Below are positions 1 to 64,000 of a stretch of DNA of 64,000 nucleotides, piece after piece. The position numbers and the translations under genes were made by a program. Source of the stretch: Lutibacter maritimus. GTDB taxonomy: Bacteria > Bacteroidota > Bacteroidia > Flavobacteriales > Flavobacteriaceae. The DNA lies in the NCBI RefSeq assembly GCF_900116115.1, contig NZ_FOZP01000003.1:1-64000 (forward strand), given 5' to 3'. The notes beneath the pieces were generated by a model. It was given only the letters and a program-made list of their open reading frames with translations. It was not told the DNA's origin and made no database searches. Each line of letters begins with the position of its first letter. Position 1 is the stretch's first letter.

Positions 1-663
1 TCTTACTTTTTCAATAATTTCCAAAGCACTTTTTACATCTTCTGTTAGCTTTGTATAATTTTTACTTGATAATATTTCTTTTGATATTAATTGTGATCCC
101 ATTCCAACACAAGTTACTCCTGCACTAAACCAGCTTTTTAGGTTTTCTTCTGTAGGTGAAACACCTCCTGTTGGCATTACACTCGTCCAAGGTTGTGGTC
201 CTTTTATTCCTTTTACAAATTGTGGTCCGTAAATATCTCCAGGGAATAATTTTACAATTTCACAGCCCAATTCTTCTGCTCTAGCAATTTCTGTTAATGT
301 TCCACAGCCTGGTGACCATAATACTTTGCGTCTATTACAAACTACTGCGATATCTTCTCTTAAAACAGGTGTTACTATAAAGTTTGCCCCTAAAGCCATA
401 TATAATGAAGCTGCGCCAGCATCGGTTACGGATCCAACTCCCATAATCATTCCTGGTAATTCTTTAATCGCATATTTGGTTAACTCTCCAAAAACTTCGT
501 GTGCAAAATCACCTCGTGCCGTAAATTCCATCAATCTTGCTCCGCCATCATAACATGCCTTTAATACTTGTTTACTTACTTCTAAATCATTACTGAAAAA
601 TAAAGGAATCATCCCTGTTTCTTTCATTGCTGTTGCAACTTCTATTCTTGTAAATTGTGCCAT
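1..663 (-). CDS. eda: 2-keto-3-deoxy-6-phosphogluconate (KDPG) aldolase, partial
   Basis: The enzyme splits KDPG into pyruvate and glyceraldehyde 3-phosphate, the last step of cytoplasmic uronate/KDG catabolism. The reading frame starts with ATG at 663 (MAQFTRIEVA) and stays open for 221 codons to the window edge. Family members are about 210-225 residues, so at most a few codons are missing. Seen: the Schiff-base lysine in VKLFPG (about K138), the catalytic Glu and substrate Arg in LMEFTARGD (E46, R50), GVGSVTDA and WSPGCGT. KDG kinase lies 109 bp upstream and glucuronate isomerase beyond it, so the three probably form one pathway operon. The family also includes 4-hydroxy-2-oxoglutarate aldolases; the neighbours favour KDPG. 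Confidence 0.93.
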   Translation of the reverse strand, partial: MAQFTRIEVATAMKETGMIPLFFSNDLEVSKQVLKACYDGGARLMEFTARGDFAHEVFGELTKYAIKELPGMIMGVGSVTDAGAASLYMALGANFIVTPVLREDIAVVCNRRKVLWSPGCGTLTEIARAEELGCEIVKLFPGDIYGPQFVKGIKGPQPWTSVMPTGGVSPTEENLKSWFSAGVTCVGMGSQLISKEILSSKNYTKLTEDVKSALEIIEKVR

Positions 664-772
664 TTTTTATTTATCTTTTTTTAATGAAGCTTTTCTTAAA
701 ATGGATTGTTGAGTCGTGTTTTCTACGACTCAACTTTCCGATTTAACCAAACTTAATTATAATACTTCTTTG

Positions 773-1813
773 TTATCGTGCTACTCTTCCTGAGGCATCA
801 CCACCCATTAATTTAGTTACTTCATCTACAGTTACTAAGTTGGCATCTCCTTTTATGGTGTGTTTTAAACAAGAGGCTGCTACTGCAAAGTCTAATGCGT
901 TTTGATCATCATCTGGATACGTTAATAATCCGTAAATCAATCCGCCCATAAAACTATCTCCACCTCCAACTCTATCTACAATATCAGTAATTTGATACTG
1001 ACGTGTTTGCAATAGTTGTTTTCCATCATATAAAACGCCGGCCCAAGTGTTATGAGATGCTGAAATTGAACCTCTTAACGTAGTAATTACTTTTTTAGCT
1101 CTTGGGAATTTCGCCATCATTTGCTGACAAACCGATAAAAACGCTTCTGCCTTTACATCATGTCCGTGTGTTTGAACTGCTGCTCCTTCTGGCTTAATGC
1201 CAAAGTGCATTTCTGCATCTTCTTCATTGCCTAAAATAACATCACAATACGATGTTAACTCGGTCATAATTGCTTCTCTATCTCCACCATATTTCCAAAG
1301 TTTTGCTCTATAGTTTAAATCTGTGGAAATGGTTAATCCTAATTTGCTGGCTGCTTTTACTGCCTCTAAACAAACATCCGCTGAACTTTGTGAAATTGCT
1401 GGAGTAATGCCTGTCCAATGAAACCACTCGGCTCCAGCAAAAACTTCCTCCCAATCTATCATGCCCAATTGAATTTCAGACATAGATGAATGTGCTCTAT
1501 CATACACAACTTTTGAACCTCTACTAACTGCGCCTGTCTCTAAAAAGTAAATTCCTAAACGATCTCCTCCCCAAACAATCTTATCTACTCCAACGCCTCT
1601 TTTACGCATTTCCATCATCGCACATTCTCCAATGTCATTTTTTGGTAAACGTGTTACAAAATCTACTGAAACACCATAGTTGGCTAAAGAAACTGCTACG
1701 TTTGATTCTCCGCCTCCATAAACAACATCAAAATTGTCCGCTTGTGAAAATCTTAAAAATCCTTGTGGTGATAATCGCAACATAATCTCACCAAATGTTA
1801 CTACTTTACTCAT
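773..1813 (-). CDS. kdgK: 2-dehydro-3-deoxygluconokinase (KDG kinase), PfkB family
   Basis: A ribokinase-fold sugar kinase that phosphorylates KDG with ATP to give KDPG, the substrate of the aldolase encoded just downstream. At 346 residues it has normal length. Seen: the N-terminal substrate loop GGGESNVAVSLANYG (33-47) and the C-terminal PfkB signature DRVGGGDSF (280-288), with the catalytic base at D286 and an anion hole GGG instead of the usual GAG. Other PfkB kinases are possible on sequence alone. The uxaC-kdgK-eda order makes KDG the likely substrate. Confidence 0.92.
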   Translation of the reverse strand: MSKVVTFGEIMLRLSPQGFLRFSQADNFDVVYGGGESNVAVSLANYGVSVDFVTRLPKNDIGECAMMEMRKRGVGVDKIVWGGDRLGIYFLETGAVSRGSKVVYDRAHSSMSEIQLGMIDWEEVFAGAEWFHWTGITPAISQSSADVCLEAVKAASKLGLTISTDLNYRAKLWKYGGDREAIMTELTSYCDVILGNEEDAEMHFGIKPEGAAVQTHGHDVKAEAFLSVCQQMMAKFPRAKKVITTLRGSISASHNTWAGVLYDGKQLLQTRQYQITDIVDRVGGGDSFMGGLIYGLLTYPDDDQNALDFAVAASCLKHTIKGDANLVTVDEVTKLMGGDASGRVAR

Positions 1814-1923
1814 TTGTATTTGTTTATAATATTATCAATTTTTAATTTAGAAAACATAAAATTACTTTAATGGATAATTGTAATTGTTCAAATTATGGTA
1901 GTTAATAATACAAAATGTTATAT

Positions 1924-3327
1924 TTAAAATTTGAAATATTCTTTTGCGTTGTTATAGCTTATATCTGTAACCATTTTACCAATCCATTCCATATCATTTG
2001 GTAATTCTCCTCTTTTAATTTCATCACCAAGAAGGTTACATAATATTCTTCTAAAATATTCATGTCTTGGAAAAGATAAGAAACTTCTAGAATCAGTTAA
2101 CATTCCTACAAAACAACTAATCAATCCCATGTTTGAAAGTGCATTTAGTTGTTTAGTCATTCCATCTTTTTGATCTAAAAACCACCATCCCGAACCATAT
2201 TGCACTTTTCCTTTTAAACTTCCATCATTAAAGTTGCCAATCATAGTTGCCATTACTTCATTGTCTGCTGGATTTAAGTTGTAAAGGATTGTTTTTGTTA
2301 ATTTATTTTTGCTGTCTAAAGCATTTAAAAACGATGATAATTTTTGGGCTTGTGAATAATCGCCAATAGAGTCCCAACCAGTATCTGGACCTAAAACTCT
2401 TAACATTCGTTCATTATTATTTCTTAACGCTCCTAAATGAAATTGTTGAACCCAACCAAATTCGTGATATGCTTCGGCTAAAAATAACAAAATAGCACTT
2501 TGAAATTTATACGCTTCTTCTGTTGATATTGTTTTATTGTTTCTTTTCTTTTGAAATATTGAATTAATTTCAGTTTCGGTAAAATTTTCAAAATAAATTT
2601 GATCTAAACCGTGATCGCACAATTTACAACCATTATCATTAAAATATTGAATTCTATTTTTTAAAGCATCACATAAATCTTGGTAAGTATTAATAGAGCA
2701 GTCTGCTGCATTTTCCAGAGCATTTAAATAGTCATTATAACCATCGTTTGCAATTAAAATTGCTTTATCAGGCCTAAATGCAGTGCTTACTTTTAGGTTC
2801 AGATTACTTTTTGCAATTTTTTGATGATGTTCTAAATTATCAATAGGATCTTCTGTTGTACAAACTAACTCCACATTTACTTTATGCAACAAGTTTTGAC
2901 AACTATATGCTTCTGTATTTAACTTCTCCTTTGTTTCTTGATAAATTTTTTCTGCTGAGTTTTCATTTAATAAATCATAAATATCAAAATAACGAGCTAA
3001 CTCTAAATGTGTCCAATGATATAAGGGATTTCTCATTGTATAAGGCACTGTTTTTGCCCAACTCATAAACTTATCTTTATCAGACGCATCTCCAGTAATA
3101 AAGTTTTCATTAATTCCCAAGGTTCTCATGGCTCTCCATTTGTAATGATCGCCATTTATCCAAACATTTGTAATGTTGCTAAAAATTTTATTTTCAGCTA
3201 TTTGCTGTGGAGGTAAATGATTATGATAATCTATAATAGGCATTTTACTTGCATACGTATGATAGAGTTCTTCAGCATATTTATTTTCAAGTAAAAAATT
3301 ATCGTGTATAAAATTTTTATCACTCAT
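1924..3327 (-). CDS. uxaC: Glucuronate isomerase (uronate isomerase)
   Basis: Interconverts D-glucuronate and D-fructuronate (or galacturonate and tagaturonate), the first step of the cytoplasmic hexuronate pathway. At 467 residues it has the full UxaC length, and belongs to the amidohydrolase-like TIM-barrel superfamily. The metal-binding HxH is visible near the N-terminus in IDYHNHLPP (H35, H37). Conserved blocks include GWVQQFHLGALRN, GWDSIGDYS and DSRSFLSFPRHEYFRR. It is the first gene of the uxaC-kdgK-eda set and follows a LacI-type palindrome about 150 bp upstream. The mannonate-oxidising steps (UxuB, UxuA) that would connect it to KDG are not in the window. Confidence 0.95.
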   Translation of the reverse strand: MSDKNFIHDNFLLENKYAEELYHTYASKMPIIDYHNHLPPQQIAENKIFSNITNVWINGDHYKWRAMRTLGINENFITGDASDKDKFMSWAKTVPYTMRNPLYHWTHLELARYFDIYDLLNENSAEKIYQETKEKLNTEAYSCQNLLHKVNVELVCTTEDPIDNLEHHQKIAKSNLNLKVSTAFRPDKAILIANDGYNDYLNALENAADCSINTYQDLCDALKNRIQYFNDNGCKLCDHGLDQIYFENFTETEINSIFQKKRNNKTISTEEAYKFQSAILLFLAEAYHEFGWVQQFHLGALRNNNERMLRVLGPDTGWDSIGDYSQAQKLSSFLNALDSKNKLTKTILYNLNPADNEVMATMIGNFNDGSLKGKVQYGSGWWFLDQKDGMTKQLNALSNMGLISCFVGMLTDSRSFLSFPRHEYFRRILCNLLGDEIKRGELPNDMEWIGKMVTDISYNNAKEYFKF

Positions 3328-3479
3328 TTTAAAATACTTATAATTATTTAATAAATTTATTTAAGTGTAAAATTTAATTTTAACAACCTTTAAATCCTTT
3401 TTAAATTGATTTTTAATTTAAAAATTATTTTAGGATTAAGTGAATGTTTAAAATTAAATTATCAACAAACAATATAAAT

Positions 3480-3493
3480 TGTAATCGATTACA
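3480..3493. promoter_or_regulatory. LacI-family-type operator upstream of uxaC
   Basis: A perfect 14-bp palindrome, TGTAATCGATTACA, lies about 153 bp upstream of the uxaC start. It has the central CG and even-length symmetry typical of LacI-family operators such as those of uronate regulators. No LacI-type gene is in the window, so the cognate protein is unknown. The rest of 3328-3730 is AT-rich and shows no gene. Confidence 0.55.
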
Positions 3494-3731
3494 CAAATGT
3501 AAAACAAATTTATTGAAATCCAATTTTTTATGTCATTTTATGCAAAATTTGATTTAAATTTTTATAAAAACACTCTAAACATTGAGGTTTTAAAATAAAT
3601 TTAAATGATTGAAGTAAAAACAAGTTTTAAACAAAAAGTATCCTAAAATAACTTTATACAGAAAAATAAGTATAGAAGACTTAAAAACATCACCACAATC
3701 ATATGTTGATTTTTATATATAAAAAAAGGAA

Positions 3732-3803
3732 AAACCCATAAACATCACTCTTATGGGGCTCTTTCTTGATTGATTGTTGGCAGAGGAAGGGATTTGAACC
3801 CTT
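3732..3803 (-). repeat. Degenerate tRNA-Ser 3' end plus terminator (attL-like, older copy)
   Basis: This stretch resembles the sequence at the 3' end of tRNA-Ser near 54530-54610. Both have a hairpin with CCCATAA/TTATGGG-type arms, then TTGATTGATTG, then GCAGAGGAAGGGATT-GAACCCT, which is the T-arm and acceptor strand of a tRNA. Only the 3' part of a tRNA is present: nothing in the next 60 bp upstream (minus strand) folds as a D-arm or anticodon arm. This fits an attachment-site duplication left by an element that entered the tRNA-Ser 3' end. Confidence 0.6.
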
Positions 3804-3848
3804 GAAGTTTTCTCTTTATTTACTAGTACTTCCCATCTCCATTAAAAT

Positions 3849-3869
3849 TTTGTTGACAGATTTGTTGAC
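3849..3869. repeat. Paired TTTGTTGAC direct repeats, possible integrase arm sites
   Basis: TTTGTTGAC occurs at 3849-3857 and again at 3861-3869, just inside the tRNA-end fragment at 3781-3803. Spaced direct repeats close to an attachment core are the usual form of tyrosine-recombinase arm sites. They differ from the repeats beside the integrase at 54 kb, so they would belong to a different integrase. This is inferred from position only. Confidence 0.35.
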
Positions 3870-3950
3870 CTAAATTGACATTAACCCACAATCTCATTAA
3901 TAAATGACAAGATTTTTAACACTACAAATAGCACTAAAACATATCAAATA

Positions 3951-4044
3951 TTATGAAACTTTTTGTAAATAATCTGTCACAATTTTAATGTTGAACCCAC
4001 TATATTCGGTTAATTCTTCTAAAGTAATAAACTGTTGTGACTCT
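3951..4044 (-). pseudogene. C-terminal remnant of the element-end small protein (paralogue of 17234-17440)
   Basis: Read on the minus strand, this stretch encodes SKESQQFITLEELTEYSGF followed by NIKIVTDYLQKVS and a stop at 3951-3953. It matches the last 32 residues of the 68-residue protein at 17234-17440 (KEPHQFITINEFSEYSGIE...). The N-terminal half is gone: the frame runs straight into the end of the GH3 gene. In both places the gene points toward a tRNA-Ser-end fragment, so it appears to be a conserved end gene of this element family. Confidence 0.6.
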
Positions 4045-6309
4045 TTACTTTAAACTAAATTCAACTTCCAGAAGCTCTACACTATTTGTTCCGACAAATA
4101 CTTTAAAATCGCCTATCTCAGCTTTAAATCTCATATCGTTTGTATAAAATGCTAAATCTTTTGAAGTTAATAAAAATGATATTTCTTTAGATTCCCCAAT
4201 TTTCAAAAAAACTTTTTCAAATCCTTTTAATTCTTTCACTGGTCTAGTAACACTTCCTACAATATCTTGAATATATAATTGCACAATCTCTTCACCATCA
4301 TATTTTCCAGTATTTGTAATTGTTACCCTAACCTCAATAGTTTCATTAAAATTAAACTCATTTTTATTAATTTTTAAGTCTGAATACTGAAATGACGTAT
4401 AACTTAAGCCATAACCAAATGGATATAATGGCGAATTAGGAGCATCTAAATATTTAGATCTAAATCGTTGTTCAGCTCCTTTAATTTTATAAGGTCTTCC
4501 AGTATTTTTATAGTTGTAATAAATAGGAATTTGTCCAACATTTCTAGGAAACGACATGGTAAGTTTCCCTGATGGATTGTACGCTCCAAAAAGCACATCC
4601 GCAATTGCTGCTCCGCCCATTGTTCCTGAAAACCAAGTTTCTATAATTGCATCCGTAACTTCGTTTTCATATTCTAATGTTAAAGGTCTACCATTCATTA
4701 AAATTAAAATAATTGGTTTCCCTGTTTTTTTAATTTCAGCTATTAGCTCTTTTTGCACACCTGGTACATCTAAATTAGTTCTACTTGCAGCTTCACCACT
4801 TAATCCGTGAGATTCTCCTAAAACCATTATTACAACATCTGATTCTTTAGCAATATTTACAGCTTCATTGAATTTTGATTTATCATTTCCTTCAATTTCA
4901 CAACCCTTTGCGTACTTAATAATTTCAGTATTCCCTAGTAAGTTTTCTATTCCTTCATAAACGCTAACAGCTTTACCAGTCCTATCTCCACGCGCTATCC
5001 AAGTTCCTAAAATATGACTTTCGTCTTTAACTAAAGGACCAATTAACGCTATTTTTTGATGCTTATTTAAAGGTAAAATATTGTTTTTATTTTTTAATAA
5101 GACAATAGATTTTTGAGCTAATTCTTTGGCTGTCTCTAAATATTCAGGTTTATAAAGCGTTACTTTTTCACGTTGTTCATTACTATACCTGTAAGGATCT
5201 TCAAACAGCCCTAAACGATATTTTAAAATTAAAATACGCCTTGCTGCAGCAGTTATTTTTTCTTCTGAAACTTTACCTTCTTCAACTAATTTTTTTAGAT
5301 TTCTTAAAAATATACCACCTTGCATATCCATATCAACTCCGGCATTTAACGCTTGTTCACCTGCCTGTTTTTCATCTTTAGAATACCCGTGAGGAATCAT
5401 TTCATTTATTGATGTATAATCAGTAACCACAAAACCATCAAAGTTCCATTCATTTCTTAAGATATCCGTCAATAAAAATTTATTTCCAGAAGCTGGAACT
5501 CCATTTAAATCATTAAAAGAAGTCATAAATGTTGTTACTCCTGCATCAATGGCAGCTTTAAATGGAGGTAAATAGGTTGTCCTTAATTCTCTTTCCGACA
5601 TATCTACTGTATTATAATCTCTTCCTGCAATCGCTGCTCCATAAGCTGCAAAATGTTTTGCACAAGCCAAAATTGTATTGTTTTTAGATAAATCATCACC
5701 TTGAAAACCTTTAACACGTGCTTTTGCAATTGCATTACCTAAAAAAACATCTTCCCCTGCTCCTTCTGAGACTCTTCCCCAACGAGGATCTCGAGAAATA
5801 TCAATCATTGGTGCAAACGTCCAGTGAAAACCTGAGGCCGAAGCTTCTTCTGCCGCAATCCTTGAACTCTTTTCAATTAAATCTAAATCCCAAGATGCTG
5901 ATTCTCCAAGTGAAATTGGAAATATAGTTTTGTATCCGTGAATAACATCATATCCAAATAATAATGGAATTCCTAATCTGGTTTCTTCAACTGCAATTTT
6001 TTGAAGTTCTATGGTAGCTTTTACAGTTGGCACACTAAATACAGCTCCAAGCATACCATCTTTTAAATAATCAACAAAATTTTTGTCTATAGTTGGCCCT
6101 GTAATGTCGGAGCCAGAAGAAAAGAGAACAGTTTGACCTATTTTTTCATCCAATGTCATTTTTTGGAGTAAACTATCAACAAAAATTATTGCTTTTGAGT
6201 TATTGGAACTTTTCTCTGGCTGCTCTTTATTTATAGTCATTTTAGTTGAACAAGAAGAAATTGATAGAAAAGATATCCATAAAATTATATTTGCTAGCTG
6301 TGTTTTCAT
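4045..6309 (-). CDS. bglX: Glycoside hydrolase family 3 beta-glucosidase, lipoprotein
   Basis: Cleaves terminal beta-linked glucose from oligosaccharides, acting on products of the neighbouring GH16 enzyme. It is 754 residues long, close to BglX-type enzymes. Seen: a lipoprotein signal with lipobox ending at C20 (LSISSC), so it is membrane-anchored on the periplasmic or outer-membrane side. The GH3 N-domain has RDPRWGRVSEGAGED and KHFAAYG, with the nucleophile D297 in FVVTDYTS. The GH3 C-domain has GESHGLSGEAASR, which supplies the likely acid/base Glu. A fibronectin-III-like domain ends the protein. It is the last gene of the glucan locus. Its stop abuts a fragment of a mobile-element gene. 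Confidence 0.93.
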   Translation of the reverse strand: MKTQLANIILWISFLSISSCSTKMTINKEQPEKSSNNSKAIIFVDSLLQKMTLDEKIGQTVLFSSGSDITGPTIDKNFVDYLKDGMLGAVFSVPTVKATIELQKIAVEETRLGIPLLFGYDVIHGYKTIFPISLGESASWDLDLIEKSSRIAAEEASASGFHWTFAPMIDISRDPRWGRVSEGAGEDVFLGNAIAKARVKGFQGDDLSKNNTILACAKHFAAYGAAIAGRDYNTVDMSERELRTTYLPPFKAAIDAGVTTFMTSFNDLNGVPASGNKFLLTDILRNEWNFDGFVVTDYTSINEMIPHGYSKDEKQAGEQALNAGVDMDMQGGIFLRNLKKLVEEGKVSEEKITAAARRILILKYRLGLFEDPYRYSNEQREKVTLYKPEYLETAKELAQKSIVLLKNKNNILPLNKHQKIALIGPLVKDESHILGTWIARGDRTGKAVSVYEGIENLLGNTEIIKYAKGCEIEGNDKSKFNEAVNIAKESDVVIMVLGESHGLSGEAASRTNLDVPGVQKELIAEIKKTGKPIILILMNGRPLTLEYENEVTDAIIETWFSGTMGGAAIADVLFGAYNPSGKLTMSFPRNVGQIPIYYNYKNTGRPYKIKGAEQRFRSKYLDAPNSPLYPFGYGLSYTSFQYSDLKINKNEFNFNETIEVRVTITNTGKYDGEEIVQLYIQDIVGSVTRPVKELKGFEKVFLKIGESKEISFLLTSKDLAFYTNDMRFKAEIGDFKVFVGTNSVELLEVEFSLK

Positions 6310-6511
6310 TTTTGAGTATTTACTTTTTAAAACTTATCTCGTCTAGTTTTATTGAATATTAAATTCGTTGATTGTCATATACATCCAAATTTCCATTTTA
6401 ACTTAAGGATTAAAGAATTGAAATTATTCTAGCATAAAAACCAAAAATGAATTCACATAAATACACAACAAATTCCACTTTTTTTTTGACATAAAGAATG
6501 TGTTTTTTATA

Positions 6512-7348
6512 TTATTTATATCTCAATTTTACGAATACAGGCAAGTGATCTGATGGGTATTTTAAGTTTTTAGAATCGCTTAAAATTGCATATTTGTCAA
6601 CTACTATTTTATTGTTTTTTGAAATAAAAATATAGTCAATTAATTGTGTCACCGGTTCATTGTGTTTAAAACCATTAAAAGTTCCTGAAGGGCCAAAAGG
6701 TTTTTCTCTTGAAACTTCCCTACAATCATTCATTTCTTTTTTTAGATTTATAATTCTTTCAGTAGTTGGTTCAGAATTGAAATCGCCCATAAATATTACG
6801 GGGTAATTTTTTGTGTTAAGAATTTTAATTTTTGACAGAATTAATTCAATACCTTTAGTTCTCGCTTCTTCTCCAATATGATCTAAGTGTGTATTGAAAA
6901 CCCATATTTTATGTTTTGTTTTTTTATCTTTCAACAAAGCATAGGAACAAACTCTGTTATATGCAGCGTCCCAACCTTTTGAAATTTCATCAGGTGTTTC
7001 AGAAAGCCAAAAAGTAGCTGTTTCTTTAACAATAAATCGATTTTTTTTATAATAAATATTTGAGGATTCTCCTTTACCATCACCATCTCTTCCAACACCA
7101 ACTTGATTGTATTGAGGAAGTAATACTGACATTTCAGTAACCTGAAGAGGAGTTGCTTCTTGAACACCTAAAATATCAGGTTCATAAAACTGTATTTGTG
7201 ATGTTAAAAATTCCTTTCTTAATGGCCAAGCGTTTTCGCCATCAACTTCAACATTTAAACGGACGTTATAGGTCATTGCTTTAAAAGTCTGGGCATATGA
7301 GTTGATACACAATCCAATAAATAGTAATAAAATAACTAATTTTTTCAT
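6512..7348 (-). CDS. Secreted endonuclease/exonuclease/phosphatase-fold hydrolase
   Basis: A 278-residue exported enzyme of the DNase I-like/EEP superfamily, whose members cleave phosphodiesters in nucleic acids, lipids or sugars. The start is taken at the second Met (MKKLVILLLF, 7348): it opens with a clean signal peptide ending around SYAQ and begins directly after the stop of the upstream gene. The motifs are complete: MTYNVRLN, GVQEAT, the catalytic His in NTHLDH, GDFNSEP and SDHLPV. EEP proteins of this type often sit in Bacteroidota glycan loci with unknown substrates. Its pairing with a GDPD domain suggests a phosphodiester substituent on the glycan or a phospholipid substrate. Confidence 0.85.
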   Translation of the reverse strand: MKKLVILLLFIGLCINSYAQTFKAMTYNVRLNVEVDGENAWPLRKEFLTSQIQFYEPDILGVQEATPLQVTEMSVLLPQYNQVGVGRDGDGKGESSNIYYKKNRFIVKETATFWLSETPDEISKGWDAAYNRVCSYALLKDKKTKHKIWVFNTHLDHIGEEARTKGIELILSKIKILNTKNYPVIFMGDFNSEPTTERIINLKKEMNDCREVSREKPFGPSGTFNGFKHNEPVTQLIDYIFISKNNKIVVDKYAILSDSKNLKYPSDHLPVFVKLRYK

Positions 7349-7349
7349 C

Positions 7350-8924
7350 CTAATTTTTAATTGTTGGTTTCTGGTATATTCTAACATAATCTACTAACAT
7401 TTCGGAAGGGAAAATTGTATCATCAATATCACCTCCCCAATTTCCACCAATGGCAAGATTTAATATTAAAAAATAAGGTTTATCAAAAGGCCAACCTTCG
7501 TTCGTAGAAATCATTCCATTTTCTCCTTTTTTAGCTTCAAAAAATAATTTATTATCTATATAAAACTTGATAAATTCAGGTGTCCATTCTATTCCATATA
7601 AGTGAAAGTTATTAAAAACATCAGGAATTCTATCAAAATGTGTTATTTGAGTATTCTTTATATGATTGTATTCTTTGGAATGTAGTGAAACATGCACCAT
7701 ATTTGGGTCTTTTCCAACATGTTCCATAATATCAATTTCACCACACAAAGGCCAAGCCTCTTCTTTTTTACGAAGACTTTCTGGTAGCATCCAAATTGCT
7801 GGCCAAGTTCCTTTTCCTTTAGGTAATTTTGCCATTACTTCAATTTTTCCGTATTGCAAAACAAACCTATTATAAGTTGTTAACCTTGCTGAAGTATAAT
7901 GTCTATTTTCAATGTCTTTTTTTAAAGCTACAATATGTAATTTCCCATTTTTAACAAATGAATTATCTAAAGATTTTTCCAAATAGAACTGTTTTTCATT
8001 ATTACCAAACCCCTGACCTCCATATTTATAATTCCATTTTAATGAATCTGGCAAACCCTCATTATTAAATTCATCAGACCAAATTAACTTATAATCTTTA
8101 TAAGTAGTTAACCGATTTTTAAACATTTTTAATAATAATTCTGGTTCATCAGTAGTAATAAAATCAAAATTATTAGCTAATAACCAATCCATATCGGCAA
8201 CATTATTTACTGTCCAAGCATTTAAAGTAAAATCAGATGCTTTAGTGCTTTCAATGGATTTTAAATTGTTTTTATAATTATTATAGTAGTAATCAATACC
8301 ACTAATACCATCTTTTTTTAATTGCTCAATTGATTTATTGCTTTCTAAGTATTGGGTTAAAGCTGCTGGTTCTAATTGTATTATTTTTTTTAGTATATCA
8401 TAATCAAAACTTATATATACTACCAAATCTTTTGCTTTTAGTGCTTCAACCATTTGAACTACTTTAGTTGCTATAAGCTGTCCTCTTTCCTTACTTATTT
8501 TTGAAGGTTTTATCTCACAAAACAATCTAGTGGTGGCATTGTTTTTAATCCCAGCCAAAAGATATTCTTTTAAAGTTGGGAGCTTTTCTCCATTGAATAA
8601 TTTAAAAGCAGCTAATTCTGAATAGTTGGTTTTTTCAATTTCTAAATTATTATATTGTGGGTCATGCGTTACAATTAGCACGTTATCTGCAGTCATTCTA
8701 ACATCAAATTCTGAACCTGAACAGTTTAATTGAATTGCTTCCTTAAGTGAAGCTATTGAATTTTGAGGAAGATTTTTATTTTTCCAAGCACCTCTATGCG
8801 CTACAACTTTGTTATTTACAAAATTAACATTGCTTTGTAAATTAATATTAGTTGAGTTACAACCTAAAATAAATGCAAAAGTTGCTATTAATAAACCTGT
8901 GGATATTTTTTTAATTTTTCCCAT
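7350..8924 (-). CDS. GDPD-GH16 fusion lipoprotein (glycerophosphodiesterase domain plus laminarinase-like domain)
   Basis: A 524-residue lipoprotein (lipobox Cys at C22 in FILGCN) with two catalytic domains. Residues about 38-275 are a glycerophosphodiester phosphodiesterase domain with an apparently complete active site: HRGA (H43), the acidic pair in GSEFDV, THDP, and EIKP; it ends with NAWTVN and TTDEPE. Residues about 285-520 are a GH16 domain with the E-x-D-x-x-E catalytic motif GEIDIMEHVG (E396, D398, E401), as in beta-1,3-glucanases. It lies between susD and the EEP hydrolase, in the same direction. The GH16 part probably makes the endo cuts in the imported glucan. The role of the GDPD part is unknown; removal of glycerophosphate groups is an inference. 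Confidence 0.9.
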   Translation of the reverse strand: MGKIKKISTGLLIATFAFILGCNSTNINLQSNVNFVNNKVVAHRGAWKNKNLPQNSIASLKEAIQLNCSGSEFDVRMTADNVLIVTHDPQYNNLEIEKTNYSELAAFKLFNGEKLPTLKEYLLAGIKNNATTRLFCEIKPSKISKERGQLIATKVVQMVEALKAKDLVVYISFDYDILKKIIQLEPAALTQYLESNKSIEQLKKDGISGIDYYYNNYKNNLKSIESTKASDFTLNAWTVNNVADMDWLLANNFDFITTDEPELLLKMFKNRLTTYKDYKLIWSDEFNNEGLPDSLKWNYKYGGQGFGNNEKQFYLEKSLDNSFVKNGKLHIVALKKDIENRHYTSARLTTYNRFVLQYGKIEVMAKLPKGKGTWPAIWMLPESLRKKEEAWPLCGEIDIMEHVGKDPNMVHVSLHSKEYNHIKNTQITHFDRIPDVFNNFHLYGIEWTPEFIKFYIDNKLFFEAKKGENGMISTNEGWPFDKPYFLILNLAIGGNWGGDIDDTIFPSEMLVDYVRIYQKPTIKN

Positions 8925-9053
8925 TTTAAATACTATATATTTTAAAAGTTGCTTCTGAATTTTCTAAAAAAACAGAAGCAACAATAAAACTAAACTTAAT
9001 TAATAGATAAAAACACTTAATTATACTTGGATAATTAACTTAACTATGATTAT

Positions 9054-10583
9054 TTATTTTAGCACCCACATTATTTTATTAATCTCATCATAACCTTGGT
9101 ATTGATTATCTAATGCTATTATTAAATTTTCTCTATTCACTGAGTTTTCTGAACTAGGGTAAGTCCAACGCATAGGAATTCCTGATAAATTTTCCGTATT
9201 TAAGCTAGTTGCAGCATTTATTGGAAAAACTGGATAACTATTTCTACGATATTCAAAAAAGCTTGATTCTGCTTCTTGCATAAAATTAAGAATATAACGT
9301 TGCATCCAAATTTGTTTCAACTGGTCTGCAGAAGTAGTTTTAAATGCTGCTTCTCCAGTAAAATATGCATTGATATAGGCTGCTGTAATTGCTTTTCCGT
9401 GAGCAAAACTTGAAGTTACTGCCATCATATCTGTTAAAGCGGCTTTTACTCCATTTTCATAATGTGTTTGGGCTGAACCTGATATCCAACCACGAATTAC
9501 AGCTTCTGCAAGAATAAGTTCTTGTTCTGCATACGTCATTTTTCTTAAAGGTTCTGTAGCATCTTGAGTTAAGAAACGCTTGTTAATTAAAGAATATACT
9601 CCTGCACTATGATTTAAATTCATTTGAGAATAATCCATTTCTACATCAACTCCAACATAAGCTTCAGCATCTGACATTAATTTTCCTGCTGTTATTTGTG
9701 CAACAGCTGGTTCTCCAAAATAAAATAAACGATAATCATTTAATGATTTTAAATTATTAACTAATAATGAACTTAAAATAGTTTTTGAAGTGAATAAATC
9801 AGATGTTCCAGAAATTGGATGTTTATTAGTTGCAGAATAGTTTAAACCATAAAAACCAGTACCAGCATCCATTAAATTACCAGCAGCAACAATTGCTGCA
9901 AATCTATTTTTTATATCTAATGATGTAACGGTTTCCTTTTTACTTAAGCTCATTAATACCTTTAAAGCAAAAGCATTAGTTGCTTTACGCCATTTTTCTG
10001 GATTTCCGTTATAAGGTGTTGGATCACCAGTAAATGTTATTCCATTTGCAAAAAATTGATCTGCCTCAACTAAATCATTTAAAACACCTATTAAAACAGA
10101 TTCTTGAGAATCATATTTTGGTTTATATATCCCTTCTTGACCTAAATTAGCTTCAGAATAAGGTATATCTCCCATTTCCATTGTAAGGTTATAGAACATG
10201 ATTGCTCTTGCAAATTTACCAACTCCTTTATAAGAGTTTTCCATAGTACTTCCAGTTGCATATTCAACCATTCTATCAATATTAGGAAGTATTGTCATAG
10301 CATCAAAACTACTACCGCCTATTAAATTATACTGAGAAGCTAATTGTCCTTCATTTGCATAACCTACATATTTAGGTAGGGCGTTGTCAGAAATCATTGC
10401 TTTTGCATCTCTTCCTCCAAATTTTGTAACTCGCAATACTACATTTGTACATAACATAGCCGCATTTCCTTCTGTAGTTGCATCTGGATTATCATTCAGA
10501 TCGTCAAAGTTACTGCAGCTGCCAACCATCACCAATATTATTATAATGGTTATTGTTGTTATAAGTTTTTTTATTGTTTTCAT
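9054..10583 (-). CDS. SusD/RagB-family nutrient-binding outer membrane lipoprotein
   Basis: The surface glycan-binding lid that pairs with the SusC channel. It is 509 residues long, with a lipobox at MVGSC (C23) followed by SNFDDLNDNPDATTE, a start typical of the shorter SusD-like_2 group. It begins 26 bp after the SusC gene, so the two are co-transcribed. The TPR-like helices and ligand-binding region are not separable by eye. A gap of 129 bp separates it from the GDPD-GH16 gene downstream. Confidence 0.92.
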   Translation of the reverse strand: MKTIKKLITTITIIIILVMVGSCSNFDDLNDNPDATTEGNAAMLCTNVVLRVTKFGGRDAKAMISDNALPKYVGYANEGQLASQYNLIGGSSFDAMTILPNIDRMVEYATGSTMENSYKGVGKFARAIMFYNLTMEMGDIPYSEANLGQEGIYKPKYDSQESVLIGVLNDLVEADQFFANGITFTGDPTPYNGNPEKWRKATNAFALKVLMSLSKKETVTSLDIKNRFAAIVAAGNLMDAGTGFYGLNYSATNKHPISGTSDLFTSKTILSSLLVNNLKSLNDYRLFYFGEPAVAQITAGKLMSDAEAYVGVDVEMDYSQMNLNHSAGVYSLINKRFLTQDATEPLRKMTYAEQELILAEAVIRGWISGSAQTHYENGVKAALTDMMAVTSSFAHGKAITAAYINAYFTGEAAFKTTSADQLKQIWMQRYILNFMQEAESSFFEYRRNSYPVFPINAATSLNTENLSGIPMRWTYPSSENSVNRENLIIALDNQYQGYDEINKIMWVLK

Positions 10584-10609
10584 TTTTTTAAAATTTCTTA
10601 GTTAATAAA

Positions 10610-13600
10610 TTAAAAATCAAGTTTTAAATTAAACCCTAAATATCTTTGAGAAGGATCACTAAAATCATCACTTCCACCATCTGGATCAGAGTATTTAAAA
10701 TCTTTAGCCCATAATAACAGGTTTTGTCCTATTGCAGAAACCGAAATATTTTTAGCGTTTAACTTATTTGTAACATCTTTTGGCAACACATAAGTAATAG
10801 ACATTTCTCTCATTTTAAAGAATGTAGTGCTATAAGTATCTACAGGAGAAGGTGATCCGCCCCAAGCTGTACCTTTATGATATTTACTAATATAATTTTT
10901 ATAAGTTACAGCAACATCATTTGGTGCGTAGGTACGTGTATCTGTAACTATGTTTCCGTAAGTATCAAAAGTAACATCTCCTGAAACTATTTTAACACCT
11001 TGACCTACATAATTGCTAGTACCAGGTTGTGTTGCATCTAACATTCTTTCTGGCACTACTGAATCTGGGTGAGATCCTGAAATCCACATATACATTTCTG
11101 TACCTGTTTGAGCTAATCCTCCTACTCGACCATCAAAAGAAACTTGTAACATCCAATTTTTATACTTTAAACTTGAGTTAAGTCCCCAAATCCAATCTGG
11201 ATCATAGTTTCCAAATTTAGATCCAAATTTTGAATATTGTGGTAAACCATTACTGTGTATTATATTACCCTCAGAATCTTTTAAATAATCATTAATTATA
11301 TAATGATCAACTCTACTTCCTTCTTTTACCCAAGGTTGGTCTGTAGAAAACTCATCATCTAATTTTGTATAATAACGTGCATATTTAGACCAGTTTAAAT
11401 TTAAATCCCATTGCCAGTCTTCTGTTTTAAATGGTGTAACATCAACAGAAACTTCTATACCTTTTCTAGTAATTTCTTCATCAATATTTACATAGTTAGA
11501 ATAATATCCAGATGCTGGGCTAATTGTAGTTGATTTTAAGAAATCATACATTCTTTTGTTGTAATAAGATACATCTAAAGCTGCTCTTTTTTTGAAAAAC
11601 TTCATTGCTGTACCAATTTCAAATGTTGATGAAGATTCTGCTCTTAAATCAGCTCCACGAATTGAACCAGGATACGATGCTGATGTTAAACTACCCCAAG
11701 CATTTGGTGTAATTGAATAAGCCGTATTAATGTCGTAAATACCAGCTGGTTTTTTAGCTGTAGTTTGTGATGCTCTAATTTTCCAGAATGATAACCAATC
11801 AGATTTTGGCAATAACTCTGAAGCTACAAAACTTGCAGAAAAAGATGGATATAGGTAAGATCTATTATCTTTTGATAGCGTTGAAGTCCAGTCATTACGC
11901 AATGTAGTTTCAGCAAATGCAATACCTTTATAAGAAACTCCAAAACGACCATATAAACTGTTTACTTGTTGTTTATGTATTCTTGAATTAACATACACTG
12001 GAAGTACTGATGCTTTTAAAGAATAAAAACCTGGTATTGAAAGACCTCCTTTAGTTAAAGACTCTAAACCTTCATCTTGATTATAAGAAATTGATCCTCC
12101 AAAAAGTCCATCAACCGTAAAATCATTTACTTTTTTATTAAAAATAAACATTAAATCTTCATTTAAACTATACCCTCTTGCAATCCCTTTATTAAAAGAA
12201 CCTTTTCTAGATTCTCCCCAAATTTCTGTCCCTCCATCAATAACTTTTGCGGTACCTGCTCCTTGAAATGAACCCATAGAAACTGTTACTTCTTGTACAT
12301 TACTATATGTATCAAACCCAACACGATTGGTAAGTTTTAACCACGAATTGATATCATAATTCACTGAAAGCATACCATTTAAAATATCTTTATTGGCACT
12401 TCTTGTTCTTTCATTTCTATCAAAGTAAGGGTTGTTAGCACCTGCTGTATAACTACTATTTTGTACTTCATTTTTAACCAACCAATAATCTTTGTAATCT
12501 CTTACATCCCAATCTCCAGTTCCCCAAATAAGCATACTATACATTGGATCATAAGCTCTATAACCATTAAATCCTAAGTTTGGTGAAGTTTGTTTACTAT
12601 AAGACATGGTAGAAGAAAGACTAAATTTATCTGCCTTCATTTCTCCTCCTATACTATATGAGTATTTGTTAAATTTAGAATTTGGATATTGACCAACATT
12701 ATCAACTTTTGTGGCAGAAATACGAAAACTTCCATTTTCGCCTTGTTGTAAAACACTTATACTATTATTTAAGATATAACCTTGTTCAAGAAAATTATTA
12801 AAATTATCTTTTCCTATTGGTAAATAAGGCATTGGTACAAGTGTTTTTGAAATAGGATCCCATTGAATTACTTCTCGTCCATCCATTGGCACACCCCAAG
12901 ATCCATTTGCAGATCTATCGTAAGTGTTTGTAGCTGAACTAACGGTTCTACCAAATGTAGATTGTAATTCTGGAATTGCTAAGTAACCTGCGGTAAACAT
13001 AGACCCACTATTAATTGAAACTGACAAACCGCTTTTTCCACTTTTTTTAGTTGTAATTAAAATTGCACCTCCTTGACCTCTAAAACCATAAAGTGCCGAG
13101 GCTGTAGCTCCTTTAAGAACACTCATAGATTCTATATCATCTGCAGCAACATCTCTAAGTGTCATATTTTGATATGGGACTCCATCAATTACTAAAAGTG
13201 GATTTTCTCCACGAATTTGAATATCTGGTGCAGCACCAAACTCTGTACTGTTAAGCACTTTTAAACCAGAAATCTTACCAGTAAGTGAAGTTCCAACATC
13301 TACACCTCTTACAGTTTGTAGGCTTTCTCCAACTACTTTTTGAACCGCATAACCTAATGCTTTTTCCTCTCTTTTTATACCTAATGCAGTTACAACTACC
13401 TCATTTAATGTTTGAGTGTCTTCTGTAAGAATAATATTTAAATTATCAGCATTGTTGATAACTATTTCTATTGTTTTATATCCTATAAAAGAGAAAACCA
13501 ACTTTTCTCCTTTTTGAATATTTGACAACGTAAATTTACCTTCAAAATCTGTAGTTGTTCCTTTTGTTGTATTTTTTACAACAATAGAAACTCCAGGTAA

Positions 13601-13735
13601 AGGAATTTCATTAGCGTCAATAACGGTTCCGTTAATTTCTATGGTTTGCGCCGTAACGACGAAAATACCTAAGAATAAAAAAAGTGAGAAAAGTAATCTG
13701 ACTTTTTTAGTGAATAGTCTAAATTTCATAAACAT
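10610..13735 (-). CDS. SusC/RagA-family TonB-dependent outer membrane transporter
   Basis: Imports oligosaccharides across the outer membrane using TonB energy. It is 1041 residues long. Seen: a signal peptide (VRLLFSLFLFLGIFVVTAQ), then a carboxypeptidase-regulatory-like domain (INGTVIDANEIPLPGVSI ... GKFTLSN, about 33-110), the SusC-type signature NEVVVTALGIKREEKALGYA, the plug (about 120-230, IRGENPLLVIDGVPYQN) and a long beta-barrel ending in an aromatic-rich strand (YLGFNLKLDF). The alternative start at MKFRLF, two codons in, is equally plausible. It is the first gene of the glucan operon, with a Bacteroidota-type promoter upstream. Confidence 0.95.
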   Translation of the reverse strand: MFMKFRLFTKKVRLLFSLFLFLGIFVVTAQTIEINGTVIDANEIPLPGVSIVVKNTTKGTTTDFEGKFTLSNIQKGEKLVFSFIGYKTIEIVINNADNLNIILTEDTQTLNEVVVTALGIKREEKALGYAVQKVVGESLQTVRGVDVGTSLTGKISGLKVLNSTEFGAAPDIQIRGENPLLVIDGVPYQNMTLRDVAADDIESMSVLKGATASALYGFRGQGGAILITTKKSGKSGLSVSINSGSMFTAGYLAIPELQSTFGRTVSSATNTYDRSANGSWGVPMDGREVIQWDPISKTLVPMPYLPIGKDNFNNFLEQGYILNNSISVLQQGENGSFRISATKVDNVGQYPNSKFNKYSYSIGGEMKADKFSLSSTMSYSKQTSPNLGFNGYRAYDPMYSMLIWGTGDWDVRDYKDYWLVKNEVQNSSYTAGANNPYFDRNERTRSANKDILNGMLSVNYDINSWLKLTNRVGFDTYSNVQEVTVSMGSFQGAGTAKVIDGGTEIWGESRKGSFNKGIARGYSLNEDLMFIFNKKVNDFTVDGLFGGSISYNQDEGLESLTKGGLSIPGFYSLKASVLPVYVNSRIHKQQVNSLYGRFGVSYKGIAFAETTLRNDWTSTLSKDNRSYLYPSFSASFVASELLPKSDWLSFWKIRASQTTAKKPAGIYDINTAYSITPNAWGSLTSASYPGSIRGADLRAESSSTFEIGTAMKFFKKRAALDVSYYNKRMYDFLKSTTISPASGYYSNYVNIDEEITRKGIEVSVDVTPFKTEDWQWDLNLNWSKYARYYTKLDDEFSTDQPWVKEGSRVDHYIINDYLKDSEGNIIHSNGLPQYSKFGSKFGNYDPDWIWGLNSSLKYKNWMLQVSFDGRVGGLAQTGTEMYMWISGSHPDSVVPERMLDATQPGTSNYVGQGVKIVSGDVTFDTYGNIVTDTRTYAPNDVAVTYKNYISKYHKGTAWGGSPSPVDTYSTTFFKMREMSITYVLPKDVTNKLNAKNISVSAIGQNLLLWAKDFKYSDPDGGSDDFSDPSQRYLGFNLKLDF

Positions 13736-13827
13736 TTGAGTTAAGTTATAATTTTGTTTGATTATATCTATTGGATGAATCCAAAAAGAATAATATTAAA
13801 ATTAAACATTATTCTCACTGTTATATA

Positions 13828-13856
13828 AAAGTATACCACAACAAAAAACAGACAAA
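13828..13856 (-). promoter_or_regulatory. Putative Bacteroidota-type promoter for susC
   Basis: On the minus strand TTTG (13856-13853) is followed after 17 bases by TATACTTT (13835-13828). This fits the -33 TTTG / -7 TAnnTTTG consensus of Bacteroidota housekeeping promoters in its key positions, apart from the last base of the -7 box. The box lies about 93 bp upstream of the SusC start. The remainder of 13736-14023 is AT-rich with no gene. Confidence 0.45.
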
Positions 13857-14023
13857 CTCATTCAATTGTTAAAATTTTTAAATATTCATTACTGAAACGT
13901 TAATAATATTAGGTTTAGGGAAATTAAATATGTTTTAATGTTGTAGGTTAATTATAGTTATTTATCTAATTAAAACGTTTGCGTTGTGGTAATGTCGTAG
14001 TAAAAATAATATACGATGTAATG

Positions 14024-16792
14024 TTATATGTTTAAGATGTAGCTAACTAAACAAGTATCATGAGGTAAACCCATTTGTTTTCTTAATCTGTAGCGTTTTG
14101 TTTCAACACTTCTTACAGTCATGTTGAGTAATGGTGAAATTTCTTTTGAAGTTAAGTTTAAACGTAAATATGCACAAAAACGCAAATCGTTAGGAGTTAA
14201 GTTTGGGTGTAATTCTTTAATCTTATCTAAAAAATATTTATCTGCATTATTAAAAGCTTCTTTAAAAACATCCCAGTCTTTTGAGTTATTTAAATTCCCA
14301 TCAATTAATTTTAATACTTGTAAATTATTTGAATTAATATTATTCGTTTTTAATTCATTCTTTATACTATTTAGTACTTCATTTTTATTAATAATACTCA
14401 TTGTAGAAATTGCCAACTCCCTATTTTTATTTTCAATATCTTGGTTCAACTTTTCATTTTTCATTCTAATAATTAATTGCTCACTTTCTAGTTGTTTATG
14501 AGCTAGCTGATTTTTATAATGCCTTAAATGTGCCTTATGTAATAAAAATGTACATATAAAAAACACAAGGCAATAAATGAATATTGCAAAATATGAAAAA
14601 TACCAAGGCTTTAAAATTTGAAAATGATATGTAGCAATATTACTTGTGAGTTCATTTCCTAATTTTCCTCTAACACTAAAAGTATAATCTCCAAATGCTA
14701 AATTGTCAAAAGTTAATATAGTTTGGTTACTCCAATCGCTCCATTTATTATAATAGCCTTCCAATTTGTATTGATAGGTTACTGATTGGTATTTATCAAA
14801 AACCGGGACACTAAATTTAAAAACAATTGAGTTTTGATCAAATGTAAACTCTCCATTATTACTCAAATTCACTAATGATTTATTTGACTCCCTATTTTTT
14901 GTTGAAATTTCATTAATAAAAATTAAACTTTCTTTTCGAGTTTCAAAATTTTCAAGATCTAAAGTAATATAACCATTTGAAGTACCTAGTAAATATTTGT
15001 TGTCTTTGTATAATGAAATATTTTCGTATCCACTTATACCTTTTCTAAGAGATGCAGGAATATCTATTGTATGTATATTAAATTCTTTTGTTAAATCATT
15101 TATTGTTGCGTAGTTAATACTTTCTTTAGAGAAACCCCATAATTTTTGACTTTTATCAACAATTAATTTTCCAGATAAAAAAGTTTCAGTTTTAATTATA
15201 GGACTTAAAATAGTGTCTATTAAAAATTTATCTGTTGTTAAATCATATTTATAAATTCCTTTATTATTAGCGTAAAAAATAGAATTATTGAATTTTATTA
15301 AACTAGAGTTTTTTCCAATAGAAACATCGTTTTGTTTTGAAATTTTGGTAAATTTTTCAAAACTTTTATCAATATTAAGTTTAAATACCCCCTTATATCC
15401 GTGACTTACAAATAACTCATTACTATTAATAAATTCAAAATATCTTGCAGAATTATCAAACCCAACTATTTTATTTTCTAAAACCCATTTCCCATTTTTA
15501 TTAATCAATACATAAAAACCACTATAATTACCTTGCAATAATCTATTTTTTGAATCAGGAATTTTTCTAAAACTCCAGGTGCCCGATATATCACTTATTT
15601 TTATGGCTTTATTTTCATCAATTAAAAAAGTACCTAAATGATGCCCGCAAAATAACTCTTTATCATTTTCAAATAAATCCCAAACCTGACCAGCGGTTCC
15701 TGCAATAATTTTAAAGGTTTCATTAGAGTTTATTTTTTTGCAAAACAATCCTTGATTGGTTCCTAAATAAATATAATTATTAAAAACAATTGAAGTATAA
15801 ACAGTTCCTAAAAAACCGTCGTCATCATTAAAAACATTTACAGGAGATTTTATGTTAATACAATTAATTCCATTGTCTAAACCTACCCAAATATTCTCAT
15901 CACTATCTTCAAAAAGTGAGAGTGCCGTGTTATTGCTTAATCCATTTTTCTGATTTAATTGGTATTGTATTTCACCTTCTTTTGATAAAAAAATAATTCC
16001 ATTTGAAATTGTTCCTAAAACAAAACTTTTGTCTTTTAGCTGAATGCTATTGTATATTTTAATACCATCTAATTCATTCAATTCAGAGCCTTTCCACTTT
16101 TGAAGCTTCCCTTCTTTAAAAATATAAAAACCTGAATTTCTTGTTTGAATAAGGAGCCCTTCATCAATTGAAAATACATTAATTAAAATATTGACATCTA
16201 ATATTGAATTATTTACAATTAATTTTGACTTACCTTCTTTGATTTTAAACAAGCCTTCATTATTAACAAAATAATAGATTTCATTATTATTGTTAAATAC
16301 CTTAGAAATTGAATTTTTAGAATTTATAATTGTGAACTTACCTTTTGCCGGATTATAAAAATAAATCCTATTAAATGACTGAAAAATTATCCAATCTTGA
16401 TAGGTAATAATATTCCATATATTCTCATCTTCAATCATTTTTTCATTTAGCTTAGGCACCAAAGAATTATAATTCAACATTCCAAATGAGTCTTTTTCCC
16501 AATACCCAAATTCCATATAAGATCCCGTATATATTTTATTATCAACAACTTTTACAGCTCTTATTATAGTGTTATTTGGTGAAGAATATATTTTCCATGT
16601 GGCACCATTATATTCTAATAAACCTTCATTATTTGCTATATAAATAAACTTATTTGAAGCTTGTGAAATCATCCAATTCTGATTTTCACCTCCATATACT
16701 TCAGGTGTAAATATTTGTATAGATGGTAATTCTTGGGCGTTTAAAGAGCAAGAAATTAGAAAAATAAAAAAAACTTCTTTTAAATATCTCAC
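14024..16792 (-). CDS. Membrane sensor-regulator: beta-propeller, Y_Y_Y domain, TM, LuxR-type HTH
   Basis: Probable transcriptional activator of the glucan locus. It is 922 residues long. Seen: a signal peptide (MRYLKEVFFIFLISCSLNAQ), a long periplasmic domain with repeated propeller-type blades (for example LFEDSDENIWVGLDNGI), a Y_Y_Y-type domain at about 655-715 (YQYKLEGYYNKWSDWS), one membrane segment near 727-750, a coiled region rich in Glu/Lys/Asn, and a C-terminal LuxR-like helix-turn-helix (LTPNDLRFCAYLRLNLTSKE and beyond). It lacks histidine kinase and receiver domains, unlike hybrid two-component systems, so sensing and DNA binding would be linked directly through the membrane. It lies 289 bp upstream of susC and is transcribed the same way. 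Confidence 0.88.
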   Translation of the reverse strand: MRYLKEVFFIFLISCSLNAQELPSIQIFTPEVYGGENQNWMISQASNKFIYIANNEGLLEYNGATWKIYSSPNNTIIRAVKVVDNKIYTGSYMEFGYWEKDSFGMLNYNSLVPKLNEKMIEDENIWNIITYQDWIIFQSFNRIYFYNPAKGKFTIINSKNSISKVFNNNNEIYYFVNNEGLFKIKEGKSKLIVNNSILDVNILINVFSIDEGLLIQTRNSGFYIFKEGKLQKWKGSELNELDGIKIYNSIQLKDKSFVLGTISNGIIFLSKEGEIQYQLNQKNGLSNNTALSLFEDSDENIWVGLDNGINCINIKSPVNVFNDDDGFLGTVYTSIVFNNYIYLGTNQGLFCKKINSNETFKIIAGTAGQVWDLFENDKELFCGHHLGTFLIDENKAIKISDISGTWSFRKIPDSKNRLLQGNYSGFYVLINKNGKWVLENKIVGFDNSARYFEFINSNELFVSHGYKGVFKLNIDKSFEKFTKISKQNDVSIGKNSSLIKFNNSIFYANNKGIYKYDLTTDKFLIDTILSPIIKTETFLSGKLIVDKSQKLWGFSKESINYATINDLTKEFNIHTIDIPASLRKGISGYENISLYKDNKYLLGTSNGYITLDLENFETRKESLIFINEISTKNRESNKSLVNLSNNGEFTFDQNSIVFKFSVPVFDKYQSVTYQYKLEGYYNKWSDWSNQTILTFDNLAFGDYTFSVRGKLGNELTSNIATYHFQILKPWYFSYFAIFIYCLVFFICTFLLHKAHLRHYKNQLAHKQLESEQLIIRMKNEKLNQDIENKNRELAISTMSIINKNEVLNSIKNELKTNNINSNNLQVLKLIDGNLNNSKDWDVFKEAFNNADKYFLDKIKELHPNLTPNDLRFCAYLRLNLTSKEISPLLNMTVRSVETKRYRLRKQMGLPHDTCLVSYILNI

Positions 16793-17134
16793 TATTTTGA
16801 AGTTAAGGATTAATAAATACTATTACACTTTTTATAAATGCTTTCCAAAGTTAATCAAAATTGGTTTTGAGTAATAATTTATCACAAGTTAATAAAACAA
16901 TTAAGATGAATTAAATTGGAACCTTTCTTTTAATACTAGATATTAACTCGCTTTTAATTAGGCAGGTATATAATACAAATACTGTTGCTTTTGTGCTTTT
17001 TTGAAGTTTAGACATTTTTTTTACATCTAATTTTTATCAGTTGTGAATATTAATAATCTAGTGTTCAATTTTTGACCCACTTTTTTAAGAAAAACCTTTC
17101 AAAGTGAATGTTTACAAGGGGTTTGTAATTTTTA
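16793..17134. other. Non-coding gap left of the integrative element
   Basis: 342 bp without a convincing gene. The first part is the upstream region of the sensor-regulator gene. The last part (about 17088-17127) holds a weak hairpin with AAAACC/GGGGTTT arms directly before the tRNA-end repeat, in the same place as the hairpins that precede the tRNA-Ser copies near 3732 and 54530. Confidence 0.4.
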
Positions 17135-17147
17135 GCAGAGAGGAAGG
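17135..17147. repeat. Left attachment-site repeat (attL-like copy of tRNA-Ser 3' end)
   Basis: GCAGAGAGGAAGG is identical to 54585-54597, the 3' end of tRNA-Ser as read on the plus strand, in the same orientation. Beyond the 13 exact bases the match decays (GAACTAAAACC here, GATTCGAACCC in the tRNA). It marks the probable left boundary of a 37.4-kb integrative element whose integrase sits beside the intact tRNA. Confidence 0.65.
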
Positions 17148-17172
17148 AACTAAAACCTATTCTCAAAATCCT

Positions 17173-17232
17173 TAAAAATAAAGGGCTAACAGACTCATTA
17201 AATTTAACTGACACCGAATTAGCCCCTTTTTA
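17173..17232 (-). terminator. Terminator-like hairpin containing the left arm-type repeat
   Basis: Arms AAGGGCTAA and TTAGCCCCTT enclose a loop of about 28 bases, and on the minus strand a T-rich tract follows, directly downstream of the small gene at 17234-17440. Within it, 17207-17232 repeats 54453-54478 with 25 of 26 bases identical (core TGACACCGAATTA), in direct orientation. It can therefore be both a terminator and an integrase binding site. Confidence 0.5.
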
Positions 17233-17233
17233 T

Positions 17234-17440
17234 TTAATTCGAAATGTATTCGTTTATGATATCTATCTCTATTCCTGAGTATTCTGAAAATTCATTTATG
17301 GTTATAAACTGATGTGGCTCCTTCCCAAAATGCACTTTTATTTCATTGAGTAGTTTTCTTCCATAGCGTTCACTTCTGCCAGTGATACACTGAATGTCTT
17401 TTGGGTATATGCAAGCTCTTATTATTTTCATTTCATACAC
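17234..17440 (-). CDS. Small element-end protein, possible DNA-binding (hypothetical)
   Basis: Encodes 68 residues and lies just inside the left end of the integrative element, reading toward the attachment site. The sequence has two short helical blocks that could form a helix-turn-helix (CITGRSERYGRKLLNEIK and FITINEFSEYSGIEID), and no signal peptide or membrane segment. A fragment of a second copy occurs at 3951-4044 in the same relation to another tRNA-end fragment, which shows that the gene is real and travels with the element ends. It could be a recombination directionality factor or regulator, but this is a guess. Confidence 0.65.
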   Translation of the reverse strand: MYEMKIIRACIYPKDIQCITGRSERYGRKLLNEIKVHFGKEPHQFITINEFSEYSGIEIDIINEYISN

Positions 17441-17586
17441 TATCCATACTTTATCCTACCAGTATCTATTCTTTATCTGTGTTTAATTCGGAACAAAAAG
17501 AATGTTTCGGAATGGATGGATGTTGGTTTTTTAAATTTTATTTAAAGATACTTTCATTTGTTGAGAATTAAAAATTTTAAATAATT

Positions 17587-18342
17587 ATGGCTAGACAAAA
17601 TGGTATTATTAAACTAAAAGGAACTATCGGAGGTATTTCCTTTTACAAAACAAGTGATGGGCATTTGGCTCGTGAAAAAGGAGGCGTTGAGGCTTCCAGA
17701 ATCGCCAATGATCCTGCGTTTCAAAGAACGCGTGAAAATGGTTCTGAATTTGGAGCTGCAGGTAAAGGTGGAAAGATTGTGCGAAATGCTATTCGTATTC
17801 TTTTGCAAAATGCAAAAGATAAAAGAGTGGTGAGTAGATTGACAACTGACCTTTTAAAGGTGGTAAAAACAGACACTGTAAATGATCGTGGAGCAAGAAC
17901 TATTCAAGATGGGAATATGAGTTTAATTCAGGGGTTTGAATTTAACACGAACGGTAAATTAGGTTCTACGTTGTTTACTCCATCTGTAAACGCTTTTGAC
18001 CGTGTTACTGGAGAAGCAACTGCTAGTATTGCCCCTTTTTCAGCGAAGAAAAGAATTGCTGCTCCAAATGGAACAACACATTTTAAAGTGGTAACAGGTG
18101 TTGCTTCCTTAGATTTTGTAAATGAAACCTCCACTTTTGAAAGTGATGAAACTGAAATTCTACCTTATGTAAACGCAAATACAGCTGCCATTGATTTGAG
18201 TGCATCTGTAACTGCAAATTCTGATCTTCCTGTTATTCAGGTTTTGGGAATTGAGTTTTATCAAGAGGTAAATGGCGCTATGTATCCGTTGAAAAATGGT
18301 TCGTACAATGCATTGTCAATTGTAAAAGTTGATACGGTATAG
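17587..18342 (+). CDS. Conserved-looking hypothetical protein, first gene of a plus-strand four-gene cluster
   Basis: Encodes 251 residues and begins MARQNGIIKLKGTIGGISFY. There is no signal peptide or membrane segment. The N-terminal third is basic and Gly-rich with SRIANDPAFQRTREN. The C-terminal part is rich in Thr, Val and Ala, and looks like beta-structure. I do not recognise the family; the look is that of a structural or assembly protein. It is the only plus-strand transcription unit in the element apart from the small HTH gene at 22392, and its stop overlaps the GTG start of the next gene (TAGTG), so the two are translationally coupled. Confidence 0.75.
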   Translation: MARQNGIIKLKGTIGGISFYKTSDGHLAREKGGVEASRIANDPAFQRTRENGSEFGAAGKGGKIVRNAIRILLQNAKDKRVVSRLTTDLLKVVKTDTVNDRGARTIQDGNMSLIQGFEFNTNGKLGSTLFTPSVNAFDRVTGEATASIAPFSAKKRIAAPNGTTHFKVVTGVASLDFVNETSTFESDETEILPYVNANTAAIDLSASVTANSDLPVIQVLGIEFYQEVNGAMYPLKNGSYNALSIVKVDTV

Positions 18343-18737
18343 TGGAACTTGTTTTACATAGAACGTATTTTAAAGAGGGTACCAACGGTGCCCTTTTTAT
18401 GAATCAACAATTTATAGGTTTTTGTATTGAACTGCCCTGGAAAGATAATTTAAAAAGAATGTCTTGTATTCCTGAAGGTATGTATGAGTTAAAACCTCGA
18501 TATTCCGACAAGTTTAAACATCATTTAGTGCTGCAAAATGTACCCAAAAGAAGTTTGATTTTAATACACCCAGCCAATGATGCCAACAAAGAATTACAAG
18601 GCTGTATTGCGCCTGTAAGTTCACTTACAGGAATTGCCAAAGGATTGCAATCTCGCAGTGTGTTTCAGAAAATACTTTCAGCTTGTTACCAAGCTTTTGA
18701 CCGAAAAGAAAAAGTAACCTTAACCATTAAAAACTAA
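18342..18737 (+). CDS. DUF5675-like protein
   Basis: Encodes 131 residues from a GTG start that overlaps the preceding stop by one base. The pattern SCIPEGMYELKPRYS, LILIHPAND and LQGCIAPV matches what I know of DUF5675 proteins from phages and mobile elements. The spaced His and Cys (H76, C88 in GCI) recall the His...GC arrangement of L,D-transpeptidases, but the relationship is only suggestive. There is no signal peptide. Together with the two small membrane proteins downstream it might act on the cell envelope. Confidence 0.7.
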   Translation: MELVLHRTYFKEGTNGALFMNQQFIGFCIELPWKDNLKRMSCIPEGMYELKPRYSDKFKHHLVLQNVPKRSLILIHPANDANKELQGCIAPVSSLTGIAKGLQSRSVFQKILSACYQAFDRKEKVTLTIKN

Positions 18738-18740
18738 TTT

Positions 18741-18968
18741 ATGAAAATTACTGAACGCTATAAAAAACCAACTCCAACCTTTTTTAGAAAATTGAGAAAT
18801 ATTGGAATTGCATTGGCCGCAACTGGGGGTGCAATTATTGCAGCTCCTATAAGCTTACCTACTATTTTAGTGACTATTGCCACTTATTTAACTGTTGCAG
18901 GAACTGTGGCAACTGCCGTAAGTCAAGCTGTAGTGAGTGACAATGAAAATGAAACCAATGGCGAATAA
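18741..18968 (+). CDS. Small membrane protein
   Basis: Encodes 75 residues. A basic N-terminus (MKITERYKKPTPTFFRKLRN) is followed by one long or two short hydrophobic segments (about 20-65), and the tail is acidic (DNENETNGE). It begins 3 bp after the DUF5675-like gene. Size and topology resemble small holin-like proteins, but nothing in the sequence proves that role. Confidence 0.6.
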   Translation: MKITERYKKPTPTFFRKLRNIGIALAATGGAIIAAPISLPTILVTIATYLTVAGTVATAVSQAVVSDNENETNGE

Positions 18969-19131
18969 TGACATTCAATTACGCTCTGGAATTGTTGGAG
19001 GTACATTTCTCTCCACTATTTTTAATATCAGCTTAAACGATGTTGTTTTTACTGTTGTAATGGCTGTGATTGGGGCAGTTGTAAGTTTTTTTGTTTCTTG
19101 TTTGTTGCGGAGGTTTTTTTCTAAAAAATAA
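18958..19131 (+). CDS. Small membrane protein overlapping the previous gene
   Basis: Encodes 57 residues if translation starts at MANNDIQLRS (ATG at 18958), overlapping the end of the preceding gene by 11 bp in another frame. An in-frame ATG at 18937 is an alternative. One or two membrane segments (FLSTIFNISL, VVFTVVMAVIGAVVSFFVS) are followed by a very basic tail, LLRRFFSKK. A strong terminator follows directly, so this is the last gene of the cluster. Confidence 0.55.
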   Translation: MANNDIQLRSGIVGGTFLSTIFNISLNDVVFTVVMAVIGAVVSFFVSCLLRRFFSKK

Positions 19132-19165
19132 AGCCTAGCTATTTTTTTAGCCAGGCTTTGTTTTT
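19130..19165 (+). terminator. Rho-independent terminator of the plus-strand cluster
   Basis: AAAGCCT-AGCTA and TAGCC-AGGCTTT form a stem around a T-rich loop, followed by GTTTTT. It overlaps the stop region of the gene ending at 19131. Confidence 0.75.
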
Positions 19166-19294
19166 AACGGTCTAATATAAGCGTAGTGCGGGATTAGAAG
19201 CACTTCACTTTCGGTTTAACCATATGTTTATTAATGTTCAATTCGTTTAAATTTAGCACTTTAGCCCGCATTACGCTTATACATTGTTATGGGC
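19165..19294 (-). repeat. attC-like inverted repeat at the 3' end of a two-gene cassette
   Basis: TATAAGCGTAGTGCGGG (19176-19192) and CCCGCATTACGCTTATA (19265-19281) are inverted with 16 of 17 bases pairing, around a loop of about 70 bases. Outside the right arm is GTTATGGGC (19286-19294). Its complement, GCCCATAAC, is found at 21090-21098, just upstream of the two minus-strand genes. Complementary ends plus an imperfect palindrome at the 3' end are the layout of an integron gene cassette. The core sites do not match the classical GTTRRRY exactly, and there is no integron integrase in the window. Confidence 0.5.
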
Positions 19295-19325
19295 TGTGCA
19301 TTTTTTGTTGTCTTGTCTTTCTTTT

Positions 19326-20021
19326 TTAGTCAATTGTCAAAAATTGTTCGTATAAAATTTTAGCGTAATACTTTCCATATCGGTTTATAACAAGTTTGCT
19401 AAATAGAATTGGAAGGAAATATGCAACAGAAAGAATCCAACCTAAATTTCTTGTCGTTAGGTCGTTGGAACAATATGAATGAATGAGAATTATTACTGAA
19501 ATAAAAAAGGCTAAAAATGAGCCTCCTATTAAATTTCTAAAAAATCCGTATTCAATATTGTGTTGTAACAAAAGAGAATTGTCTCGTAAAACATTTCTGA
19601 TTTGAGAAACTGCTGTTACTATAAGTTTTCTTGCTCTTAAAACGTCTGACGATTCTTCTGTTTCTGAAAGTAAACTTAATCCAAATTTAGTTTTTATTTT
19701 ATCTTCAATTTTTTGCCTAATACTTATTTCAAGTTCATTATTTGATTTTAGCAAAAAATTAGTTGTTGGCATATTTATTTCGTCTTTGAAATAAAGTTTT
19801 TGAAATATTTCCTTAGATAAAAAACGATTTATTTGAACAAGTAAAAAAACAATTGCTGATGAAAGAATTATGTCGGTAATTGTCGGAAGTACTGAAAATA
19901 TATTTTCAAGTTTGTCGTGATACAACGAAGATACAAACTTATTGTAAAGTATTATTGCTGGTATTGAAGTCAATACGGTTGGAAAAAGTCTTGCCTTGAA
20001 ATAATAGTTGTTGAGTGCCAT
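19326..20021 (-). CDS. Four-helix membrane protein with a cytosolic middle domain (hypothetical)
   Basis: Encodes 231 residues. Two hydrophobic segments lie near the N-terminus (about 12-30 and 45-65) and two near the C-terminus (about 165-185 and 195-212), with a soluble stretch of about 90 residues between them (NNELEISIRQKIEDKIKT...). It starts 4 bp after the metallo-beta-lactamase-fold gene, so the pair is an operon. I do not recognise the family. Similar four-helix architectures occur among membrane effectors of anti-phage systems; assigning that role here is an inference from topology and context. Confidence 0.7.
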   Translation of the reverse strand: MALNNYYFKARLFPTVLTSIPAIILYNKFVSSLYHDKLENIFSVLPTITDIILSSAIVFLLVQINRFLSKEIFQKLYFKDEINMPTTNFLLKSNNELEISIRQKIEDKIKTKFGLSLLSETEESSDVLRARKLIVTAVSQIRNVLRDNSLLLQHNIEYGFFRNLIGGSFLAFFISVIILIHSYCSNDLTTRNLGWILSVAYFLPILFSKLVINRYGKYYAKILYEQFLTID

Positions 20022-20024
20022 ATA

Positions 20025-21044
20025 TTAAGCGTTGTATAGGAAAAGAAAGTAAGCTTTATGTATTGAATTATATTGTGGCTCGTCCCAACCACGTTCTGCT
20101 CGGAAATCTCTTGCAAATTCGTAGTTTTTCACATAAACTTTTAAGTAGTCTGTTGAAGTGTCTAAAACTACATAACCAGCTTGATTATTAGTGATTCGTA
20201 TCTTGGGATATTTTGAATATGCCAGATGTTTCGAACTTGCATTTCCAAACAAAGTAACTTTGGGTTTAAGTGTATCTAAAAAATCGTATTTTCTATCTGA
20301 ATCTCTACCGTGATGTGGTGCTAATAAAACATCAATATTAGAAACTTCACTTTTGTGATTTTTAAGTATGTATTCCCAAGAATCATCGTGTGTGTCACCT
20401 GCTAAAAGTATTTTCCAATTACCACCATTTTTCTTGGGTGGCGTGAATAATATTGCATAAGAAGCGTCATTGTAATCTTCTGTTTCATTGCCGTTTTGCA
20501 CGAGTTCGGCTGTTGGGCACAAGATTGTTATGTTGTCCTCATTATAATATTGATTGTCGTTTTTTGAGAAGTATGTCAGACGTTTGGTATTCGTGTTTTT
20601 TCCTGCTCTTAGGTTTTTATAGAACTTCCAGTCTTCTTTGTTATAACCCGCAAAGAACCCGTTAAGGTCAATTTCTTTGTCATTATCGGTGTCCCAAGTG
20701 TTGTAAATTGAAAACTCCTCGTATAAGTCCTTAATGCCGTCTAAGTGGTCCATATCTGGGTGAGAAATAATGAACCGAAAAATACTGTTAATGTTAAGAT
20801 TGTTTTTTAAGTAGTCAATTGGATTGTCTGGTGTTTTCTTTTGGTTGTAGTTTTTCTTGTCAGAGGGTACGTGAGTTCTATTTCTCATTTCTTCTCTTTC
20901 TGCTGATGCTTTAACCGCTTTTTCTTCGTCTGTATCTTCGTCATTGTATGCGTTGCTTACATCCATAACTGTAACTCGTCCTGAATCGTGTTGTATAATG
21001 TTGCAGTCTCCTTCAAGTACGTTTAAAAAATGAATTGTCGCCAT
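20025..21044 (-). CDS. Metallo-beta-lactamase-fold protein, ComEC C-terminal-like
   Basis: Encodes 339 residues. Seen: the metal-binding motif SHPDMDHLDG, a second Asp in LLAGDTHDD, and APHHGRDSD near the C-terminal half. These are the hallmarks of the ComEC/Rec2-type branch of the fold, which includes phosphodiesterases and nucleases. The protein has no membrane channel of its own; the partner gene downstream supplies membrane helices. The start MATIHFLNVLEGDCNII is typical. The pair is framed by complementary cassette ends and sits in an element rich in defence genes. Substrate and function are unknown. Confidence 0.85.
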   Translation of the reverse strand: MATIHFLNVLEGDCNIIQHDSGRVTVMDVSNAYNDEDTDEEKAVKASAEREEMRNRTHVPSDKKNYNQKKTPDNPIDYLKNNLNINSIFRFIISHPDMDHLDGIKDLYEEFSIYNTWDTDNDKEIDLNGFFAGYNKEDWKFYKNLRAGKNTNTKRLTYFSKNDNQYYNEDNITILCPTAELVQNGNETEDYNDASYAILFTPPKKNGGNWKILLAGDTHDDSWEYILKNHKSEVSNIDVLLAPHHGRDSDRKYDFLDTLKPKVTLFGNASSKHLAYSKYPKIRITNNQAGYVVLDTSTDYLKVYVKNYEFARDFRAERGWDEPQYNSIHKAYFLFLYNA

Positions 21045-21257
21045 AATTCTTTGTCAAATTTTGATATTGTAGTTTCGTGTCGTTGCATTGCCCATAACTT
21101 GTTATATACATTATTTTTCTCTTTTATCCCTTAATAAAATAGAGGTTAAAAGTAATTTTAGATTATTTTATCATTTGTTGAAATTGCAATTTTTTCAATG
21201 TACTAATTTACTAAAAAAGTGATTAAAAAATATGGTTGTTACTAATTTTAAATGAAT
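21045..21257. other. Cassette 5' boundary and non-coding gap
   Basis: Contains GCCCATAAC at 21090-21098, the complement of the attC-like core at 19286-19294. This is the probable 5' junction of the two-gene cassette; the outward extension TTGTTATATACATTAT follows. The rest is AT-rich with no gene seen. Confidence 0.4.
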
Positions 21258-21623
21258 TTAAATTTCATTTGTAGTAATATGGTACAAAAATATTTTAAAA
21301 CCTCTGCATTTCGCTAAATCAATCATATGTTTAGTTCCTTTACTTTTTCTATCCCAAAAGGCAATTAATACGTCAGCATAATTTGCCATTTGCTCGTTGC
21401 GTTTTGGTCCTGCAGCTCTTCCAAATCTTTTCCAGTCGGCTGGAAATTGGGTTATTTTAAAACCTCTCTCCTTTGCGTATTGCTCACCAAGTTTGTCGGC
21501 TCCTTTATAATAAGCTCCGCTTACAATTTCTACATCGGTTTGATCTTGGAGAAACTGGTCGCATACTTCAGATAGTTTTTTATAGTCGGTGAAGGTTCTA
21601 CTTCCAGCAATGATTATTTTCAT
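21258..21623 (-). CDS. SLOG-fold DUF2493 (YspA-like) protein
   Basis: Encodes 121 residues. The N-terminal MKIIIAGSRTFTDY with VSGAYYKGADKLGEQYA and PKRNEQMANYADVLIAFWD is the standard pattern of DUF2493/YspA proteins of the SLOG superfamily, which bind nucleotide-derived ligands. They are frequent on mobile elements; their role is not known. A dispersed repeat separates it from the gene downstream of the next promoter region. Confidence 0.85.
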   Translation of the reverse strand: MKIIIAGSRTFTDYKKLSEVCDQFLQDQTDVEIVSGAYYKGADKLGEQYAKERGFKITQFPADWKRFGRAAGPKRNEQMANYADVLIAFWDRKSKGTKHMIDLAKCRGFKIFLYHITTNEI

Positions 21624-21649
21624 AAGTTGTTTTCATTTAATGATGGTGA

Positions 21650-21675
21650 GATCCCCAGTCAAGCTGGGGATGACG
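21650..21675. repeat. Dispersed palindromic repeat (intergenic)
   Basis: GATCCCCAGTCAAGCTGGGGATGACG type repeat, given here as positions 21650-21675 with the self-complementary core CCCCAGTCAAGCTGGGG. A degraded relative lies at 50765-50792. It belongs to the short interspersed repeats that are common between genes in this group. Confidence 0.6.
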
Positions 21676-21700
21676 TTTAGGTTTAGCTTGCTGCAGACCC

Positions 21701-22105
21701 TTAAGACCTCAACAATGCAATTTTTAATTGCTTTATTGTTGAAAGTTGTTGTTTTAGATTGTCTTCAAATGCATTGATTTTTTTGAGTTTTTCAACTTTC
21801 ATTTTCCATTGTTTTTCCTGGTTATTTTGGAGTGCTTCATTGATTACTTTTTTAGCATCTGAAATACTGATAAAAGGGATAACACTTCCTTTTAAATAAT
21901 AACTGAAGTATTGACCTGTTTTAAGCGATAAGCATAAATAATACAAGGATTCCCGGGTTGGTTCTGCAGCTGTTGTAATCACAAAACAGTTGGTGCAAGG
22001 CTGGTTCATCGGCCTGCCACTGTTTAAGCCTTTCGACAAGATAAAAAAGTGCGGTGTGTTGTAGGTTCTTCCTGGTTGGTGTGTTTTGATTTCAAAATTA
22101 GACAT
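21701..22105 (-). CDS. DUF6943-like mobile-element protein
   Basis: Encodes 134 residues, with the start taken at MSNFEIKTHQPGRTYNTPHF (22105). The longer open frame upstream reads through low-complexity sequence with no protein-like character and is rejected. Blocks such as HFFILSKGLNSGRP, PCTNCFVI and GSVIPFISISDAKKVI match the DUF6943 pattern known from Bacteroidota integrative elements. The C-terminus is a Lys-rich coiled segment. The function is unknown. It supports the view that this part of the window is an integrative element. Confidence 0.65.
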   Translation of the reverse strand: MSNFEIKTHQPGRTYNTPHFFILSKGLNSGRPMNQPCTNCFVITTAAEPTRESLYYLCLSLKTGQYFSYYLKGSVIPFISISDAKKVINEALQNNQEKQWKMKVEKLKKINAFEDNLKQQLSTIKQLKIALLRS

Positions 22106-22391
22106 AGGTACGGAATTAAAGTTATGCTTCACTGCGTTCCGCACACATAAATTTTGAAACAAAAAGAAAAAAGAAAGCAATGTTACTGGTTGTGAGGGAT
22201 CGCCTGTCAAGGTTTTTGAGAAAAATACGACCTGTGTTTTTATAAAAAAACGGAGACGAACATTTGTGAGGTGGAGATTTTTTTCAAAACCCATAGGGCT
22301 TGACCTTGAAAGGTGTTGTGCGGCTGGAGAAGGGAACAACCTAGTTTTGCTGTCTTTTTTTATTTTTACTTTGAATCTAAAATATCGTATT

Positions 22392-22727
22392 ATGGAAAAT
22401 CCTTTTGAAATTATTATTGAAAAATTGAATGTTATTGAAAAACGAATTTCATCAATCGAACACAAATTAGGTGGTACATCTATAAATGATTGTTATAAAG
22501 AAGTTATGAACTTAAATCAGTTATGCGACTATTTAGAGCTTTCTAAAAGCCATATTTATAAACTAACGAGTAACCAAGAAATCCCGCATTATAAAAGGGG
22601 TGGCAAAAAATTGTATTTTAACAAATATGAAATTGATAATTGGCTATTACAAAATAAGATTGTAACTAGAAGGGAAATAGAAATGCAAGCAGCTAATTAT
22701 TGTATAAAATATAAATTTAAGTTTTAG
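22392..22727 (+). CDS. Helix-turn-helix protein, excisionase/MerR-like (HTH_17)
   Basis: Encodes 111 residues, with the start at MENPFEIIIEKLNVIEKRIS (22392). The longer frame from 22266 lacks coding character. An N-terminal coiled segment is followed by an excisionase-type DNA-binding domain: MNLNQLCDYLELSKSHIYKL ... IPHYKRGGKKLYFNKYEIDNWL. Such proteins next to DUF6943 genes are typical regulators or mobilisation accessory proteins of Bacteroidota integrative elements. A second member of this kind is encoded at 51614-51892. The gene diverges from the DUF6943 gene across a 286-bp region. Confidence 0.8.
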   Translation: MENPFEIIIEKLNVIEKRISSIEHKLGGTSINDCYKEVMNLNQLCDYLELSKSHIYKLTSNQEIPHYKRGGKKLYFNKYEIDNWLLQNKIVTRREIEMQAANYCIKYKFKF

Positions 22728-23631
22728 CAGGTAATCGCACGACAAATGCGGTAGCATTTAGGCGAGCCGCCTAGGCGAGTTGAACGGAGGGTGTTGGGGC
22801 AAAAGCACGTTGACAACGGAATAAGTGCGTGCAACAACTACGTGGCACACGCAGGGTTGGCGCTGTTTTTGCTTACTTTTTTGAAATCGGATAATGATGT
22901 GGGAAAAGCAAGTGCAAGATATAAAGTGAAGAATGTAGCGTATTGTGTACTTCGCTTTTGGTTATTAGCTGCTTGATTTTAGTTGTTGGTTTGATAGGAT
23001 GCTAATTATCAATTTTGTTGGATTAGCGAAGTGCCAAAACGAGAAATGATGAACAGAATATCTTGCTCTTGTGAGCGTTTGCAATATGGTTTAATCACGA
23101 GTGATAAGGAGTGGTTAAATTATATGCAAAATGGATTTTCTTTTTCTGAAGTAAGTACTGCAAAAACTGTGACAACCCGATTAGCCCGGAGTGAGCAGCA
23201 GGCGAGCCAAAATTATGAAACAGCGGTTGTACCCAATAAAATGACTTGCGTAGCAAAACATTAAAGGGTTTGGGTACAAAAGATAGCTGTGGGTGAGGAA
23301 TGCGTGGAATGTGTGCAATAAAATAAGTGAGTGCGCTACAATGAGCACCCACTGGAGCACAAATTGTAGTGCAATGAATGGCAAGTACAAATGCGACATA
23401 GGAGCATTTTTAATTGTATTTTATGAAACAAAATGGAGCAATTGACGAACACCTTATTACCTGCACGAATGTTTGTAGTTTGTTGTGTTTATTCTTATGG
23501 AAACGGATTTAAAAGCGCAAAGGCAAAAAGTAAGTTCTTGCTTTTTTCAGCAAGTTCTTACTGTGCGGAATTGGAAGCTGTATGTAGTGGAATGTAATGA
23601 AACGGAATACTGCTGGAGATGGGGCGATTAA
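22728..23631. other. Structured, relatively GC-rich non-coding region (possible oriT or structured RNA)
   Basis: About 900 bp without a convincing gene; the short open frames look accidental. It contains consecutive perfect hairpins: AAATGC-GGTA-GCATTT (22744-22759) and TAGGCG-AGC-CGCCTA (22759-22773). A longer one has arms TGCGCTACAAT (23332-23342) and ATTGTAGTGCA (23363-23373), 10 of 11 paired. Another is at 23529-23562. Base composition is noticeably richer in G than the flanks. It begins 1 bp after the HTH gene, where relaxase genes often lie in related elements, so it may hold a transfer origin or a decayed mobilisation locus. No relaxase motif was found. Confidence 0.45.
23529..23562. 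repeat. Perfect-length hairpin with 14-bp arms
   Basis: AGTAAGTTCTTGCT, six bases (TTTTTC), then AGCAAGTTCTTACT: 12 of 14 positions pair, the middle TT/TT being unpaired. It is not followed by a T-tract, so it is not an obvious terminator. Confidence 0.6.
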
Positions 23632-24258
23632 TTATAACATTATGGTAACTAAAATGTTAAAATGGACCTTAAATAATTTTAAGTTTATTGTTAAATATCG
23701 ATTGACCTTATTTTTGTATGCCTCATATTTGGCATTATGGATGGACTTTAAATATTCTTCTTCCTCCAAAATCATTTTATGAAAAATGATTACAAGTAGC
23801 ACATATAAAACGATTAAGATAATTGAAGGGAAAATTAGAATGTATCCTAAAAAAAGAATATTATACGATAAAAAATAAGGGTTTCGACTAATGCTATAAA
23901 TTCCAGTTGTAACCAATATGGTTTTTTGATTGTATTTAATACCCACTCTCCAAGAATTTTTCATTGCAATCAACGCAAAAATTCCTAAAATAAAACCTAC
24001 AAAAATAACTATATAGCCAATTGATTTTAATGAGTGGTAATTCAATATTTCAATTTCAATAATCCATTTAGGTTTAAGTAAAGTTAAACGGAGCATTATT
24101 AATACATACATAATTGTTGAAATGAAAATCGACATTGATAATTTTAATGATTTCCCTCTTATGGATTGCTTTGTAGCTAAATATGTCTTTATATTTCTAA
24201 TTGCAAAAGCAAGTATAAAAAATACAAGTATGAGCCCTAAATATATTTTTTCAATCAT
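23632..24258 (-). CDS. Isoprenylcysteine carboxyl methyltransferase (ICMT)-family membrane methyltransferase
   Basis: Encodes 208 residues with about five membrane segments. The family signature is present: SWRVGI, then TTGIYSISRNPYF, and later a region with HKMILEEEEYL, which bind S-adenosylmethionine. Bacterial members of this family frequently sit in heavy-metal resistance operons, and this one ends the Zn/Cd efflux operon, 64 bp after the P-type ATPase. The methyl acceptor is unknown. The C-terminal tail past VNRYLTINL is longer than usual, perhaps because the original end was replaced at the repeat junction downstream. Confidence 0.8.
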   Translation of the reverse strand: MIEKIYLGLILVFFILAFAIRNIKTYLATKQSIRGKSLKLSMSIFISTIMYVLIMLRLTLLKPKWIIEIEILNYHSLKSIGYIVIFVGFILGIFALIAMKNSWRVGIKYNQKTILVTTGIYSISRNPYFLSYNILFLGYILIFPSIILIVLYVLLVIIFHKMILEEEEYLKSIHNAKYEAYKNKVNRYLTINLKLFKVHFNILVTIML

Positions 24259-24322
24259 TTCTTATACCGTTTTCCTTTATAATTTGCAGGCATATTTATT
24301 CTTTAAAAGTAAATTGATTTAT

Positions 24323-26269
24323 TTAATCCCACTTCATTTTTTGAATACGCACCGCATTTAAAATAGCCAATAATGCAACGCCTACATCTGCTATAACAGC
24401 TTTCCACATTGTTGCCATTCCCATAGCACCAAGAATTAATACTAGTATTTTTACACTCAATGCCAACCAAATGTTTTGCCAAATAATCTTATTGGTGGAA
24501 TTGCCAATTTTTATGGCTGTTGCAATTTTTGAAGGTTGATCTGTTTGTATCACTACATCGGCTGTTTCAATGGCTGCATCACTTCCTAAACCTCCCATTG
24601 CCAACCCTACATCAGCTATGGTAATTACTGGAGCATCATTAATTCCATCGCCTATAAAAGCAATTGTTCTTCCCATTGCCTTCAATTTTTCTACTTCTGA
24701 AATTTTATCTTCAGGAAGTAAATCACCTATTGCTTTATCAATCCCTAATTTATTTGCAATGGTGTCAACAACTGCTTGTTTATCACCAGAAAGCATCACA
24801 ACTTCTTTTATGTTTTTAAAGTTATGCAAATCTAATATTGCTTTTTTAGCATCTTCTTTAAGGGTATCTGCGATTGTAATATAACCTGCATATTTACTAT
24901 TTATGGCAATAACAACAATGGTTTCAGTATTGGATTTTAAGTTTTCATCATACGCAATTTGAAATTTATCCAATAGCTTTGTATTTCCAGCTAACACCTC
25001 ATACTCTCCAATTTGCCCTTTCATTCCATAACCGGAAATTTCTTCAACATTTGTGGATTTATAATTAGTCTTTTTAATTGCAGCATATTTCACAATAGCT
25101 TCTGCAATTGGATGAGTAGAATTGGCTTCAAGGACAGCTGTTAATTCAACCATTAATACTTTATCGAAATTTAGGGTAACAATTTCTTGTACTTCAAATA
25201 CACCTTTTGTTAAGGTGCCTGTTTTATCCATAACCACAGTATCAACTTTGGTTATTAAATCGAGATAATTAGAACCTTTAAATAAAATACCATTTTGTGA
25301 TGCTGCACCGATTCCACCAAAATATCCAAGTGGTATAGAAATTACCAAGGCACAAGGACACGATATTACTAGAAATATTAAGGCACGTTGTAACCAAACT
25401 TGAAATATATAATTATCAGCAAGAAAAAAGTAGGGTACTATAACTAATGCAATTGCCAACCAAAAAACAATTGGGGTATAAATTTTAGCTAAACGACTAA
25501 TTAAGAGTTGGGTCTTTGCTTTTTTACCAACTGCCTCTTGCACCAATTTAAGGATTTTGGAGAGTTTGGTGTCTTCGTATTTACTGGTAACTTTTATTTC
25601 TATGACTTTAGTAAGATTTACCATTCCTGCCAGCACTTGCTCACCTTTATTACTGTTTTTAGGAACGGATTCTCCTGTTAATGCAGCTGTATTTAAAACG
25701 GCATCATTTGAAATTAATTCACCATCTAAAGCTATTTTTTCGCCTGCTTTAACCCTTATTATTTGACCAATTTTAACATCTTTGGGATGTTTTATAAATG
25801 TTAATTCATTCTCAATAATTGTTACTTCTTCAACCTGAACTTTTAACAAGGCTTCAATAGAACGTTTTGCTCTATTAACAGCACCGTCTTGAAATAGTTC
25901 TCCTACTACATAAAATAGCATAACGGCAACACCTTCTTCATAAGAGTCTATTAAAAATGCACCAATTGTTGCAACCGACATTAAAACAAACTCATTATAA
26001 ATTGTCCCTTTAACTATTAATTTTGCTGCTTTTAAAAGAACAGGTCCGCCAATAAGCATATAAATTACACTAAACCAAATTAAAGGAATAGGTGCTCTAA
26101 AAAAAGGAACTTCAAAAAAATCAAGACCAATACCCAACAATAGAAAAAGCAAACTAATTATTGGAATTATGTAAGCTTTGTTTATGGCTAAAGTATTATT
26201 TGAAGCAACAGTTTCCTTTGTATAATCTACTGCACAAGCACCATCTTCGCATTCATTGTCTTTACTCAT
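24323..26269 (-). CDS. cadA: Zn/Cd/Pb-type heavy-metal P1B ATPase
   Basis: Pumps divalent metal out of the cytoplasm. It is 648 residues long. Seen: the membrane metal site SCPCALV (about residue 304), the phosphorylation site DKTGTLTKG (about 347), the THPIAEAI nucleotide-binding motif, GDGINDAP (about 539) and a last membrane pair with MWKAVIADVGVALLA, typical of the Zn/Cd subgroup. It has no N-terminal HMA domain; instead a short Cys/acidic stretch (NECEDGACAVDY) may serve as metal site. It lies downstream of a Fur-family regulator in an efflux operon. Confidence 0.92.
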   Translation of the reverse strand: MSKDNECEDGACAVDYTKETVASNNTLAINKAYIIPIISLLFLLLGIGLDFFEVPFFRAPIPLIWFSVIYMLIGGPVLLKAAKLIVKGTIYNEFVLMSVATIGAFLIDSYEEGVAVMLFYVVGELFQDGAVNRAKRSIEALLKVQVEEVTIIENELTFIKHPKDVKIGQIIRVKAGEKIALDGELISNDAVLNTAALTGESVPKNSNKGEQVLAGMVNLTKVIEIKVTSKYEDTKLSKILKLVQEAVGKKAKTQLLISRLAKIYTPIVFWLAIALVIVPYFFLADNYIFQVWLQRALIFLVISCPCALVISIPLGYFGGIGAASQNGILFKGSNYLDLITKVDTVVMDKTGTLTKGVFEVQEIVTLNFDKVLMVELTAVLEANSTHPIAEAIVKYAAIKKTNYKSTNVEEISGYGMKGQIGEYEVLAGNTKLLDKFQIAYDENLKSNTETIVVIAINSKYAGYITIADTLKEDAKKAILDLHNFKNIKEVVMLSGDKQAVVDTIANKLGIDKAIGDLLPEDKISEVEKLKAMGRTIAFIGDGINDAPVITIADVGLAMGGLGSDAAIETADVVIQTDQPSKIATAIKIGNSTNKIIWQNIWLALSVKILVLILGAMGMATMWKAVIADVGVALLAILNAVRIQKMKWD

Positions 26270-26321
26270 AATTTAATATTTAATTCAAAATTAAGTAAAT
26301 AGTGTATGCAATGGAAGTGCA

Positions 26322-26738
26322 TTAATTTGAATTGCATTTGTTGCAAATGCCTTTTACAACAAGATTTACATCTTCAGCAATAAAATTTTTAGGTAAACTT
26401 ATGTTTGGTATTTTGTGGTCTGTTAAACAACTAGTTTCATTACATAATTTGCAATGAAAGTGCAGATGTAAATCAGTCTCAATTTCACAATGACAATTTT
26501 CTTCGCATAATGCATATTTAGTAATTCCAGTACCATCGTCAATTTTATGAGCTAATTCACTTTCAACAAATGTTTTTAAAGTGCGATATAATGTTGTTCT
26601 ATCGGATTTAACAAAATAATCTTCTACATCCGTTAAGCTGATAGCGGATTTTTTATTTAAAAGAAATTGTAAAACCAACAGTCGCATTGCTGTTGGTTTT
26701 ACGTTATTTTTCTTTAATATTTGTTCTAATTCAATCAT
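26322..26738 (-). CDS. Fur-family metal-responsive repressor
   Basis: Encodes 138 residues from MIELEQILKK; an in-frame ATG four codons earlier (26750) would overlap the previous stop. A winged helix (PTAMRLLVLQFLLNKKSAIS ... DRTTLYRTLKTF) is followed by the dimerisation and metal domain with HCEIETDLHLHFHCKLCNE and a C-terminal CNKC. The Cys pairs form the structural zinc site. Its place between PII-like and CadA genes suggests a Zur-like sensor controlling this efflux operon. Confidence 0.88.
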   Translation of the reverse strand: MIELEQILKKNNVKPTAMRLLVLQFLLNKKSAISLTDVEDYFVKSDRTTLYRTLKTFVESELAHKIDDGTGITKYALCEENCHCEIETDLHLHFHCKLCNETSCLTDHKIPNISLPKNFIAEDVNLVVKGICNKCNSN

Positions 26739-26739
26739 A

Positions 26740-27078
26740 TTAAAAATCAATTTTTTTTATTGACTTCCCAGTTTTTATTTTATATGCATCAATAACATCA
26801 GAGACATAAACAATGCCATCAGCTGGATAAGGCGTTTTTGCATTTTCGCAAATTATTTTAACTGCTTTTTTAACTTCCTCATTTTGGCAAATCAATTCTA
26901 ACTTAATAATCTTACTGTCTGCAAAATGAAATTTTAACGAAGGTACTGAATCTTCTCTTTTATAGGCTCCTGTGCCTTCACATTCAGATAATGTAACACT
27001 TTCAAATCCATTCTCTTTAAGAGCTTCTACAACATTTTCTAATTTTGTAGGTTTTATAAATGCTTTAATTTCTTTCAT
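26740..27078 (-). CDS. PII-like signalling protein associated with metal efflux (PII-NG type)
   Basis: Encodes 112 residues with the PII fold pattern: MKEIKAFIKPTKLENVVEAL at the start, PADGIVYVSDVIDAYKIKTG at the end. The T-loop (about 37-56, AYKREDSVPSLKFHFADSK) differs from GlnB/GlnK and has no Tyr at position 51, so uridylylation is unlikely. PII-NG proteins linked to CzcBA-type genes are known as a group; their ligand and partner are not settled. The gene is tightly packed between the adaptor gene (11 bp) and the Fur gene. Confidence 0.88.
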   Translation of the reverse strand: MKEIKAFIKPTKLENVVEALKENGFESVTLSECEGTGAYKREDSVPSLKFHFADSKIIKLELICQNEEVKKAVKIICENAKTPYPADGIVYVSDVIDAYKIKTGKSIKKIDF

Positions 27079-27089
27079 TTTAAAATATT

Positions 27090-28295
27090 TTAATGGTCGT
27101 GTCCTTCAAATTCGCCTTTGTTAAGCTCTGAATTTACATAATATGCACCTTTTGTAACTATTAAGATGTTTTTTTCCATAGGATTGGGAAACTGTACTTC
27201 TGAAAATCCTAAATCAGAAACGCCCTTAATTACTTGAATTTTTTCAAGTACAAGATCATCTTCATCCTTTTCTATTTGAATAAAAATATAATCCAACCCC
27301 TTTTCATTTACAAATGCTTCATCAGGTAGCGCGTCAACTAATTTGCTATCTGTTGCAATTCTGGCTTCTACAAACATACCTGTTAACAATCCTTCGTGTG
27401 TGCCAATAATTTTAGCGTGTACTTTTACAGATCTAGTATCCAAATCAAAAGCTTTTCCTAAGGCAAAAATTTCAGCTTCATAAATTTTATTAGGCCTTGT
27501 TGAAAGTGTAAATGCTATTTTTTGTCCCATACTTAATTTTTCAATGTCTTTTTCAAATACATTTAAACCTAAGTGTAAAAAGTTATTATCTACAATTTCA
27601 AACATTTCTTGTTCAGGAGCAACAGATTTCCCAATATTAATTTCAATTTTTTGAATATAACCTTGAATTGGAGCTATTACCGGAATTGAAGCAATAATTA
27701 CACCTTTGTCAATGGAAGAAACGTTAATCCCGATTAAATACAGCGTTGCCTTTGTAGCATTTAAATCGGCTTTGGCATTTAAATATGCTGCTTCCGATTC
27801 TTGAAATGCACGAGCAGAAGTAATTCCTTCTTTTTCTAATTCTTTCTTTCTTACATAATCTTTTTCTAAATATGTTAAATTACTTTTAGCAGCAAGATAT
27901 GCACGTTGCATAGAAATAAATTCGGGATTGTTCAATGTTGCAATAACCTGACCTTTTTTTACAAAATCACCTTCAACTACTGAAACACTTTGTACGCGAC
28001 CGCCAATTATAGCACTTACACTTGCCATATTTTGAGGCGGTAATTCTAATTGACCGTTTACTTTTAATGAAGCTCCTAAATTTAGTTGACTAAGGTTGCC
28101 TAACGCTATGCCCATTATTTCTAATTGGTTTAATTTTAAAGCTACTTTATTTGGGGTTTCCTCTTCATTAGCCACATCTTTTGTTTGTTCACTTTTATTT
28201 TCATCGCCTTCAGTATGCTTTGACTCGCTATTTCCACAACTTATTATGGTAAAAAGAAGTATTAATAAGGTGCTGATTTTTAAAATATTTTTCAT
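27090..28295 (-). CDS. czcB: RND efflux periplasmic adaptor, CzcB-type lipoprotein
   Basis: The membrane-fusion protein that links the inner-membrane RND pump to the outer-membrane channel. It is 401 residues long, with lipobox LFTIISCGNSE. It has a biotinyl-lipoyl-like half (GRVQSVSVVEGDFVKKGQVI), a long alpha-hairpin, the second lipoyl half (IPVIAPIQGYIQKIEINIGK), and a C-terminal His end, EGHDH. The gene begins 1 bp after the pump gene stop. Metal specificity (Zn, Co, Cd) is inferred from the neighbouring Fur and CadA genes. Confidence 0.9.
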   Translation of the reverse strand: MKNILKISTLLILLFTIISCGNSESKHTEGDENKSEQTKDVANEEETPNKVALKLNQLEIMGIALGNLSQLNLGASLKVNGQLELPPQNMASVSAIIGGRVQSVSVVEGDFVKKGQVIATLNNPEFISMQRAYLAAKSNLTYLEKDYVRKKELEKEGITSARAFQESEAAYLNAKADLNATKATLYLIGINVSSIDKGVIIASIPVIAPIQGYIQKIEINIGKSVAPEQEMFEIVDNNFLHLGLNVFEKDIEKLSMGQKIAFTLSTRPNKIYEAEIFALGKAFDLDTRSVKVHAKIIGTHEGLLTGMFVEARIATDSKLVDALPDEAFVNEKGLDYIFIQIEKDEDDLVLEKIQVIKGVSDLGFSEVQFPNPMEKNILIVTKGAYYVNSELNKGEFEGHDH

Positions 28296-28296
28296 C

Positions 28297-31200
28297 TTAA
28301 TTGTATTTTCCTGTTAGGTAATTAATTTCGTTTACTGTTTGATTGTGAAGATTAAGAGCGTTTAAATAACTACTTCTAATTTCAATCGATTGTTCCATAA
28401 GTGCAATATATTCTACATAGCCTATTTCACCATCTTTATATGCTTTTATAGCAGATGAAAATAGTTTATCCGCTAAAAATATACCTGTTGAATCATAATA
28501 TGCTAAAGCAGCTTTTTGCTTTTCATATTCATTGAGTTTGGTTTGCACTATTGCGTCTAATTCTAATTTTGTTTGCTGATAATTTATTGAAGCTATTTCA
28601 GCGCTTTTTTTGGCTGCCTGAGATTTTCCTTGTTGTGCTCTAAAAAATAAAGGTATTTTAAGACCTACTTCAAAACCCGAGAAGTTTTTAACTCCATCAA
28701 TTTGTTGATTGAAATAACCTGCGGACAGGTCTGGAAGAAATTTTGCATTCTCTAATTTATGTTCTCTCTCTTTAACTGCAATTTCATTTTGTTGTAATAA
28801 GAGTATTGGATTTTCAGTATTTTCTTCGGCAAAAGTTTTAAAAGGAATTTTTTCTAAATTTTTATTAGAAATTTCAAAGGAAACATCCATATTCATTAGC
28901 AACTGCAATTGCTTAGTTAAACTTTTTATGTCTAATTCCACTTCAGATTTCAACAATCTAATAGCTTCATTTTTACCTTCTGCGGCGATTTTTTCTATCA
29001 AATTAGTTTCGCCAAGCGCGTATTTTTTTTCAGCAATTAAGGCGAAATTTTCATATTCTTTCTCTAGGCTGGAAATTAAATTTGATTTGTTTTTTGTGAA
29101 CCATAACTCTAAATAAATAGCTCTTACATTTCGCTCTAACTTATTATTTTCAACAATTAAATTAGTTTCACTTAGTTTTATTTTATCAGCTTGTAACTTA
29201 GCTTGTGTTCCATAAATTGTAGGAAATTTAAAATCTTGTGAAATATTCCATTCATAATCTATTTGTGGTGAATTTATTTGACCACGTGTATAATTTATAG
29301 CTGTTTTATCAAGATCAAAATTTGTTTTTTTTAAACTTTGTTGTTTTTCAATTTCTAATTGAGCTCCTTTTATTAAAGGATTGTTTTCCATTGCAATTTT
29401 AACTGCGTCTTCAATTGATATTTTTATAGGTGCTGTTTGTGCATAGGATTTATTTAATGCCATACTAAACACCATTCCAATAATTAAAAGTGTTGTTTTA
29501 GAAATTTTCATTTTAAGTTTTGATTTAAAAGAAGTACCATTTTCAACAAAGTAATACAGAATTGGCACCACTAAAAGGGTTAATAGCGTTGATGAAATTA
29601 AACCACCTATAACAACTGTTGCTAAAGGGCGTTGAACTTCTGCACCTGCTGATGCTGAAATTGCCATTGGTAAAAATCCCATAATAGCTGCAATTGCAGT
29701 CAATAAAATTGGTCTTAATCTTTCTTCAGTAGCTGTAAAGATTCGGAGTTTTACGTCAGTCATTCCTTCTAGTTTTAAACTGTTAAATCTACTTACTAAA
29801 ACCAATCCGTTTAATACAGCCACTCCAAATAACACTACAAAACCTACCCCTGCTGAAATACTAAAAGGCATACCTCGTAAGGATAAACTTAAAATACCAC
29901 CAATGGCAGCCAAAGGCACTGCCATATAAATCATAGCTGCCTGTTTTATTGAATTTAAAGCAAAGTAAAGCAGTATAAATATTAAGAATAAAGCAATAGG
30001 AACAACAATAGAAAGACGCTCTTTTGCTCTTAATAAGTTTTCAAAAGACCCACCATATTCAATAAAATACCCTTCTGGTAAGTTCAATTCTTTATCTAGT
30101 TTTAGCTGAATATCACCAACCATAGATTCTACATCTCTTCCTCTTACATTTACACCTACAGAAACTCTTCTATACGTATTGTCACGTGAAATTTGCATAG
30201 GACCAGGCTTGTAACTAATATCTGCTAATTCTTTTAAGGGTATTTGCGTATTTGTATTTGGAAGATCTACAAAAAGATTTTTTAAATCTTCAATACTCTC
30301 TCTGTTATTAGCTGCGAAACGAACTACCAAATCGAAACGTTTTTCCCCTTCAAAAATAATTCCTGCATTTGCACCAGCAAATGCGGTGCTTACATATCTA
30401 TTTAATTTATCAATATTTAAACCGTATTTCGCTAATTTTTCTCGTTGATAGATTACCGTGATTTGCGGTAAACCTTCAGTAGCTTCAGCTCTAACATCAG
30501 CAGCACCTTCAACAGTTTGTATAATTTTAGCCATTTCTTCTGCTTTTATAGCTAAAACATCTAAATCATTTCCATATAATTTAATAGCAACATCTTCACG
30601 AACACCTGTGAGTAATTCATTAAAACGCAATTCAACAGGTTGGCTAAAAATAAAATTCACCCCCACTATTGCTTTTAATTTTTCTTGCATTAATTCAATT
30701 AGTTCTGCTTTATTATCTGCAGAAGTCCATTTTTTTACATCTTTTTCTAATATTATAAAGCAATCTGCAATATCCATCGGCATTGGGTCGGTAGGAATTT
30801 CAGCAACACCAATTCTACCTACGACTGTTATCACTTCAGGAAAATTATTTTTGATAATATTTTCTACCTCTTCAGATACTTTTATAGATTCTGATAATGA
30901 ACTACCTGGTTTCATAATAATTTGCATTGCAATGTCCCCTTCATCTAATTTTGGAATAAATTCCCCACCCATATTTGAAAAGATAAGTGCTGCAATTATA
31001 AATAAACCACTCGCTATTGCAATGGTTGTTTTTCTAAATTTTAAAGCCCCTTGTATTAAAGGTTTATATACTTTAAAAATAGCTGCCATTACCTTGTTGC
31101 TAATAGTGTTTAGCCAAGTTTCAGAACGTGTAAATATATTGTTTTTGCCTTGTGGAGATGGTTTCATAAATAAGGATACCATCACTGGAACATAGGTTAA

Positions 31201-32679
31201 ACATAATAACAAGGCGCCTAAAACTGCAAAACCAAAGGTGTATGCCATTGGTGTAAACATTTTACCTTCAACACCTGTTAAAAATAAAATTGGGGTAAAA
31301 ACTATAAGAATAATTAATTGTCCAAAAAAAGCAGCATTCATCATCATACTACTTGATTTATAGGTTAACTCATCCATTTCAGCAGTAGTGATGTTGATTT
31401 TGTTTTTCTTGAGGCGTTGCTCAATATGATGTACAGTTCCTTCAACAATAATTACCGCGCCGTCAACTATAATTCCGAAATCAATAGCGCCTAAGGACAT
31501 TAGGTTTGCCCATACACCTGTTGCTTTCATTAGAATAAAGGCAAATAATAATGACAGCGGAATAATTGAAGCCGTTAATAAACCTCCTCTTAAACTTCCC
31601 AACAAAAGTACTAGGACAAAAATTACAATTAAGGCACCTTCAATAAGGTTCTTGGAAACTGTACTTGTAGTCCGTGCAATTAAATCGCTTCTATCTAAAA
31701 ACGGTTTTATTTCAAGACCTTCTGGTAAGGATTTTTGAATATTCGAAATTCTTTTCTGAACATTTTTTATAACTTCATTTGGATTTTCACCTTTTAACAT
31801 TAATACTTGTCCACCAACCGATTCTTGACCATCTTCCGTAAAAGCGCCATAGCGAACAGCTGTACCAAAATGGACTTCATCTGCTACATCTTTTATTAAA
31901 AGGGGCGTATTTTCTACATTTTTCACAACAATATTTTCAATGTCTGCTAAACTTCTAGCAAGACCTTCTCCACGGATAAAGGAAGCTTGGTGATTTTTTT
32001 CAATATATGCACCACCAGTATTAGAATTATTGGTTTCCAATGCTTCAAAAACCTCATTGATACTAATACCCATACTGTTTAATTTGTTTGGGTTTAAAGC
32101 AATTTCATATTGTTTTACATTTCCTCCAAAAGAGTTTATTTCTACTACACCAGGTACTAATGCCATTTGACGTTTTACAATCCAATCTTGAATTGTTCTT
32201 AAATCAGACGGGGAGTATTTAGTTTCATAACCTTTTTTTGGAACAATTGAGTATTGGTAAATTTCTCCTAAGCCAGTAGCAATTGGTGCCATAAAAGGTT
32301 TTCCAAAACCAGCAGGAATGCTTTCTTGAATGGCTGTTAATTTTTCTTGAACCAATTGACGTGGTAAATACGTACCCATCTCATCAGAAAATACAATAGT
32401 TACTACCGAAAGTCCAAAACGAGAAACTGAACGCAATTCTGTAACGCTGGGTAAGTTAGCTACTGCAAGTTCGACAGGGTACGTAACAAATTGTTCAATA
32501 TCTTCCGTTCCTAAATTAGGAGCAACTGTAATTACTTGAACTTGATTATTGGTAATATCGGGTACTGAACCCAATTTTATTGTTAACATTGAATATATTC
32601 CAGCTCCTATAAGAACTAAAATAAATAAGCCTACAATTAATTTATTATTAATTGAAAAGCGAATGATTTTATCGATCAT
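28297..32679 (-). CDS. czcA: CzcA-type RND metal efflux pump fused to a TolC-type outer membrane channel
   Basis: A 1460-residue fusion. Residues 1 to about 1040 are a full heavy-metal RND pump: IRFSINNKLIVGLFILVLIG at the start, periplasmic porter domains, and the proton-relay segment GAIDFGIIVDGAVIIVEGTV. From M1057 a second protein begins with its own signal-like sequence (MKISKTTLLIIGMVFSMALN, ending SYAQ) and about 380 residues of outer membrane efflux protein with long coiled helices. One chain cannot easily span both membranes in one piece, so cleavage at the internal signal is likely. The adaptor gene follows directly. Confidence 0.92.
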   Translation of the reverse strand: MIDKIIRFSINNKLIVGLFILVLIGAGIYSMLTIKLGSVPDITNNQVQVITVAPNLGTEDIEQFVTYPVELAVANLPSVTELRSVSRFGLSVVTIVFSDEMGTYLPRQLVQEKLTAIQESIPAGFGKPFMAPIATGLGEIYQYSIVPKKGYETKYSPSDLRTIQDWIVKRQMALVPGVVEINSFGGNVKQYEIALNPNKLNSMGISINEVFEALETNNSNTGGAYIEKNHQASFIRGEGLARSLADIENIVVKNVENTPLLIKDVADEVHFGTAVRYGAFTEDGQESVGGQVLMLKGENPNEVIKNVQKRISNIQKSLPEGLEIKPFLDRSDLIARTTSTVSKNLIEGALIVIFVLVLLLGSLRGGLLTASIIPLSLLFAFILMKATGVWANLMSLGAIDFGIIVDGAVIIVEGTVHHIEQRLKKNKINITTAEMDELTYKSSSMMMNAAFFGQLIILIVFTPILFLTGVEGKMFTPMAYTFGFAVLGALLLCLTYVPVMVSLFMKPSPQGKNNIFTRSETWLNTISNKVMAAIFKVYKPLIQGALKFRKTTIAIASGLFIIAALIFSNMGGEFIPKLDEGDIAMQIIMKPGSSLSESIKVSEEVENIIKNNFPEVITVVGRIGVAEIPTDPMPMDIADCFIILEKDVKKWTSADNKAELIELMQEKLKAIVGVNFIFSQPVELRFNELLTGVREDVAIKLYGNDLDVLAIKAEEMAKIIQTVEGAADVRAEATEGLPQITVIYQREKLAKYGLNIDKLNRYVSTAFAGANAGIIFEGEKRFDLVVRFAANNRESIEDLKNLFVDLPNTNTQIPLKELADISYKPGPMQISRDNTYRRVSVGVNVRGRDVESMVGDIQLKLDKELNLPEGYFIEYGGSFENLLRAKERLSIVVPIALFLIFILLYFALNSIKQAAMIYMAVPLAAIGGILSLSLRGMPFSISAGVGFVVLFGVAVLNGLVLVSRFNSLKLEGMTDVKLRIFTATEERLRPILLTAIAAIMGFLPMAISASAGAEVQRPLATVVIGGLISSTLLTLLVVPILYYFVENGTSFKSKLKMKISKTTLLIIGMVFSMALNKSYAQTAPIKISIEDAVKIAMENNPLIKGAQLEIEKQQSLKKTNFDLDKTAINYTRGQINSPQIDYEWNISQDFKFPTIYGTQAKLQADKIKLSETNLIVENNKLERNVRAIYLELWFTKNKSNLISSLEKEYENFALIAEKKYALGETNLIEKIAAEGKNEAIRLLKSEVELDIKSLTKQLQLLMNMDVSFEISNKNLEKIPFKTFAEENTENPILLLQQNEIAVKEREHKLENAKFLPDLSAGYFNQQIDGVKNFSGFEVGLKIPLFFRAQQGKSQAAKKSAEIASINYQQTKLELDAIVQTKLNEYEKQKAALAYYDSTGIFLADKLFSSAIKAYKDGEIGYVEYIALMEQSIEIRSSYLNALNLHNQTVNEINYLTGKYN

Positions 32680-32752
32680 TGTTTTTTAAGATTAAGTTAT
32701 TAATATTTAAAATCAACCTTCGTAATGAAGGTGATTCAATTGTATTTATAAC

Positions 32753-33064
32753 TTAAACTTGAGGAGGTAGGTAAATTTTTGAGTAATAGTTATTGGAAAA
32801 AGATGAGCTATAAAATGTAGCTACTACTTTTGAAGGTTTTTCAGCATACATTACATATTCTATATGTTTTACAGGTTCTGTAACACTTATAGAACAACAA
32901 CTACACATACAAAAAGGAGAACACATATCTGAATGTGAATGATTATCTAGATTGACAACTTGAGATACTGTTTCAGTTTGTTGGTTGTCAAAGCTATCAT
33001 CATCGCACGGTAGTGCAGACAATGAGAGTATAAATAATGCTAGTATGGTTGCTAAAAATTTCAT
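32753..33064 (-). CDS. Small exported Cys-rich protein (DUF6660-like)
   Basis: Encodes 103 residues from MKFLATILALFILSLSALPC; upstream in-frame codons are not protein-like. A signal peptide is followed by HSHSDMCSPFCMCSCCSIS, a His/Cys-rich possible metal site, and the C-terminus is PPQV. Proteins of this kind commonly head metal-efflux operons in Flavobacteriaceae. This one precedes the RND pump gene by 73 bp and may be the first gene of its operon. Confidence 0.75.
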   Translation of the reverse strand: MKFLATILALFILSLSALPCDDDSFDNQQTETVSQVVNLDNHSHSDMCSPFCMCSCCSISVTEPVKHIEYVMYAEKPSKVVATFYSSSFSNNYYSKIYLPPQV

Positions 33065-33166
33065 TATGAACGCAAATGTAGTAAAATTATAAATGCAATG
33101 GTAGTGCAAAAAAATCTTTGAACCTATGGTTTTGGTAAGGGATTAAAATTTTGGATTTTTTAGGTG

Positions 33167-33241
33167 CAGATTGCTTCCCTACGGTCGCAATGACACTACG
33201 ACCCTTCGATAAACTCAGGAAAGGCTCAGCTCAGGGTGACG
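33167..33241. repeat. Two dispersed repeats in tandem (intergenic)
   Basis: 33167-33194 carries the type with GATTGCTTCCCTACGGTCGC, and 33202-33241 the type with CCCTTCGATAAACTCAGG followed by an inverted CTCAGGGTGACG. Relatives are at 34875-34903 and, inside genes, at 36397-36423 and 50091-50118. Confidence 0.65.
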
Positions 33242-33252
33242 TTATGCTGAAA

Positions 33253-33270
33253 ATACTGCTGGAAATGGGG
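33253..33270. repeat. 18-bp direct repeat flanking the Zn efflux module (right copy)
   Basis: ATACTGCTGGAAATGGGG here and ATACTGCTGGAGATGGGG at 23607-23624, same orientation, 17 of 18 identical. The pair encloses the whole Zn/Cd operon from the ICMT gene to the DUF6660-like gene (9.6 kb), which suggests that this block was acquired as a unit. Confidence 0.5.
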
Positions 33271-33283
33271 ATTTATTCTACTA

Positions 33284-33745
33284 CTAATTTATAGATTTAT
33301 TTTTCTTTATTTTTTTATTTTTCTCTTTGTAAAGTGCTCCTAAATCTATTACCGGGAGAGTGTATTTACCAAGTGGGTTGTACATTGTTATATTATCTAT
33401 ATAACTACGTAAATTATTAATAGCAATGCTTAAACCTGAAATATTTATTAAATCATCTTTTTGTTTTTGAGCAACTATTTTAGCTTCATTAATTTCAAAT
33501 ATTGAAACCCCTTCAATAAACATTTTATAACCTGGTAAGGCATTTTTTATATTGTTAATTTCAACTTTTACAAATATGTATATTTGCCCATTGTCTTGTA
33601 ATTTATGTGCAAAGTCAAAATCAATTTTATAGTTGCTAAAGGTTTCAGTAATGTTGGTAGATTCTTCGGTAGGTTCAATAAAATTATAGTTGCAGTTTAG
33701 TACAAAAAAATCGGTTTGTACTAATGGAGATTTGGTTATTTTCAT
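33284..33745 (-). CDS. SecB-like chaperone of a candidate toxin-antitoxin-chaperone system
   Basis: Encodes 153 residues, the size of SecB (155 in E. coli). The pattern follows SecB: a beta-strand pair like YIFVKVEINNIKN, then SIFEINEA in the place of FSIAG, and the terminal helix region (SIAINNLRSYIDNITM) followed by LGKYTLPVIDLGALY, comparable with the LNLAPVNFDALF end of SecB. The tail is Lys-rich. It lies 10 bp downstream of the antitoxin gene. Flavobacteria lack a classical SecB, so a stand-alone export chaperone is less likely than a partner for the antitoxin. Confidence 0.7.
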   Translation of the reverse strand: MKITKSPLVQTDFFVLNCNYNFIEPTEESTNITETFSNYKIDFDFAHKLQDNGQIYIFVKVEINNIKNALPGYKMFIEGVSIFEINEAKIVAQKQKDDLINISGLSIAINNLRSYIDNITMYNPLGKYTLPVIDLGALYKEKNKKIKKNKSIN

Positions 33746-33755
33746 TACAAAATAA

Positions 33756-34229
33756 TTAAGCGGATTGGTAATCTACAGAGCTAAAATTATATGGTTTAGC
33801 TGTGTTTTTTATACGATTTGGCAAGGTGTTAAAAGGCTTGTTTTTAATAATTTTAATATAATCACCATTGTGGGATTGGTAGAATTTATTCAAATACTGA
33901 GAGATGTCATCTTCAGAAATTTGAGAATTAATTTCACCTTCTAAACTTATACTAAACTCAATATTTAGAACGTCTTTCATTTTTGCCAAGGTTAAAAAGT
34001 TTGGCATTTTATTCCCTCTAAATAACTGGGTAATATAACTTGCTGAAGTTCCAATTGCCTCAGCTAATTCTTTTCTATTACCATTGTTTTTTTCTAATTC
34101 TTTTTGAACAATAGACAAAAATTTAGAGACTAAAATTTTAGCTTCTACCTCCCATTTGTCTTCTTTATTTTCAAAGTTAAATATACTGTCAAATTCATTG
34201 TGCATTTCTTTCAATGATCTCGTATTCAT
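33756..34229 (-). CDS. XRE-family antitoxin (HigA-like) with a C-terminal extension
   Basis: Encodes 157 residues. A helix-turn-helix of the XRE type is seen at about 48-95 (NRKELAEAIGTSASYITQLF, RGNKMPNFLTLAKMKDVL). About 55 residues follow it, ending in PYNFSSVDYQSA. In known toxin-antitoxin-chaperone systems a C-terminal extension of the antitoxin with aromatic residues is the chaperone-addiction segment, so this tail is a candidate for binding the SecB-like protein. Its start overlaps the toxin gene by 35 bp. Confidence 0.82.
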   Translation of the reverse strand: MNTRSLKEMHNEFDSIFNFENKEDKWEVEAKILVSKFLSIVQKELEKNNGNRKELAEAIGTSASYITQLFRGNKMPNFLTLAKMKDVLNIEFSISLEGEINSQISEDDISQYLNKFYQSHNGDYIKIIKNKPFNTLPNRIKNTAKPYNFSSVDYQSA

Positions 34230-34599
34230 AGTTTGAAATTTTGTTTATTAAGTGTGTGGTTTTTGGAGAATTTTTTTGTGTTTTCTTTTTCTCAAATAGC
34301 TCAACGGCTACAACGGTAAATGTTTTATCATCTTGGGTAAATTCTTTACAATAAATTCTATCATTAGAACGGCCTTTAAAAAATTTCATAGCGGTTACAC
34401 CTTTTACCTTTTTATTGATGTTTTCTTTATCGTATAAATCGGGTACTCTTAACTGGTTTAGGATGATGCTTACCATATGATTGAATTTTTTTTGATGTAA
34501 TTTTGCATACGCTAAAATGGTTTCAAAATTTTCTACATCAACACAAACACATCGTTTGCCATCACTGCTTTTTCTTATAATTATTGCTTTTCTACGCAC
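34195..34599 (-). CDS. HigB/RelE-like toxin candidate
   Basis: Encodes 134 residues. The second half has the RelE-superfamily look: VTAMKFFKGRSNDRIYCKEF, then VVAVELFEKKKTQKN followed by SPKTTHLINKISNYEYEI, close to the KKTQKTP...A...EY ending of many HigB toxins, which cut mRNA on the ribosome. The N-terminus is a longer extension than usual. It is the first gene of a three-gene operon, overlapping the antitoxin start. Toxicity is inferred from this pattern and order. Confidence 0.72.
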   Translation of the reverse strand: MRRKAIIIRKSSDGKRCVCVDVENFETILAYAKLHQKKFNHMVSIILNQLRVPDLYDKENINKKVKGVTAMKFFKGRSNDRIYCKEFTQDDKTFTVVAVELFEKKKTQKNSPKTTHLINKISNYEYEIIERNAQ

Positions 34600-34722
34600 A
34601 AAATTAAGCTATTGGTTAATTATTTCAAAGTTTTTAGCTATTTATTAACATAAAATTGTTAATAATAATTGATTTGTAGTTGTTTAAGTGTGTGTTTTTC
34701 ATAGTTTTTTTTAATAATTGAT

Positions 34723-35008
34723 TGGTTCTCGATATTATTTTTGTTCCTTTTCAATTCACAAAAATCACTCGAACTGACGGGAAATTATGTGTTTTTATAA
34801 GGTTTCTTGTGTTTTAGGTTCGTACTAATAATTAATTTGTTCTCGATATAATTTTATTTTAGTTATACAATAAACAGATTGCTTCCCTGTGGTCGCAATG
34901 ATGTTTTTACTTAGCTCAATGCTGGCTGTTGCATATGGTTCTCGATATTATTTTTGTTCCTTTTCAATTCACAAAAACACTCGAACTGCCGGGGAATTAT
35001 GTGTTTTC
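34723..35008. repeat. Tandem copies of the restriction gene 3' end and dispersed repeat (non-coding gap 34600-34996)
   Basis: A block of about 73 bp (TGGTTCTCGATATTATTTTT and on to GAATTATGTGTTTT) occurs at 34723-34797 and at 34936-35008, the second copy running into the last codons of the restriction enzyme gene. A partial third copy is near 34830. Between them lies a dispersed repeat at 34875-34903 (GATTGCTTCCCTGTGGTCGC). The gap also holds the promoter of the toxin operon, not identified. Confidence 0.6.
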
Positions 35009-38000
35009 TATAATTTCTATTTCATCTGGAGTTAAGTTATACAGTTTATACACCATTTGATCTATTGCCTTTTCTGTTTGGGTTATTTGGGTTTGTAACT
35101 CTTGGGCTTTTTTCTTGTTATCCTCAAAAAGTTCTAACCACTCAAACTCGTCTTTTTTAGTGAGTGGTGTGCCACCTGCTTTTTTAATGGCTTTGTTGAG
35201 TTCTTTTATAAAATCTCCAAAATCTAACTCGTGCCAGTTTTCGAGTTTACGGGTTAGTTTTTCTATTTCTATGCTATTAGAAAAGAAAGTACTAAAGCGT
35301 GAAAGCATAATAATAAAATCAGTATTTTTCTTTTGTAAATCTTCTGATAATTGAATAAATTGATTCTGCCTATCAATAGGAATTCTTTTGATATATGTAT
35401 TGCGCAAGTTTGGTGCTGAAAAAAGTAGATAACCACCTGACATTCTCAATCCATCAAAGAAGCATTCAAACATATAATTATATAATTTTGAATTAATCCA
35501 GCATTGTACATATTCCGGTAAATAATCTTCACTAAATGAGTGAATACAATTTGTATTTATAGATGAATATTCTCCTTTATTATCATAAAAAGCTTCACAT
35601 TTTAATCCAATTTTGGCAATAATAATTTTAGGCGATGAGTATAAATTATGCCTATTTTCAGAAATGCTCGTTGATTCTTTGGGTAAAAAAGGTTTTAATA
35701 ATTTCCTACCCTTATCTGTTAATTCAGAAATTCCCCAAGTTGTACAATAAGGGTCTATTGTTCCAGTATTAATTAATTTATAACCTTGACCATCTTCAGT
35801 AATAAGTTTAGAATAATCATCAGCCTCACTTGCGGTAGAAGTTGCATTAATCTTACCTACATTTTCTAAACTTTCCGATTGATTAATAATTTTTTCAGTA
35901 ATTATTAATTTATCGTTCAATAAAAAACCTAAAATATAATCCTCTAAAACGTTTAGTTTTTTTGAATCAAATTTAGCTTCAATAATTTGCTTTGAAACTT
36001 CATCAAAACCTCCTGTTGTTACTTCATAGTTTTCTCTCTCTTTTTTCTTTAAAAATGATATAACAGGATAGGTACTCGCATCTTCGAAAACCCTCTTATC
36101 TGAATAATCTATTAAACCTAATATTTCATATTGATTAACTAACATTTCTCTTAATGCCTTACCATAACTTGCTGATAAAAATCTATTAGGTGTTATATAT
36201 GAAAGAATACCTTTTTGACTAATTATATCTAATCCTTTTTCAAAAAAATAAATATAAAGGTCTACTGTTCCTTTAGCCGTAGCGAAGTTAGATTTTAAAA
36301 ACGAATATTGGTCTTTGGATAATCCCTTTTTTAATTCATTTGCATTGACATAAGGCGGATTTCCAATGACGACATCAAAGCCTTGTTTTGATTCGGCAGA
36401 TTGCTTCGTTCCTCTCAATGACGTACCAAATATTTGTGGGAACTGTAATTGCCAATTAAAAGCTTTGTTGCCAGCCACGGCTTTGCTATCAATTAAACTG
36501 TTACCACATTTTATGTTGTTACTTAAATCGTTGAGTTTACGTCGTGGTTGAGCGGTGCGTAACCAAAGGGATAGTTTGGCAATTTCTACAGACTCTTCGT
36601 TGAGGTCTACTCCATAAATATTGTTTTCGAGTATGGTATTTTCTATATCGCTTAAAATGAAACCTCCGCCCAATACTTTTGCTTTTAGTTCATCTATATA
36701 CCTGTGTTCTTTTATTAAAAAATCTAATGCTTGGTTTAAAAACGCTCCAGAACCACAAGCAGGGTCGCAAATAGTGATTTGCAATAGCCATTCTCGGTAG
36801 GTATCTAAAATATCTAATAATTGTTTTTTGGTATTTTGGTGTGTGCCTTTTTTTAGCTCAAAATAGGTTTCTTCTTTAAAACCTAATGTTTCTTTTTTCT
36901 CCTGGCAAAGTTTACCAACGGTATTTTCAACAATGTATTTGGTTATGTATTTTGGCGTGTAGAACACACCGTCTTTTTTACGTTTGCTTGTTTGTTTGTC
37001 GAACTCACCACCTTCAATTTCGGCATTTACGCTTTCAATTTCATTTAAAGAGTTTTCAAAAATGTGTCCTAAAATATTGACATCTACTTGACTGCTAAAA
37101 TCGTATTTAGCGAGTTTGTATGCGTGTTTGTAGAGTAACTCATCGTCAATCTCTAGACTATCTAAAATGGCATCTGGTTTAAAGAGACCACCATTGTATG
37201 CGTAGATTTCAGCTCTTGAGGTTGTGCCTTTTCTGCCTTCATCTAAAAAATGAAAGTATTGTTTAAAGAGGTTGTACAATGGGCGTTCATCACCAAAATC
37301 AATGTCGGATTTCCACTTGTCCAGAATTTGTATGGTTGAGTTTGCAGGTAATAAATCTCTATCTTCGGCAAAGAAAATAAATAGAAAACGATCTATTAAT
37401 TTTTGTGATTTTTTGAAAAGGGATAGTTTTACGTTTTTTTCGAGGGCTTTTTGGTCGTCAACTTCTCGATACGATTCACTTTGTGAATCACTCGAAGTGA
37501 CGTTGTTTTGTTTGAGTCGTTTGGCATTTCGTTTTACGAGATCTCTAAAGAGTTCACGTTTAAATACTGAATAGTCGTTGTAAAACTGTTTTGTGATTTT
37601 GTCTTCCTCAACCAAAGAGGCTTCTTTTATAGTGAGCGGTAAGTTGTTGAGAATATTGTCTTTTTGCAAACAGAGGTACAACAAATTGAATTCTTCTGGT
37701 GCTAACTGAAATAGGTTGAACTCTAAAAACTCGGTAGCATCGTTGATGTAAAATCGCAACTTCTCAAAATTGGATGTAATGACATACACACAGCCTTTTT
37801 GATTGGCTTTGTAATCGAATGCCTGTTTACGAATGCTTTCTAAATCTTTGGTGTTGGTTCCTTTTAACTCTATAACACCAATGGCTGAATTTTCTTTTAA
37901 AATAGCACCATCTGCTTTTCCTGCACCTTTTTGGTTTTTAAACTCGGTTGTGATATTGAAATTAGGCATTGGATTCAGCGAATAGTCCAATATATTTACA

Positions 38001-38173
38001 AACAACTCGTCTAAAAACTTTGCCTGGTATTGTTCTTCTTTAGAATTTTTAATATTTTCCTGTATGGTGGTATTGTGAAAGTACTTGGTATATTTTTTAT
38101 ATGCTTTACTAACTTTATCAACATTTTGTAGATTTAGATAGTTTTTAAGTACTGAGGTTTGATATAATGCCAT
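34997..38173 (-). CDS. Single-chain type IIG (Eco57I-like) restriction-modification enzyme
   Basis: A 1058-residue fusion of nuclease, methyltransferase and target-recognition domains. N-terminus: a likely PD-(D/E)XK site in GKADGAI ... IGVIELKGT. Middle: the adenine methyltransferase motif I DPACGSGAFL (about 468-477) and motif IV VIGNPPYVN (about 601). C-terminus: a TaqI-like specificity region and a coiled end. No separate modification gene is needed. Two stretches look like absorbed dispersed repeats: TSLRGTKQSAESKQ just before NPPY (DNA 36397-36423), and VTSSDSQSESYREV near residue 230 (DNA 37461-37502). Activity of the present protein is therefore uncertain. Confidence 0.9.
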   Translation of the reverse strand: MALYQTSVLKNYLNLQNVDKVSKAYKKYTKYFHNTTIQENIKNSKEEQYQAKFLDELFVNILDYSLNPMPNFNITTEFKNQKGAGKADGAILKENSAIGVIELKGTNTKDLESIRKQAFDYKANQKGCVYVITSNFEKLRFYINDATEFLEFNLFQLAPEEFNLLYLCLQKDNILNNLPLTIKEASLVEEDKITKQFYNDYSVFKRELFRDLVKRNAKRLKQNNVTSSDSQSESYREVDDQKALEKNVKLSLFKKSQKLIDRFLFIFFAEDRDLLPANSTIQILDKWKSDIDFGDERPLYNLFKQYFHFLDEGRKGTTSRAEIYAYNGGLFKPDAILDSLEIDDELLYKHAYKLAKYDFSSQVDVNILGHIFENSLNEIESVNAEIEGGEFDKQTSKRKKDGVFYTPKYITKYIVENTVGKLCQEKKETLGFKEETYFELKKGTHQNTKKQLLDILDTYREWLLQITICDPACGSGAFLNQALDFLIKEHRYIDELKAKVLGGGFILSDIENTILENNIYGVDLNEESVEIAKLSLWLRTAQPRRKLNDLSNNIKCGNSLIDSKAVAGNKAFNWQLQFPQIFGTSLRGTKQSAESKQGFDVVIGNPPYVNANELKKGLSKDQYSFLKSNFATAKGTVDLYIYFFEKGLDIISQKGILSYITPNRFLSASYGKALREMLVNQYEILGLIDYSDKRVFEDASTYPVISFLKKKERENYEVTTGGFDEVSKQIIEAKFDSKKLNVLEDYILGFLLNDKLIITEKIINQSESLENVGKINATSTASEADDYSKLITEDGQGYKLINTGTIDPYCTTWGISELTDKGRKLLKPFLPKESTSISENRHNLYSSPKIIIAKIGLKCEAFYDNKGEYSSINTNCIHSFSEDYLPEYVQCWINSKLYNYMFECFFDGLRMSGGYLLFSAPNLRNTYIKRIPIDRQNQFIQLSEDLQKKNTDFIIMLSRFSTFFSNSIEIEKLTRKLENWHELDFGDFIKELNKAIKKAGGTPLTKKDEFEWLELFEDNKKKAQELQTQITQTEKAIDQMVYKLYNLTPDEIEIIENT

Positions 38174-38311
38174 TAAATACAGATTGAATTGAAAAAATGT
38201 AGTTGAACTACAAACGCAATTATTTTGTATAAAAATAAGGTTAAATTATTATTTAACAAACATTAATTTGCACTTAATTGTTGTTTTTTGGGATTCTTTA
38301 ATGTCATAAAA

Positions 38312-38332
38312 AAAGCCTCCTTTGGAGGCTTT
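38312..38332. terminator. Bidirectional rho-independent terminator
   Basis: AAAGCCTCC-TTT-GGAGGCTTT, flanked by A- and T-tracts on both sides. It lies between the copper ATPase gene and the restriction gene; both are on the minus strand, so it most probably ends the copper operon. Confidence 0.8.
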
Positions 38333-38427
38333 AAAAATTGCTATGAAAAAGAGTAAAGAAACGAAAGTTTCTTAAGAATCACAAGATACAAATTATTACA
38401 ATTTAATCAACAACTTTATTCATTTTT

Positions 38428-40923
38428 TTAAAGCTTGGTTTTTCTTAATCTTAGTGAATTTACAATTACAGATACCGAACTAAAACTCATAGCTAATGCG
38501 GCAATAATTGGTGAGAGTAAAATACCAAAAAAAGGAAATAATAAACCAGCAGCTATAGGTACACCAAGCACATTATAGGCAAAAGAAAAGAACAAGTTTT
38601 GTTTGATATTTTTCATTACACCGTGGCTTAAATTTTTAGCTTTCACAATGCCTTTTAAGTCGCCTTTAACTAAAGTAATTTCAGCACTTTCAATGGCAAC
38701 ATCGGTACCTGTTCCCATCGCAATACCAACATTAGCTTGTGCCAGCGCCGGAGCATCGTTAATGCCGTCTCCAGCCATAGCAACAATTTTTCCTTCTGCT
38801 TGTAATTTTTTAATGAATTGTAATTTATCTTCGGGAAGGCAACTTGCTTTGAAATTACTTAAGTGCAGTTTATCTGCAACTGCTTTTGCTGTATTTTCAT
38901 TATCACCAGTTAGCATCATAACATCAACTCCCTTATCCATTAAGGATTTTATTGCTTCTTTACTGGTTTTTTTTATGGCATCAGAAATAGTAACAAATCC
39001 AACTGCTACTTGGTTAATTGCTATATATGAAACTGTTTTACCTAATTTTTGTTCTTCAATAATTTTAGTTTTTAAGTCGTTAGAAATGCTTGTTTTTATT
39101 TTCACCATTAATTTTTCATTACCTAAAGCAACTTTATTATTAGCAACAGTACCCATAACGCCCATACCCGTTATAGTTTTAAAATCATTAACTCTACTTA
39201 ATTTGGTTTTAGTTGTTTTTGCATAATCAACAACAGCTTGTGCCAATGGATGTTCACTATATTGATTAAGTGATGCTATTTGTTGTAATAATTCTTCTGA
39301 AGTGCCTTCTAAAGCAACTACTTTTTCTACCGAAGGTTTCCCTTCAGTTAAAGTTCCTGTTTTATCGGTGATTAAAACATTTACTTTATTCATTAACTCT
39401 AAAGCTTCCGCATTTTTTATAAGTATTCCGTTTTGTGCTCCCTTACCAACACCTACCATTACAGACATTGGCGTAGCTAAACCCAACGCACAAGGACAGG
39501 CAATAATTAATACTGCCACGGCATTTACAAAAGCATAAACCAATGCAGGATCTGGCCCAAAATTAGCCCATATAATAAACGTAATTATTGATATTAGTAC
39601 AACAATAGGGACAAAGTATTTTGAAATGGTGTCGGCTAATTTTTGAATAGGTGCTCTTGATCTACTAGCGTCACTTACCATTTGTATTATTTGAGCTAAG
39701 AGCGTTTCAGAACCAACTTTAAGAGCTTTCATTACAAATGATTTTGTACCATTAATTGTTCCTGAACTCACGGTATCACCTTCCTTTTTATCGACAGGGA
39801 TTGGTTCACCCGTAATCATAGATTCATCGATACTGCTACTTCCTTCGGAAATAACACCATCAACAGGTATTTTTTCACCTGGTTTTACACGTAATATATC
39901 ATCTTTTTTAATTGCGTGAATTGCTACAACTTTATCTTCACCATCAACAACTAACGTTGCTTCTGAAGGTGCTAATTTTAGGAGTTCTTTAATGGCACCA
40001 CTTGTTTGACTATGCGCCTTTGCCTCTAACAATTGCCCTAATAAAACCAATGTTAAAATTACCGCTGTAGCTTCAAAATACATATTAACATCGCCAGATG
40101 CTCCTTTAAATTCACTTGGAAAAACCTCTGGAAATAATAGACCAACTATACTAAATAAAAATGCAGCACCTGTTCCTATACCAACTAAGGTGAACATATT
40201 TAAATTCCAAGTAATAATTGATTTGTAAGCACGTTCAAAAAACATCCAACATGTATAAAATACAATAGGAATTGTTAAAAAAAGCTGTAACCAATCCCAA
40301 TATAATTGCGGCATTAATTTTGGCAATGGATTAGAAGGTAGGTGCATTGACATTGAAATTATTAAAACAGGAATGGCTAAAAAAGCTGAAATTTTCATTT
40401 TTTTAGCTAAGGATTTATAAGTTTTTAATTCTTCACTTTCATCGGGCTCCATTGGGACTAAATCCATACCACATTTAGGGCAGGAACCTGGAGCATTTTG
40501 AATTACTTCAGGGTGCATTGGACAGGTATATTTTGTTGTTTGAATTAATTTTGGTTGCTCAACTAAGTCCATTCCACATTTTGGACAGCTTCCATGTTTA
40601 TCATAGGTTTTGTCTCCTTCGCATTGCATTGGACAATAAAAAATTCCATTACCTTCTTTAGGTTGGTTGAGATGATTGGATTTCTGATTATTTTGAGATA
40701 CTTTGGTCTCTCCAGCATTTGAAATTGTATAATGTAATCCTGCTTTTAGCAAGGTTTCTTGTAATTTTTCTATTGAAATATGTGATGACATTTCAATAAC
40801 AACTTCACCCTTTTTTAAATCTGCAGTTACTTTGGTAATTTCTTTTAAATTCCCTAAAGCAGATTCAACGTTGTTTTTACAACCACTGCATGTCATTCCA
40901 GAAATATGGTATGTATGTTTCAT
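38428..40923 (-). CDS. copA: Copper P1B ATPase with HMA and two metal-binding (HMBD) domains
   Basis: Exports Cu(I) from the cytoplasm. It is 831 residues long. An N-terminal HMA domain has MTCSGC (Cys 12 and 15). Two heavy-metal-binding ribbons follow: YCPMQCEG...CPKCGMDL and YTCPMHPE...CPKCGMDL (about 90-160). The ATPase core has IACPCALG (about 475), DKTGTLTEG (about 518), [10 protein letters not shown] and [13 protein letters not shown]. It is the last gene of the copper cluster, preceded by a 233-bp gap that holds an inverted-repeat element. Confidence 0.93.
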
Positions 40924-41046
40924 TTTTTAATATTTTTAGTAGTTCGTAATAAAATTATGTTATCGTTGATTTATTTTTTGGAAGAAGGCACATAAATGTG
41001 TTTGAACAAAAACCACTGTGAAGGTTTAAGATTTAAAAAAATTGTG

Positions 41047-41141
41047 CCTGATTAAGAAAAGAGTAGGTTCTTCATAAATTAAATCAACTTAAAAATCAAG
41101 AATCTCTTGACAAAAGGGGTGCTTACTCTTTTCTTAACAGG
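41047..41141. repeat. 95-bp segment bounded by inverted repeats (MITE-like)
   Basis: Left arm CCTGATTAAGAAAAGAGTA (41047-41065) and right arm TACTCTTTTCTTAACAGG (41124-41141) are inverted, 18 positions pairing with one extra base on the left. It sits between copA and the gene before it. It could be a small non-autonomous transposable element or a long regulatory hairpin. No target-site duplication is obvious. Confidence 0.45.
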
Positions 41142-41155
41142 ACTTAAAAATATTT

Positions 41156-41518
41156 TTAGTGATGTTTATGCTCACTTTTTTTCTCCATCTCCTTTTTTTT
41201 CACAACAAGCTTCATCCCACATTTTGGACATTCACCTTTTTTGTCACTAACAACTTCAGGATGCATTGAACATGTGTATGATGGCTTCATTTCCATTTTT
41301 TTAAGTTCCATACCACATTTAGAGCAATCTCCTGGCTTATCACTTTTTACATCGGCGTGCATTGGGCAGGTGTACATTTCTTTCATTTCCATTTTAGAAT
41401 GGTCCATCATTTTTGTCGTGTCTTTTTTCATTTTAGAATGGTCCATTTCTTGAGCATTCATTGACGATAATCCTAAGATAGCTATCACAAAAACAGCTAA
41501 TAAATTTTTTGTATTCAT
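41156..41518 (-). CDS. Small exported protein with two heavy-metal-binding (HMBD) motifs
   Basis: Encodes 120 residues from MNTKNLLAVFVIAILGLSSM (second Met; the first adds one residue). A signal peptide ends around MNAQE. Met/His-rich repeats (MDHSKM) are followed by two ribbons, YTCPMHADV...CSKCGMEL and YTCSMHPEV...CPKCGMKL, and the C-terminus is HKHH. It is probably a periplasmic copper-binding protein that buffers or hands over metal to the efflux pump. Confidence 0.85.
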   Translation of the reverse strand: MNTKNLLAVFVIAILGLSSMNAQEMDHSKMKKDTTKMMDHSKMEMKEMYTCPMHADVKSDKPGDCSKCGMELKKMEMKPSYTCSMHPEVVSDKKGECPKCGMKLVVKKKEMEKKSEHKHH

Positions 41519-41599
41519 CATTTTTAGTTTTTAAATTTTTATTATTAATTATATTATAAAGGTCTGTAGATATTGTAATTTAGTTGTGCATAATTATGT

Positions 41600-42169
41600 T
41601 TAAATTGTATCTAATTTCTCACGAGACCCTATGTTTTTATACTGTGTAGGAGTGATTCCTGTAATTTTTTTAAATTGACGAGATAAGTGTTGTGGACTGC
41701 TATAATTTAATTCATATGAAATTTGACTTATGGTTAATTCATTATAGCTAATAAGTTCTTTTACTCTTTCAATTTTTTGTTGAATAATGTAATTTTCAAT
41801 AGTTCGTTCTTCTAATTCAGAAAAAATTCTACTTAAGTGTGCGTATTCTATTTTTAAATTTGAAGATAGGAATGTTGAATAGTTTTCATTAAACAATTTG
41901 TGTTTTTGGTGAAAGATATTCTGAATAATTAACGTTTTAATTTGGTTTACTATTTTTAAATCAGATTCTTCAACTATCTCAAAACCTTCTTTCTCTACTA
42001 TTGTTTTTAGCGTTAATAATTGATTTTTTGAAGGGCTTGTTTCAAAATGAATTTTTCCTAATTCAATAAAGTTAAACATTATATTATTTTTAATTAACTC
42101 ATCTTTAACCACTTTAATACAACGGTCGCATACCATATTTTTTACACTAACTATATTCTTTTGTTCCAT
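41600..42169 (-). CDS. AraC-family regulator with an N-terminal HMA-like metal-binding domain
   Basis: Encodes 189 residues. The N-terminal 70 residues resemble an HMA domain with a CxxC site (MVCDRC, C14 and C17). The C-terminus is an AraC-type double helix-turn-helix: ISYNELTISQISYELNYSSP, QHLSRQFKKITGITPTQYKN. A direct fusion of a metallochaperone-like sensor and an activator would couple Cu(I) binding to transcription of the surrounding copper genes. It lies between cusB and the HMBD protein gene. Confidence 0.88.
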   Translation of the reverse strand: MEQKNIVSVKNMVCDRCIKVVKDELIKNNIMFNFIELGKIHFETSPSKNQLLTLKTIVEKEGFEIVEESDLKIVNQIKTLIIQNIFHQKHKLFNENYSTFLSSNLKIEYAHLSRIFSELEERTIENYIIQQKIERVKELISYNELTISQISYELNYSSPQHLSRQFKKITGITPTQYKNIGSREKLDTI

Positions 42170-42240
42170 TGCTATTAGTTTTTAATTAAACTATTTTAAA
42201 ACTACCCATCAAATAATTGAAAGGTAGTTTTGAAAACTTT

Positions 42241-44094
42241 TTATTTTATTATAGCTTCTGTACTACCACATTTAAGCATTGCTTTGCCATAATAAGGGTT
42301 TCTAATTTCTTCATCCAAGCTTAGCCAAAAAGCTCCATTATCATTATTAGCCATTGGGCAAAATTGTTCATATACAGTTTTATTTATTCCAAATAATTTT
42401 ATCGCCTTTGATAAATGAGCTGACAAATGAATAAAATGATTTCTTTGAACATTGATGTCTGAGGTTTTAGTAATTGAAGTTGCAGAAGCAGCAATTTCCT
42501 TACTAATAGTCATCCAATGTTTATGAGCTTCATTATTAGATAATAATTTCATATCAACTTTAGCTAATACATTTACAACTTCAACGGCATTCTCTTGTGC
42601 TGTTTTTGAGTTATCATTGGTAAAGGCATTTTTTAAGCTTATGTATTCAACAAATACCTTATTTAATTGACTTTGAAAATCTTTTGAAACTGCAATTCTA
42701 GATTCCATTTTGGTATGGTCAGCATTTTTAGTGTCTGTAGAATTTCCTGTTTGACTTTGGGTATGGTTAGTATGATCTTCTTCTTTATTTTCCATAGCAC
42801 TTTCAGAAGCCTGCTTTTTCCCGTGACCTGCGTGTCCAGTTACAGCTTTACCCCCTTCTAAATTCATCATACTTGGTTTACCAGCCAATTGCGATGCTGC
42901 ATCTACAGTAAATGTACCGTTTACAACAATCTCTTCTCCTGATTCAAGTCCGGATTTGATAACAAAAGCTTCACCAAGTGATGGACCTAATGTTACTTCT
43001 CTTAATGTAAAGTTCACTTTATTACCAGCATTATTTTTTATATAGATTACAGACCTTTCACCTGTCCACATAATTGCTGATTTAGGAATTATAATTTCTT
43101 GTGATCCCTTTTTACCCAAGTTATTTTTAATAATCCCAGATGCAAACATTTCAGGTTTTAATTTGTTGCCCACATTTTTAATTTCAACACGTGCTGTTGC
43201 CACTCTTGTTTTAGCATTGATTATTGGGTCTACAAATGAAATAGTTCCTTCAAACGTTTCGCCTGGAATTGATTGAATGGTATATGAAACTTTATCGCCT
43301 ACTTTTACCCAAGCCATATCACTTTCATACACATCAAAAAGTACCCAAAGTGAAGATAAATCTGCAATCTCATAAATAGGCATTCCTCTGCCTACATAAT
43401 CACCCAAATCAACCTTTTTGGCTATAACAATTCCAGAAACATCTGAAGTAATTGAGAATTGTTGAATTAATTTACCAGAACTAATAATTCTGTTGATTGT
43501 GCTTTCGCCAATTTTCCAATTCATTAATTTTTGTTTTGCAGCTGCAAACAATTCAGGTTGTGAATTTTTGATGGCATACGCTTGTAATAATTCTTCTTGA
43601 GCAGTTACTAAATCTGGTGAATATACCGTAGCCAATGTTTGTCCTTTACTCACATTTTCACCTGTAAAATTGATTCTTAAGTTTTCAATTCTGCCAGGGA
43701 TATGAGTAGATTGTGTGTATAATTTACGTTCATCAACTTGTACTTTTCCATTTAAACGTAATTCCTTGTTTGCTGCTGAAGTACCCACAAACATTGTTTG
43801 AATGTTTGCTAATTTCATTGCATTTTCACTCATTTGAAGCGCATTTGGATCAGCACCAGCATCATCAGAAGCGACAGGTATTAAATCCATACCACATAAA
43901 GGGCATTGACCTGGTTCTGATTGACGAATTTGAGGGTGCATTGAACAGGTCCAAGATGCTCCCGCTTCCTGTTCTGCAGTATGATCGTGTAATTCTTTAG
44001 GTGTGTCGCTTCCTCCGAAAAGCATCCACCCTAGTAACAATCCAATGAAAAGGATTCCTGCTATTTTTAATATATTCTTTATTTTTGTTGTCAT
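42241..44094 (-). CDS. cusB: Copper RND efflux periplasmic adaptor (CusB) with HMBD and DUF3347-like domains
   Basis: Encodes 617 residues. An N-terminal membrane anchor (ILFIGLLLGWMLFGG) is followed by a metal-binding ribbon WTCSMHPQI...CPLCGMDL (about 48-76), then the lipoyl, hairpin and beta-barrel domains of an RND adaptor. A His/Met-rich linker (GHAGHGKKQ) precedes a C-terminal DUF3347-like helical domain with NKVFVEYISLKNAFTNDN and CPMANNDNGAFWLS. It lies 1 bp from the cusC stop. The extra domains may receive copper from periplasmic carriers. Confidence 0.9.
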   Translation of the reverse strand: MTTKIKNILKIAGILFIGLLLGWMLFGGSDTPKELHDHTAEQEAGASWTCSMHPQIRQSEPGQCPLCGMDLIPVASDDAGADPNALQMSENAMKLANIQTMFVGTSAANKELRLNGKVQVDERKLYTQSTHIPGRIENLRINFTGENVSKGQTLATVYSPDLVTAQEELLQAYAIKNSQPELFAAAKQKLMNWKIGESTINRIISSGKLIQQFSITSDVSGIVIAKKVDLGDYVGRGMPIYEIADLSSLWVLFDVYESDMAWVKVGDKVSYTIQSIPGETFEGTISFVDPIINAKTRVATARVEIKNVGNKLKPEMFASGIIKNNLGKKGSQEIIIPKSAIMWTGERSVIYIKNNAGNKVNFTLREVTLGPSLGEAFVIKSGLESGEEIVVNGTFTVDAASQLAGKPSMMNLEGGKAVTGHAGHGKKQASESAMENKEEDHTNHTQSQTGNSTDTKNADHTKMESRIAVSKDFQSQLNKVFVEYISLKNAFTNDNSKTAQENAVEVVNVLAKVDMKLLSNNEAHKHWMTISKEIAASATSITKTSDINVQRNHFIHLSAHLSKAIKLFGINKTVYEQFCPMANNDNGAFWLSLDEEIRNPYYGKAMLKCGSTEAIIK

Positions 44095-44095
44095 T

Positions 44096-45352
44096 TTAGT
44101 TATTTTTTGAAAGTAAGTAATCTAGTTTTGCTTGTGCTGTAAATTGATTTTTAATCTCAGCTGCTATTGCTTTTTCGTACATCAGCTCGTCTTGATTTAA
44201 TCTTAATATTTCTACAAAGTCTGAACCTGAGTTACTATATGCTGCAATTAAAAGCGCAATAGCTTGGTTAGTACTTTTTAGTTGAATATCAAATAAATTC
44301 AATAAATCAATAGACTTTGATACATCATATTGCGCACTGCTATAATTTGCCATTAAATTATTTGTTACTGCTACTTTTTTTTCTTCAGTAGCAGCTATCA
44401 TATATTCCGCTTCTTTCTGCGCTCCTTTATATTTCTTTCTAAAAACAGGCAACGTTATAGAAAGCATTGGCATAATAGCGTCTTGACCATTCATTGCCAA
44501 ATCTGGTACATCTCTTTTTGAGATAATTGAGTAATCTAATCCAACACCAATTTTAGGATAACCTTCTTTTATAGCTACTATTTTTTGTGCCTCAAAAGCC
44601 TCTTTTTGACGGTCTAATTGAACTACTTTTGGGTTATTATTAAAAAGCGAATCTGTTTTTATATTTAAATTAAGGTTTGCTTTAGGCAATTCTGTTGGAA
44701 ATTGAATTTCAAATAAACTTTCTCTATTTAACATTGAATTGAATGCTGTTTGCAAAGGTTCCTTTCTTTTTTGAAGAATTTGAATATTAGTTAAACTTTC
44801 GTTTCTTTTAATATCAATTCGAACTACATCAACCATAGCACCTTTACCGTTTTCAAATTTGCTCAAAGCCAATTTTTTATAGCTATTTAAGATTTCTAAA
44901 TTTTCTTGTTCCAACATTATTATCCGTTGTAACTCAAACATTTCAGCATACACTTTTTTTACATTAAAGAACACTTCATTTTTCGTATCTAAATACATTT
45001 GAAATGCAGCTTCTGCCATTAAATTTGCAGCGTTTTCTTTTGCTGCTAGCGTTCCAAACCAAGGAAACATTTGTGTAATACTAAACCTCGCTTCTTGTCT
45101 TCCTATTCTAGTTTCAATCATTTTTCCAAATGCACTAACAGAAAAAGTAGGGTCTGGTAATGCACTTACTTGAGGTGATTTTTGCAAAGCAGCTTCAAAT
45201 TTTAAATAAGCCGATTTTACCTCAGGATTATTTTTTGAAGCTATTAGCAAATACTCATTTAAAGTTTGACCACTAAGACTTACTGAAAATAATACGCTTA
45301 ATACTATTAAATATCTAATATTTAATATCTTATATATAAACTTTGTTTTCAT
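44096..45352 (-). CDS. cusC: TolC-family outer membrane channel (CusC-like)
   Basis: Encodes 418 residues: a signal peptide (YLIVLSVLFSVSLSGQ) followed by the two repeated coiled-coil/strand halves of outer membrane efflux proteins (NEYLLIASKNNPEVKSAYLK at the start of the first). It completes the CusCBA tripartite copper pump and begins directly at the stop of the RND gene. It has no lipobox. Confidence 0.9.
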   Translation of the reverse strand: MKTKFIYKILNIRYLIVLSVLFSVSLSGQTLNEYLLIASKNNPEVKSAYLKFEAALQKSPQVSALPDPTFSVSAFGKMIETRIGRQEARFSITQMFPWFGTLAAKENAANLMAEAAFQMYLDTKNEVFFNVKKVYAEMFELQRIIMLEQENLEILNSYKKLALSKFENGKGAMVDVVRIDIKRNESLTNIQILQKRKEPLQTAFNSMLNRESLFEIQFPTELPKANLNLNIKTDSLFNNNPKVVQLDRQKEAFEAQKIVAIKEGYPKIGVGLDYSIISKRDVPDLAMNGQDAIMPMLSITLPVFRKKYKGAQKEAEYMIAATEEKKVAVTNNLMANYSSAQYDVSKSIDLLNLFDIQLKSTNQAIALLIAAYSNSGSDFVEILRLNQDELMYEKAIAAEIKNQFTAQAKLDYLLSKNN

Positions 45353-48300
45353 TTACTGATTTTTTTTAATTACAGATTCTCTCCAAAAAGCTTGCAATAC
45401 AGGTACCACAAACATGGTCATAATTTGTATAATCATTCCGCCAAATGTTGGTATTGCCATTGGAATCATTATATCGGCTCCTTTTCCAGTTGAAGACAAT
45501 ACTGGCAGTAGCACAATTATGGTAGTTGCAGCAGTCATCATTGCAGGACGTACCCGTTTTTTACCAGCTTCCAATACAGCTGCACGTACTTCAGGCACCG
45601 TATTTGGCTGTTTTTCTTCAAAAACTTGATGTATATATGTTCCCATAATAACACCATCATCTGTTGCAATACCAAAAAGGGCAATAAATCCAACCCAAAC
45701 CGCAACACTTAAATTGATCGTATGAATTTGAAAGAGATCTCGCATATTAACACCTGAAACTGAGAAGTTCATAAACCAGTCTTGACCATATAACCAAAGC
45801 ATTATAAATCCACCAGCAAAAGCTACAAACACTCCTGAAAAATGGATAGATGATGCGATGACCGTTTTGAATTGAAAATAGAGTAGCAGAAAAATAACCA
45901 CCAAACTTATTGGAATTACAATGGATAACCTTTTTACTGCACGAATTTGGTTTTCATAACTACCTGAAAATTTAAAACTAACACCTTTTGGAACTACCAA
46001 ACTACCTTCAGTAATTTTGGTGTCAATTAATGCTTGTGCATCATTTACCACATCAACTTCAGCAAAATTTTCTTTTTTATCAAAAAGCACATAACCAACT
46101 AAAAACGTATCTTCACTTTTAATCAATTGAGGACCTCTAATAAAATTTATTTCTACCAATTCACCCAATGGAACTTGAACACCTGTTGGAGTTGGCACTA
46201 ATATTTTTTTAATTTTTTCAGGATCATCTCTTAATTCACGTGGATAGCGAACCCTAACAGGATAGCGTTCCCTACCTTCAACGGTTGTAGTAGTTTTCAT
46301 TCCACCAACAGCTGTTTCAATAATTTGTTGTGTTTTTTCTATGCTCAACCCGTATCTAGCAATAGCATCTCTATTAATGTTTATTTCTAAATAAGGTTTT
46401 CCCACAATTCTATCAGCAAAAACTGCTTCACTTTTAACTGAGGGCACTTCTTTCAAAATACTTTCTAATTCTAAACCAAAATCTTGAATAGTTTTTAAAT
46501 CTGGTCCGTAAACTTTAACTCCCATTGGTGCTCTCATACCGGTTTGTAACATTACCAAACGAGTTTCAATTGGCTGAAGTTTTGGAGCAGAGGTAACCCC
46601 AGGAATATTGGTAACACTTATAATTTCTTTCCAAATATCATCGGTATTTTTGATGTGTGAACGCCAATTTCTATAGTATTCACCATCTTCATCTAATATC
46701 AATTCTTTTTCGCTGATTCCTTTAGTTAAGGCATCATCGTTTGAAATGGCAGAGCCGTCAGCTAATACAAATTTATCATTCTTATCAACTTTGAATCTAT
46801 AAGGTTTGCCTTCAGTATTTACAATAAATTCAGATTTATAATTAATAATGTTTTCAAACATTGAAATTGGAGCAGGGTCAATCGCACTTTCAACTCTTCC
46901 TAATTTCCCAACAGCATTTTCAACTTCGGGAATATTTGCCAAGAGCATATCCAATTTTTGAACTGTATTTTTACTTTCTTCTACCCCTGTATGTGGCATA
47001 GATGTTGGCATTAATAAGAAACTACCTTCATTTAATGATGGCATAAATTCTGAACCAATTCCAGGGAACGTATTTGATACTGCTGTCCAAGCTTTGGTTT
47101 CTCCAATGTTCCAACCAACTTTTTCAAATCCATTTTTTACAAAACCGAAAGTACTATTAAAACCTATCCAAGATAGAATACCAATAAATAAGGTAAATAA
47201 TGGGATTAAAAAGAACTTAGCTTTATTATCTAAACACCATTTTAAAACCGGTTCGTAAAAATGAACTATTGAAAAAAGGGCTCCTAAAATTACACCCATA
47301 ATGGTTATAACAAATAGATAATTAACCAATAAGCTATTTTGTGGACCCAATGGCATCCACTCTTTGGTAAGGAAAAAAGTTGCAATAAATAATACAATTC
47401 CTACATTTATTCTGTTTGAATGTTTGGTGACTTTTGCTGGTAGTTTATGCTCAAAAAGTGAATTCACACCTAATAGGCATAACGCTAAAGGAAGCCACAT
47501 ATGCATTGTGATGGCTAATAATAAACCAGCAACAATTAGGATAATTCCCCAGGTTCGTTTAACCCTTTTTTTATCATAATTAATTCCAAAAATAAAATGT
47601 GCTAAAGCTGGTAATACCACTATTCCTAGAGCAAAAGCACCTAAAAGCGCATATGTTTTAGTAAATGCTAACGGTCTAAAAAGTTTTCCTTCTGCAGATT
47701 GCATTGCGAAAACAGGTACAAAACTCACAACTGTGGTTGCTAAAGCAGTTGTAATTGCAGAAGCAACCTCAGTAGTTCCTCTGTAAACCACCTGCATTAA
47801 TTCCTTGCCTTTTGCACCCTCATTTTCAGGCATTTCTAAATGCCTAATAATATTTTCAACAAAAACAATCCCAATATCTACCATTACACCAATGGCAATT
47901 GCAATACCTGACAGCGCTACCACATTTGCATCAACACCTGCATATTTCATTACAATAAAAGTCATTAAAACCCCAACAGGTAATAAACTTGAGATAATGA
48001 TGGAAGCTCTTAAATTAAACATTAAAACCAGTACTACTATAATGCTGATTAATATTTCATGTGAAAGTGCCGTTTCAAGCGTTCCAATGGTTTCGTGAAT
48101 TAGTTGTGTTCTATCATAAAAAGGAACAATGGTTAACTGACTAACAGTGCCATCAGCTAATGTCTTTTTAGGTAATCCAGAAGCAAATTCTTTTATTTTT
48201 GATTTTACATTTTCAATTACTTCTAAAGGATTTGATCCATAACGAGCCACGACTACACCACCTACAACTTCAGCACCGCCTTTATCTAAAACACCTCTTC

Positions 48301-49165
48301 TTGTAGCAGGACCTAAACTTACCGTTGCAATGTCCTTGATTAAAATAGGTTTATTATCGGTTACATGAACTACAGTATTTTCTAAATCTTTGGTAGATTT
48401 AATGTAACCCAATCCACGAATAAAGTATTCTGCCTTATTAATTTCCACAGTTTTAGCTCCAATATCTCGATTGGAGTTTTTAACTGCCATCATAACCATA
48501 TCTATTCCAATATTGTATGCTTTTAATGCATCTGGATTGACATCTACCTGATATTCTCTTACATAACCACCAACAGAAGCTACTTCTGATACTCCAGAAA
48601 CGGCATTTAAAGCGTATTTAACGTAATAATCTTGTGCTGAACGCAGCTCGTGTAAGTCCCAGCCACCTGTAACATTTCCTTCTGGATCTCTACCCTCAAT
48701 GGTATACCAATAAACTTGACCTAAAGCTGTAGCATCTGGACCTAAACCAGGATTAACTCCTTCTGGTAATAAATTTGATGGTAGGGAATTTAACTTTTCA
48801 AGTACTCTAGAGCGAGACCAATAGAAATCTACTTTTTCTTCAAAAATGATATAGATACTTGAAAATCCAAACATTGATGAACTTCGAATAGATTTAACAT
48901 TCGGAATCCCTAATAATGAAGTTGTTAAAGGATAGGTAATTTGATCTTCAATGTCTTGAGGTGATCTCCCAGGCCATTCAGTGAAAACAATTTGCTGATT
49001 TTCGCCCAAATCTGGTATAGCATCAACAGGCACAGGGTCTTTTGGTAAGAATGCAACATCCCAATTAAATGGAGAAGTGACAACTCCCCAAGCAATTAAA
49101 GATATTAATATGAGAATAGTTACCAACTTATTCTCTAAAAAATATTTTATTATATTATTAAGCAT
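45353..49165 (-). CDS. cusA: Copper/silver-type RND efflux pump (CusA)
   Basis: Encodes 1270 residues; the E. coli protein has about 1050. The start is IIKYFLENKLVTILILISLI; the proton-relay helix has GIAIAIGVMVDIGIVFVENI; the C-terminal half has GIATDDGVIMGTYI. Extra length comes from membrane-rich sequence near 530-680 (KRTWGIILIVAGLLLAITMH and on) and from a periplasmic insert near 790-850 (YKSEFIVNTEGKPYRFKV). Both are in frame without disorder and appear common in this group. It is the first gene of cusABC and pumps Cu(I)/Ag(I) out through CusC. Confidence 0.93.
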   Translation of the reverse strand: MLNNIIKYFLENKLVTILILISLIAWGVVTSPFNWDVAFLPKDPVPVDAIPDLGENQQIVFTEWPGRSPQDIEDQITYPLTTSLLGIPNVKSIRSSSMFGFSSIYIIFEEKVDFYWSRSRVLEKLNSLPSNLLPEGVNPGLGPDATALGQVYWYTIEGRDPEGNVTGGWDLHELRSAQDYYVKYALNAVSGVSEVASVGGYVREYQVDVNPDALKAYNIGIDMVMMAVKNSNRDIGAKTVEINKAEYFIRGLGYIKSTKDLENTVVHVTDNKPILIKDIATVSLGPATRRGVLDKGGAEVVGGVVVARYGSNPLEVIENVKSKIKEFASGLPKKTLADGTVSQLTIVPFYDRTQLIHETIGTLETALSHEILISIIVVLVLMFNLRASIIISSLLPVGVLMTFIVMKYAGVDANVVALSGIAIAIGVMVDIGIVFVENIIRHLEMPENEGAKGKELMQVVYRGTTEVASAITTALATTVVSFVPVFAMQSAEGKLFRPLAFTKTYALLGAFALGIVVLPALAHFIFGINYDKKRVKRTWGIILIVAGLLLAITMHMWLPLALCLLGVNSLFEHKLPAKVTKHSNRINVGIVLFIATFFLTKEWMPLGPQNSLLVNYLFVITIMGVILGALFSIVHFYEPVLKWCLDNKAKFFLIPLFTLFIGILSWIGFNSTFGFVKNGFEKVGWNIGETKAWTAVSNTFPGIGSEFMPSLNEGSFLLMPTSMPHTGVEESKNTVQKLDMLLANIPEVENAVGKLGRVESAIDPAPISMFENIINYKSEFIVNTEGKPYRFKVDKNDKFVLADGSAISNDDALTKGISEKELILDEDGEYYRNWRSHIKNTDDIWKEIISVTNIPGVTSAPKLQPIETRLVMLQTGMRAPMGVKVYGPDLKTIQDFGLELESILKEVPSVKSEAVFADRIVGKPYLEININRDAIARYGLSIEKTQQIIETAVGGMKTTTTVEGRERYPVRVRYPRELRDDPEKIKKILVPTPTGVQVPLGELVEINFIRGPQLIKSEDTFLVGYVLFDKKENFAEVDVVNDAQALIDTKITEGSLVVPKGVSFKFSGSYENQIRAVKRLSIVIPISLVVIFLLLYFQFKTVIASSIHFSGVFVAFAGGFIMLWLYGQDWFMNFSVSGVNMRDLFQIHTINLSVAVWVGFIALFGIATDDGVIMGTYIHQVFEEKQPNTVPEVRAAVLEAGKKRVRPAMMTAATTIIVLLPVLSSTGKGADIMIPMAIPTFGGMIIQIMTMFVVPVLQAFWRESVIKKNQ

Positions 49166-49293
49166 ATTAATATTATTTGATATTTACAATTAATTTAACT
49201 TTGTGAATTTTTAAAAAAAACACACAAATACTTAAGAAGTATATAAGATTTTGAAATACTTATATACTTACTAAAAAATTAAAAAGTAAGGTA

Positions 49294-49707
49294 TCAAATA
49301 CGAAATACGCGATAAAGTACATTTAAGTCTTTCTCGACCAGAGGTGGTGAATAATTTTGAAAAGCAGTAACATTATTATCAAAACTTTCAAATAAATTTA
49401 AATAAGAATACGTGTAAGCAACAACAAATTGTTGTTGTTCTAAAGTTAGATTTTTAAAGTCAATTTTTAAATTAGATTGACCTTCAATTTGCTGTATTTG
49501 GTCAGAACAGCAATCTTTTTTAATAGCATTACAATCACTATCATTAGATGCTGTCTCCATAGCCATCCCACAAGATTCTGCTTTAGAAAAAAATGCAATA
49601 TCGACTAAGTGATCACCGCAAAAGTGTTCACTGAAAGAAAATGACATTGTAGAAAATAAAACTACAAAGGCCATTAAAAAAGCTGATATTTTTTTAAATG
49701 ATTGCAT
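49294..49707 (-). CDS. HYC_CC_PP-family small exported protein
   Basis: Encodes 137 residues from MQSFKKISAFLMAFVVLFST; a further Met five codons upstream (49722) is possible. A signal peptide, HFCGDHLVD, CNAIKKDCCSD and YSPP give the family its name. The conserved His and Cys residues suggest copper binding. The gene heads the copper operon, 128 bp before cusA, just as the other Cys-rich small protein heads the Zn operon. Confidence 0.82.
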   Translation of the reverse strand: MQSFKKISAFLMAFVVLFSTMSFSFSEHFCGDHLVDIAFFSKAESCGMAMETASNDSDCNAIKKDCCSDQIQQIEGQSNLKIDFKNLTLEQQQFVVAYTYSYLNLFESFDNNVTAFQNYSPPLVEKDLNVLYRVFRI

Positions 49708-49905
49708 AATAATTGGATACAAAATTAATTAAATTAATTCAAATTTTGCTAAAACGATGTTAAAATTAAATTGTAAAGATTTTAGACTAAAAGCTATAAC
49801 GCTTAATATCAAGTACTTAAAATTTTTAATAAACTTTTAGTCTCCCTGTTTTTCGGCTTAATTGAAAACAATATCGATTATTAAATTTGCCAAGTGTGCC
49901 ATAAA

Positions 49906-50634
49906 TTATTTTCGCTTATCAGTAGTAGAACTATCAAAACTAATTAGGTTAAACATTGATCTTAGTCGGCTTCTAACTCGGTTTCCGTAACGTTTTTCTA
50001 ATTCTTGTGCGTTGAGGTTGGTGGTGATGTGGGTTTTACTATGGTTGTTAGTGATTGGTTGTTGGTTGTTGGCTTTAGGACTCAATTGATAAGATCCTGA
50101 AACCAGTTCAGGGTGACGTGTAAAAAGGTCATATCTTGAGAGTAAAATTTCCCCTAGTACGTTGAGGTCTTTTCCGTAATGGCTTCCTGTTGGTTCTACT
50201 CCTAAATCATCAAAACAATAGTTTTTGGTGTCGTTGTATTTTTCAAGGATTTCAAATCCAGTTGCATTGAAGCTGTACACAATATTTCGAGTTGGAATTA
50301 TTTCATAGGTTGTTTTATGTGGAGCTAAATGAGTTAATAATTTCATTAATGATGTTTTTCCACAACCAATAGGGCCTGTTAGTAATATTCCTTTGTTAGT
50401 GTCTATTCCCATTTGAGCGCAGCTGTAATGGTCTTGAATGAAGTAGCAACATAATTTAAAAATTAGTGGTTCGTCTTCTTTGTAGATTTTGAAGTTTTTA
50501 CCAAATAGTAGATGGCCTTTGATGTTGAGGTAGGTTTTTATTTTTTCAAAGTCGTAGTGAATTACGTTGTTTTTGATTTCTCCGATTTGGAATTTTGAGG
50601 TACCTTCGGTTTTGATGTGTGGTGTTGGGTTCAT
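49906..50634 (-). CDS. DnaC/IstB-like P-loop ATPase with an in-frame repeat insertion
   Basis: Encodes 242 residues. Walker A GPIGCGKTSLM is at about 82-92, Walker B is in YCFDDLGVE, and the sensor region is in THITTNLNAQELEKRYG. Between LLSRYDLFT and KTHITT an extra stretch of about 28 residues contains HPELVSGSYQLS, the translation of a dispersed repeat (DNA 50091-50118), and NNQQPITNN, from a short tandem repeat. Proteins of this kind load replicative helicases; here it probably serves replication or maintenance of the element. The insertion lies in a loop and keeps the frame. Confidence 0.85.
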   Translation of the reverse strand: MNPTPHIKTEGTSKFQIGEIKNNVIHYDFEKIKTYLNIKGHLLFGKNFKIYKEDEPLIFKLCCYFIQDHYSCAQMGIDTNKGILLTGPIGCGKTSLMKLLTHLAPHKTTYEIIPTRNIVYSFNATGFEILEKYNDTKNYCFDDLGVEPTGSHYGKDLNVLGEILLSRYDLFTRHPELVSGSYQLSPKANNQQPITNNHSKTHITTNLNAQELEKRYGNRVRSRLRSMFNLISFDSSTTDKRK

Positions 50635-50764
50635 AGTTGTTTTTTATATTTTTTGAATTTCTTTGGCGTATAAAAGTTTATTTTTAGGTTTCCTTGGTGT
50701 TCTTTTCATTTTGCCTTGATGCAAAACGAAACAAAAAATCAAGACTGATTTAGGTTCATTTGAT

Positions 50765-50792
50765 AAGATTCCCAGTCAAGCTGAGAATGACG
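50765..50792. repeat. Dispersed repeat, degraded (intergenic)
   Basis: AAGATTCCCAGTCAAGCTGA type repeat, related to 21650-21675. It follows a stretch with CCTTGATGCAAAACGAAACA, a common intergenic sequence of this group. Confidence 0.5.
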
Positions 50793-50802
50793 TTTTTCTT
50801 TT

Positions 50803-51486
50803 TTAAAGTGGTTCATCGTAATTTTTGTTTTGGTTGGTGTGGAGGTTGTCTTGAAAATGGTCAAGTGGTAAATTGTTTTCACTGTTTGTTCTCGACTGCG
50901 CTAGAACTGACAAATTCATTTCTTCAGCTTTTAGCATCCAACTTCTGGCTGTAGCTTGCCAGTCAACCATTTTTGTTTTTCCTCCAACTTTCCATCCAAT
51001 GCCCTGGTAATGATTGAAGAATTTTTTGGCTTCCAATTCCGGGTAATTTTCTTTTTTAAAAAAATCTAAAATCAATTTTTCCTTTGCGATTGCCTCTAGT
51101 TTAATAAAGTTTATATTATGTTTATTAACGTTTGTATTAGATACCAGCGCTTGTTCATTTATGGTAGAGTCTAAATACAAGGCTTGCTTATCGCTTGTAC
51201 TGAAATTAAACAACTTCACTTTACTGCCTTTAAATGGGTTATGTGATGGACTGTAAAGAATATATTTCCAATGACTTAACTCTTTTATACATCGATGATA
51301 TGTTGTGTTTGAACCAATTTTGGAAAACTTCATTATTTCTTCCCTATTGATGTAAAAATCATTTGGAAATCGGTTGTAGTTCCAAAACTGAAATAAAGCT
51401 ATATACAAACTGATATGTGTTGGATTTAAGCGATTGTCTTTGGAAAATTGAACATAGACTCCGTTAAGGTGTTTGATGTAGTTCAT
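50803..51486 (-). CDS. Winged-helix, replication-initiator-like element protein
   Basis: Encodes 227 residues. The N-terminal half reads like a winged helix of replication organiser proteins (LNPTHISLYIALFQFWNYNR, REEIMKFSKIGSNTTYHRCI). A C-terminal part has FFNHYQGIGWKVGGKTKMVD followed by WQATARSWM, a motif I associate with phage and plasmid replication proteins. It lies upstream of the DnaC-like ATPase, a usual initiator-loader pairing. Near the end NLSVLAQSRTNSEN is the translation of another dispersed repeat (DNA 50888-50911). Function is inferred. Confidence 0.7.
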   Translation of the reverse strand: MNYIKHLNGVYVQFSKDNRLNPTHISLYIALFQFWNYNRFPNDFYINREEIMKFSKIGSNTTYHRCIKELSHWKYILYSPSHNPFKGSKVKLFNFSTSDKQALYLDSTINEQALVSNTNVNKHNINFIKLEAIAKEKLILDFFKKENYPELEAKKFFNHYQGIGWKVGGKTKMVDWQATARSWMLKAEEMNLSVLAQSRTNSENNLPLDHFQDNLHTNQNKNYDEPL

Positions 51487-51613
51487 AGTGCTTAATTAAT
51501 GGTTATAGTAGTCTGATTGAGTTTTGATTATTAATCAAAATCAATAGTATACATACGTTATATTTAATTGAAATCCCTTGAATTAGAATTAAAGCAAGTG
51601 ATGTAGAAATAAA

Positions 51614-51892
51614 TTAATTTGAAGTGTTCACCATATTTTCTTCTAACACTTTCATTATTTGTTCATAGTCATAATAAATTACACCACCAATTTTTGTGTA
51701 AGGTAACGTTCCGTTTATTCTAAGGTTTTGCAAGGTTCCAGAAGATAGCCCTAAAAGCTTTTTTACTTCAGGTGATTTTAGCCATTTTTTTTCAGGAGCT
51801 TTTGATTTTTTACAAATCAATTCTTTAATGTCACTTAACAAATCGACTTTAAATTCATTTAAGTCTTCTGGTGTAATAATTTTCGATGCCAT
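51614..51892 (-). CDS. Helix-turn-helix protein, excisionase/MerR-like
   Basis: Encodes 92 residues with WLKSPEVKKLLGLSSGTLQN and LPYTKIGGVIYYDYEQIMKV, the standard HTH_17 pattern. Located between RteC and the replication-like genes, it probably regulates excision or the genes downstream. Confidence 0.85.
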   Translation of the reverse strand: MASKIITPEDLNEFKVDLLSDIKELICKKSKAPEKKWLKSPEVKKLLGLSSGTLQNLRINGTLPYTKIGGVIYYDYEQIMKVLEENMVNTSN

Positions 51893-52122
51893 TTTTTTAA
51901 AATTTTTTAATTATACTTAAAAAAGTAGGTTTTTACTTTTTTTTGTTAGGCAAATATGAAAAGTATAATTCATTAAAAATCACAAGTTGTTATTGATTTT
52001 TTAAACATTTTATATCCTACAATTTGTTATAGTTTAATAAATGTGTTAAAAAATTACATTTAATTAAACATCAAATAATATCAAATAATATTTTTTTAAC
52101 TTTTTTTACCCAACTTGGGTGT

Positions 52123-52956
52123 TTAATTGTCAGAATTTTCTATGCGACTCAATAAGTTACTTTTTAGGGTATCGATAAACTTAGTATTGTTTAATTTTCT
52201 TCCTTTAATTTCCAAAAATGCTCTGTAATAATCGCCCAGATCAATATTAAAAAGTAGCTCCATACCTCTGGCAATTTCTTTAATATCTGTATTTCCATTA
52301 TTAATTACACCTAAACCTTCAAGCGCATACGTTAATTCTATCAAGCTAATTTTTCGCCCTGTCCAGGTTAAACCTGAATTTAAGCTTAATGAAATCCCAT
52401 TATTTGATGAAAGTTTATCAATTTCAAAATGAAAATATTGAATTAACATTTCATAAGCTATAAATTTTGAATAGGTAGAATCTAGACTTGTTGAAAAAAA
52501 ATCATCGATAAAAGAGCCTGAGCAGTCGAATTGAGTCCGAATATTTTTATTATTTCTTAAAAAATACTGTTCATCAGAATAAGTTTCTCCACCTTTAAAG
52601 TATAGATAGAACAAATGATTCTCATTAAAGTATTCTTGGCATTTTGAAATTTGATTTTCAAAATATTTCTTTTGTGTTTTAGCACTTCCCTTTGGACGCT
52701 TACTTTCAATTTGAAATAGTTTACCGTAGTAAATTAATTTTGAAACTACTTTTGGTTTGATGTTTTTAAAAAAATCAATTTCATCTTCCTCTGAATTGAA
52801 TCCATTTGAAATAATAAAGTTTCTAAATTCGCTTAAACTATTACGAATTAAATGAACGCTTTCTTCTGAGGTAGTAACAATTTCATAATTTTTGGATTGA
52901 ATATTTTTTAAATCTTTTTCTAAAGTAGCTATAACAATAGCATATTTTTTCTTCAC
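52123..52956 (-). CDS. rteC: RteC-domain protein
   Basis: Encodes 277 residues with the RteC pattern (EIDFFKNIKPKVVSKLIYYG, and a C-terminal GRKISLIELTYALEGLGVIN region). In the Bacteroides element CTnDOT, RteC activates the excision operon. Its position next to the integrase fits that role. No RteA/RteB two-component pair is in the window. Confidence 0.85.
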   Translation of the reverse strand: MKKKYAIVIATLEKDLKNIQSKNYEIVTTSEESVHLIRNSLSEFRNFIISNGFNSEEDEIDFFKNIKPKVVSKLIYYGKLFQIESKRPKGSAKTQKKYFENQISKCQEYFNENHLFYLYFKGGETYSDEQYFLRNNKNIRTQFDCSGSFIDDFFSTSLDSTYSKFIAYEMLIQYFHFEIDKLSSNNGISLSLNSGLTWTGRKISLIELTYALEGLGVINNGNTDIKEIARGMELLFNIDLGDYYRAFLEIKGRKLNNTKFIDTLKSNLLSRIENSDN

Positions 52957-53072
52957 AATTATTGCAATTAATTAAGTTTTTAAAATCCTTTTTTTCAACA
53001 AAAAGCCTTAAAGTTAACTAAAAACTTAATTATTCAAACAAATTACGCTGTTTTAATCACTCTTTTTATTAA

Positions 53073-54335
53073 TTAAATTGATTTTTTGCTTTTTTCTGAA
53101 GAATCTGATGTGTTCTTTTTACCAATATTGAGTTTTTCTTTTAAAACATTCATATCATCACTTACTTTTCTGTCAATTATTTTAGCGTAATGCTGCGTTG
53201 TTTTTAAAGATTTATGCCCTAACATTTTACTTACAGATTCAATAGGCACACCATTTGTTAAAGTAATTGTAGTCGCAAACGTATGACGTGCTAAATGGAA
53301 GGTTAAGTTTTTTGTTATTCCACATAAGTCTGCAATTTCTTTAAGGTAAGCATTCATTTTTTGATTGCTTAATACTGGGAGAAGTTTATCACTATTAACT
53401 ATATTTTTATGAGTTGCATATTTTTCAATAAGCGCTAGTGATGTAGGGAGCAATGGTATATTACTTATAGTATCTGTTTTTTTCCTTTTTGTATTAATCC
53501 ATTTATTGCCATCTATACCAATTACAATATTTTCCTTTTTCAATTTCCGAACATCAGCATAAGCTAATCCAGTAAAACAACTGAATACAAATAAATCGCG
53601 CACTTGTTCTAATCTAGGAATACCAAATTGCTTATTTATCAAGTCTTCAATTTCCAACTCTGATAAAAACTGTCTGTCAACCGTTTTTAATCGTGCTTTC
53701 CAATTGAAAAATGGGTCCTTTGTTATCCATCCATTTGCATAGACAATTCTTATAACTTTTTTAAAATTAGTGATGTATTTTATAGCTGTATTATGTGCAC
53801 AATTTCTTTCTGTCTTTAAATAATATTCAAAACCTGTAATAAATTTATGGTCCACTTCTGTAACCGCAATATCATTTACCTTGTATTCAAATTTGATAAA
53901 TTCTTCTATATGACTTTTAGCTGTTCGATATCTTAATGCAGTTCCTTCAGCAAACTCCTTCCCTACTAATTTTTCAACTTGATTATTATGATCCTGGAAT
54001 ATTTTTAAAAGCATTTTTTGATTCTGATCTTTCCCTAAATATTTGTCACGAATATTTAGGGAAGTAAATGGTTTTCCCAAATCAACAAATTTCTGATGTA
54101 TCTTGTTTAGCTTATTTGTAATTAGCTCTATGTATTGATTAATTTCCTGTGCCTCTTTGGAAAACCCTTTAACCTTGTTGGCAATTGAATTCCATTTGTC
54201 AATAGGAACTTTTCTATCGATACTTAATTCTGAACGTTTACCATTAACAGTAATTCTAAGATAAATATTTGCTTTTTGATTTACATCTGCTTTGCTCTTT
54301 TTGATGTAAAATAGGTGTGTGAATGAACTTTTCAT
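53073..54335 (-). CDS. Tyrosine-recombinase integrase, IntDOT-like
   Basis: A 420-residue site-specific recombinase. It has an N-terminal arm-binding domain (about 1-100), a SAM-like core-binding domain (about 105-200) and a catalytic domain with K286, H347 and R350 (FHLARH), H374 (MLGHKS) and Y383 (QHYAKI). The first catalytic Arg is replaced by Ala (A258 in FTGLAYADV), recalling IntDOT, where that position is Ser. It lies 250 bp from the 3' end of tRNA-Ser, the natural position for an integrase that uses this tRNA as attachment site. Confidence 0.93.
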   Translation of the reverse strand: MKSSFTHLFYIKKSKADVNQKANIYLRITVNGKRSELSIDRKVPIDKWNSIANKVKGFSKEAQEINQYIELITNKLNKIHQKFVDLGKPFTSLNIRDKYLGKDQNQKMLLKIFQDHNNQVEKLVGKEFAEGTALRYRTAKSHIEEFIKFEYKVNDIAVTEVDHKFITGFEYYLKTERNCAHNTAIKYITNFKKVIRIVYANGWITKDPFFNWKARLKTVDRQFLSELEIEDLINKQFGIPRLEQVRDLFVFSCFTGLAYADVRKLKKENIVIGIDGNKWINTKRKKTDTISNIPLLPTSLALIEKYATHKNIVNSDKLLPVLSNQKMNAYLKEIADLCGITKNLTFHLARHTFATTITLTNGVPIESVSKMLGHKSLKTTQHYAKIIDRKVSDDMNVLKEKLNIGKKNTSDSSEKSKKSI

Positions 54336-54424
54336 AGCTTTTTTTCATTTTTTACAGTATAAATATACAAAATTTAAATCAAAAAATATGCTAAACTACC
54401 AGGTTTTTCAATACCTACATCGCT

Positions 54425-54478
54425 ATTCGGTGTCACTTCATTCAATATTTTTACTGACACCGAATTAACCCCTTTTTA
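54425..54478. repeat. Right-end arm-type repeats
   Basis: ATTCGGTGTCA (54425-54435) is inverted relative to TGACACCGAAT (54455-54465). The segment 54453-54478 repeats 17207-17232 directly with 25 of 26 identical bases. The location between the integrase gene and the tRNA end is that expected for arm-type binding sites. Confidence 0.6.
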
Positions 54479-54529
54479 TATAGTATTTATTGGTTTATTA
54501 TGGTTTTTAGAGAGAAATACGTGTATTAA

Positions 54530-54562
54530 AAAACCCTACAAACATAGTGTTTATAGGGTTTT
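54530..54562 (-). terminator. Terminator downstream of tRNA-Ser
   Basis: AAAACCCTA-C-AAACA and TGTTT-A-TAGGGTTTT form a strong stem. On the minus strand TTTTTTAATA follows. It ends the rimM-tRNA transcript and is also followed by a T-tract on the plus strand. Confidence 0.75.
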
Positions 54563-54585
54563 GTTCTTTTTTGATTGATTGCTCG

Positions 54586-54673
54586 CAGAGAGGAAGGGAT
54601 TCGAACCCTCGATACCCTTTTGGAGTATACACACTTTCCAGGCGTGCGCCTTCGACCACTCGGCCACCTCTCT
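54586..54673 (-). tRNA. tRNA-Ser (anticodon GGA)
   Basis: 88 bases with a complete cloverleaf. The acceptor stem is AGAGAGG/CCTCTCT with discriminator G. The anticodon stem is CACGC/GTGTG with loop CTGGAAA, giving anticodon GGA. A long variable arm and T-loop TTCGAAT are present, as in class II tRNAs. CCA is not encoded. Its 3' end is the attachment site of the integrative element to the left. Confidence 0.95.
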
Positions 54674-54676
54674 AAA

Positions 54677-55207
54677 TTAGTTATTTAAGTATAAGTCTAT
54701 TAAACCTGCTGGAGATTCAACAATAATTTTTTTATGCTCTCGATCAACATTTTTAATAAAATCGTCAATCATTGGAATAAAAACGTCTGTTCCGTTTGAG
54801 TTAATTTCAAACAAAGGTTGTGCAGAAGTATCATTTACGCCAGTTACAACGCCAACATAACCATAATTAACATCTTCTATATCAAACCCTATTATTTCAT
54901 GAAAATAAAATTTATTTCCAGTTAATTTAGGCAAAAATTCAAGTGGCAAATACAATCCGGCACCCATAATAGTGTCAGCATCTTCTTCACTGTCAATATC
55001 TTCAAATTTAATACGAAGTTGATTTCCTTTTTGAAGTAAACTTTCTTCTAAAAAAAATGGAACCAGATCATTGCCTAAAGCAACAAATACTGATTCCAAA
55101 TTTTGATAAAGTTCAGGTTCGTCTGTATCTAATTTAGCTACAACTTCACCTTTAAAGCTATGTTTTCTAACGATTTTGCCTAAATAAAAACAATCTTTTT
55201 TATGCAT
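54677..55207 (-). CDS. rimM: 16S rRNA processing protein RimM
   Basis: Helps maturation of the 30S subunit by binding S19. It has 176 residues starting at MHKKDCFYLGKIVRKHSFKG (55207). The long open frame upstream is out-of-frame rpsP sequence rich in Leu and Lys and is rejected. The N-terminal barrel is followed by a PRC-barrel with FYFHEIIGFDIEDVNYGYVG. It follows rpsP closely (16 bp), the usual ribosomal operon order, and ends 3 bp before tRNA-Ser. Confidence 0.93.
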   Translation of the reverse strand: MHKKDCFYLGKIVRKHSFKGEVVAKLDTDEPELYQNLESVFVALGNDLVPFFLEESLLQKGNQLRIKFEDIDSEEDADTIMGAGLYLPLEFLPKLTGNKFYFHEIIGFDIEDVNYGYVGVVTGVNDTSAQPLFEINSNGTDVFIPMIDDFIKNVDREHKKIIVESPAGLIDLYLNN

Positions 55208-55223
55208 TATCGCAACTAACTTA

Positions 55224-55805
55224 TTACTCTGTTTTTCCTTCTTGTTGAGCAGCAGCTTGTGCGTCATCAATAGTTTGAGGTGCATCTTCAGCAACCTCTT
55301 CAGTAGCTTCTGCAGCAGCTTTAGCATCTGCTTCAGCTTTAATTGCAGCATTTGCAGCTTCATTAGCAGCAGCAGCTCTTTCTTCATTAACTTTAATTTC
55401 AGCAGCTAATGCTTTCGCTTTAGCATCTGCTTCAGCTTTAGTTAAGCTTTCTTTTTTAGCGTCAATTTTTCCATCTTTTTCATCTAACCAAGCTTGGAAT
55501 TTTGCTTCTGCTTGCTCTTCTGTTAAAGCTCCTTTTCTAACACCACCTGCTAAATGATTTTTTAGCATTACACCTTTGTAAGATAAAATTGCTTTCGCAG
55601 TATCTGTTGGTTGTGCACCGTTTTGTAACCATTTTACAGATCCATCAACATCTAAATCAATAGTTGCAGGATTTGTGTTTGGGTTGTAAACACCTAGTTT
55701 TTCTAAATACTTACCATCTCTTGTTGCGCGTGCATCTGCAGCTACTATCCAATATAATGGTTTTCCTTTTTTACCGTGTCTTTGTAATCTAATTTTTACT
55801 GGCAT
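55224..55805 (-). CDS. rpsP: 30S ribosomal protein S16 with a long Ala/Glu-rich C-terminal extension
   Basis: Encodes 193 residues. The first 80 or so are S16 (MPVKIRLQRHGKKGKPLYWI, ARATRDGKYLEKLGVYNP). The remaining 110, rich in Ala, Glu and Lys (AEADAKAKALAAEIKVNEER), are an extension seen in Bacteroidota S16 proteins and probably disordered or helical. First gene of rpsP-rimM. Confidence 0.95.
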   Translation of the reverse strand: MPVKIRLQRHGKKGKPLYWIVAADARATRDGKYLEKLGVYNPNTNPATIDLDVDGSVKWLQNGAQPTDTAKAILSYKGVMLKNHLAGGVRKGALTEEQAEAKFQAWLDEKDGKIDAKKESLTKAEADAKAKALAAEIKVNEERAAAANEAANAAIKAEADAKAAAEATEEVAEDAPQTIDDAQAAAQQEGKTE

Positions 55806-55901
55806 TTTGTTTAAAATTTTAAGGTTCTCGACCTTGGTTATTAATTAAGGGTGCAAATATAGTTAGTTATTTTTAAATAACACACTCTCTATCAGTATTT
55901 T

Positions 55902-56477
55902 TTATACTAAACCAGTAAATCCTAAAAAAGCTAAAGATAAAAGTCCTGCTACCAATAAATTAATTGGAACACCTTTCATTTGCTTTGGAATATTAGCCAA
56001 TTCTAAATGCTCACGAATACTTGCAAAAACAATTAATGCTAATGCAAATCCTAATGAGTTAGAAACCGCAAAAAATACAGCTTTTAACAAACTTCCACCT
56101 TCTAATCCTAGCGCTAAAATAGCAACTCCTAAAACAGCGCAATTTGTAGTAATTAAGGGTAAAAACACTCCTAAAGCTTGGTATAATGGCGGACTTACTT
56201 TCTTTAAAATAATTTCTACCATTTGCACCAATGCTGCAATTACTAAAATAAAAGTAATGGTACGTAAATAATCTAATCCAGCTGGTACTAATATAAATTG
56301 ATGTAATAAATAGGTTGCCATTGTTGCTATTGTCATTACAAACAATACAGCTCCAGACATACCAACCGAGGTTGATACTTTATTAGAAACTCCTAAAAAC
56401 GGACAAATTCCTAAAAATTGTGATAATACAATGTTGTTTACAAAAACTGCGGCAATAAGTATAATTATATAATCCAT
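55902..56477 (-). CDS. rnfA: Rnf complex subunit RnfA (RsxA)
   Basis: An integral membrane subunit of the Rnf ion-pumping ferredoxin:NAD oxidoreductase. It has 191 residues with six hydrophobic segments, beginning MDYIIILIAAVFVNNIVLSQ and containing LGICPFLGVSNK, the conserved Cys segment. It is the last gene of the rnf operon, overlapping rnfE by one base. Confidence 0.93.
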   Translation of the reverse strand: MDYIIILIAAVFVNNIVLSQFLGICPFLGVSNKVSTSVGMSGAVLFVMTIATMATYLLHQFILVPAGLDYLRTITFILVIAALVQMVEIILKKVSPPLYQALGVFLPLITTNCAVLGVAILALGLEGGSLLKAVFFAVSNSLGFALALIVFASIREHLELANIPKQMKGVPINLLVAGLLSLAFLGFTGLV

Positions 56478-57085
56478 TATTTTGCTGTTTTAGCGGTTAC
56501 TTTATTAAATAATACGGTTAAATATGCTAAAGCGATAAATGCTCCAGGAGGTAAAATAAACAAGATAAAAGTATTTGCATTTTCAGCAACAAACTTTAAA
56601 CCGAATAAACTTCCGTTTCCTAAAATTTCTCTAGTTGCACCTAATATTGTTAATGCTAAAGTAAAACCTAATCCCATTCCTAAACCATCTATCAATGATG
56701 AAAGTGCATTATTTTTAGATGCGAATGCTTCGGCTCTTCCTAAAATAATACAGTTTACTACAATTAATGGAATAAAAATTCCTAATTGCTCATATAAAAA
56801 AGGTACAAATGCTTCTAAAATCATTTCAACAATGGTTACAAATGATGCGATGATAATGATGAACGCCGGAATACGAACTTTGCTTGGGATTTGATTTTTT
56901 ACTAATGAAACAACAATGTTACTCATTATTAATACAAACATTGTTGCAACTCCCATTCCTAAACCATTAGAAGCTGATGATGTTACTCCTAAAGTTGGAC
57001 ACATACCCAATAACATTACAAAAATTGGGTTTTCCTTTACAATCCCCTTTAAAAAATTTTGGGTTTGATTTACAGTTTCTGCCAT
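56477..57085 (-). CDS. rnfE: Rnf complex subunit RnfE
   Basis: Encodes 202 residues, homologous in fold to RnfA with inverted topology. LLGMCPTLGVTSSASNGLGM carries the conserved Cys; IPLIVVNCIILGRAEAFASK is the second half-site. About six membrane segments. Four bp separate it from rnfG. Confidence 0.93.
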   Translation of the reverse strand: MAETVNQTQNFLKGIVKENPIFVMLLGMCPTLGVTSSASNGLGMGVATMFVLIMSNIVVSLVKNQIPSKVRIPAFIIIIASFVTIVEMILEAFVPFLYEQLGIFIPLIVVNCIILGRAEAFASKNNALSSLIDGLGMGLGFTLALTILGATREILGNGSLFGLKFVAENANTFILFILPPGAFIALAYLTVLFNKVTAKTAK

Positions 57086-57089
57086 ACTA

Positions 57090-57686
57090 TTAATTTTTAG
57101 GAGTTTTAAGATTCTCTTTATTTTTCATAAACTCATCAAATGCCATTTGTGTAGCTTCACCAAAAGCTCTTGAAGAAATTGTTGCTCCAGTTAGCGCATC
57201 TACTTCACCACCATCTTTTTTTACTTTTAAATTATATGTTGAAGGATTTTTATCTCTAAACTGTGCTAAAAACTTTTCATCTTTCATTTTAGTTCCTAAA
57301 CCTGGAGTTTCCTTTTGTTCTAGAACTTCAATGTTCTGAATTTCACCTGATGCTTTAAAACCAATCATTAATTTTACCAAACCGCTAAATCCTTTTTCTG
57401 AAGACCCAATAACTGCAGCTCCAACAAATTCGTTATTCGCAAATCCAGGATAAACTTCTATTGAGTCATTTATATTTTCAGATTTAATTAATACAACATC
57501 TTCTACAGGATTGTTATCAAAATCGGGTAAAACTAATTTTATAGCATTCGTTTTCTTTGCAACTTTTGCATCTTTTATAGGTTGTTCGGTTAATTGATTT
57601 ACATAACCTAATGAAAAACCTGATATTATGGTAATTACAAATAATGAAATTACCATATTCATAAATGTATCTTTCTTTTTACTCAT
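57090..57686 (-). CDS. rnfG: Rnf complex subunit RnfG (FMN-binding)
   Basis: Encodes 198 residues. One N-terminal membrane anchor (MVISLFVITIISGFSLGYVN) is followed by a periplasmic FMN-binding domain with the covalent flavin site LTGATISSRA (the second Thr binds FMN). ETPGLGTKMKDEKFLAQFRD is a conserved block. Two bp from rnfD. Confidence 0.93.
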   Translation of the reverse strand: MSKKKDTFMNMVISLFVITIISGFSLGYVNQLTEQPIKDAKVAKKTNAIKLVLPDFDNNPVEDVVLIKSENINDSIEVYPGFANNEFVGAAVIGSSEKGFSGLVKLMIGFKASGEIQNIEVLEQKETPGLGTKMKDEKFLAQFRDKNPSTYNLKVKKDGGEVDALTGATISSRAFGEATQMAFDEFMKNKENLKTPKN

Positions 57687-57688
57687 AA

Positions 57689-58696
57689 TTACACAATTTT
57701 AGATTTGATTTTTGCACCAAATCGGCGAGGTTTAAAATACGTGTTTATCAACGGTACAAATGCGTTCATAATTAAAATAGCAAATGAAACGCCTTCAGGA
57801 TATGCTCCAAATAATCTAATTACCACAGTAATTACACCAATTCCAACAGCAAAAATTATCATTCCTTTTTTAGTCATTGGGCTGGTAACTAAATCGGTTG
57901 CCATAAAAAAGGCTCCTAATAAAGCTCCACCTGAAAGTATATGAATTAATGGACTTGCATATTGTTCTGGATTTATCACCCAAAAAATACCGGTCATAAC
58001 TGCCATAGTAACCAACATTATTACTGGAATATGCCAAGAAATAACTTTTCTAACTAGTAAATAAATTCCACCAATTAACAATGCAATTGCCGACATTTCA
58101 CCAATAGAACCACCAGTTATTCCTAATAACAAATCAATAGTTGAAGGAATTTTAGTTGAAATCTCGGTCATTGTTTCACCAAACATTAATCCCTCTTTTA
58201 TCATTCCTAAAGTTGTAGCTCCGGTAACTCCATCTGCAATTGATAAATTATTTTCAACGGCTGTTGGCCACATTGTCATTTGAACTGGAAATGAAACCAA
58301 CAAGAAAACCCTACCAACTAGCGCTGGATTAAAAATATTAAATCCTAAACCACCAAACGATAATTTTGCAATTCCAATAGCTACTAAACTACCCACAACA
58401 ATCATCCAAATTGGCAAACCACTTGGCAAATTAAAGGCTAATAAAATACCTGTAATAAGTGCTGAACCATCTCCAATGGTAATTTCAGTTTTTAATAAAT
58501 ACTTTTGAATTAAATACTCAAATGCTAAACAAGAAATTATTGCAACCGCAGTTACAATAAATGCGTTAATACCAAAAACATATAGTGAAACTAAAAATGC
58601 CGGAATTAAAGCGATAACCACATCGTACATTATTTTTTTTGATGTTCTATCTGAATGTACGTGCGGTGAGGCCGATATAATAATAGGTTGACTCAT
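57689..58696 (-). CDS. rnfD: Rnf complex subunit RnfD (FMN-binding membrane subunit)
   Basis: Encodes 335 residues from MSQPIIISASPHVHSDRTSK (58696), directly after the rnfC stop. An ATG 11 codons upstream would overlap rnfC and is less likely. Many membrane segments. The flavinylation motif DGVTGATTLG binds FMN through Thr. It forms the membrane core with RnfA and RnfE. Confidence 0.92.
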   Translation of the reverse strand: MSQPIIISASPHVHSDRTSKKIMYDVVIALIPAFLVSLYVFGINAFIVTAVAIISCLAFEYLIQKYLLKTEITIGDGSALITGILLAFNLPSGLPIWMIVVGSLVAIGIAKLSFGGLGFNIFNPALVGRVFLLVSFPVQMTMWPTAVENNLSIADGVTGATTLGMIKEGLMFGETMTEISTKIPSTIDLLLGITGGSIGEMSAIALLIGGIYLLVRKVISWHIPVIMLVTMAVMTGIFWVINPEQYASPLIHILSGGALLGAFFMATDLVTSPMTKKGMIIFAVGIGVITVVIRLFGAYPEGVSFAILIMNAFVPLINTYFKPRRFGAKIKSKIV

Positions 58697-58697
58697 T

Positions 58698-60038
58698 TTA
58701 ATTTTTAGAGGTTTGTAATTTTTTAACAATGCTTTTTCCGAAACGGATATAATCTAATAACGGGCGATCTGACGGACATACATAACTGCAAGATCCACAC
58801 TCAATACACGTCATAATATCTTCATTAGAAGCTCTTTCAAACAATCCTTTTTCAGATAAATTCATTAACAAATGTGGTTCTAATCCCATTGGACATACAT
58901 ATACACATTCTCCACAACGAATACAATTTTTAGGTTCTCCTCTACTCGCTTCATCTTCTGCAATTACCAAAATTCCTGAAGTTCCCTTTGTAACCGGAAC
59001 ATCGGTATTTTTTATTGCTTTTCCCATCATAGGTCCACCATTTACAATTTTTCTAGTTCCTTCTGGCAAGCCTCCAACTTCAGCAATTAAATCACTAATT
59101 GGAGTTCCTATTTTTACCCAAAAGTTTGATGCGTTTTCCATTTTTTTACCAGTAACGGTAACTACTCTTTCTATTAAAGGTTTGTTGAATTGAACAGCTT
59201 CATAAATAGCGAAAATAGTTCCAACATTATGTACAATTACACCAACATCTAACGGTAAACCGTTTTTAGGAACTTCTCTATTTAACAGAGCTCTAACCAA
59301 CTGTTTTTCTCCACCTTGAGGATATTTAACCTGCAAAGCAGCTACTTGAATTTTTGAATTATTTTTGGTCGCTTTTTTAAATAAATCAATAGCATCTTTT
59401 TTATTATTTTCAATGCCAATAATAGCTTTGTTAATATTTAAAGCTTTCATTAAAATTTCAATACCAACAATTATTTCTTCCGATTTCTCGAGCATTAATC
59501 GGTGATCTGCTGTTAAATAAGGCTCACATTCTACACCATTAATTATTAAGCAATCTAACTTTGTACCTTCCTTTACATTTAATTTTACATGTGATGGAAA
59601 TGTTGCTCCACCTAAACCAACAATACCAAAATCGTTAATACGCTGTAAAATTTCTTTTGATGATAATGTTATTTCTTGTAGTAAAGGATATTCTTTTTCT
59701 TCAAAATTAGATTCATCCTTAACATCTGTTCTAATTACAATACATTGTTTTTTGTAACCGCTAGAATCTATAATTTTATCTAGTTTAGTTACAGTTCCTG
59801 CAACTGGAGAATGTATATTTGAAGAAACAAAACCACCCGATTTCGCAATTACCTGACCAATTTTTACTTTATCTTTTACTGCAACGACAATTTCTGCAGG
59901 GATTCCAATATGTTGTGCAATTGGCACATTCATCATTTTTGGAACCGCTAACCTCTTAATTATTTTTGATGAAGTTAATTTATTTTCTGGAGGATGAATT
60001 CCTCCTTTAGGAAACGTCTTAAGCATCCGTTTTATCAT
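58698..60038 (-). CDS. rnfC: Rnf complex subunit RnfC (NADH/FMN-binding, two 4Fe-4S clusters)
   Basis: Encodes 446 residues. An N-terminal barrel-sandwich part (FPKGGIHPPENKLTS) is followed by the NADH/FMN domain with NDFGIVGLGGATFPSHVKLN and NGVECEPYLTADHRL, and two ferredoxin-like clusters, CIRCGECVYVCPMG and CIECGSCSYVCPSD. Peripheral cytoplasmic subunit. It overlaps rnfB by 20 bp. Confidence 0.94.
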   Translation of the reverse strand: MIKRMLKTFPKGGIHPPENKLTSSKIIKRLAVPKMMNVPIAQHIGIPAEIVVAVKDKVKIGQVIAKSGGFVSSNIHSPVAGTVTKLDKIIDSSGYKKQCIVIRTDVKDESNFEEKEYPLLQEITLSSKEILQRINDFGIVGLGGATFPSHVKLNVKEGTKLDCLIINGVECEPYLTADHRLMLEKSEEIIVGIEILMKALNINKAIIGIENNKKDAIDLFKKATKNNSKIQVAALQVKYPQGGEKQLVRALLNREVPKNGLPLDVGVIVHNVGTIFAIYEAVQFNKPLIERVVTVTGKKMENASNFWVKIGTPISDLIAEVGGLPEGTRKIVNGGPMMGKAIKNTDVPVTKGTSGILVIAEDEASRGEPKNCIRCGECVYVCPMGLEPHLLMNLSEKGLFERASNEDIMTCIECGSCSYVCPSDRPLLDYIRFGKSIVKKLQTSKN

Positions 60039-60945
60039 TTACAGGTTCAACAATAGGCTCTTTTACAACTGCAACTTTTTCTTTCTTTTCAACCACAACT
60101 TTCTCTTCAACTTTCTTCACTTTTTTTGGAGGAAAATTTGTTTCAATTATAGAATGTGTTGGACAAACATCGACACATTTTCTGCATAATGTACAATACG
60201 CAGGATCTATATAAGCTAGGTTATTTACAATTGTTACAGCCTCTTTTGGGCAAATGTCTAAACATTTAGAACAACCAATACAAGCAACTGCACAAGATTT
60301 TTTTGCAATACCACCTTTATCTTCGTTTAAACAACCAACAAAAACTTTTAAATCTTTTTTGTTTCTTGGGCGCATTTCAATAATATCTCTTGGACATTCT
60401 TCAACACAAGCACCACAACTGGTACATTTATCTGTAATAATAACTGGCAATCCTGTAGTTTCATCCATATACATGGCATCAAACTTACAGACCTTTACAC
60501 AATCTCCATCACCTAAACAACCATATTGGCAATCGGTTTCACCACTATAAATCATTGCAGAAATAGCACAGGTTCTTGGACCTTGAAACTCGGTAGTTTT
60601 TGGACGAACATCACAGCTTCCTTGGCAACGTAAAACTGCTACTGTTGGATCTTTTTCCGCAACTTCTTTCCCTAATTTAGCAGCAACTAATTTCATTACA
60701 TCATTTCCTCCAACCGGACAAAATAAGTTTGAAATATCTTCTGTATTTACCAATTTTTCAGCAAAAGATCTACATCCTGGAGAACCACAACCTGCGCAAT
60801 TTGCACCTGGTAATAATTCATCAACTTCACCAATTAATGGGTTTTCATACACATAAAATTTCTTGGAAACTAAATACAGCACAACTGCTGCAATAACTCC
60901 CAAAGAAACCAATAACAAAACGCTATATAAAACTGAATCTGTCAT
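60019..60945 (-). CDS. rnfB: Rnf complex subunit RnfB (iron-sulfur electron-transfer subunit)
   Basis: Encodes 308 residues. An N-terminal membrane helix is followed by the Fe4S4 motif GANCAGCGSPGCRSFAEKLV and several ferredoxin clusters (CTSCGACVEECP, CIGCSKCLDICP, CTLCRKCVDVCP). The C-terminal tail is rich in Lys, Glu and Val (KKVEEKVVVEKKEKVAV) and is probably disordered. It receives electrons from ferredoxin. First of the six rnf subunits. Confidence 0.94.
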   Translation of the reverse strand: MTDSVLYSVLLLVSLGVIAAVVLYLVSKKFYVYENPLIGEVDELLPGANCAGCGSPGCRSFAEKLVNTEDISNLFCPVGGNDVMKLVAAKLGKEVAEKDPTVAVLRCQGSCDVRPKTTEFQGPRTCAISAMIYSGETDCQYGCLGDGDCVKVCKFDAMYMDETTGLPVIITDKCTSCGACVEECPRDIIEMRPRNKKDLKVFVGCLNEDKGGIAKKSCAVACIGCSKCLDICPKEAVTIVNNLAYIDPAYCTLCRKCVDVCPTHSIIETNFPPKKVKKVEEKVVVEKKEKVAVVKEPIVEPVNDKTDA

Positions 60946-60947
60946 TC

Positions 60948-61397
60948 TTAATTATATTTTAAAATTGAAAGTTTAAATGCTTTTTTAAATGAATTATTAA
61001 AAACAAAAAGCATTAAATAATATGGACCAAGTACAAGCAAGGAAAGAATTCCTGCAAACCATTCGGTAAAAAATAAAGATGCAATAACCAGCGTAATCAT
61101 CATTAAAATAAAAGGAAAAATATATGCCCAAAAAACAGCTTTTAACCCAAGCTCTTTTTTTAAGGATACTGTAACTGGTTCATTTAAACTAAAAACTTGA
61201 TTTGATTCAAAAATCTCAATTTCTTTATCATTTGACTCCGAAACTCCACAAGCCGCTTTGGCTTTACACCCTTCACAATTAATATTTCCTTTTAAAGAAA
61301 TTGTGTAACTGCTAAAATTAATTTTTGAAATAACACCTTCGTGCTTAATTGATTTTACTCTAAATTCACTTTCATTAATTTCGTCTGTATTTTCCAT
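60948..61397 (-). CDS. RseC/MucC-family membrane protein
   Basis: Encodes 149 residues. An N-terminal part with a CxxC...C cluster (INCEGCKAKAACGVSE) is followed by two membrane helices (FPFILMMITLVIASLFF, GILSLLVLGPYYLMLFVF). RseC-like proteins accompany rnf/rsx operons in which reducing power is delivered to the SoxR [2Fe-2S] cluster. It begins the operon rseC-rnfBCDGEA and ends 2 bp before rnfB. Confidence 0.88.
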   Translation of the reverse strand: MENTDEINESEFRVKSIKHEGVISKINFSSYTISLKGNINCEGCKAKAACGVSESNDKEIEIFESNQVFSLNEPVTVSLKKELGLKAVFWAYIFPFILMMITLVIASLFFTEWFAGILSLLVLGPYYLMLFVFNNSFKKAFKLSILKYN

Positions 61398-61660
61398 AAT
61401 TATACGTGCATAGTAACTTGGAACGGTAAAATTATAACTTATAATAAGTTTAAAATATGACGAATATTAGGTTTTTAGCTATTTTAATATTTTTATATAG
61501 ATTTAACATTTTTATTAGTTTTTGTTAAAATTTTAAATTGATCAACCAACTCAATCTCTGTAATTTTTTGATTGTTAATAAAAAAAACGCAATTACGAAA
61601 CCTAAAAATATTAAAATTCATACTTTTAAAAATTCATATTTTCAAGCAACTATTTAGCAC

Positions 61661-64000
61661 ATGTTTTTAATTTTCGACACAGAAACCACTGGTTTACCAA
61701 AAAGCTGGAATGCACCAATTACCGATACTGATAATTGGCCTAGATGTGTACAAATTGCATGGCAAATACATAATGAATACGGTGAATTAATTGAAAATCA
61801 GGATTTTCTAATCAAACCTGAAGGCTTTAATATACCTTATGATGCTGAACAAATTCACGGTATTTCTACACAATTAGCAGAAGAAAAGGGTGAAGATTTA
61901 GAAAAAGTTTTATACTTATTTAATGAAGCACTTTCTAAATCTAAATTTGTAGTTGGTCAAAATGTAAATTTTGACCTTAATATTATGGGATGCGAATATG
62001 TGAGATTGGGCATAGATACTTCATTAAATAAATTACCAGTTTTAGATACTTGTACAGAAGTTACAGCAACTTTATGCCAAATACCAGGTGGTAGAGGCGG
62101 CAAATTTAAATTACCAACATTAACAGAACTACATCAACATTTATTTAATGCCCCTTTTAACGAAGCCCATAACGCAACTGCTGATGTTGAGGCAACTACA
62201 CGTTGTTTTTTAGAATTAATTAGACAACGTATTTTTACAAAAGAGGAATTAGATGTTCCTGCAGATTATTTCCAAAAATTTGATGCTAAAAATCCAACTA
62301 CAATCAATGTAATTGGATTAAAACATTTAAATTTAAAAAAGGAAAGTGAAAAATTAGCCAAAAAAACAGAACCAAAAACCGAAGCTCCTATAATTCATTC
62401 GGAAGAAGTTGTAGACGAATTTCAAAATGCCAGATTTGCACATTTACATTGTCATTCACAATTTTCAATACTGCAATCAACATCAAGTGTTAGCAATTTA
62501 ATAAATGCTGCTATAAAAGACAATATGCCTGCGGTTGCCCTAACAGATTCTGGTAATATGATGGGTGCTTTTTATTTTATAAAAGAAATACTATCGCACA
62601 ATGCAATCATCGAAAAACAAAATAAAGGTTTATCCACTGAAGAACAACCAAAAGAGTTTTTAAAACCAATTTTAGGTTGTGAATTTAATGTTTGTGAAGA
62701 TCATACAAATAAAGATCAAAAAGATAATGGCTACCAAATTGTAATTTTAGCAAAAAACAAAAATGGCTATCACAATTTGGCAAAAATGTCATCACTTTCA
62801 CACACTGAAGGTTTTTACTATGTACCAAGAATTGACAAGAAAATAATTTCAGAATTTAAAGAAGACTTAATTGTTCTTTCAGGAAATTTATATGGTGAAA
62901 TACCCAGCAAAATTTTAAACGTTGGAGAAAATCAGGCAGAAGAAGCATTAATTTGGTGGAAAGAGGAATTTGGAGATGATTTTTATTTAGAATTAATGCG
63001 TCACAATCAAGAAAACGAAAATCACGTAAATGATGTGCTTATTGAGTTTTCAAAAAAACACAACGTAAAATTAGTTGCTACAAACAATACTTTTTATACA
63101 ACTGAAGTTGAAGCCGATGCACACGATATTTTATTATGTGTTAAAGATGGTGAAAAAATAGCAACTCCAAAAGGTAGAGGACGCGGCTACAGATACGGTT
63201 TACCAAACAACGAATATTACTTTAAATCTCAAGAACAAATGAAAAGTTTGTTCAAAGATATTCCTGAAGCCATCACAAATATTCAAGAAATAGTTGATAA
63301 AATTGAAATTTATACACTAGCTAGAGATGTATTATTACCTAAATTTAATATTCCTCAAGAATTTATTCATCCACAAGACGCTATTGATGGTGGCGTAAGA
63401 GGTGAAAACGCTTATTTAAAACATTTAACTTTTGAAGGTGCAAAAAAAAGATATGGAGCTGTTTTAGACAAAGAAACTCAAGAACGATTGGATTTTGAGC
63501 TTTCAATTATTGAAAAAACAGGTTATCCAGGTTACTTTTTAATTGTTTGGGATTTTATTTTAGAAGCCCGAAAAATGGGAGTTTCTGTTGGTCCAGGTCG
63601 TGGCTCTGCAGCAGGCTCTGCGGTTGCCTATTGCTTGTGGATTACAAATATTGACCCCATTAAGTACGATTTACTTTTTGAGCGTTTCTTAAATCCAGAT
63701 CGTGTGTCATTACCCGATATTGATATTGATTTTGATGATGAAGGTAGACAAAAAGTAATAGATTTTGTAATTCAAAAATATGGTGCCAGTCAGGTTGCAC
63801 AAATTATTACTTATGGAACAATGGCTGCAAAGTCCTCTATTAGAGATACTGCTCGTGTATTAGATTTACCTTTAATGGATGCCGACAGAATTGCCAAGTT
63901 AATTCCAGGGGTTAAACTTCAAAATATTTTTGGTGAAGATCAAAAAAGTAAAGATAAAATAAAAGGCTTAAAAACTGAAGATTTAGAAAATGTTGAAGAA
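61661..64000 (+). CDS. dnaE: DNA polymerase III subunit alpha with fused DnaQ-like exonuclease, partial
   Basis: The replicative polymerase, open to the window edge (780 codons, start ATG 61661). Residues 1-180 are a DEDDh proofreading exonuclease: DTETTGLP (D6, E8), NVNFDLNI (D105) and AHNATADVEAT (H170, D175). From about 257 comes the PHP domain (FAHLHCHSQFSIL), then the C-family polymerase with GPGRGSAAGSAVAYCLWI and the palm catalytic motif PDIDIDF (about 686). Fusion of exonuclease and polymerase in one chain is normal in Bacteroidota. It is divergent from the rnf operon across 263 bp of AT-rich sequence. Confidence 0.95.
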   Translation, partial: MFLIFDTETTGLPKSWNAPITDTDNWPRCVQIAWQIHNEYGELIENQDFLIKPEGFNIPYDAEQIHGISTQLAEEKGEDLEKVLYLFNEALSKSKFVVGQNVNFDLNIMGCEYVRLGIDTSLNKLPVLDTCTEVTATLCQIPGGRGGKFKLPTLTELHQHLFNAPFNEAHNATADVEATTRCFLELIRQRIFTKEELDVPADYFQKFDAKNPTTINVIGLKHLNLKKESEKLAKKTEPKTEAPIIHSEEVVDEFQNARFAHLHCHSQFSILQSTSSVSNLINAAIKDNMPAVALTDSGNMMGAFYFIKEILSHNAIIEKQNKGLSTEEQPKEFLKPILGCEFNVCEDHTNKDQKDNGYQIVILAKNKNGYHNLAKMSSLSHTEGFYYVPRIDKKIISEFKEDLIVLSGNLYGEIPSKILNVGENQAEEALIWWKEEFGDDFYLELMRHNQENENHVNDVLIEFSKKHNVKLVATNNTFYTTEVEADAHDILLCVKDGEKIATPKGRGRGYRYGLPNNEYYFKSQEQMKSLFKDIPEAITNIQEIVDKIEIYTLARDVLLPKFNIPQEFIHPQDAIDGGVRGENAYLKHLTFEGAKKRYGAVLDKETQERLDFELSIIEKTGYPGYFLIVWDFILEARKMGVSVGPGRGSAAGSAVAYCLWITNIDPIKYDLLFERFLNPDRVSLPDIDIDFDDEGRQKVIDFVIQKYGASQVAQIITYGTMAAKSSIRDTARVLDLPLMDADRIAKLIPGVKLQNIFGEDQKSKDKIKGLKTEDLENVEE

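Follow-up and report, generated by a model that had tools for sequence, protein, structure and literature searches.

The locus raises the question of why a glycerophosphodiesterase (GDPD) domain should be fused to a GH16 glucanase inside a SusCD operon. Within the window, by which we mean the whole stretch of 64,000 nucleotides from Lutibacter maritimus that was analysed, the open reading frame list and profile searches place on the minus strand (4045-16792) a regulator, SusC, SusD, the GDPD-GH16 fusion, an EEP-fold hydrolase (EEP) and a GH3 enzyme, in this order (Table 1). SusC and SusD are adjacent and share their strand with glycan enzymes, which makes this a SusCD utilization locus, and the combination of SusCD, a laminarinase-type GH16 and a GH3 is the gene set of a laminarin utilization locus, to which the EEP is an extra; none of the seven window proteins scanned with Pfam matched the PF10091 glucanase. 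The analysis presented here suggests that the locus probably serves a beta-glucan decorated with phosphodiesters.

Table 1. Features of the operon, with their positions in the window and the basis on which each was assigned.
Feature	Position	Strand	Basis
Regulator with Reg_prop/Y_Y_Y region	14024..16792	-	Profile search
SusC/RagA TonB-dependent transporter	10610..13735	-	Profile search
SusD-like protein	9054..10583	-	PF12771
GDPD-GH16 fusion lipoprotein, 524 aa	7350..8924	-	ORF, Pfam, crystal-structure match, AlphaFold model
GDPD domain, aa 31-272: H43, R44, E72, D74, H87, E137, K139	8109..8834	-	Pfam, alignment
GH16 domain, aa 276-519: EIDIME 396-401, Trp 374 and 391	7368..8099	-	Pfam, alignment
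EEP-fold hydrolase, signal peptide (by eye), probably phosphatase	6512..7387	-	Pfam Exo_endo_phos, model
GH3, score above the BglX (beta-glucosidase) cut-off; N-terminus lipoprotein-like (by eye)	4045..6309	-	Profile search

The complete order from regulator to GH3 recurs in L035-L038, L040 and L041; L034 shows it too, except that a sulfatase-type gene is inserted before GH3. In the nearest relative of the window locus, L052, a PhoD-like gene separates EEP from GH3. A relative of the regulator lies upstream of SusC in many related loci and in control loci too, so that the regulator is not specific to fusion loci. Just downstream of the GH3 gene (1-3327, minus strand) are a glucuronate isomerase, found by profile search, and a KDG kinase and a KDPG aldolase, recognised by eye. 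The same genome holds, about 300 kb away, a second SusCD locus with a GH16 and two GH30-type genes (L109, G000:C9:298000-317900), which looks like an ordinary beta-glucan locus. Elsewhere on the minus strand of the window, inspection by eye identified a 1460-residue frame joining an RND metal efflux pump to an outer-membrane factor (28297-32679), and a restriction-modification enzyme and a phage-type integrase (34997-38173 and 53073-54335) with metal efflux genes around them, a region that is perhaps an integrated element.

The initial annotation had described a single lipoprotein with apparently intact GDPD and GH16 sites, and this description holds. The 524-residue frame, behind a lipobox cysteine identified by eye (Cys22), contains both Pfam domains with their catalytic residues: GDPD (PF03009) at residues 43-262, with 82.2 bits against a cut-off of 23.6 and covering positions 1-243 of the 244 in the profile, and GH16 at residues 311-499, with 85.4 bits against a cut-off of 22. 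H43, R44, E72, D74, H87, E137 and K139 are invariant in all 25 aligned GDPD domains; we take H43 and H87 to be the catalytic histidines and E72, D74 and E137 to be the metal-binding acidic residues, and judged by its sequence the domain retains both its catalytic and its metal residues. In the GH16 half, EIDIME provides the catalytic motif E-x-D-x-x-E, and E396, D398 and E401 are invariant in 20 of 20 aligned fusions, as are W374 and W391. A Trp pair around the third finger is given as a mark of beta-1,3-glucanases in an excerpt of the relevant literature (PMC11345257), and on its residues the GH16 half is laminarinase-like. The structure prediction that the initial annotation had called for returned an AlphaFold model (pLDDT 86.5, pTM 0.81) in which the two predicted domains are arranged as in the crystal structures 7WW4/7WWC.

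These two PDB entries match the fusion nearly end to end (E 1e-160) and represent the same two-domain protein, so the fusion itself is not new. According to part of a published account, 7WW4/7WWC are a multidomain beta-1,3(4)-glucanase of Pedobacter terrae, and its authors found no publication accompanying 7WWC (PMC12448869); the PDB title of 7WWC names a complex with laminaritriose. In L119 and L120, whose fusions are by eye similar to these structures, nothing within about 10 kb matches SusC, SusD or EEP. In addition, a passage of PMC4666044 lists four Sphingobacterium proteins classed as GH16 of which the best match is named glycerophosphodiester phosphodiesterase, which suggests the fusion there as well. 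Our literature search for GDPD in glucan loci yielded only this paper and the mention of 7WWC, from a body of work that included few subscription journals, so that absence is weak evidence; PMC8871858 proved unrelated.

The initial annotation had also proposed a domain search for the same fusion and its neighbours. This search recovered full-length fusions in 26 loci of Bacteroidota, the window included, 19 of them with an EEP directly downstream, and given these 26 proteins and one crystal structure the fusion is no chance or frame artefact. It was found in 11 of the 299 genomes of the family set and in 10 of the 38 genomes of the window's genus, two of which were already in the family set; at the level of the phylum, the GDPD profile matched 43 of 395 genomes at E 1e-40 and five further fused proteins were obtained, and a scan of genome contigs added L055 and L056 as well as L058, where the fusion is cut at the contig end. 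On a tree of 47 GDPD domains the fused state requires 8 changes, at least 5 of them on well-supported branches. On a tree of 101 GH16 domains the fused proteins fall into three clades, and the unfused GH16 neighbours of GDPD in L043 and L045 fall into a fourth; a single clade for all fused GH16s was rejected (AU p 4e-8), and therefore this GDPD type has either joined GH16 on several occasions or exchanged partners. In L042 (8825-10486) GDPD and GH16 are two frames in the same phase, separated by one stop codon, and adjoin GlpK-GlpF at a housekeeping site that is conserved in other respects. Several loci of the window's GH16 clade also hold GH30 genes, and the fusion in L118 adjoins a GH88 gene.

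The enzyme that follows the fusion is probably of a different kind than had been proposed. Its more likely start is the ATG at 7348, 1 nt past the fusion's stop codon (7350-7352). The model of the protein (pLDDT 86.0) has as its nearest structures 3mpr and the mannosyl-6-phosphatase BT3783, and against the latter (PDB 4c1r) we obtained 36% identity and TM scores of 0.81/0.88; the active-site residues N41, E77, H167, D202, N204, D251 and H281 are present and invariant in 18 of 18 sequences, which gives the EEP both the fold and the active-site motif of a 4c1r-type sugar phosphatase. Sequence and model thus make a phosphomonoesterase more likely than a diesterase. An EEP-fold hydrolase with a Pfam Exo_endo_phos domain does stand after the fusion, as the initial annotation had stated, but its label as a phosphodiesterase, and with it the argument from two phosphodiesterase-type activities, became doubtful because the closest characterised relative is a monoesterase. 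The counting of EEPs directly downstream (19 of 26 loci, that is, 18 of 25 by script plus the window) drops L058 and scores L055, at a contig end, neither way; the six fusions without an adjacent EEP are those of L056, L067 and L117-L120. Among unfused GH16 frames, 8 of the 85 in all annotated loci, which are not a random sample, are directly followed by an EEP; one (L043) lies beside a GDPD, and the other seven (L057, L061, L066, L072, L159, L161, L162) have no GDPD nearby. With these seven pairs, and with relatives at E 1e-40 in 118 of the 299 family genomes, the EEP was rejected as a strict partner of GDPD; its association seems to be with certain GH16 groups, whether these are fused or not.

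A second line of evidence comes from glycerol-use genes. Among the 12 genomes with a GDPD locus, a glpK and a long contig, 9 have glpK-glpF within 15 kb of the GDPD gene (G070, G133, G134, G209, G119, G125, G244, G157 and G225), in at least three kinds of arrangement and with glpD in all but G225. The 12 leave out G047 (contig of 7.9 kb) and G181, G173 and G153 (no glpK at E 1e-100), and include G225 although it has no SusCD near. GDPD matches outside the SusCD-GDPD arrangement (G289, G080, G297, G094, G127, G269 and G180) stayed out of the count; among them, G094 has glpK about 11 kb from its match and G127 has its GDPD in a SusCD-PF10091 locus. As controls we took 40 GH16 stretches of about 20 kb each from the upper part of the family match list, with entries skipped, and left out the GDPD-only match L115; three genomes of the resulting 39 controls (G000, G134, G125) are also in the GDPD set, with other loci. 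Twenty-five of the 39 control genomes have glpK, in no case within 30 kb of the GH16 gene, and the contrast of 9/12 with 0/25 gives a Fisher p of 1.8e-6, which overstates the case because the nine linked genomes partly share ancestry. These distances, like the genus counts given below, were read by eye from tables.

In G070 one strand carries SusC-SusD-fusion-EEP-sulfatase type-GH3-GlpD-GlpK-GlpF, where GlpK scores above the curated glycerol kinase cut-off, GlpD has glycerol-3-phosphate dehydrogenases as its best models, at scores below the cut-off, and GlpF, a MIP channel above the subfamily cut-off, is a putative glycerol facilitator. GlpD-GlpK-GlpF lies just upstream of the regulator in G134, G209, G119, G125, G244 and G157, and in G133 it comes after GH3, GH31 and two esterase-type genes, all on one strand. 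In G225, GlpK-GlpF adjoins GDPD and GH16; glpKF is also found amid housekeeping genes where this GDPD locus is lacking, and the G225 pair has the same neighbourhood, matching that of L171, where glpKF is present and a GDPD of this type is not, so that in G225 the GDPD-GH16 pair was added to an old glp site. In G289 and G080 (L046:9563-10345 and L048:9611-10420) a G225-type site holds a GDPD of this type by itself, without glpKF. Within the window's own GH16 clade a linkage is suggested only in G047, of the window's genus, and there across two contigs: the contig with the fusion stops after EEP, and a second one, which is probably the remainder of the operon, carries GH36, two SASA esterases, a PhoD-like gene, GlpD, GlpK, GlpF and a GH3 in two frames (78% and 88% identical to the window GH3). 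The window's genome has glpDKF on another contig, with a glpK of another lineage (64%), and the remaining glpKs of the genus likewise belong to the 62-66% lineage and lie on contigs other than that of the fusion. Across the 38 genomes of the genus, glpK is present in 9 of 10 with the fusion versus 6 of 28 without; family-wide the co-occurrence is weak (8/11 versus 123/288, p 0.06). Exclusivity of the linked glpK lineage to GDPD loci was considered and rejected.

The same GDPD type also occurs, unfused, in SusCD loci with another glucanase. In L049 and L121-L124 it lies beside SusC, SusD, PF10091, GH3 and a GH43-type gene, with an esterase gene also present in L121-L124, and in L125 it lies beside SusC, SusD, a Laminin_G-like gene and PF10091. 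The PF10091 assignment rests on Pfam runs for L121 and L125 and on blastp (59-82%) for the other loci, NCBIfam giving the proteins no name, and these loci count as two lineages because L049 and L121-L124 belong to one genus. We take PF10091 to denote the GH144 endo-beta-1,2-glucanase type. The periplasmic glucans of E. coli, as summarised in part of a review, have a beta-1,2 backbone and bear phosphoglycerol derived from phosphatidylglycerol as well as succinyl groups (PMC3818809), and a GDPD and an esterase beside a PF10091 glucanase fit such a substrate.

We therefore favour, at a probability of about one half, the reading that the window encodes a SusCD operon for a beta-1,3-linked (probably beta-1,3/1,6) glucan with glycerophosphoryl phosphodiester groups, although no glycerophosphate-bearing beta-1,3-glucan was evident in the literature searched. 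A beta-glucan with phosphodiesters had been suggested by the initial annotation, and the suggestion is partly supported: its argument from two phosphodiesterases is doubtful, but it has gained independent genomic support, short of proof, from the conserved GDPD residues, the glp linkage in 9 of 12 genomes, the PF10091 loci and the contrast with the controls. Starting from the observed gene order, catalytic residues, two-domain fold, recurrent pairing and glp linkage in relatives, we infer a route whose substrate, order of steps, EEP substrate and periplasmic location are our proposal. SusCD would import short charged glucans, the GDPD half of the lipoprotein would take off glycerol phosphate and the GH16 half would cut the backbone once bared; the EEP may then dephosphorylate the freed glycerol phosphate (or leftover phosphomonoesters), GH3 would take the oligosaccharides to glucose, and glycerol could enter through GlpF to be used by GlpK and GlpD.

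Glycerol phosphate of the sn-1 form would not be expected to serve GlpD. According to excerpts of PMC7086022, B. subtilis GlpQ, like its orthologues in E. coli and S. aureus, acts strictly on sn-glycerol-3-phosphoryl groups, and the free head group of phosphatidylglycerol is sn-glycerol-1-phosphoryl. A periplasmic-glucan source therefore predicts a GDPD that prefers sn-1, a phosphatase and uptake as glycerol, a route that EEP, the PhoD-like gene, GlpF and GlpK would fit; phosphatase, GlpF and GlpK would be needed if the glycerophosphate derives from phosphatidylglycerol, and such genes lie beside several related loci. If the reading is right, this is a way for bacteria to obtain carbon along with phosphate from charged glucans, and there should be a natural glycerophosphate-bearing beta-1,3/1,6-glucan to look for. 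More tentatively, one might see in these loci a Bacteroidota family that strips glycerophosphate from decorated bacterial or algal beta-glucans by means of a GDPD lineage repeatedly paired with GH16 clades and PF10091, in which case the window would imply an undescribed glycerophosphate beta-1,3/1,6-glucan.

The strongest competing explanation, which we nevertheless regard as unlikely, is that the locus is of the laminarin type and that its GDPD salvages phosphate and glycerol from the head groups of phospholipids (e.g. glycerophosphocholine) which the same lysed algae release, so that the fusion would act on two unrelated substrates. The laminarinase-like GH16 and the laminaritriose of 7WWC agree with this, and GlpQ acts on diesters of this sort in the part of PMC7086022 cited. 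In the same direction, a phospholipase-C-like gene directly follows the fusion in L119 (6440-8875; PF04185, PF05506) and, 80% identical, in L120 (11014-13416), which keeps phospholipid head groups or another phosphodiester in play. The controls speak against it. About two thirds of these 39 GH16 loci have SusC or SusD (SusC 24, SusD_RagB 26, window-type SusD-like 1), 22 have GH3 and four have GH30, yet EEP, GlpF and GlpD are absent from all 39, which otherwise contain one FGGY kinase at 25% identity and one distant GDPD at 25%; because the controls were chosen as lacking the close GDPD type, the information here lies in the EEP and glp counts alone. Scavenging also leaves unexplained why GDPD occurs in PF10091 loci and has paired with GH16 repeatedly, and the window's genome has another beta-glucan locus.

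It is improbable that the target is a glycerophosphate polymer or capsule that has a beta-glucosidic part and is either teichoic-acid-like or a bacterial polysaccharide bearing glycerophosphoryl groups. The association of GDPD with a PhoD-like gene and glycerol catabolism does recall GlpQ and PhoD, which a passage of PMC7086022 implicates in the breakdown of wall teichoic acid, and L050 is a SusCD-GDPD-EEP locus beside glpDKF with no GH16 in 20 kb, but such a polymer has no need for an endo-beta-1,3-glucanase fused to GDPD, nor does it agree with the GH30 genes in several loci of the window's GH16 clade. We give equally little credence to a beta-1,3/1,6-glucan from fungi, oomycetes or algae that carries phosphodiesters of another kind or phosphomonoesters (GPI remnants, phosphomannan links, Phytophthora phosphoglucans). 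The existence of Phytophthora phosphoglucans is indicated by a title in the reference list of PMC5618555, and BT3783 as nearest characterised relative of the EEP, together with GH30 and GH2 genes in several related loci, would suit such a target; it does not predict the glycerol kinase, facilitator and dehydrogenase or the PF10091 loci, and no GH38, GH76 or GH92 model was found among the scanned neighbours, which are part of all neighbours. A Gln (Gln54) in place of the Glu of the usual PEN motif would favour a GDPD domain that has lost catalysis, or that serves GH16 for binding or as a spacer. This is very improbable: the position is E, Q or K in relatives, Q in PDB 3no3 and variable in stand-alone GDPD relatives too, the catalytic and metal residues are invariant in 25 of 25 domains, and there is the glp linkage.

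One neighbour sits uneasily with a glucan carrying glycerophosphate, the reading we prefer: a conserved CSPSR sulfatase-family protein occurs in or near seven loci (L034:6575-8053, L139:9905-11386, L140, L142, L143, L144 and L156), and glycerophosphate offers no explanation for it.

Set beside known systems, the window shares SusC, SusD, GH3 and a GH16 with the Trp pair with the laminarin utilization loci of marine Flavobacteriia (GH16_3, GH3, SusCD), and, on the side of the differences, EEP, GlpF and GlpD are absent from the 39 control GH16 loci (picked as lacking the close GDPD type). With the PF10091 SusCD loci it has the GDPD type in common; there GDPD is unfused, whereas the window has GH16 and no PF10091 gene. 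We know of no GH16 enzyme for which the beta-1,2 backbone of E. coli-type periplasmic glucans is a substrate, and beta-1,3/1,6 periplasmic glucans bear phosphocholine and are not known to bear glycerophosphate. The candidate substrate class is that of the osmoregulated periplasmic glucans of Proteobacteria, which part of the review cited above describes as glucose oligomers with phosphoglycerol and succinyl groups, built in E. coli on a beta-1,2 backbone with beta-1,6 branches (PMC3818809). The closest counterpart of the fusion is 7WW4/7WWC, with the same GDPD-GH16 order, 51% identity, TM scores of 0.87/0.95 and an rmsd of 2.0 over 490 columns. The EEP, finally, shares its fold with the mannosyl-6-phosphatase BT3783 (PDB 4c1r), which works in the context of yeast mannan, whereas the context of the window enzyme is a beta-glucan.
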